IMG/VR virus record: IMGVR_UViG_3300044641_000974
Location: 1 to 26,652 of that record
Source of the DNA: a virus
Length of the DNA stretch: 26,652 nt
Strand: one strand, 5' to 3'
Part shown: positions 1 through 26,652 of the stretch, piece after piece
Numbering within the stretch: the first letter of the stretch is position 1
Layout of the letters: each line of letters opens with the position of its first letter
Notes under the pieces: model-generated
The model's database searches: none
Told to the model about the DNA's origin: nothing
Seen by the model: the letters and a program-made list of their open reading frames with translations, nothing else
Made by a program: the position numbers and the translations under genes

Positions 1-1608
1 ATAGATTCTGCGGCATCAACTTTGCCACAATATGCTAATTTAAGACTAACTAACAGCAACTCTACTCACTCAATTACTAGAGGAACTGTTGGTGTAACAA
101 GTGGTAAATATTATTGGGAAATTAAAGTTAGCTCTGCAATGAGCAACTTTTACTCAGGTATTGCCACAAACCAAACAGATATTAGTACAACAACTACAGT
201 AGGTGCTGATGCCTATTCTTGGGCTTATGTTGCCTCAAATGGTGAGAAACGATATAACGGCACATCAACGGCTTATGGTTCTGCTTTAGTTAATGGAGAT
301 GTTTTAGGCTGTGCTTTAGACCTCAATAGCGGTAAGATTTGGTGGTCAGTAAACGGAACATTCCAAGCAAGTGGTGACCCAGCCGCAGGAACTAATGAAG
401 CATTTAGTGGAGTAACAGGCGTTTGTTTCCCTGCTGGTGGTACTTACAATATGACCATTGATTACACCTTTGGTCAAAGACCATTCACCTACACACCACC
501 TACAGGCTTTGTAGCATTAAATACTTTTAACCTACCTACTCCTACTATTGGTGCAACAGCATCTACACAGGCTGGGGATTACTTCAATGCTGTATTGTGG
601 ACTGGAGATGGAACGGGAAGCAGAGCTATCACAGGAGTTGGATTCCAGCCTGACTTGGTATGGGTTAAACCTCGTTCAATCGTGGAATCACACCTATTGA
701 ATGACTCTGTGCGTGGTGTTGGCGATGGCAGTAATGCACGCATTTTGACTTCAAATAACACAGAAGCAGAAAATTGGCATAGCCCTGCATTTGGCTACTT
801 ATCTGCGTTTTCTAGCGATGGTTTTTCAACTACGGCTGGCTCAACCAGTAACGGCAGATACAACGGAAGTGGCGTAACTTATGTTGGCTGGAACTGGAAA
901 GCTAATGGTGCTGGAGTAACCAATACTGCTGGTTCTATTACTTCAACAGTAAGTGCTAATACAAGTGCTGGGTTCTCTGTAGTGACTTATACAGGTACAG
1001 GTAGTAATGCGACAGTAGGACATGGCTTAGGTGTTGCACCAAAGATGATTATTGTTAAGAGAAGAAATACCTCTCAATCTTGGCCTGTTTACCATGCTAG
1101 TCTTGGTGCTACAAAGAACTTGTATCTTGATTTGACCGATGCTGCTGCAACTGCTACAGCTCCTTGGAATGATACTTCTCCAACTAGTACAGTATTTACT
1201 GTTGGCACTTCAGCGGCAACTAACTCAGGTAGTGGAACTTATGTAGCTTATTGCTTCTCAGAAGTAGCTGGATATAGCAAGTTTGGTAGCTACACAGGTA
1301 ATGGTTCTAATGATGGCGTCTTTGTTTATTGTGGGTTTTTACCAAGATGGATAATGATAAAGAGAACAGACACAACAGGAATGAATTGGGGTATTTGGGA
1401 TACAGCACAAAATACTTATAATGTGGAATTGCTTTCTTTGTATGCCAATAGTTCATCAGCCCAAATTAATGCTTCAGATTTATCTTTAGATGGAGTTTCT
1501 AATGGATTTAAAATTAGAGGTAATTCATTGGGTATAAATGCAAGCGGTGGTACATATATATTTATGGCAGTAGCCGAATCACCTTTTAAATACGCTAACG
1601 CAAGATAG
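1..1608 (+). CDS. Tail fibre / receptor-binding protein with SPRY domain (5' partial)
   Basis: The frame is open from the first base, so the true start lies upstream; 535 codons are visible. The first ~150 residues form a SPRY/concanavalin-like beta-sandwich: strand motifs KYYWEIKVSS, YSGIA and GDVLGCALDLNSGKIWWSVNG are typical of the family. After it come two or three related segments built on a recurring pattern (GxGVxPxxxxVKxR, then a Trp-containing strand, then GWNWKANG or GTYVAYCFSE). They resemble the repeats of marine and freshwater phage tail proteins, and the end, GGTYIFMAVAESPFKY, is a common ending for these. Family knowledge: SPRY and similar sandwiches bind protein or glycan ligands. 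The inferred role is a distal tail or host-recognition structure. It is followed by two small tail-associated genes. Host ligand unknown. Confident that it is a phage tail/adhesion protein, less so about its exact place in the tail. Confidence 0.8.
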   Translation: MDSAASTLPQYANLRLTNSNSTHSITRGTVGVTSGKYYWEIKVSSAMSNFYSGIATNQTDISTTTTVGADAYSWAYVASNGEKRYNGTSTAYGSALVNGDVLGCALDLNSGKIWWSVNGTFQASGDPAAGTNEAFSGVTGVCFPAGGTYNMTIDYTFGQRPFTYTPPTGFVALNTFNLPTPTIGATASTQAGDYFNAVLWTGDGTGSRAITGVGFQPDLVWVKPRSIVESHLLNDSVRGVGDGSNARILTSNNTEAENWHSPAFGYLSAFSSDGFSTTAGSTSNGRYNGSGVTYVGWNWKANGAGVTNTAGSITSTVSANTSAGFSVVTYTGTGSNATVGHGLGVAPKMIIVKRRNTSQSWPVYHASLGATKNLYLDLTDAAATATAPWNDTSPTSTVFTVGTSAATNSGSGTYVAYCFSEVAGYSKFGSYTGNGSNDGVFVYCGFLPRWIMIKRTDTTGMNWGIWDTAQNTYNVELLSLYANSSSAQINASDLSLDGVSNGFKIRGNSLGINASGGTYIFMAVAESPFKYANAR

Positions 1609-1616
1609 GAAATATT

Positions 1617-2045
1617 ATGTTTATTAGACAAGACGAAATACGCCCAGATGATCAATACTATTGGGTAACGGCAAATTCAGATGGTTCATTCTCAAAGGTT
1701 CCAAAAGCCCTTGAAGATAAAGAAGAATCCGATGAGAACGGCAACCCTTTGTATGTCAAAGTTTATGACTCAGCTACTGAATCAATGGTAGATTCAACAG
1801 AGCGATTGGTAACTAAAGGCTTGAAGTCAAACCATATTGCACAGGTTAAGCACAACACCAACATGACACTAGCTCAGACCGACTGGTATGTAATCCGTAA
1901 AACTGAGCGCAATGTTGACATCCCTGCTGATGTAGTTACTAAGCGTGCGGCAATCGTTGCATGGGCTACAGCAACAGAAGCATCTATTACAGCAGTAACC
2001 ACAGTTGAACAACTTAAAGAAATTAACTTAGGAGTATCTATCTAA
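1617..2045 (+). CDS. Small tail-associated protein, possible fibre-assembly type
   Basis: 142 aa, starting at an ATG six bases after an AGGA Shine-Dalgarno that overlaps the stop of the preceding tail gene. No membrane segment or signal peptide. The N-terminal half is polar and acidic (DKEESDENG around residues 38-46). The C-terminal half contains LAQTDWYVIRKTERNVDIP followed by a helix with Arg/Ala (TKRAAIVAWA). The pattern 'xLxxTDWxxxR...P..V...R' recalls the C-terminal part of phage tail-fibre assembly proteins, and the position right after the fibre gene agrees. That assignment is an inference from a short motif. It could equally be a minor tail or capsid component. Confidence 0.75.
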   Translation: MFIRQDEIRPDDQYYWVTANSDGSFSKVPKALEDKEESDENGNPLYVKVYDSATESMVDSTERLVTKGLKSNHIAQVKHNTNMTLAQTDWYVIRKTERNVDIPADVVTKRAAIVAWATATEASITAVTTVEQLKEINLGVSI

Positions 2046-2410
2046 TGGCACATTTTGCAAAAATAGAAAATGGCGTAGTAGTACAGGTTGTTGTAGCTGA
2101 AGAAACATTTATTGCTACTGGTGCGTTAGGAGATCCAGCAGCATGGGTGCAGACGTCTTATAACACTCGTGGTGGCATTCACTACAATCAAGACGGTCAG
2201 CCAAGTGGTCGTGAGCCGTTGCATAAAAACTATGCTGGTATTGGTTACACTTTTGACGGTACAGGTTTTGCTGCTCCGCAACCATTTCCAAGCTGGACAA
2301 TGAATCAAGATTCTTATATATGGGAAGCACCAGTACCTTATCCTACTGATGACAAGCAATACTCTTGGGATGAATCTACCCTTAATTGGCTAGAAGTAGT
2401 TCCTGCATAA
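2045..2410 (+). CDS. Conserved small phage protein, function unknown
   Basis: 121 aa. The ATG overlaps the previous stop (TAATG), so translation is probably coupled. The start MAHFAKIENGVVVQVVVAEE, then WVQTSYNTRGG and YAGIGYTFDGTGF, and the aromatic C-terminal part (PSWTMNQDSYIWEAP, YSWDESTLNW) match a small, very common protein type found near tail-fibre genes of aquatic phages. To my knowledge its role is not established. It is rich in Trp, Tyr, Gly and Asn, with an all-beta look and no signal peptide. The neighbourhood suggests a minor tail or virion component. Confidence 0.8.
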   Translation: MAHFAKIENGVVVQVVVAEETFIATGALGDPAAWVQTSYNTRGGIHYNQDGQPSGREPLHKNYAGIGYTFDGTGFAAPQPFPSWTMNQDSYIWEAPVPYPTDDKQYSWDESTLNWLEVVPA

Positions 2411-2619
2411 TGAAACAACTAATTGAAGCGGTATACGTAGGTAGCCAAATCCAGCCAAAGCATGAAGTTGAGGTTGTGTGCAAGGCTTGCGGTTACGACC
2501 TGACTCCAGCAGAAATTGAAGCTGATACTTGCGCTGATTGTGGTGCAGACTTAGAGCTTCAACAGAACATGGCTATACATGCAACTTCAGTCCCAGCGGC
2601 TGGTGGTGGGGTTATGTAA
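2410..2619 (+). CDS. Small zinc-ribbon protein
   Basis: 69 aa, with the ATG overlapping the previous stop (TAATG at 2408-2412) and its own stop overlapping the next start in the same way. A longer upstream start in this frame (2386) would overlap the previous gene and is less likely. Two CxxC knuckles, C24/C27 and C41/C44, are separated by 13 residues (CKACGYDL and CADCGADL). They form a rubredoxin-like zinc ribbon with the usual Gly after each second Cys. The zinc site is seen directly; the function is not. It may mediate protein contacts or nucleic-acid binding. It sits between tail genes and the lysis region. Confidence 0.75.
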   Translation: MKQLIEAVYVGSQIQPKHEVEVVCKACGYDLTPAEIEADTCADCGADLELQQNMAIHATSVPAAGGGVM

Positions 2620-3098
2620 TGCGTAGCCTAACAGCTTTACTTGTTGGGCTTTTACTCGGTGGTCTTATGGCTGGTGCAATGGCTCAAGATACTACGATTA
2701 ATTACCGTGGACAGCCTCCAGCTGCACCAATGGCGCCTTCTATTAGCTCGTTTAGTCAAGATAACTGTTTAGTTGCTGTCTCTGGGGCTATTAGCTCTAC
2801 AGTGATTGGTTTTTCTGGCGGTAGCTACATGATGGACGAAGACTGTTCCCGTAGAAAGTGGGCTACATTCTTATCTAACAACGGACTTAAAGTAGCTGCG
2901 GTTGCTATTGCTTGTTCAGCTAGACAAGAGAACTGGGATGCCATGATGATGTCAGGCACACCTTGCCCGATTGATGGTCTCGTTGGCGATGCTGCCCGTA
3001 ACGAGTGGATTAAACGTCACCCTGAAAAGTTTAAAAAATTATATGGCTCGGTTCCTCCTCTCGTTGATCTTGCTGCTAACCCTAATAAGGAGCAATGA
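2619..3098 (+). CDS. Sec-exported phage protein of the lysis region
   Basis: 159 aa, starting at the ATG that overlaps the preceding stop. An upstream start in the same frame at 2538 would add 27 unlikely Trp/Cys-rich residues. Residues 1-22 are a clear signal peptide (MRS, then LTALLVGLLLGGLMAGAMA, cleavage after AMAQ or AMA). The mature part begins with a Pro/Ala stretch and carries four cysteines (NCLVAVSGA, DEDCSRRKWA, IACSARQ, GTPCPIDG) and a C-terminal EWIKRHPEK helix. The combination of CLVAVSGA..., KVAAVAIAC and GTPCPIDG is a recurring arrangement in uncharacterised exported proteins encoded near holin/endolysin genes of Burkholderiales-type phages. The inferred location is periplasmic, perhaps helping lysis or blocking superinfection. 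The exact role is unknown. Confidence 0.75.
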   Translation: MRSLTALLVGLLLGGLMAGAMAQDTTINYRGQPPAAPMAPSISSFSQDNCLVAVSGAISSTVIGFSGGSYMMDEDCSRRKWATFLSNNGLKVAAVAIACSARQENWDAMMMSGTPCPIDGLVGDAARNEWIKRHPEKFKKLYGSVPPLVDLAANPNKEQ

Positions 3099-3972
3099 TG
3101 TTCAAGCGGCTTGTTATGCTAGTACGTGGACTAATGGGTTGCCAATCTACAACTCCCTCTTCGTTGACGGTGGAACAACCCTCGCCCAGTGCCAAGCCAT
3201 TGCGTGCCAAGCGTACCCAGGCATCTCCCAAAGCTGTCCGTCAACCTGCCAGCAAGTCAGCGAAACGCAAACCCTCAGTTGCCAAGCCAACTACAGCGGC
3301 CAAATCACGCAAACCCGCATCAAAACCTGCCCAGACAACCAGTGGCAAGCGTGGCAGACCACGCAAAATACCTGCGTAGCGAACCCGCCAACATGTCAAT
3401 TAAGCAGCCAACAACAAACTCTCAGTTGCCCGACAGGCTTTACGGGGAGCATTACCCAGACTCGTTTCTCAATGTGTCCAGATCCGTACGGGAGTCCAGT
3501 GTGGCAACCTTGGGTGAATACATCCAACAGCTGCAAGAAGTCGGTAAGCAATCCGACCAATCCTGTGTCGCCTGTGTCTCCCCTGAGTCCAAATTTGACC
3601 ACATCTGCCCCAACAATCCAATCCTCACCTGTAACTGCACCGATCCCAAATTCTGTGCAGAACTCGGAAACGACCCAGACAGGCAGTACAGAGACCCAGC
3701 AGACCAAGACGGATTCTCCGACAACCTCGACTACACAGGCATCCCCATCCCCACCACCAAAGGGAAAAGCGCAGTCCGTGGTTGGCCTTGTGTTGTCGTT
3801 GGAGCTGTTTGTGAAACCTGGATTACAGCAAGCGAATGTGTTTCCAGAAGTGAGCATAGTGCAGGGCATACAGAACAACATACTGACGCAGGACTTAATA
3901 ATGATGGACCTGCTGCAACAACCAAGCTATAACCAAACTTTTAATGCACCAGACTTAGGATTTGAACAATGA
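3043..3972 (+). CDS. Secreted cysteine-rich repeat protein
   Basis: 309 aa from ATG 3043, overlapping the end of the previous gene by 56 bases in another frame. That start is chosen because residues 1-23 then form a classic signal peptide (MARFLLSLILLLTLI... with VQA before the mature ACY); starting at 2971 would bury it. Residues ~69-111 and ~118-164 are two diverged copies of one Cys module: QTLSC, xxxxGxITQTR, CPD, W(Q)xW, TxNxC. A Pro/Ser/Thr-rich linker follows (~170-240), then a conserved-looking hydrophobic C-terminus (VVGLVLSLELFVKPGLQQANVFPEV). The periplasm or outer surface is the expected site, with disulphides. No SD of note precedes 3043, so coupling to the upstream gene is likely. 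The gene is GC/C-rich, unlike its neighbours, suggesting a different origin. Function unknown. Confidence 0.7.
   Translation: MARFLLSLILLLTLIRSNDVQAACYASTWTNGLPIYNSLFVDGGTTLAQCQAIACQAYPGISQSCPSTCQQVSETQTLSCQANYSGQITQTRIKTCPDNQWQAWQTTQNTCVANPPTCQLSSQQQTLSCPTGFTGSITQTRFSMCPDPYGSPVWQPWVNTSNSCKKSVSNPTNPVSPVSPLSPNLTTSAPTIQSSPVTAPIPNSVQNSETTQTGSTETQQTKTDSPTTSTTQASPSPPPKGKAQSVVGLVLSLELFVKPGLQQANVFPEVSIVQGIQNNILTQDLIMMDLLQQPSYNQTFNAPDLGFEQ
3087..3092 (+). promoter_or_regulatory. Strong Shine-Dalgarno AAGGAG upstream of nested ORF
   Basis: A perfect AAGGAG lies two bases before ATG 3095 and five before ATG 3098. It serves no start in the frame of the 309-aa gene that runs through it, so it specifically supports initiation of the nested basic ORF, most likely at 3098. 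Confidence 0.5.
3095..3379 (+). CDS. Candidate overprinted basic protein with AT-hook-like end
   Basis: 94 aa (93 from ATG 3098) in the +2 frame, nested inside the cysteine-rich secreted protein gene. In favour: the first ATG overlaps the upstream stop (ATGA), AAGGAG at 3087-3092 lies five bases before ATG 3098, and the product is coherent. After MFKRLVMLVRGLMGCQ it is strongly basic and Ala/Lys/Pro-rich, like histone-H1-type bacterial and phage proteins, and it ends in SGKRGRPRKIPA, which contains a GRP AT-hook core. LMGC could alternatively be read as a weak lipobox, which would suggest an outer-membrane spanin-like lipoprotein, but an Arg interrupts the hydrophobic stretch. Against: the region is poor in stops in several frames, so chance is possible. 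Confidence 0.35.
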   Translation: MMFKRLVMLVRGLMGCQSTTPSSLTVEQPSPSAKPLRAKRTQASPKAVRQPASKSAKRKPSVAKPTTAAKSRKPASKPAQTTSGKRGRPRKIPA

Positions 3973-4421
3973 CTGATTTGAAAAAACTAGATGCCGTAGA
4001 AGGCTTTGTATCCAAGTGGGTAACATGGGCCAAACAAAACACCATGATTGCTGGTTTCATCATGATGGGCGTACCTGCTATTTTGGGCGCTGGCTATACA
4101 GGCATTACCAAGTTTAATGAAGTCAAAGAGATGTACGAAGGCTACAGCAGTACTGCTGCATCTGCATCAACTGCCGAAAAAAAAGTTAAGCTACTAGAAG
4201 AAAAAGTAGCCGAACAACGTGAAGTGATTGCTAAGATGCAAGAGCGTTTGGCTGAGTCTTTGATGGCTGCTCGTGAAGCTAAGATTGTTGCAGAAAGCAC
4301 ACAGAAAGAGTTACGTTCTGGCATGGCTGCACAAAAAGTTGAGCTAGATATTACAAGTTCTACCTTGCGATCAGAAATGAATACCCTTAAACGTGCAACA
4401 ACAAACAGACTAGGACAATAA
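3969..4421 (+). CDS. Membrane-anchored coiled-coil protein (possible spanin-like)
   Basis: 150 aa, starting at the ATG that overlaps the preceding stop (ATGA). Residues ~25-47 (MIAGFIMMGVPAILGAGYTGI) form one transmembrane segment after a short cytosolic N-terminus. Residues ~63-120 are a charged heptad-like coiled coil rich in Lys, Glu and Ala (KKVKLLEEKVAEQREVIAKM), and the rest is Thr/Arg-rich. One membrane helix followed by a periplasmic coiled coil, immediately before a holin and an endolysin, is the plan of inner-membrane spanins. There is no sequence recognition beyond that, and a structural or superinfection role cannot be excluded. The 8-A run at 4177-4184 encodes Lys-Lys in frame. 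Confidence 0.75.
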   Translation: MTDLKKLDAVEGFVSKWVTWAKQNTMIAGFIMMGVPAILGAGYTGITKFNEVKEMYEGYSSTAASASTAEKKVKLLEEKVAEQREVIAKMQERLAESLMAAREAKIVAESTQKELRSGMAAQKVELDITSSTLRSEMNTLKRATTNRLGQ

Positions 4422-4422
4422 T

Positions 4423-4827
4423 ATGTTACCTATTGCAGCCCTACTAGACGTTGGCATGAAAGTGCTAGACAAGTTTATTCCTGACCCAGCGGCTAAAGCT
4501 AAGGCACAAGCTGAGTTATTGCAACTCCAACAAGAAGGTCGTCTAGCTGAACTTAATGCCGACAATATAGAGAATCAAGAACTAACAAAACGCCATGAAG
4601 CTGATATGGCTAGTGATAGCTGGTTGTCTAAAAACATCAGACCAGGCACGTTAATCTTTATTTTGATTGTATATACAGTGTTTGCAATGATGTCAGCCTA
4701 TGGCTACAACGCTAACGAAGCCTACGTAACCTTGCTTGGTCAATGGGGCATGCTCATTATGTCGTTTTACTTTGGTGGTCGTACTCTTGAGAAAATCATG
4801 GATATGAAAGCAAAAGATAAAAAATGA
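4423..4827 (+). CDS. Holin (3TM superfamily type)
   Basis: 134 aa. The N-terminal ~20 residues are a hydrophobic/amphipathic helix (LPIAALLDVGMKVLDKFIP), followed by DPAAKAKAQAELLQLQQEGRL and an acidic helix. Then SWLSKNIRPGTLIF leads into membrane segments at ~75-94 and ~101-118, and the tail is lysine-rich (MKAKDKK). The order PDPAAKAKAQAEL, then W..KNIRPGT, then two membrane helices ending in FGGRTLEKI is that of the 'holin of 3TMs' family (GTA/phage type). The role is to form inner-membrane lesions that trigger lysis. It lies one base after the coiled-coil gene, and its stop overlaps the endolysin start (ATGA), so the two are probably translated together. Confidence 0.85.
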   Translation: MLPIAALLDVGMKVLDKFIPDPAAKAKAQAELLQLQQEGRLAELNADNIENQELTKRHEADMASDSWLSKNIRPGTLIFILIVYTVFAMMSAYGYNANEAYVTLLGQWGMLIMSFYFGGRTLEKIMDMKAKDKK

Positions 4828-5291
4828 CACAAACGCCCCTATCAGAACACTTTACATTAGAAGAGCTAACTGCCAGCGAAACAGCGGAGCGTTTTAATAT
4901 TGACAACACACCAACGCCAGAGCATCTTCAAAACTTACAGCGTTTAGCGGAGTTTTTAGAAGAAGTTAAGAAGGCACTTGGTGGTAAGCCTGTTATGATT
5001 AACTCAGCTTATCGTGGTCCTGCGGTCAATGAGAAGGTTGGCGGCTCTAAGGCTAGTCAGCATATGATTGGTTGTGCAGCTGATTTGCGTATACCTAGCA
5101 TGAATCCAGATGAAGTATGCCGTGCAATTATTGCGTCTGATTTGCCGTTTGATCAATTAATCCGTGAGTTTTATGACCCAGCTAAAGTAGCAGGTGGTTG
5201 GACTCATATATCAGTTCCTAACTTAAAAGAGATGACACCACGCAAGCAGGCACTTATAATCGACAAGCAAGGCACCCGTCCATTTGCTTAA
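4824..5291 (+). CDS. Endolysin, peptidase M15-type (D-Ala-D-Ala / L-Ala-D-Glu peptidase)
   Basis: 155 aa with a start coupled to the holin stop. Motifs of the Peptidase_M15 fold are seen in order: SEHFTLEELTASETA (N-terminal part common to phage members), INSAYRGPAVNEKVGGSKASQH with the zinc ligand H80, D87 in GCAADLRI, and H128 in GGWTHISVP. Together these make a complete H/D/H zinc site. Such enzymes cut peptide cross-links or stem peptides in peptidoglycan. There is no signal peptide or membrane anchor, so export should depend on the adjacent holin. The length is usual for a single-domain phage enzyme. The exact bond cut cannot be read from the sequence. Confidence 0.88.
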   Translation: MTQTPLSEHFTLEELTASETAERFNIDNTPTPEHLQNLQRLAEFLEEVKKALGGKPVMINSAYRGPAVNEKVGGSKASQHMIGCAADLRIPSMNPDEVCRAIIASDLPFDQLIREFYDPAKVAGGWTHISVPNLKEMTPRKQALIIDKQGTRPFA

Positions 5292-5299
5292 GGTAAATT

Positions 5300-7348
5300 A
5301 TGCCATTACAGAAGCTACAATTTAAACCTGGGGTCAATCGAGACCAAACTAACTATACCAACGAAGGTGGCTGGTTTGAGTGCGATAAAGTGCGTTTTCG
5401 TTCAGGCTATCCTCAAAAGATAGGTGGCTGGCTTCGTTATGGCACGTTTATCATTGCTGGCATCTGTCGTCAGATGTTTAACTGGATTACCACGGCTTCT
5501 GATAACTATTTGGCTCTTGGTACGTCTAAAAAGTTATATATTGAAGCAGGTCAGATTTTGTATGACATCACACCTCTTCGTCAAACTTTTGTAAGCCCAG
5601 CAACTAATAACTGTTTTACCACAGTTAATGGCTCTAAAGTCGTTACCGTTGCTATTACTTCTCACGGAGCCTTAGACGGTGATTATGTAACATTTTCTGG
5701 TGTAGTGGGACCTATCGGTGGAATACCTCAAAGCGAGTTTAATGCTGAGTTTATTGTTGACCAGATTACCGCAAACTCATTCACCATTAACCTTACAACT
5801 GCGGCTACTTCTTCTACAACTGGTGGCGGCACAGCAATTACAGCCGCCTTTCAAATTAGCACAGGAAACAACAATGCTTCTGTTGGAACAGGATGGGGTG
5901 CGGGCGCATGGAGCCGTGGTGCATGGGGTTCGGGTTCTGATGCTCCAGTAGTAAATGCTCAACGAGATTGGTTTTTACAGAACTTTGATAATGACCTTGT
6001 GGCTAATATCCGTAACGGCGTTATCTATTACTGGCAATATGCAAGCGGCGTAAGTGTTAGAGCTACTCCACTGGCTACTACAACCATAGACGGCGTTGCA
6101 CCTTCTGATGTACCTACGCAGGCAATGCAGGTTCTAGTCTCTCAGAACGACAAACACCTTCTTTGTTTTGGTGCTACTCCGTTTGGAGGTGGTGCTTTTG
6201 ACCCCCTTCTTATTCGCTGGGCAAGCCAAGATCAGCCCAATAACTGGACACCGCAAGTTACGAATTCAGCAGGGTTTTTGCGAGTTTCCCGTGGCTCTTC
6301 CATTGTTTGTGCAATTTCAACACGGCAGGAGATCCTTGTATTTACTGAGGGAACTCTAAGTTCTTTGCAATTTTTAGGTACAACAGACGTATTTGGTCTT
6401 CAAGAGTTGGCTGACAATATCTCAATCCTTAGCCCTCGTGCGGTTGCTGTAGTAAATAACACGGCTTACTGGTTTGGGCATGATAAATTCTATGCTTATG
6501 GCGGACGTGTAGAGACGCTTCCTTGTACTATTCGTAACCACATATTCCAGAACCTAAACTACGCTCAAGCCGACCAGATTGTGTGCGGAACTAACGAAGG
6601 TTGGAATGAGATTTGGTGGTTCTATCCTACGGCAGATAGTCAAGTTAATAACGCTTATGCGATATACAACCATTTAGAGAAGATTTGGTATTACGGCACG
6701 ATAAACCGCACAGCGTGGTCAGACTCTTCACTAAGGGAATACCCTCAAGCCCTAACTGCAACTTACTTTACAGGTGCTATTTCAGGAGCTACTTTAACCG
6801 TAACGGGTAGTACAGTAGGAATTTTGCAGGTTGGTTCAGTAATTGAAGGTACAGGCGTAGCCGTAGGAACGACTATTACTGCTTTTGGCACAGGCTTAGG
6901 CGGCGCAGGAACTTATACAGTCAACATCTCACAGCTTGTAACTCAGACCGCCATGACAAGCGATAGCATCATATATAACCACGAGCAAGGTTTAGACGAC
7001 AACATCTTACCAATGAATTCCTATATTGCGTCTTCGGACTTTGATTTAGTAGACGGGGATCAGTTTATCCTAACTAAACGGATAATCCCTGATATGAACT
7101 TTGCTGGGTCTACAGCTGTTGCCCCTGAAGTCACTATGTTTATTAAGCCACGAAACTTTCCAGGCAACGCCTACTCTAATACCGAGTCAGGCGCAGTCAT
7201 TGAGACATCGGTAGATATCTATACAGATCAAGTATTTATGCGAGCCAGAGCACGTCAGATGGCAATTGAGATTGAATCCACAAATTTAGGGGTTCAATGG
7301 CAGTTGGGTAGTCCTAGGCTTGATGGTAGACCAGATGGAAAACGCTAA
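5300..7348 (+). CDS. Virion structural protein, tail-stabilisation (P22 gp10-like) type
   Basis: 682 aa, ATG preceded by AAGG (5290-5293) six bases upstream. The N-terminus ([37 protein letters not shown]) is the hallmark of a large, widespread phage structural family often annotated as stabilisation/tail accessory protein of podoviruses. The rest is beta-rich with many Trp/Tyr motifs, as in beta-propeller-like accessory factors ([24 protein letters not shown]). Two segments look like inserted Ig-like or repeat domains: ~residues 108-175 ([16 protein letters not shown], then [12 protein letters not shown]) and ~488-555 ([20 protein letters not shown] to the GGAGTYTV region). Inferred role: closing the portal or head-tail junction after DNA packaging. 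Family membership is fairly sure; the exact position in the virion is not. Confidence 0.75.
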
Positions 7349-7704
7349 TGGGAATGCAAAAGTTTCGGGCACCAGCTTTACCTTTGGCTACGCCTGAATA
7401 TAATGAACAACAGTTAGCTCAGTTAATTGGAGCATTAAGATTATATTTTACCCAATTAGACTCCAATGTGCCTTTGCAAATGGATGGTTTACGACTATTA
7501 AATTTGCCAACATCGGGGTACAATTTACCAAATGGAACTGTATTTCGGGTCGGTGAAGACTTAAAGATTGTTGTACCCAATGTTTCTTATTTATTTGGGG
7601 TATCAGGAACTGGAACAGTTGGCGGTGTCACAATAGTGACTAACAACTTCCAAGGAATACTTGCAACAGGTAATATAGGAGAAGTAACGGTTACTATTAC
7701 ATGA
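7348..7704 (+). CDS. Small conserved virion-cluster protein
   Basis: 118 aa, TAATG overlap with the structural gene upstream. The N-terminal part, with PALPLATPEYNEQQLAQLIG and LRLYFTQLDS, matches a small protein that commonly follows the stabilisation-type gene in aquatic phages. The second half is Gly/Val/Thr-rich beta sequence (VSGTGTVGGVTIVTNNFQG). No membrane segment or signal peptide. Probably a minor structural protein, but no function is known to me. Confidence 0.75.
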   Translation: MGMQKFRAPALPLATPEYNEQQLAQLIGALRLYFTQLDSNVPLQMDGLRLLNLPTSGYNLPNGTVFRVGEDLKIVVPNVSYLFGVSGTGTVGGVTIVTNNFQGILATGNIGEVTVTIT

Positions 7705-7713
7705 AAGATATCT

Positions 7714-8244
7714 ATGGGATTTTTTGACAGCTTAGTTCCTACCGAACAATATCAAGCTCAGACGTTAGCAAAACAGTCTGGCGGGCAAGGTACGCCTATT
7801 CCAATGGCTGCTCCTATGCAATCTCCAGCAACTCAACAGTTTGCCAAAGGCGGTTTAGCTGCTGCCAATAATCAAATTCAGCAAACTCAAATTAGAAAAG
7901 TATTTGAGAATTATTTTAAAAATCTTGGTGTTGACGTTAATGAAGGTATGAAAAACCTACAGAAAGAAATTGACCAAGGTTTAGAATTAATTCCATTTGA
8001 AAGTTCTGTTATGGGATTTAAACAGTTAGGTAAGGGAGTTGCTCAAATTCATTTCTTCACAGTTGGGACAATGGAAGATCTGGCAAATGATATGCAATAT
8101 TTCTTTAAATACATTAAAGATCAAGGTATTAGAACGGTTTATGACACTCTTCCAGCCCCTATCACTACTCAGATGTTAGTTAAATTGGGAGCAAAAGTAG
8201 AAGAATCAGACAACCCTAAATATAAACTTAAAGCCACAATATGA
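7714..8244 (+). CDS. Virion-cluster protein with possible GNAT-like C-terminus
   Basis: 176 aa; start nine bases after the previous stop with only a weak purine-rich RBS. Residues 1-55 are Gln/Pro/Ala-rich and include QQFAKGGLAAAN, a short motif that recurs in the two large proteins downstream. Residues ~60-176 look globular: EIDQGLELIPFESSVMGFK, a strand QIHFFTVGT, a helix (EDLANDMQYFFKYIKDQG), a strand IRTVYDTLP, and ITTQMLVKLGAKVEES with a closing strand. The order strand-helix-strand-'LxxLGAK' resembles the end of a degenerate GNAT acyltransferase, which would make it a relative of the gene at 10354. That is inference. A pure structural role is possible. Confidence 0.7.
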   Translation: MGFFDSLVPTEQYQAQTLAKQSGGQGTPIPMAAPMQSPATQQFAKGGLAAANNQIQQTQIRKVFENYFKNLGVDVNEGMKNLQKEIDQGLELIPFESSVMGFKQLGKGVAQIHFFTVGTMEDLANDMQYFFKYIKDQGIRTVYDTLPAPITTQMLVKLGAKVEESDNPKYKLKATI

Positions 8245-8657
8245 CAGACTTAGCTGTTAAACAAGATCTCAACATACCTATATCTCAAAAGGTAGAGAAA
8301 TTGCTTGCACAAGTCCAGCAAATGCCACAAGTAGATTGCCAAACAAAACACTATTTTGGGCCTAGTATTTATATTAGAGAAGTAACTATGCCAGCTGGTT
8401 CGGTAGTTATTGGAAAGCCACACAGAAAAGATCATATGTGCGTTATGCTGCAAGGCAGAATGATTGTTGTAGACGCAGAAGGAAAACAAAAAGAACTTGT
8501 AGCTCCAATGACATTCGTTGGTAGTGCAGGACGGAAGGTAGCCTACATTCTAGAAACCACGGTGTTTCAGAATATTCTGGCTACCGATGAAAAAGATATA
8601 GATGTATTGGAAAATATGCTAGTTGATAATACCCAGCCTATGCTGGAAGGAGAATAG
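8241..8657 (+). CDS. Cupin-fold small protein
   Basis: 138 aa, ATGA overlap with the preceding gene. The centre is a single cupin-type barrel: YIREVTMPAGSVVIGKPHRKDHMCVMLQGRMIVVDAEGK, then LVAPMTFVGSAGRKVAYILE. Within it H82 and H85 (in KPHRKDH), a Gly at the turn and VMLQG follow the G(X)5HxH pattern loosely, so a metal site is possible but incomplete. Cupins of this size recur in the virion gene clusters of aquatic phages; their role there is unknown. Possibilities include a structural beta-barrel or a metal/sugar-binding enzyme. It sits between two structural genes and is co-translated. Confidence 0.72.
   Translation: MTDLAVKQDLNIPISQKVEKLLAQVQQMPQVDCQTKHYFGPSIYIREVTMPAGSVVIGKPHRKDHMCVMLQGRMIVVDAEGKQKELVAPMTFVGSAGRKVAYILETTVFQNILATDEKDIDVLENMLVDNTQPMLEGE
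8647..8652 (+). promoter_or_regulatory. Shine-Dalgarno AAGGAG fixing the start at 8659
   Basis: AAGGAG lies six bases before ATG 8659 and inside the end of the cupin gene. It decides between the upstream in-frame ATG 8623 (which overlaps the cupin gene and would add 12 residues) and ATG 8659, in favour of the latter. Confidence 0.75.
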
Positions 8658-8658
8658 T

Positions 8659-10353
8659 ATGGCAGTCGTTGCTTCAGCTACAGGCGCAGCAGTATTTGGT
8701 TTATCAGGAGTTGCAGCTGGTTTAGCTGGTGGCGCTCTTCTTGGAGCTGGTATCGGTGGCTTATATAGCGCTGTTACTGGAGATGGCGATATCCTAAACA
8801 GTATGTTAACTGGTGGTCTTATTGGTGGTGCTGCTGGTGGATTAGGCGCTGCTTTTGCTCCGTCTGCAGCTGCACCTTTAACAGGCACAGGAGCACTAGC
8901 GCCAGGAGCTGCAACTACTGTGGCTACACCTACAGCCGCACAAACAGTAGGAGCAGCAACTGGAGCAAATACTACTGCTGGAGCAGCGTTAGCAAACGCT
9001 TCAGCTGATCCTATTATGGCTGCAGCTAATTTATCTGGAATGACAGCATCTGAAATTGCTGCGGCAAATGTCCCTGCTAAAGCAGCTGCTACTGGTCTAA
9101 CTGGCAACCAAATGCTCGGTTATGGTTTAGCTGGCACAACAGCATTATCACTGTTAGGTGGTAGGCAAAAAGGAGCTGGTGCTGGACCTTTAGCTGATCC
9201 TGGCATGATTCGCCCGTTTGAGTACTCATCAACACCAAATGAACCAACAGGTAATTACCCAGCCCCATACGCTACAGCATCGTATGATGCATCAGGTAAT
9301 CCAATTATGGATACCAGAGAACGCAATTACTTTGATCAAGATTTTGTTGCAATGACACCATATTCTGCAAAAACAGGCACTGTAAACCCAAATCTTGAAC
9401 CAGTTACAACGGCTGCAAGCGGTGGACTAATGTTTGATGATGAGTCTGGAATGGATGAGGCTCGTGGATTAATGCAGGGCAACTTGCAAAAAGGTTTGTT
9501 TGGTCAGGGCTATGCCCATGGCGGTATTCCTCGATTTGCCGACAAGGGAATGGTTGACGAAGAGGCTGAGTTAAGAAAATCAGTAATGAATAATCTTGAA
9601 AGACTTGCTCCAGAGCAACTTCAAAATGTTATGGGTTATATGAATCCAGCTGATAAAGAAAAACAGTTCTTATCTAAACATATGCCTGGTTACGCAGAGT
9701 CAATGAGACCATCTATATCTGGCATGGTTGAAGCCGCCCAATACGGGGATAGAATGGCACAGTCTGCTGGGCAAAAACCCATGGGAATGAATTTTCAACC
9801 AAGGATTCAAGATTTACAAAACTATGGCGGCATAGCATCTATTGGGCAACAAATAGATCCAAATACCAGAATGAATATGGTTGCTGATTTACAACGTACT
9901 CCTTATGATCGCAGCCCTTTAGATTCTGTTCGTAGAGTTGGCGCTGGTGTAAATCGGAAAATGGGTAACGATGGTAACTTATCTGCTTATTACGAACAAG
10001 ATCCAAGGGGACTTAATAAATCTGGTGGAGTACGATATACCCAACAATTTAATATGGGTGGAGCAGCCGACTTAGGCGACTTCTCAGATGGTGGACGCTT
10101 GCTTAAAGGTCCAGGCGATGGCGTATCAGATGACATCCCAGCTACGATTGCAGGTAAGCAACCAGCCAGATTAGCAGACGGAGAGTTTGTAATCCCAGCG
10201 AGAATCGTGTCCGAAATAGGTAATGGTTCTACGGATGCTGGTGCTAAACGTTTATATGCCATGATGGATCGAATTCAAGATGGTCGTAAAAAAACCATTG
10301 GTAAAAAGAATGTTGCAAAAGATACAAAGGCTAAAAAGCACTTATTAGCATAA
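8659..10353 (+). CDS. Large Gly/Ala-rich virion (ejection-type) protein
   Basis: 564 aa from ATG 8659. Residues ~1-170 are very rich in Gly and Ala with glycine-zipper-like hydrophobic segments (FGLSGVAAGLAGGALLGAGI, LTGGLIGGAAGGLGAAF), as in proteins that enter or cross membranes. A flexible Pro/Tyr/Thr-rich part follows, then SGGLMFDDESGM, the YAHGGIPRFADKG motif (~285-297), a helical region, and a conserved C-terminus GDGVSDDIPATIAG, LADGEFVIPARIVSEIGNGST, ending in a Lys-rich tail. The 'GDG.SD.IPA...LADGEFV.PA..V..LGNGS' block is a widespread module of phage virion proteins. Inferred role: an internal virion or DNA-ejection protein in the same packaged complex as the downstream genes. No enzyme motif seen. 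Confidence 0.75.
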   Translation: MAVVASATGAAVFGLSGVAAGLAGGALLGAGIGGLYSAVTGDGDILNSMLTGGLIGGAAGGLGAAFAPSAAAPLTGTGALAPGAATTVATPTAAQTVGAATGANTTAGAALANASADPIMAAANLSGMTASEIAAANVPAKAAATGLTGNQMLGYGLAGTTALSLLGGRQKGAGAGPLADPGMIRPFEYSSTPNEPTGNYPAPYATASYDASGNPIMDTRERNYFDQDFVAMTPYSAKTGTVNPNLEPVTTAASGGLMFDDESGMDEARGLMQGNLQKGLFGQGYAHGGIPRFADKGMVDEEAELRKSVMNNLERLAPEQLQNVMGYMNPADKEKQFLSKHMPGYAESMRPSISGMVEAAQYGDRMAQSAGQKPMGMNFQPRIQDLQNYGGIASIGQQIDPNTRMNMVADLQRTPYDRSPLDSVRRVGAGVNRKMGNDGNLSAYYEQDPRGLNKSGGVRYTQQFNMGGAADLGDFSDGGRLLKGPGDGVSDDIPATIAGKQPARLADGEFVIPARIVSEIGNGSTDAGAKRLYAMMDRIQDGRKKTIGKKNVAKDTKAKKHLLA

Positions 10354-10788
10354 ATGTTACAGAGCGCCCAATCATTTGAAGCCAAACAGATAGCAGCAGA
10401 AATATTGCTTAGGGAAGTTGGCGTACAACCTTGTGGCGATTTGCAAGCCTTGTTTTGGGTAAATGAAGAGAATAAAATTGAATGGGTAGTAGGTTACACA
10501 GCTTTTATAGGAAAAACTTGCCAGATGCACGTTGTTAATTTAAGCGGTACAGCTTACTTACCAAAAAACTTTGTGCGTGGTGCGTTTGACTATCCGTTTA
10601 ATCATTGTGGTTTAGAAAAAGTTTTTGGTCTTGTAGACAGTAATAATGGTAGAGCTATGGGATATGACCAAAAATTAGGATTTAAAGAAGCCATACGGTT
10701 TGCAGAAATGCACGATAGTGGTGGCGATCTTGTAGTTTTTGAAATGAATAAAGCTGACTGTAGATGGATTAAGGAACGCAAAAAATGA
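10354..10788 (+). CDS. GNAT-family N-acetyltransferase, phage type
   Basis: 144 aa, ATG directly after the stop of the preceding gene; its own stop overlaps the next start. Visible GNAT order: N-terminal helix (SFEAKQIAAEILLREVG), antiparallel strands (LQALFWVNEENKIEWVVGYT), the central strand with MHVVNLSGTAYLPKNF, then a helix/strand/helix (YPFNHCGLEKVFGLVDS, NNGRAMGYDQKLGFKEAIRF). N-N-x-R-A-x-x-x-x-x-K-L-G-F is the typical C-terminal GNAT motif; the acetyl-CoA pyrophosphate loop is not classical (Q/RxxGxG/A is poorly preserved). The substrate is unknown. Phages with this layout often carry such a gene among virion genes, so a role in modifying a virion or host protein is plausible but inferred. 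Confidence 0.75.
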   Translation: MLQSAQSFEAKQIAAEILLREVGVQPCGDLQALFWVNEENKIEWVVGYTAFIGKTCQMHVVNLSGTAYLPKNFVRGAFDYPFNHCGLEKVFGLVDSNNGRAMGYDQKLGFKEAIRFAEMHDSGGDLVVFEMNKADCRWIKERKK

Positions 10789-13004
10789 GATATACACTAG
10801 ATTCAATGTTGCCTGAAAAGGCTTTCTCGCCACGCTTAGGTCGTGGTTTTGGCGGTGGTGGAATGACGCTTGAAGGCGGCAAAGGCGGCGGTGGTGGTAG
10901 CCCTGCTCCAGCACAGCAAACAGTTACTCAAACTTCTATTCCTGAGTATGCTGCTCCGTATGTTCAAACCATGCTTGGCAAGACTGAAGCATTAACAGAT
11001 ATTAACCAGAATCCATACCAAAATTATGGTGGTCAACGGATTGCACCATTTAACCCAAATCAACAACAAGCGTTCCAAAACACTCTTAATCAACAAACAG
11101 CAGGTCAGATAGGAGCAGGCACTGCTATGGCTGGGGTAGCTGGCTTAGGATCGTTGGGAGCAGGGGCAGATTATCGCAACATGGCAACCAATCCAAATGC
11201 AACCGCTGCGTACATGTCTCCGTACATGCAGAACGTTGTAGATGTACAAAAAAATGAAGCGTTCCGTGATGCACAGATACGTAATCTTGGTTCTAATCTA
11301 GGGTCTGCCCGCCAAGGAACGTATGGTGGAGCTAGACAATTGTTAGGTGAGCAAGAAAGAAATCGTGGTCTTCAACAGCAAATGGCTAACATTCAGGCTA
11401 CAGGATCACAGAACGCATTTAATGCAGCTCAACAAGCCCAACAGTTTGGTACAACCGCTGGACTACAAGGCTACAATCAAGCTATGCAAGGTGCAAGTAC
11501 ATTAGGTCAACTTGGATCTACTCAGTTTGGACAAGAGCAAGCAATTAATCAAGGCATCCAAAACGTTGGAAACATACAACAAGCACAGGCTCAACAAGGT
11601 CTAGATTTAGGTTATCAGGACTTCTTAAAGCAACGTAACTATCCTTATCAGCAGCTTGCCTTTATGTCTGATATGACTCGTGGCATTCCTTTATCTCAAT
11701 CTGCCCAGCAGGTATATACCGCACCTCCAAGTGCCGTATCTCAATTAGGTGGTCTAGGTATGTCTGCTTTAGGTATCTACGGCATGTCTGGTGGTTTTAA
11801 AGGAACTCCAGGTGCTGCAGAAGGTGGATTAATGGCTGCCAAGGCATACAAAGAAGGCGGTTTAGCTTATGCAGAAGGCGGCTATGCTAATGGCGGTCAA
11901 CCAATGGCTGGCGAAGATGTAATTAAGCAACTAACGGAAATGCTGGATAATCCAGGGTTAAGTCCATTAGAAGTAGCAGAAATTGAAAAGAAAATTATGA
12001 TGTATCAGCGCATGCTGGGTAATCCACAAGCGCAAGAAATCATGGCTCCAGCCTCAGGGCAATCAGGTATTGCTTCTATTGGTACTGGCGATATGGTTCC
12101 AGAAGACATGGCAGCTGGCGCTGGTGGCGGTATTGTGGCTTTTTCTGATAGAGGGGTAGTAAACCTAAAAGATCAGCTATCAGAAGATACAAAAGCCCGT
12201 AGAAAGTTATACGAAGATAGATTAGCCCAATCTTTTACTAACATGGCAAGTGACGAAACATTCAAAGAATCAAAAGCAGCAGAAGCGGAAACCCGTGCTG
12301 CAATCGCTGAAAGCAAGCGGAACAACCCATATGCAACTTTAGCTAGTACAGGCTTTGCATTGATGGCGGGTAGCGATGACCCAACAAAACGTGGCAATGC
12401 CTTGTCTGAATTAGGTTCTGCTGGTAAGGTTGGAATGGATACGTATTCAAAAGGCATAGCAGAACAATCAGCTTTGGCAAGGCAACTATCAGGTCAAGTT
12501 GAAAAACGTGAATCTGGTAAGTACGCTAGAGATTCTATAATGCACAATGCACTACAGTCTGCCGTCAATCAAATGGACACCAAAGAACTTTCTTTACTTA
12601 AAAACAAGACCGATCAAGCGCTATTGGCATCCCAAAAAGATTCTGCTTTGTATCTTAAGTACAGTAGCTTGTATAAGGATACATTGGACGATGTTAAAGA
12701 CAAGATGCTCAAGCAAGATAAGTTTGGTCAACAATTCCGTAAAGACCCAGCTGGATTTAATGCTGCAGCCGAGCAAGAAGCCAAAGCTATCCTTGGACCA
12801 AAAGTATTAGAAATACTTGGAAAGACAGCTCCTCGCCCTGTTGTTGATCCAGATCCAAGTAAGGCTAATCCAGCCCCAGGTGGAAAAGTTAATGCGCCAG
12901 TGGTTGTAACCATTCCAGCTAAAGATGGACAGCCAGCCAGACAAGTTCAGTTTGCAACAAAAGAACAAGCTGATCAATTTAAAAAGGCAGCTAACATAAA
13001 ATAA
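10785..13004 (+). CDS. Large Gln/Gly/Ala-rich internal virion protein
   Basis: 739 aa, ATGA overlap with the GNAT gene. The N-terminus is Gly-rich (residues ~20-40), then PEYAAPYVQTMLGKTEAL and YQNYGGQRIAPFNPNQQQAF, a motif set common in phage internal virion/tail proteins. A long Gln/Ala/Asn-rich helical region follows (~residues 75-300). Next come Gly motifs EGGLAYAEGGYANGG (~357-371) and GGGIVAFSDRG (~448-458), a predicted coiled-coil/helical region (DTKARRKLYEDRLAQSF to QSAVNQMDTKELSLLKNKT), and a Pro-rich linker before a short C-terminal strand-helix (VVVTIPAKDGQPARQVQFAT). Length, helix content and position just before the giant polyvalent gene suggest an ejection protein or tape-measure-like protein. 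No catalytic motif. Confidence 0.75.
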   Translation: MRYTLDSMLPEKAFSPRLGRGFGGGGMTLEGGKGGGGGSPAPAQQTVTQTSIPEYAAPYVQTMLGKTEALTDINQNPYQNYGGQRIAPFNPNQQQAFQNTLNQQTAGQIGAGTAMAGVAGLGSLGAGADYRNMATNPNATAAYMSPYMQNVVDVQKNEAFRDAQIRNLGSNLGSARQGTYGGARQLLGEQERNRGLQQQMANIQATGSQNAFNAAQQAQQFGTTAGLQGYNQAMQGASTLGQLGSTQFGQEQAINQGIQNVGNIQQAQAQQGLDLGYQDFLKQRNYPYQQLAFMSDMTRGIPLSQSAQQVYTAPPSAVSQLGGLGMSALGIYGMSGGFKGTPGAAEGGLMAAKAYKEGGLAYAEGGYANGGQPMAGEDVIKQLTEMLDNPGLSPLEVAEIEKKIMMYQRMLGNPQAQEIMAPASGQSGIASIGTGDMVPEDMAAGAGGGIVAFSDRGVVNLKDQLSEDTKARRKLYEDRLAQSFTNMASDETFKESKAAEAETRAAIAESKRNNPYATLASTGFALMAGSDDPTKRGNALSELGSAGKVGMDTYSKGIAEQSALARQLSGQVEKRESGKYARDSIMHNALQSAVNQMDTKELSLLKNKTDQALLASQKDSALYLKYSSLYKDTLDDVKDKMLKQDKFGQQFRKDPAGFNAAAEQEAKAILGPKVLEILGKTAPRPVVDPDPSKANPAPGGKVNAPVVVTIPAKDGQPARQVQFATKEQADQFKKAANIK

Positions 13005-13056
13005 TAGTAAAATAAATTAAGTTCAAAAAAAGCAGTAATTAATAGGACAAAATTTG
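13005..13056 (+). other. AT-rich gap before the giant gene
   Basis: The longest non-coding stretch in the window: 52 bases, strongly A/T-rich, between the internal virion protein and the giant ORF. It contains the AGGA RBS near 13044-13047. I see no hairpin followed by a T run, no convincing -35/-10 pair and no repeat. It may simply be a spacer that separates translation of the giant gene from the upstream operon. Confidence 0.6.
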
Positions 13057-16000
13057 ATGGCAGATATAGACAAGCTAATAGCTCAGTATGGCGGTAATAT
13101 TGTTCCAGAGAAAAAAGCAGAGCCATCAGATGACCTAGCCAAGTTAGCTTCTCAATTTGGCGGTACTATAGTTCCCCCGCAGGAATATGGCTTAGGCACT
13201 GGTTTAGCCGATGTTTTAAAAGGCCCATATGCAGGAGCAGTGTCTACCGTAGGTGGCATACCTATTGGTTTAGAATCTAGCGTCAGAAACATTCCACGCC
13301 AATTATTGGAACAAGAACGCATAGACGTACCTGAAAAGGTAGGTCCAATGACCTTTGCTGAAGAACTGATTAAGCAAGGACCAGCCCAGTTATTTTCAAA
13401 AACAGCAAGAGCTTTTGTTAAAAGCGCTACTGGCGAGTCTTTTGAGAAACAACAAGAACGTCAAAAAGACAATGAGATAGCTTTAGATCGTGTAATTTCT
13501 AAAATACCACGTATTCCAGGAGTAGAAGCTGCATCCGATTGGGGCCAGAAAAAATCAGAGGCTATTAGAGAAAGCAGATCAGAAATTGCAAAAGCTCGTA
13601 TTGCTGACTCCCAAGCAACTGGAGACATACTAAAAGCAGCAAAAAATCTTAGCCTAGAGGAGTTTAGCCTAGGTAAAGATCCATCAGTTTATGGTTATTT
13701 ATTGCAAGGCAGTGAAGTATTAGGTTCAATGCTGCCAATTATTGCTACTGCACTTATAACTAAAAAAGCCCCTGCATTACAAACTAAAGCAACAGCAACC
13801 GTTGGTTTTGGCATGGGTGCTGGAGAAGCAGTTCAAGATACTCGTCAACTGGTTGCAAAGATGTCTGACTTAGAGTTGGCACAATCAAGCCCTTATTTTG
13901 CAGAAATGCTTAAAAAAGGTGTTCCAGCAGAAGAAGCAAGAAAAGTAGTTACCGATAAAGCAGCTGAATATGCAGCTCAACTTCAAGGCTCTGTATCTGC
14001 TTTTGGTAGCGTAATAACTGGAAAATTAATTACTGGTCAGTTTGACAAGCTGCTGACTGGAAAAATTAAAAACCGTTTAGTACGTATTGCAATTGGCGGT
14101 TCTGCTGGTATGTTAGAAGAGGGTACACAAGAGTTCTTAGAAGGCGTAGCTAAAAATCTTGGTATTAACAAAGCAATTATTACTGAAATTGGTGCAGATT
14201 CTTTTGCTAACTTTATATTGGGTGCTATAGGCGGTGCTGGTCCAGGTGCATACCGTGGAGCAGTAGCCAAAACGGAGGAAGAGGCAAATGCCCCTAAACC
14301 TATCAAGCCTACCAAAGAAGAGATAGATGCGCAGATGATGGCAAGCCTCACTGGAACACCTGTTCCACCTGTTGCTCCTACTGCTGCTGTGCCTCCTAAT
14401 GTTTCACCTGCGCCTCCAGCTGCTCCAGCTGCCATAGCAGAAGAAGATGATGTAGCTCCATCATCCGTAGTTCCTCCTAGCGTAGTAGCTCCAGTAGCTG
14501 CTATGGTATCTACAGTAGGTTTAGATCCAGCCACTGCCCAGCAAGTAGAGAGTCTTAAAGCCGAACTTCAGATGATTGAAAGTAGGAAATCAGATCCTAC
14601 TAGATTATTGAATGAAGGCGAATTAGAGTTCTATGCAGAAAGAGAAGCAGAGCTTGCCAAGGAAATTACTGCTTTAATAAGTCCAAAGGCTCCAGAAACT
14701 CTAGTAACTCCAATAACCCCAGAAGCTCCAACTGCTCCAGCTGCGCCCATAGAAACCACTGGTGGGCCATCAAGCGTTGGTTTAAAAGCCAATGCAGAAA
14801 TGCAGGTAAATCAGTTAATAGCCGATGCGGAAGCAACAGGTCAAATTGATATTGATGCGATGAATAATCTGGCTCGTGATTTAGACCTTGAGCCATCAGA
14901 AGATCCAATGCAGACTGCCTCTGCAATTATGGACAAGATAAGCTCTATAGAAGAGCCTGTATCTGTAGCTCCAGTAGCAGAGGAAACAGTTACTAAGCCA
15001 GAAGCTGTTACTACAACTGGAGGAGCAGCACTACCAACGCCCCCTATGGGAGAACGAATTGCTGATAGCCAAGCTCGTATGGAAGAGCAGTTTAAGGTTG
15101 CTGCTGAAGCTATTGGAAGCGATCAAAAGCTATTAGAAAAAGAATTAAAAGAAGCAAAATCTGTTTTAACTAATAAATATCAAGAACAGTTTAAAAATTC
15201 TACTTTTGATTTTGAAAGGAAAAGATTAACTTCTGCTGATGGAAAGCTGGCTTTGCAGTGGGAAAACGATGGAAAAACTAATCGAGGTAGCGTAAAAGTA
15301 GTTCCAATTGAACTTAGCAAAGAAGAGCAGATTGATATTAACAAAGCTCGTCAGGAAGAGCAAAGAGCTGCTGCAGAAGCTGAGAAGAAAGCTAAAGAAG
15401 AAGAAGTAGCTAAACCTACTGGTGGACCAGCTATTACTACTGGTGGACCATCTACTCCTAAGAAGGTAGGACCAACAGAAGAAGAAAAGAAAGCTAAAGA
15501 AGAAGAGAAGACGGCTAGGGAAGAAGAGAAAAAAGCCAAAGAAGAAGAAAAAGCTCAAAAAGAAGAGCAAAAAAAGAAGTTAGCTGAATTAAATACAAAC
15601 CCTATGAAGGTTGCCATGGAAACTGGCAATGCGGATGCGGTTGCAACACTCTTATACGGCAAAGCTGTTGATGAAAATTTATTCCCAGTTATCTTCCCAG
15701 AAGAGATGTTATTGCGTATTCCAGTTGAAACAAGTCTGGTAAGTCAGATTGAAGATCAGCTAGTTAAGAACAAGTTCCGTATTACTGACAGAGCAGTTCC
15801 AGCAACAACAGACGACCCTTCCTATGTTGGTCCTGAAAGAATTACCATATCTGCGTTATATAACCCAGAGAAAGTAAGCATACAGGGTGGCGGTGCTGAG
15901 TTTTTTAATAACCGCAAAGGACAAATTACTGCTGCTCCATTACCAAAAGATGCCACAGAAAAACAAAAAGATGCGTTAGTAACTGAACTGTTAGATTTGG

Positions 16001-19000
16001 CAAGTCCTAAAAAATTACTAGACATTGAATCTAATCCAAATAATACATTTGGCGCATTGATGTTTAAAGAGGGATTAGTAGCCAAAATAAAATCACCTGG
16101 AGACTATCTTTTTGAACTAATTAATTTAAGTACAAGAGCTGGTGGACAATTTAATACTTACATTCCTTCTAAAGCGGGATATCGCCAAGCCATTAAATTA
16201 GTTATAGATGATGGTAAAGAAGAGGTAGTTAGAAAACTATTAGTAGATTATGTAACGTCCTTACAAAGCCTACAAGCTGTATTCAATGAACATTCTAATG
16301 TTACGCCTTTATACGAAGCGTTGATGGCAAAGTATGTAAAGGATGCGAATGCAGACCGAGTACCTGATATATATACCCCAGAGGGTGTAGATCTAAAAAA
16401 TAAAATTGACGATGTTCGGTTGTATCAATACATTCCAAGATTATTTTCTTTGTTTAGTCTTGATGAAAACTCTACCGATCAAACAAACAGAATTGTAAAA
16501 AAGGACGCAGAAACCCCGCCAGAGCTAGGTAACATTATCAGACGTGGTATGCGTGACCATCGTCAGGGTCGAGATGTAGATGTTCAAGACTTTTTACAAA
16601 CATTTAAATTCTTACCAGGCGGTATTGACTTTGGTAACTGGGTTAACCAGTCAGAGCGTACAGCGCATTTAAACGCTATTTACGATGCAATGTTTGACCT
16701 AGCAGATATTGCTGGCATAGCACCAGAGATGCTGGGATTGAATGAAAAGTTAAAACTAGCTGTAGGTGCGCAGGGTCGTGGCGGTAAAACTGCGGCTTGG
16801 TTTGTTCCTCAATACAACGAAATCAACTTAACAAAAACAAAAGGTGATGGATCATTAGGGCATGAGTGGCAACACGCATTAGATTGGAATTTAAGATTAG
16901 TTCCTAACGGAAGAACTCTAATGTCCGATACAGCAGCTACTTTACAGAGAATGATTACTGTAGAAAAAGTAGAAAGTAACTTGCGTTCAATCCTAACTAA
17001 TACAGCGAATAGTGAAAGCAACCGTAATACACCGCCTAAAAAAGCATTCTTTAATGCTATTTCAAATAGTCGATATGGTGAAGCCGACATTTACCGCAGC
17101 TCTTTTACTGAGACACAATTTTACAAAGATGCTTCGCTATTAGATAGAGGTAAAGAGAAAGACTATTGGAGCACTCCAGTAGAAATGTTATCTAGGGCTT
17201 TTGAGTCTTTAACATTTGATCTATCAAAAGGTGGCTCTCCATATTTAGTTGGACCAACAGTAGCGGATGGATACGTAACCAAGAAAAATGGCTATCCTGG
17301 CACTACTTATCCAGCTGGTAAAGAACGCCCTCAAATCAATGAAGTATATCAGCAGATGATAGACCAAATTGATCCTAAAACTTTACAGATAAAAACATAC
17401 AAATTAGAAAATCAAATTATTGAGGTTGAAGAGTTAGGGTATGCCGTAGTTGATCAGTATTACCTTGATCGTGGTCGACTTGGTGGTTTGAATTGGTTTA
17501 AAACAAAAGAAGAAGCAAAGCAAGCCAAAGAACAACTTGACGGCACAGAAGCAATATTAACGCCACGGCTAATGCAAATTAGCAAGGTTAATCAAAGCAT
17601 TATTAACATGGCACAACGTATTGATGCCATCATGGAAGAAATGGGCTTGTTCAAGTGGCCTGAAATTAAGAACGGTTCAATGGCTGAATCAATGTTCTAC
17701 CACATGCGTCAAGGGTGGTGGCCAAAAAACAACCGTGAATTAGCTGAGTATGGCATTAAAGCGTACTTGCAATCGCCTGAGTTATTGGGATTTAACCCTG
17801 CCAAGAATCAAAAAGAGATAGACAACTACAAGATTGCTGATTTTGAAGGTGATCGAGTCAAATTAAAGCAAACTCAAGAAGACTTTGAGGCAGCGGCTGT
17901 ACGATTCATCAGCCAAGTCATTACCGATATGAGAGCAGAAGGCTCTGATACCAAAGCTATTTATGACCATATTGTTGGTTTATACCAAAATCAACCTACA
18001 TTAGATGTTAAGTCAGTATTAAGCGTAACTAATAATGCTTACTCTACGCCATTGCCAATTGCATACCTTGCTGGCATGTTATCTCGTGTTAAATCTACTA
18101 CAACAGTATTAGATCCTACTGGCGGTAATGGAATGCTAGTGGTTACGGCTAACCCTAAAAACGTAACAACCATTGAAATAGACCCACACCGTGTTAATAA
18201 TTTGAAGTTAATGCAGATGGGGGATGTAATTGAAGGGGATGCATTAGTAAAAATAAAGGACATCCAAGCTCAAAAGGTAGACGTAGTTCTTGCAAACCCT
18301 CCATTCGGAGCGCTTCCATCGCCTGTAGATGTTAAGTCTTGGACAGGACAAAATTACAAGATTGGTGCAATAGATCAACTCATTGCAGCCGAATCATTGC
18401 GAACAATGGCAAATGACGGTAGAGCAGTCTTGATTCTGGGATCTCATCTCAAGCCAAACACTATTACATCAACAGATAGAGTGTTCTTAAATTGGTTATA
18501 CGGCAATTACAATGTTGCCGACCATTATGAAATTGCTGGCAATTTATATCGTAAACAAGGTGCGTCTTTCCCGTTGCGTGTCTTGGTTATTGCTGGTAGA
18601 AATCAAACGGATAATGTTTACCCAAATGATTTAGTCGTTAACAGAATAACGTCATTTGATGAATTATGGAGCAGATATGTTCAAACCAGTGATCGTAGCG
18701 AACAAGTCGTGGTGGGTACCAGAAAACCACGGACGCCTACTGGCGGTGCAGATAGACCAACCACAGCAGTACCAACAGGCGATACTCGACAAGATGGCGA
18801 ACCTAGCGGAGGAGTGGGGAGGGCTGGAGAGGGCGCTGGCATCAGCGAACAATTACCTACGACAGGAGGGGTCAACGTACCTACCGATGCCAGAGGACGT
18901 GGAACAGCTGGTGGAGTTCGTGATACAGAACAACAGCAGGATAGCGGAGATGGTCAACGAGGGGGACCCAGAGGTGGCAAACCCAGCACCGCCCCAGGAA

Positions 19001-22000
19001 GCGAAGTACCAAGTGGAAAACCAGGAGATGAACTGGGAGGACTTTCTGACGTAGATTTAGACAACATATTTGAAAGTCTAAGTAAGAAAACCAAAACAGG
19101 AACAACGACAGAAAAAGCGCCTAAAGGTACTGGTGGTCCAAGAGCGCCTAGAACAACAGAGCCTAGAGCTAAAACAGTTATTCCTAAGGAATTAGAAGGT
19201 TTAGGGCTTGAAAGTTTGCTTGATGAATTGGATGCCGCATTAAATGGTAAGGCTCCAAAGGTAACAATTACAGAGCCAACTCCAGAAAACAGCGATGTGC
19301 GTCTAGACAAGCAAGCTCAAGAAGCTATGGATCGCATAGCTCAAAATGAAAAGAATACTAGCAATGATCCTGACAGCGGACTTTATTCTAGAAAAGACAG
19401 TCAAGAGTATGCCAACGTAAAACCAATCATTCAAAAGGTTTGGGATGCTGTTGGACAAAAGGTTACAGATGTTAAACAACGTATTCAAATAGTTTATGAG
19501 CTATTAGTTAAAAAATTTGGTAATTTAATTAAAAACCAACTAAGAACATATATTGATGAGCTAAGAACAACAATACAGAAACGACCTAAAAATCAAACCC
19601 CAGTACAAAGTGAACCAATTGATACAGAATCAAGAGTTGTTTATTTAGGCAAATCAAGGTTTGCAAGCGATGGTATTTACTTGCCTCGTGCTCAATCACA
19701 GCATGCGTATACGGCATTAGAAAATCTAGAAGCACAAGTTGGCAATATAGATGAGTTTGTTGCTAAAGAATTAGGTTATTCATCTATTCAGCAAATGGCA
19801 AAAGGTCTTGCTGGCTATCAAATCGATGCTCTAGGTTTAGCAATTCAAGCCAATAAACTTGGAAAAGGCTTCATTATTGGAGACGATACTGGCGTAGGTA
19901 AAGGTAGAACAGCTGCCGCCATGATTGTCTGGGCAAAGAAACAAGGCAAAGTTCCAGTCTTTGTTACCCTCAGTGAATCTCTGTATACCGCAATGTATGC
20001 CGATTTAATTAACATTGGTCATGGCGATATTAAGATAGGTATGACTAATGCTGGATCAGAAATAATTAAGGACGTTGGAGAAGGAAAGACGGAATTAGTA
20101 TTTAAAAATAAAGTAGGCGATGATACAAAATTAACCAGCTATATATCAAAAAATAGAAAATTACCGCCTGGCGTAGATGTTCTATTTACTGCCTATTCTC
20201 AGTTAAATGGCGGTGTAGGTTCAGCAGCAAGACAATCAGCAATAGCATCATTAGTAGCAAGTGGCGATGCTGTATTGATTATGGACGAAGCCCATAACGC
20301 TGCTGGTACGCCAAGCGACAAAGACTCAATGGGTCAAAATGCCTTCTTTATGTCTTTGTTAACAGGTGAAAATCTATTGGGCAAAGGTGAGGAAGTTCCT
20401 GAAAGCTGGAAGCCACCTCCTACTGTTTACTTATCTGCTACGTTTGCCAAGCGTCCAGATAACATGCCTTTGTATATTCACACAAATTTACGTTACGCTG
20501 CAGATACTCCACAAGATTTAACAGCCTTGTTTGGTAAAGGCGTTAAAACAGATGTTTTACAACAAGTGTCTTCAGAGATGTTGGTAGAGTCTGGCTCAAT
20601 GATCCGCAGAGAGAGATCGTATGAAGGCGTAACAATGGATTTTGTTATTGATGATAACAATACCGCAAGAGATACCAGAGAAGTTGACAAAGTTACAGAA
20701 ATACTAAGATCCTTAGTCAATGCAGACCGAGCTTTAAAAGAATGGCTAAAAACACCTGCTGGTGCGGAAGCAGTAGTTAAATTGGGTCCTCCAGGATCAT
20801 ATATGGGTGCCGTTGGACCAACAGCATTTACTGAAGCAAAAGCCAACACATTTACTTCTGTTGTGCATAACTACATAGGATCTTTGCTACTTTCAACTAA
20901 AACTCAAACTGCTGTAGACATGGTTGTTGACAAACTTAACAACAATGAAAAAGTAGTTGTTGGATTGCAAAATACCAACGGTAGCGCATTAGAAGATTTC
21001 GTTGCACAAAACAATATTAAAAAAGGCGATGACATTCCTGACTTTGGATGGCAGACATTAATTAAACGTGCCGTAAAGTCCACCACAAAAGTAACGTTAA
21101 AATCCGCTACTGGCGATAAAAAAATGGATCAGGTTGTATATGTTCCTTATGAGGTAATGCCACCGACTATCCGAGCTGGTTACCAGAACGTTGACAATGC
21201 TTTACAAAATTTCCAATCCAATTTGCCAGCCGCACCTATTGATTTCATACGCACAGAGTTAGAACAAAAGTATGTATGGACTATCAATGGCAAAACTCAA
21301 GTTGGGGACACACCACCCCAAGGTGTAAAAGCAAGACACCTAGTTGTAAAAGAGATTACAGGTAGAAAAAATGGCATAGATTACTCTGGAGACATACCGA
21401 AGTATGTCACCTTAGATAACCCTAGCCGTACAAGCATGATTTCGTCATATCAAAATGGCGAAGAATCTAAATCAGGTCCAATTGATGTATTAATCATTAA
21501 CTCCGCAGGCGCAACTGGAATATCGTTACATGCCTCAGTGGATGCATTTGATCAACGCCCACGGCATATGATTGTCCTCCAGCCACACGGAGATATCAGC
21601 GTCTTTATTCAGCTATTAGGAAGAATACATAGAACAGGTCAGGTTGAATGGCCTTCATTTACTATGTTAGCAACAGGAATACCAGCTGAAAGACGAATCT
21701 TAGCCATGTTGCGTAAGAAGTTGTCTAGCTTGAAGTCCAATACTTCTGGTGGATCTAGCAGTACAAAAGTGGATGGTGTTGATTTTATTAATATGTATGG
21801 CGATGTAGCAACAGCCGAATACTTGAATGAGCACCAAGACATTCAAGCCTTTTTAGGCGTACCTCAATATCAAGATCCTGCCGAAGCTGCTGGTTCTGAC
21901 TTGGCTCATAAAGCATCTGGTACAGCAGGGTTGTTAGCTTCTGCCGACCAAAAAGAGTTTTTTGATTCCATTGAAGCTAGTTATATAGCTGAAATAGACC

Positions 22001-25000
22001 TAAGGAACGCTACAGGAACTAACGCATTAGAAAGAAGGGTATTGCCGTTAGAAGCTGAAATCATTAAAGAAAACTTAATAGAAGAAGGCTTAGATAGTTC
22101 AAATCCATTCTTAACTGATGTGGTAATGGCACAGTTTAACGTGGATATTATTGGCTCAATACCTACTGTCCAAAACATAAAAGATGACATCAATCTTGCA
22201 TTGAACGGCAGGACAGCGCAGGAAGTTGTCAATGAGATAGAAACAGAGTTAAGCAGCGTATATATTGAAGTAAGAAATCAAATTGTTCTTAAACAACAAG
22301 CACTTGATGAAGCTATCAAAAATCCATTAGCTACTGAAAAAGACATAGAAGAGCTAAGTAAACAAAAGACAGCTTTAGATAATCAATTTTCCACGCTAAA
22401 TGATCGTAAAGAAAGAACGCTAGAGGCATTAAGTAATACTTTTGCTATTGGAAATGGATTTGACTCTTTTATCGTTAACAGTGTTCCAGCTGCTGCTGTA
22501 GTTACAGGCATAAAGGTAGATAAAGCAAGGATAGGAAAGTCCAAGACTGGTAATCCTTATTCACCATCAAACTTCCAAATCATTATCAAACGAAATATTC
22601 CTGAAGGCAGGATATCTCCAACTTTGGCAACATTAGAGGGCACATCAATTGAACGATCTAATCCTTCAAGAAACCCTCCTTTAGAGGATTGGTTTGCCTT
22701 AAAGTCGGTTACTGGTGGAAGAACAACTAGATACATAGCCTTAGGAAACATACTAAGAGCTGCTCAGTTGTTTGATTCTAGTGGCGGTGAGATTGCTAAA
22801 TTTACTTTACAAAATAGTAAAGAATCAATATCTGGCGTAGTTATGCCATCTAAGTATGTGCCAGTGGCAATTAGCGAACAACCAGTTCGGTTAAGAAACC
22901 CAGAGTCAGCAGTTCAATATTTGTTAGCCGTTTGGGATTCTTTATTGCAGAAAAAGTATGAAGATACTCAAATGGAGACATACAAAGATTTAAGTAGTAG
23001 TCTTCAACCTTTAATGCTTTCAAATTTGCCAAAAGCACCTGAAAGCATGAGTAATGTTGTATTGCGTGGTTCTGCACAAACATGGCAATTGCGGGTTGAT
23101 CCGTATCGACCAAATAGTTTTAAAGTAACTATTGCAGGAGATGTTCCAAAGAAATTCATAACTGCACCAATACTTAAAACGTTAATTCCAGGCGGTCTTG
23201 CCAAAAAAGGCAACAAAGCATATGAAATGTCTGCTGGTGATTCATTAACAGATCCAGAAAAAATAATAGCTTTAGTCAAGTTTTTACATAAAAATTTCCC
23301 AGCTACAGTAGAAGCAGATAACGCTACGTTTGCCCGTGAAGTAATGAAAGTAGAGTTTGACTACAGTGAAAGTAAAAAAGGTTTAGCATCACGGGGACCT
23401 GCAGAAGGCGGTCAAACAGTTGCAGCTGTTGAAGCACAAGTTGTTCCTATAAAAGGAATTACAGTTAAGGTTCTTCAATCAGTGGATGAATTGCCAGACA
23501 ATACTGCTCCAGCGGACGTAGAAGGTATGTGGCTGTCTGGTAGAACTGTGTACCTAATTGCAGACAACCTACCAAATGAGAGAAGAGTACAGGAAGTATT
23601 GGCGCACGAGGCTGTTGGTCACGCTCTTTTAGAAGAGATGTTGGGACCAAAACTAATGGCAGAGTTGGTCAGAAATGTCCAAAACTTAGAAAAGACTTCT
23701 AGTCTTGTCAAAGAAATAGCCGCCAAAGTAGACCGCACACAGCCTGGCTTATCACCAGACCGTAGAGCAAAAGAAATTGTTGCGAACATGGCAGAGCGTG
23801 GCATGTCCAAAATAGGTCTAATACAGCGTGTTATTCAAGCCATTCGCAATTGGTTAAGAAGCCAAGGATATACGATTAATTTCTCTGATTTAGACATCAT
23901 TGAGCTTTTATACTTTGCCGAAAACTATTTTGATCGTAAGGGATCAGAAAGATTCCCTTCTTTAAAACCTGCACAGGCAAAGACTCAAGCAGAGATTAAC
24001 AGAGAGCGTCAGCAACAAAAGCGGGAAAAGGCTGCTGGATACTTTAGTAGAGATGACCAAGACAAAAATACTGAAGACTTTGACAAGCAATTCTCGGAGG
24101 ACGGCTTTAATAATGCCCCATTGAGACCGTCATCTACAGTAAAAGATACATTACTTGGCGGTGCAAAACAGGCAAAACAGGCTTACGATGCCACTATAGA
24201 TGCTCCAGCCATGGCATATAAAGCCATGAGTGGCAAACTGCTGCGTGGCATTACCTATGTTCGTAATAAGAACATTTGGTTTGGCGCTGGGTTGGAATTG
24301 GCTGAGAAGATCACCCAAAAGGCAGGTGGATTAGCTGGCAAGTTGCGTGATGGCGAAGGTAGAGCTATGGCATCTATTGCCATTACCAATGCCTTACACG
24401 CTGGTAATATTGCTGTAGAGGTCATTAGACGGGGTTCATTGGCGTTCAATACAGAGAGCCAGATGTTCCAAGCTATCATTCGCCCATTCTCCATGGCTAA
24501 CGTCATCATTGAAAAGTCAAAGTTGATAGCCAGAATTGGTGAGCAACGTGCCAACGACATGATTCAGATGTACTTTGAAGCCAAACGCTCTAAGAGTATT
24601 AATGATGAATACCAGAAGATTGAGCAGGAAATTGCTCGTTTAGATGCACAGCGCCTTGAGCCAGGACTGGCACCAGATCAGCTTAATCAAGTTCTTAATG
24701 ACCTTTTGGATGCTAAACAAGACTTGAAGCAGATTGGTATTGCAAAGAAGAAAGTTCGCATGGACGAACAGCAAATAGATTTCTACAGCAAATTAGATGA
24801 AAAGAATCCAGAACTAAGCAAGATGATGGAAAACTGGACTAAAGTCAATCAAAACATGATTGACATGATGCTGTTCAGCAAAATCATTAGTAAAAAACGT
24901 GCAGAACGACTCAAGGGTATTAAGGACTATGTGCCTTGGTATCGTATCCAAGACGATATGGAAGACGTTCACGACACAAGCACTATGGGTGGTGTGCGTA

Positions 25001-26652
25001 GCAATACCAATATTGCCAAAGAGAAGAAGTTTAAAGATACAGAAGTAAATAAGGATATCGATGACATTGTGGATAACATGCTCCACAACGTAATGACTAT
25101 TACCCGTAACTCTATGCGTAACCACGCTGCCAACCGTGTAGTTGACTCTTTTGCAACCCGTGTTAAAGGGAAAATAGCAGTCTTTACAAAAGAAGGATCT
25201 ACAAAAAATGGCGCAGTTCGATTAAACATCTTACGCAATGGTCGTAGAATCATCGTTGAAATCAAAGATCCATTGATTGCCGAGTCTGTAACTGGCATGG
25301 AAGATATGGCTATTCCTGGCATGGATATCCTTGGCATGGCAGCAAACGGTTTACGCAGAGGTATTACGCTATGGCCTGAGTTCCAAGTAAGACAGCTATT
25401 TATGGATGCCCCAACAGCTGCGCTGGTTTCTGGAGTGAAGAACCCAACCAAGCTCTGGGGTGAAGTATTTGTTGGTTTTGCAAAAGCAGTAAAACAAGGC
25501 GATCCAATAGTTGAACTCTTGCAATCCTATGGAATAGGTGGATATCAGTCCTACACCAGAACTCCAGAAATGGAACTGAAACAAAAGATTGGACTAATTG
25601 AAAAGAGCAAATTTGATTGGTTAATGAACAAATTAGATCAAATTGGTGATGCCTCAGATATGGCGCAGCGTGTGGCTATATACAATCGTGTCTTAAAGGA
25701 AACTGGCGATCAGATGCAAGCGCTTGTAGCTGCCAACAACATTATTGATTTTAAAAAGCGTGGTTCAGGTCGTTTAGCTCAGGCTTTAACTAGAACTGTA
25801 TCCTTTATGAATGCCTATGCCCAGCAGATTGATGTGCTGGCAATGACTTTGGCTGGCTCTGGATACACTGGCAAGAGCAAAGCTGCAGCCTTGGCACAAC
25901 TAGGCAAGACGGCAGCGCTGTTTTCTTTCTACGTTATGATCTATTCATGGCTTGTCGGTGGGGAAGATGATTACGAAGAGCTAGATGATCAGACAAAACT
26001 GCGTAATATTGTCATTCCAAAGTCTTTAATGCAGCACATTGGCATTAATGAGACATTGCTAATCCCAATGCATACTTCGGCTAGTTTCTTCTTTAAATCT
26101 ATCCCAGAAGGAACTTACAACATAGTAGTAAAAGAGGGAACTAATAACGAGATTGATGGCACTCGTATTCGTAAGGCTCTTGCTGCAGCCGTTATTGACT
26201 CATTATTGGGTCCTAACCCAGTTCCAACTGGTGCTAAACCATTAATAGAAATTGGTTTAAACCGTAGCTTCTTTACTGGCAGAGCTATCACTCCTAAGTC
26301 TTTGGAAAATATTGATGCTGCAGAGCAATATAATGCCACTACCTCTGAACTAGGCAAAATTCTTAGTGCTTTGACTGGAAACCCTTTTAATGAAAAGCGT
26401 GTATTGAACCCAATTGAAGCAGATCACTTGGTTCGCAGCTTGTTTGGAACTACTGGCGCAGCTGTCCAGTGGGGAAGCAACATATTCTCTGGTGATCGCC
26501 CAACTCCAAGGGACAAAGACAATCCTTTCTACGGCAGCTTCATTGCAGCTGATGTAGGTCGTGCGCCAGAAGACTTGTTCTACTCGTTTAAAGACAAGGT
26601 AGATAGCAAATACAATACTTATCAGAGCCTACTCAAGGATGCTAAGTTTGAA
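13057..26652 (+). CDS. Giant polyvalent virion protein (LPD1, adenine MTase, Strawberry-notch helicase, zincin, LPD38); 3' partial
   Basis: One frame stays open from ATG 13057 (AGGA nine bases upstream) to the window edge: at least 4532 aa. Visible layout: residues 1-430, helical, with two short Q-[YF]-GG-x-I-V-P repeats at 10-17 and 33-40; Pro/Ala and TGGP linkers plus a KAKEEEK coiled coil (~430-850); an LPD1-type region with HEWQH at 1269-1273; a DNA adenine methyltransferase (~1660-1880); a Gly-rich linker; a Strawberry-notch-type helicase (~2190-3280); a zincin-like module with HEAVGH (3517-3522); a LPD38-like C-terminus (~3670 on). Such proteins, like phage P1 DarB and the >4000-aa virion proteins of Bcep22-type phages, are packaged and ejected with DNA to resist restriction and act on the host. 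The absent 3' end prevents a full domain count. Order and motifs are read directly; virion location is inferred. Confidence 0.92.
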   Translation, partial: MADIDKLIAQYGGNIVPEKKAEPSDDLAKLASQFGGTIVPPQEYGLGTGLADVLKGPYAGAVSTVGGIPIGLESSVRNIPRQLLEQERIDVPEKVGPMTFAEELIKQGPAQLFSKTARAFVKSATGESFEKQQERQKDNEIALDRVISKIPRIPGVEAASDWGQKKSEAIRESRSEIAKARIADSQATGDILKAAKNLSLEEFSLGKDPSVYGYLLQGSEVLGSMLPIIATALITKKAPALQTKATATVGFGMGAGEAVQDTRQLVAKMSDLELAQSSPYFAEMLKKGVPAEEARKVVTDKAAEYAAQLQGSVSAFGSVITGKLITGQFDKLLTGKIKNRLVRIAIGGSAGMLEEGTQEFLEGVAKNLGINKAIITEIGADSFANFILGAIGGAGPGAYRGAVAKTEEEANAPKPIKPTKEEIDAQMMASLTGTPVPPVAPTAAVPPNVSPAPPAAPAAIAEEDDVAPSSVVPPSVVAPVAAMVSTVGLDPATAQQVESLKAELQMIESRKSDPTRLLNEGELEFYAEREAELAKEITALISPKAPETLVTPITPEAPTAPAAPIETTGGPSSVGLKANAEMQVNQLIADAEATGQIDIDAMNNLARDLDLEPSEDPMQTASAIMDKISSIEEPVSVAPVAEETVTKPEAVTTTGGAALPTPPMGERIADSQARMEEQFKVAAEAIGSDQKLLEKELKEAKSVLTNKYQEQFKNSTFDFERKRLTSADGKLALQWENDGKTNRGSVKVVPIELSKEEQIDINKARQEEQRAAAEAEKKAKEEEVAKPTGGPAITTGGPSTPKKVGPTEEEKKAKEEEKTAREEEKKAKEEEKAQKEEQKKKLAELNTNPMKVAMETGNADAVATLLYGKAVDENLFPVIFPEEMLLRIPVETSLVSQIEDQLVKNKFRITDRAVPATTDDPSYVGPERITISALYNPEKVSIQGGGAEFFNNRKGQITAAPLPKDATEKQKDALVTELLDLASPKKLLDIESNPNNTFGALMFKEGLVAKIKSPGDYLFELINLSTRAGGQFNTYIPSKAGYRQAIKLVIDDGKEEVVRKLLVDYVTSLQSLQAVFNEHSNVTPLYEALMAKYVKDANADRVPDIYTPEGVDLKNKIDDVRLYQYIPRLFSLFSLDENSTDQTNRIVKKDAETPPELGNIIRRGMRDHRQGRDVDVQDFLQTFKFLPGGIDFGNWVNQSERTAHLNAIYDAMFDLADIAGIAPEMLGLNEKLKLAVGAQGRGGKTAAWFVPQYNEINLTKTKGDGSLGHEWQHALDWNLRLVPNGRTLMSDTAATLQRMITVEKVESNLRSILTNTANSESNRNTPPKKAFFNAISNSRYGEADIYRSSFTETQFYKDASLLDRGKEKDYWSTPVEMLSRAFESLTFDLSKGGSPYLVGPTVADGYVTKKNGYPGTTYPAGKERPQINEVYQQMIDQIDPKTLQIKTYKLENQIIEVEELGYAVVDQYYLDRGRLGGLNWFKTKEEAKQAKEQLDGTEAILTPRLMQISKVNQSIINMAQRIDAIMEEMGLFKWPEIKNGSMAESMFYHMRQGWWPKNNRELAEYGIKAYLQSPELLGFNPAKNQKEIDNYKIADFEGDRVKLKQTQEDFEAAAVRFISQVITDMRAEGSDTKAIYDHIVGLYQNQPTLDVKSVLSVTNNAYSTPLPIAYLAGMLSRVKSTTTVLDPTGGNGMLVVTANPKNVTTIEIDPHRVNNLKLMQMGDVIEGDALVKIKDIQAQKVDVVLANPPFGALPSPVDVKSWTGQNYKIGAIDQLIAAESLRTMANDGRAVLILGSHLKPNTITSTDRVFLNWLYGNYNVADHYEIAGNLYRKQGASFPLRVLVIAGRNQTDNVYPNDLVVNRITSFDELWSRYVQTSDRSEQVVVGTRKPRTPTGGADRPTTAVPTGDTRQDGEPSGGVGRAGEGAGISEQLPTTGGVNVPTDARGRGTAGGVRDTEQQQDSGDGQRGGPRGGKPSTAPGSEVPSGKPGDELGGLSDVDLDNIFESLSKKTKTGTTTEKAPKGTGGPRAPRTTEPRAKTVIPKELEGLGLESLLDELDAALNGKAPKVTITEPTPENSDVRLDKQAQEAMDRIAQNEKNTSNDPDSGLYSRKDSQEYANVKPIIQKVWDAVGQKVTDVKQRIQIVYELLVKKFGNLIKNQLRTYIDELRTTIQKRPKNQTPVQSEPIDTESRVVYLGKSRFASDGIYLPRAQSQHAYTALENLEAQVGNIDEFVAKELGYSSIQQMAKGLAGYQIDALGLAIQANKLGKGFIIGDDTGVGKGRTAAAMIVWAKKQGKVPVFVTLSESLYTAMYADLINIGHGDIKIGMTNAGSEIIKDVGEGKTELVFKNKVGDDTKLTSYISKNRKLPPGVDVLFTAYSQLNGGVGSAARQSAIASLVASGDAVLIMDEAHNAAGTPSDKDSMGQNAFFMSLLTGENLLGKGEEVPESWKPPPTVYLSATFAKRPDNMPLYIHTNLRYAADTPQDLTALFGKGVKTDVLQQVSSEMLVESGSMIRRERSYEGVTMDFVIDDNNTARDTREVDKVTEILRSLVNADRALKEWLKTPAGAEAVVKLGPPGSYMGAVGPTAFTEAKANTFTSVVHNYIGSLLLSTKTQTAVDMVVDKLNNNEKVVVGLQNTNGSALEDFVAQNNIKKGDDIPDFGWQTLIKRAVKSTTKVTLKSATGDKKMDQVVYVPYEVMPPTIRAGYQNVDNALQNFQSNLPAAPIDFIRTELEQKYVWTINGKTQVGDTPPQGVKARHLVVKEITGRKNGIDYSGDIPKYVTLDNPSRTSMISSYQNGEESKSGPIDVLIINSAGATGISLHASVDAFDQRPRHMIVLQPHGDISVFIQLLGRIHRTGQVEWPSFTMLATGIPAERRILAMLRKKLSSLKSNTSGGSSSTKVDGVDFINMYGDVATAEYLNEHQDIQAFLGVPQYQDPAEAAGSDLAHKASGTAGLLASADQKEFFDSIEASYIAEIDLRNATGTNALERRVLPLEAEIIKENLIEEGLDSSNPFLTDVVMAQFNVDIIGSIPTVQNIKDDINLALNGRTAQEVVNEIETELSSVYIEVRNQIVLKQQALDEAIKNPLATEKDIEELSKQKTALDNQFSTLNDRKERTLEALSNTFAIGNGFDSFIVNSVPAAAVVTGIKVDKARIGKSKTGNPYSPSNFQIIIKRNIPEGRISPTLATLEGTSIERSNPSRNPPLEDWFALKSVTGGRTTRYIALGNILRAAQLFDSSGGEIAKFTLQNSKESISGVVMPSKYVPVAISEQPVRLRNPESAVQYLLAVWDSLLQKKYEDTQMETYKDLSSSLQPLMLSNLPKAPESMSNVVLRGSAQTWQLRVDPYRPNSFKVTIAGDVPKKFITAPILKTLIPGGLAKKGNKAYEMSAGDSLTDPEKIIALVKFLHKNFPATVEADNATFAREVMKVEFDYSESKKGLASRGPAEGGQTVAAVEAQVVPIKGITVKVLQSVDELPDNTAPADVEGMWLSGRTVYLIADNLPNERRVQEVLAHEAVGHALLEEMLGPKLMAELVRNVQNLEKTSSLVKEIAAKVDRTQPGLSPDRRAKEIVANMAERGMSKIGLIQRVIQAIRNWLRSQGYTINFSDLDIIELLYFAENYFDRKGSERFPSLKPAQAKTQAEINRERQQQKREKAAGYFSRDDQDKNTEDFDKQFSEDGFNNAPLRPSSTVKDTLLGGAKQAKQAYDATIDAPAMAYKAMSGKLLRGITYVRNKNIWFGAGLELAEKITQKAGGLAGKLRDGEGRAMASIAITNALHAGNIAVEVIRRGSLAFNTESQMFQAIIRPFSMANVIIEKSKLIARIGEQRANDMIQMYFEAKRSKSINDEYQKIEQEIARLDAQRLEPGLAPDQLNQVLNDLLDAKQDLKQIGIAKKKVRMDEQQIDFYSKLDEKNPELSKMMENWTKVNQNMIDMMLFSKIISKKRAERLKGIKDYVPWYRIQDDMEDVHDTSTMGGVRSNTNIAKEKKFKDTEVNKDIDDIVDNMLHNVMTITRNSMRNHAANRVVDSFATRVKGKIAVFTKEGSTKNGAVRLNILRNGRRIIVEIKDPLIAESVTGMEDMAIPGMDILGMAANGLRRGITLWPEFQVRQLFMDAPTAALVSGVKNPTKLWGEVFVGFAKAVKQGDPIVELLQSYGIGGYQSYTRTPEMELKQKIGLIEKSKFDWLMNKLDQIGDASDMAQRVAIYNRVLKETGDQMQALVAANNIIDFKKRGSGRLAQALTRTVSFMNAYAQQIDVLAMTLAGSGYTGKSKAAALAQLGKTAALFSFYVMIYSWLVGGEDDYEELDDQTKLRNIVIPKSLMQHIGINETLLIPMHTSASFFFKSIPEGTYNIVVKEGTNNEIDGTRIRKALAAAVIDSLLGPNPVPTGAKPLIEIGLNRSFFTGRAITPKSLENIDAAEQYNATTSELGKILSALTGNPFNEKRVLNPIEADHLVRSLFGTTGAAVQWGSNIFSGDRPTPRDKDNPFYGSFIAADVGRAPEDLFYSFKDKVDSKYNTYQSLLKDAKFE
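16510..17240 (+). other. LPD1-type domain with HExxH zinc motif (in the giant protein)
   Basis: Within the giant CDS, residues ~1152-1395. Diagnostic stretches are FKFLPGGIDFGNWVNQ, IYDAMFDLADIAG, LAVGAQGRGGKTAAW, INLTKTKGDGSLGHEWQHALD and DYWSTPVEMLSRAFES. HEWQH (H1269, E1270, H1273) is a canonical HExxH. Family knowledge: the LPD1 domain is found in phage and plasmid polyvalent proteins and carries exactly this 'KGxGSLxHEWxHALD' core. A metallopeptidase-like function is possible but has not been shown for the family to my knowledge. Confidence 0.8.
18031..18700 (+). other. N6-adenine-type DNA methyltransferase domain (in the giant protein)
   Basis: Residues ~1659-1881. YSTPLPIAYLAGMLSRV is the motif-X-like helix placed before motif I (DPTGGNG, 1686-1692); then IEIDPHR (acidic ribose-binding strand), a GDAL element, and VVLANPPFGALP with the catalytic NPPF at 1747-1750. 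This order is that of amino-methyltransferases acting on adenine. A C-terminal strand region (RAVLILGSHL; LRVLVIAG) completes the Rossmann fold. All motifs are intact, so activity is plausible. In an ejected protein it could modify incoming DNA before host restriction acts; that use is inferred. Confidence 0.85.
18668..18671 (+). promoter_or_regulatory. Shine-Dalgarno-like GGAG before the nested ORF
   Basis: GGAG with a five-base spacer (CAGAT) before ATG 18677. No start of the giant frame uses it, so it bears only on the nested 125-aa ORF. A four-base match can arise by chance, so the weight is modest. Confidence 0.35.
18677..19054 (+). CDS. Candidate overprinted gene inside the giant ORF's Gly-rich linker
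   Basis: 125 aa in the +2 frame from ATG 18677, with GGAG at 18668-18671 five bases upstream (a longer form could start at TTG 18656 or ATG 18659). The main frame here encodes only a Gly/Thr/Pro/Arg-rich linker between the methyltransferase and helicase. In contrast, the +2 frame reads like a folded acidic, helical protein: FKPVIVANKSWWVPENHGR, then ILDKMANLAEEWGGLERALA, PMPEDVEQLVEFVIQNNSR, ending NQEMNWEDFLT. Five Trp, no signal peptide or membrane segment, no family recognised. Caution: a Gly-rich frame automatically yields Glu/Ala/Leu in the shifted frame, and minus-strand frames here are also open, so coding by chance is a real alternative. Confidence 0.35.
   Translation: MFKPVIVANKSWWVPENHGRLLAVQIDQPQQYQQAILDKMANLAEEWGGLERALASANNYLRQEGSTYLPMPEDVEQLVEFVIQNNSRIAEMVNEGDPEVANPAPPQEAKYQVENQEMNWEDFLT
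19620..22900 (+). other. Strawberry-notch-type SF2 helicase/ATPase region (in the giant protein)
   Basis: Residues ~2189-3280. Motifs in order: Q-like LAGYQIDALGLAIQ; Walker A GDDTGVGKGRT (2275-2285, Lys2282); VLIMDEAHN (DEAH 2410-2413); YLSATFAKRP (motif III); then a C-terminal RecA domain with LIINSAGATGISLHAS, RPRHMIVLQP and QLLGRIHRTGQ (2852-2862, motif VI). The GxGVGKGR Walker A and the spacing are those of the Strawberry notch (SNO) AAA_34/Helicase_C_4 pair. The part from ~2900 to 3280 is the usual SNO C-terminal extension. All core residues are present, so ATP hydrolysis is expected. Whether it translocates on DNA or remodels protein-DNA complexes cannot be told. Confidence 0.85.
23380..23920 (+). 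other. Zincin-like polyvalent module with HEAVGH motif (in the giant protein)
   Basis: Residues ~3442-3621. The core EVLAHEAVGHALLEEMLG has H3517, E3518 and H3522. The spacing is HExxxH, one residue longer than canonical HExxH, as in many phage/plasmid polyvalent proteins with an '(A)HExxGH' helix. Upstream strands (GMWLSGRTVYLIADNL) and a downstream helix ending in QRVIQAIRNWLRSQGYTI with a Asp-rich LPD-type tail (FSDLDIIELLYFAENYF) match the usual surroundings. A peptidase that processes the polyprotein or host factors is a hypothesis; no catalytic evidence beyond the motif. Confidence 0.6.
24060..26652 (+). other. LPD38-like C-terminal region (in the giant protein), continues past the edge
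   Basis: Residues ~3669-4532+. It contains a coiled coil (~3850-3910, KIEQEIARLDAQRLEPGLAP onward), YVPWYRIQDD, a NSMRNHAANRVVDSF helix, RRGITLWPEFQVRQLFMDAP, SDMAQRVAIYNRVLKETGD and NIIDFKKRGSGRLAQAL with VSFMNAYAQQID. A membrane-like or packed helix (TAALFSFYVMIYSWLVGG) comes next, followed by the acidic DDYEELDDQTKLRNIVIP. These correspond to the Large Polyvalent Protein-associated Domain 38, which usually closes giant phage proteins and has been proposed to help virion packaging or delivery. The assignment rests on motif recall; the function is unproven. Confidence 0.7.

Follow-up and report, generated by a model that had tools for sequence, protein, structure and literature searches.

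The 26,652-bp window analysed here, which is an entire IMG/VR record, carries at its right end the gene of a giant polyvalent protein (13057..26652, + strand; 4,532 codons, open at the contig edge and with about 75 codons missing), and this is in our judgement likely to be a short-tailed phage's third ejection protein, in the position of P22 gp16, onto which DarB-like enzymes have become fused and which is packaged in the virion and injected. Its first segment is swapped for unrelated ones between relatives, which from the sequences suggests an exchangeable loading tag. Neither the gp16 slot nor the swappable N-terminus figured in the first-pass annotation of this DNA. Quite how phages choose the proteins that enter the head and then the cell is poorly understood.

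The open reading frame and its relatives

The plus-strand frame runs without a stop from 13039, just past a stop, to base 26652, with its first ATG at 13057 (the point from which residues are numbered here) and a TTG at 13054. With the base composition of the ORF itself, giving a stop probability of 0.067 per codon, openness over the 4,532 codons from the ATG to the last base has a chance of about 10^-136. As the window is the entire record, the end of the frame at the right edge is simply the contig end, and because the close relatives L002 (90%) and L003 (83% C-terminal identity) run on for about 75 codons past the homologous point before stopping, a full length of about 4,607 aa is expected.

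The same uninterrupted frame is present on 17 related contigs, complete in 16 of them, with sizes of 3,741-4,683 aa that fall into a near group (4,547-4,683 aa, one cut at 4,453) and a distant group (3,741-3,948 aa). The complete relative G002 (64,083 bp, with a 124-bp end repeat) devotes 21% of its genome to a giant of 4,550 aa. Against four relatives dN/dS is 0.08-0.16 in every enzymatic and C-terminal domain, rising to 0.29-0.66 in two linkers; purifying selection on the enzyme domains is strong. A falsely long frame arising from an assembly artefact, a chimera or a hidden frameshift might be suspected in one metagenomic contig with an incomplete right end, but the 17 related open frames, that of the complete G002 among them, and the low dN/dS exclude this in practice and leave it a negligible probability; the uninterrupted frame of at least 4,532 codons claimed by the first-pass annotation, which had named a frameshift or internal stop as what would overturn it, is thus confirmed. 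Scanning 84,980 genomes of bacteria and archaea by pattern gave no relative. On the contig of the related G011 (L054, L057) the first 100 bases are repeated at 62,655 and the ejection genes occur twice with differences, probably reflecting redundant contig ends with strain variation.

The gene neighbourhood and the gp16 slot

The giant is the last gene of an ejection cluster and stands at the place of P22 gene 16. Upstream on the same strand, in order, lie a P22 gp10-like stabilization/head-closure protein of 682 aa (5300..7348, +; phrog_3287, E 2.7e-61), a Gly/Ala-rich protein of 565 aa from the ATG used (8656..10353, +), a GNAT acyltransferase within the ejection gene cluster (10354..10788, +; phrog_4470, E 7.5e-25) and, directly before the giant, a Gly/Gln-rich ejection protein of 739 aa (10785..13004, +; phrog_4287 DNA ejection protein, E 6e-15). 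The Gly/Ala-rich protein has no PHROG match, its C-terminal part is kept at the same place in relatives, and it is a probable member of the ejection cluster. This gene order recurs elsewhere with ordinary ejection proteins at its end in other phages, and with the 4,667-aa DarB-like gp70 in BcepIL02. The setting is that of late genes, as is characteristic of polyvalent proteins, with stabilization and ejection genes directly upstream. The GNAT gene itself recurs in the ejection clusters of unrelated phages (BcepIL02 gp65, L105 3056-3463, MW202796, MW202879 and Itty13). Further to the left, window positions 2971-3972 have a G+C of 0.50, a reversed GC skew and a Cys-rich protein with a signal-like start, and frames overlap there on both strands.

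By TerL the window's group lies near phage 023Pt_psg01, DSL-LC04 and the Pelagibacter phages HTVC027P/HTVC023P. The candidate gp16-slot proteins in three of these phages are of 868-1,386 aa, lie near the end of the structural gene block and gave no Pfam domains, which suggests that a giant either stands in for an ordinary ejection protein or extends one. The proteins of about 1,950-2,015 aa in L093, L094 and L147, which start with a cassette of type D or C and have LPD38, and in which no methyltransferase or helicase match was found, may be steps on the way from such ordinary proteins to the giants.

An ejection domain shared with the N4 virion RNA polymerase

Residues 205-412 of the giant (13669..14292, +) match phrog_2206 (E 7e-13) and form a predicted ejection domain whose homologue is the N-terminal domain of the virion RNA polymerases (vRNAP) of N4 type. 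In HHalign a profile of eleven giants matched that of eight N4-type vRNAPs at E 1.8e-9, while 20 column shuffles gave E 0.37-0.99 and the reversed profile 0.47, and BcepIL02 gp70 matched the vRNAP profile at 2e-9 and that of the giants at 1e-5. The vRNAP of DEV/N4 is reported to be ejected as the counterpart of gp16 (PMC10925440), and the domain supports packaging and injection of the giant independently of its enzymes. A correspondence between the C-terminal half of the giant and the C-terminal domain of N4 vRNAP was dropped when profile comparison gave no similarity, and no RNA polymerase domain is among the Pfam matches of the giant. Given the DNA ejection gene (phrog_4287) as its neighbour and this N-terminal domain, packaging and injection of the giant appear well founded; it probably travels in the virus head and enters the host with the DNA.

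Enzyme and LPD domains

Beyond a low-complexity linker (aa 460-820) the giant has the make-up of a DarB-like polyvalent protein, with a zincin/LPD1 region, an adenine methyltransferase, a Strawberry-notch ATPase, an HExxxH site and LPD38. The first of these (aa 1162-1438; 16540..17370, +) combines a CLCA_X-like zincin region with the motif HEWQH (16861-16875), matching NCBIfam NF041907 at E 1.8e-31 yet under its curated cut-off, and an LPD1 domain (17140-17370; PF18796, E 1.3e-11); the HEWQH-region motif occurs in 13 of 18 giants. The predicted adenine N6 DNA methyltransferase (aa ~1590-1900; 17824..18756, +; phrog_3820, E 6e-8) has motif I DPTGGNG and motif IV NPPF (18295-18306). The Strawberry-notch type SF2 ATPase (aa 2267-2926; 19855..21834, +) is made up of AAA_34 (19855-20646; PF13872, E 3.4e-16) and Helicase_C_4 (21346-21834; PF13871, E 1.4e-19), with Walker A DDTGVGKG, DEAH and QLLGRIHR motifs, and LPD38 (PF18857, E 3.6e-18) occupies aa 4303-4491 (25963..26529, +). 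LPD1, LPD38, AAA_34 and Helicase_C_4, all named for profile searches by the first-pass annotation, pass their Pfam cut-offs, and the adenine methyltransferase that it proposed was recovered as an N6-MTase core with both motifs. A weak POTRA match, below the Pfam cut-off, was disregarded.

The methyltransferase motifs are kept across the giants save for motif IV in G015. The G015 giant (L064) has HPPASTL in place of NPPF, with motif I and the frame intact, and its methyltransferase may be inactive; as the gene stays open there despite the loss of motif IV, phages of this kind may not need methylation.

A second putative zinc site, HEAVGH of the HExxxH form (aa 3517-3522; 23605..23622, +), aligns with HELMH of the distant giants and HEAFH of BcepIL02 gp70, and HEXXXH peptidases have been described by Iyer et al. 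(PMC5512222). AlphaFold models of aa 830-1570 and 2945-3700 were poor (pLDDT 67 and 65) and matched no solved structure or fold, so neither putative zinc site gains structural support and both are put forward on motif and family evidence. The combination of methyltransferase, Strawberry-notch ATPase and two zinc centres in one chain had earlier been called unusual, which is overstated since similar mixes are published (PMC5512222, PMC10269572).

Large pieces of the chain also appear to have moved as units. In the giants of G012-G015, G018, G019 and G021 the enzyme core is 60-80% identical to that of the window and the C-terminal ~830 residues are only ~17% identical, and giants with a distant core have 50-60% identity in the C-terminal module, pointing to domain exchange on a large scale.

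Exchangeable N-terminal cassettes

Each of the 18 giants starts with one of seven unrelated short cassettes (A-G) of 30-60 residues. That of the window, type A (aa 1-40; 13057..13176, +), has two copies of D-x-x-KL-x-x-Q[YF]GG-x-[IV]VP. The cassettes of G012 (D) and G015 (E) differ completely and 173 of the next 192 residues are identical, as are 166 of 194 for G014 (D) and G019 (F), whose cassettes likewise differ completely. The window (A) has 119 of 191 residues in common with G001 (B) and 105 of 178 with G003 (G) after different cassettes; these three make up one clade of the N-terminal domain carrying three cassettes. The converse is also found, the window and G017 (both A) having 28 of 36 cassette residues in common and only 55 of 182 afterwards. 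On the ATPase tree of the 18 giants at least eight cassette changes are required.

Cassettes of this kind are not confined to giants. A search of IMG/VR for types A, C and D yielded 75 loci, some of them not independent, and in all 75 the cassette opens the frame; 31 loci of type D and several of type C belong to proteins that do not resemble giants, mostly of 490-680 aa. One of these, L152, matches a DNA-ejection PHROG (E 1e-14), and those inspected lie mostly downstream of a stabilization gene and further ejection-like genes. For types B and G tblastn gave no match, and type B was found later by DNA pattern: of 14 frames that contain NPFAKYV and have 250 codons or more, it starts 12, and some of these are proteins of 490-520 aa in the same slot. 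Among named phages tblastn returned weak single matches (E 0.5-4 for type D; 2e-4 to 0.4 for type F), lying in 8 of 8 records examined no more than a few residues from the start of the gene in the third ejection position, several of these genes being annotated DNA transfer, ejection or '16'. Type E starts such a gene in one named-phage case; its match in phage Itty13 is weak and inside a gene rather than at the start. Spurious matches from the type A and C search of named phages were an Erwinia one, antisense to an annotated gene, and an E. coli record whose frame lacks a cassette-like start. Five of the seven types (B-F) thus also start ordinary gp16-slot proteins in other phages, and type A was found on giants only, not on other gp16-slot proteins.

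P22 gp16 and its relatives, which are of ~600-720 aa and enzyme-free, occupy the same gene slot as the giant and similarly swap their N-termini; beyond the cassette no similarity to the giant was found. Up to residues 53/64 the gp16 proteins of P22 and HK620 show no relationship (alignment score 27; shuffled mean 29.8), and past this breakpoint 38 of 40 and 76 of 80 positions are identical. Sf6 and HK620 gp16 have their start in common (40/54) but not the following 200 residues (57/151). The HK620-type start is found in 53 phage records, the annotated ones mostly as DNA transfer, ejection or injection proteins, and the P22 gp16 N-terminus is weakly like type C (E 0.05, top of 1,440 ORFs). Mosaicism of P22-type ejection genes is known, and the literature searched, which covered few subscription journals, yielded no account of it in terms of an N-terminal module that is exchanged.

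Proposed function and alternative explanations

A scheme for the giant can be put together from its parts, in which packaging, the role of the cassette and self-cleavage are all things that we infer. The N-terminal cassette, roughly the first 40 residues, would load the giant into the procapsid; the chain would then go through the portal unfolded, with the N4 vRNAP-like domain forming part of an ejection channel and leading it across the envelope, either before the DNA or together with it, and would refold inside the host. There the adenine methyltransferase and the Strawberry-notch ATPase could work on the phage DNA as it arrives, most likely to counter restriction by the host, and the chain may be divided into functional pieces by one or both of the zincin-type sites. 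For the anti-restriction action we see an even chance. That the giant is instead an unpackaged intracellular protein of DNA modification or replication, beside late genes by chance, would fit enzymatic domains that act on DNA, but is very improbable given the ejection domain, the gp16 slot with its conserved gene order, and N-terminal cassettes common to giants and annotated ejection proteins.

What the cassette does is a closer matter, and that it is a capsid-loading element is a reading to which we lean slightly. The closest functional precedent is P1 DarB, whose first 30 residues are enough to bring a reporter into P1 heads (PMC9024508). P22 hybrids carrying the HK620, CUS-3 or Sf6 trio make plaques, and Sf6 gp16 alone gets into P22 particles without functioning (PMC10883804), so one capsid accepts different cassettes. 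A P22 gp16 N-terminal fragment of 171 residues was not seen in particles (PMC8402733), which disfavours the idea that in that protein an N-terminal signal is enough for loading. Nor is there support for the cassette changing together with scaffold or portal, the scaffold gene being assigned by acidic make-up and position between the portal and capsid genes: G014 and G019 are 95.6% identical in scaffold and 95.0% in portal despite the change from D to F, and G012 and G015 (D/E) 84% and 90%. As scaffold and portal stay 84-96% identical across the swaps, either several cassettes are read by the same partner or the cassette has its role at a later stage. The latter would make it a post-loading specificity element, for ejection order, pairing with the other ejection proteins, or a host inner-membrane or superinfection-exclusion protein, its exchange being driven by conflict with host or prophage. 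The nearly identical scaffolds and portals speak for this, as does the non-functional Sf6 gp16 in P22 particles, and SieA of P22 targets gp16 and gp20 (PMC10883804). However, the SieA escape changes are at gp16 residues 532 and 546, away from the N-terminus, and N-terminal loading signals are in use in P1 DarB and the T4 internal proteins. We regard action after loading as rather unlikely.

With the cassette taken as a loading element, a broader and still tentative proposal, to which we give somewhat less than even chances, is that short-tailed phages hold a common pool of cassettes of ~30-60 residues which load and launch any gp16-slot protein. If true, the same capsid reads unrelated cassettes, the gp16 slot is a general delivery port with a cargo ranging from ordinary ejection proteins of 500 aa to enzyme chains of 4,700 aa, and the cassettes are short portable signals for phage protein delivery.

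Comparison with known systems

The size and theme of the giant are already known from the Bcep22 group (proteins of ~4,660 aa from genes of ~14 kb), Pavtok gp27 and the polyvalent proteins. In the Bcep22 group a 13,994-bp DarB-like gene encodes a helicase and a methylase (PMC10269572), and Pavtok gp27 is of 5,007 aa (PMC8402733). Iyer et al. (2017) described dyads of adenine methyltransferase and SWI2/SNF2, Strawberry-notch versions of these, and one to five zincin-like peptidase domains per protein (PMC5512222); the giant has in common with their polyvalent proteins disparate enzymes in one chain, LPD1/LPD38 and zincin-like sites. The closest counterpart is BcepIL02 gp70 (4,667 aa; Bcep22 group, with CSP3 orf43), of similar length and likewise the last ejection-cluster gene after a GNAT, which has the N4 vRNAP-like ejection domain, an adenine methyltransferase, an SF2 helicase, an HExxH near aa 3,600 and LPD38. 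It differs from the giant in its SLT transglycosylase and LPD3, in an ATPase of SNF2 rather than Strawberry-notch type and in its N-terminus, and no LPD1 match was found in it. BLASTP between the two gave short weak stretches only rather than full-length similarity (best E 0.008), and their profiles match only in the N-terminal domain and the C-terminal (LPD38) module. None of 50,697 phage records was found to have the entire domain set of the giant following an exchangeable cassette, the best partial cover being 35% of its first 2,981 residues.

The capsid-targeting signal of T4 internal proteins is cleaved off. In P1 DarB and the T4 internal proteins, as proposed for the cassette of the giant, a protein destined for injection is brought into the head by a short signal at its N-terminus; the loading signal of P1 DarB is known, but a consensus common to the Dar proteins was not found (PMC9024508). 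The natural swaps of unrelated cassettes on near-identical proteins, P22/HK620 included, are ready matched pairs for testing such signals. N4-type vRNAP resembles the giant as a giant gp16-equivalent ejection protein with a homologous N-terminal domain and an HExxH in its C-terminal part, whereas its cargo is an RNA polymerase and its C-terminal domains are dissimilar. What is new here is the cassette exchange and the connection made by slot and by ejection domain between the giant, vRNAP and gp16; the swaps tie enzyme-bearing giants, ordinary gp16 proteins and the N4 virion RNA polymerase to a single delivery slot.
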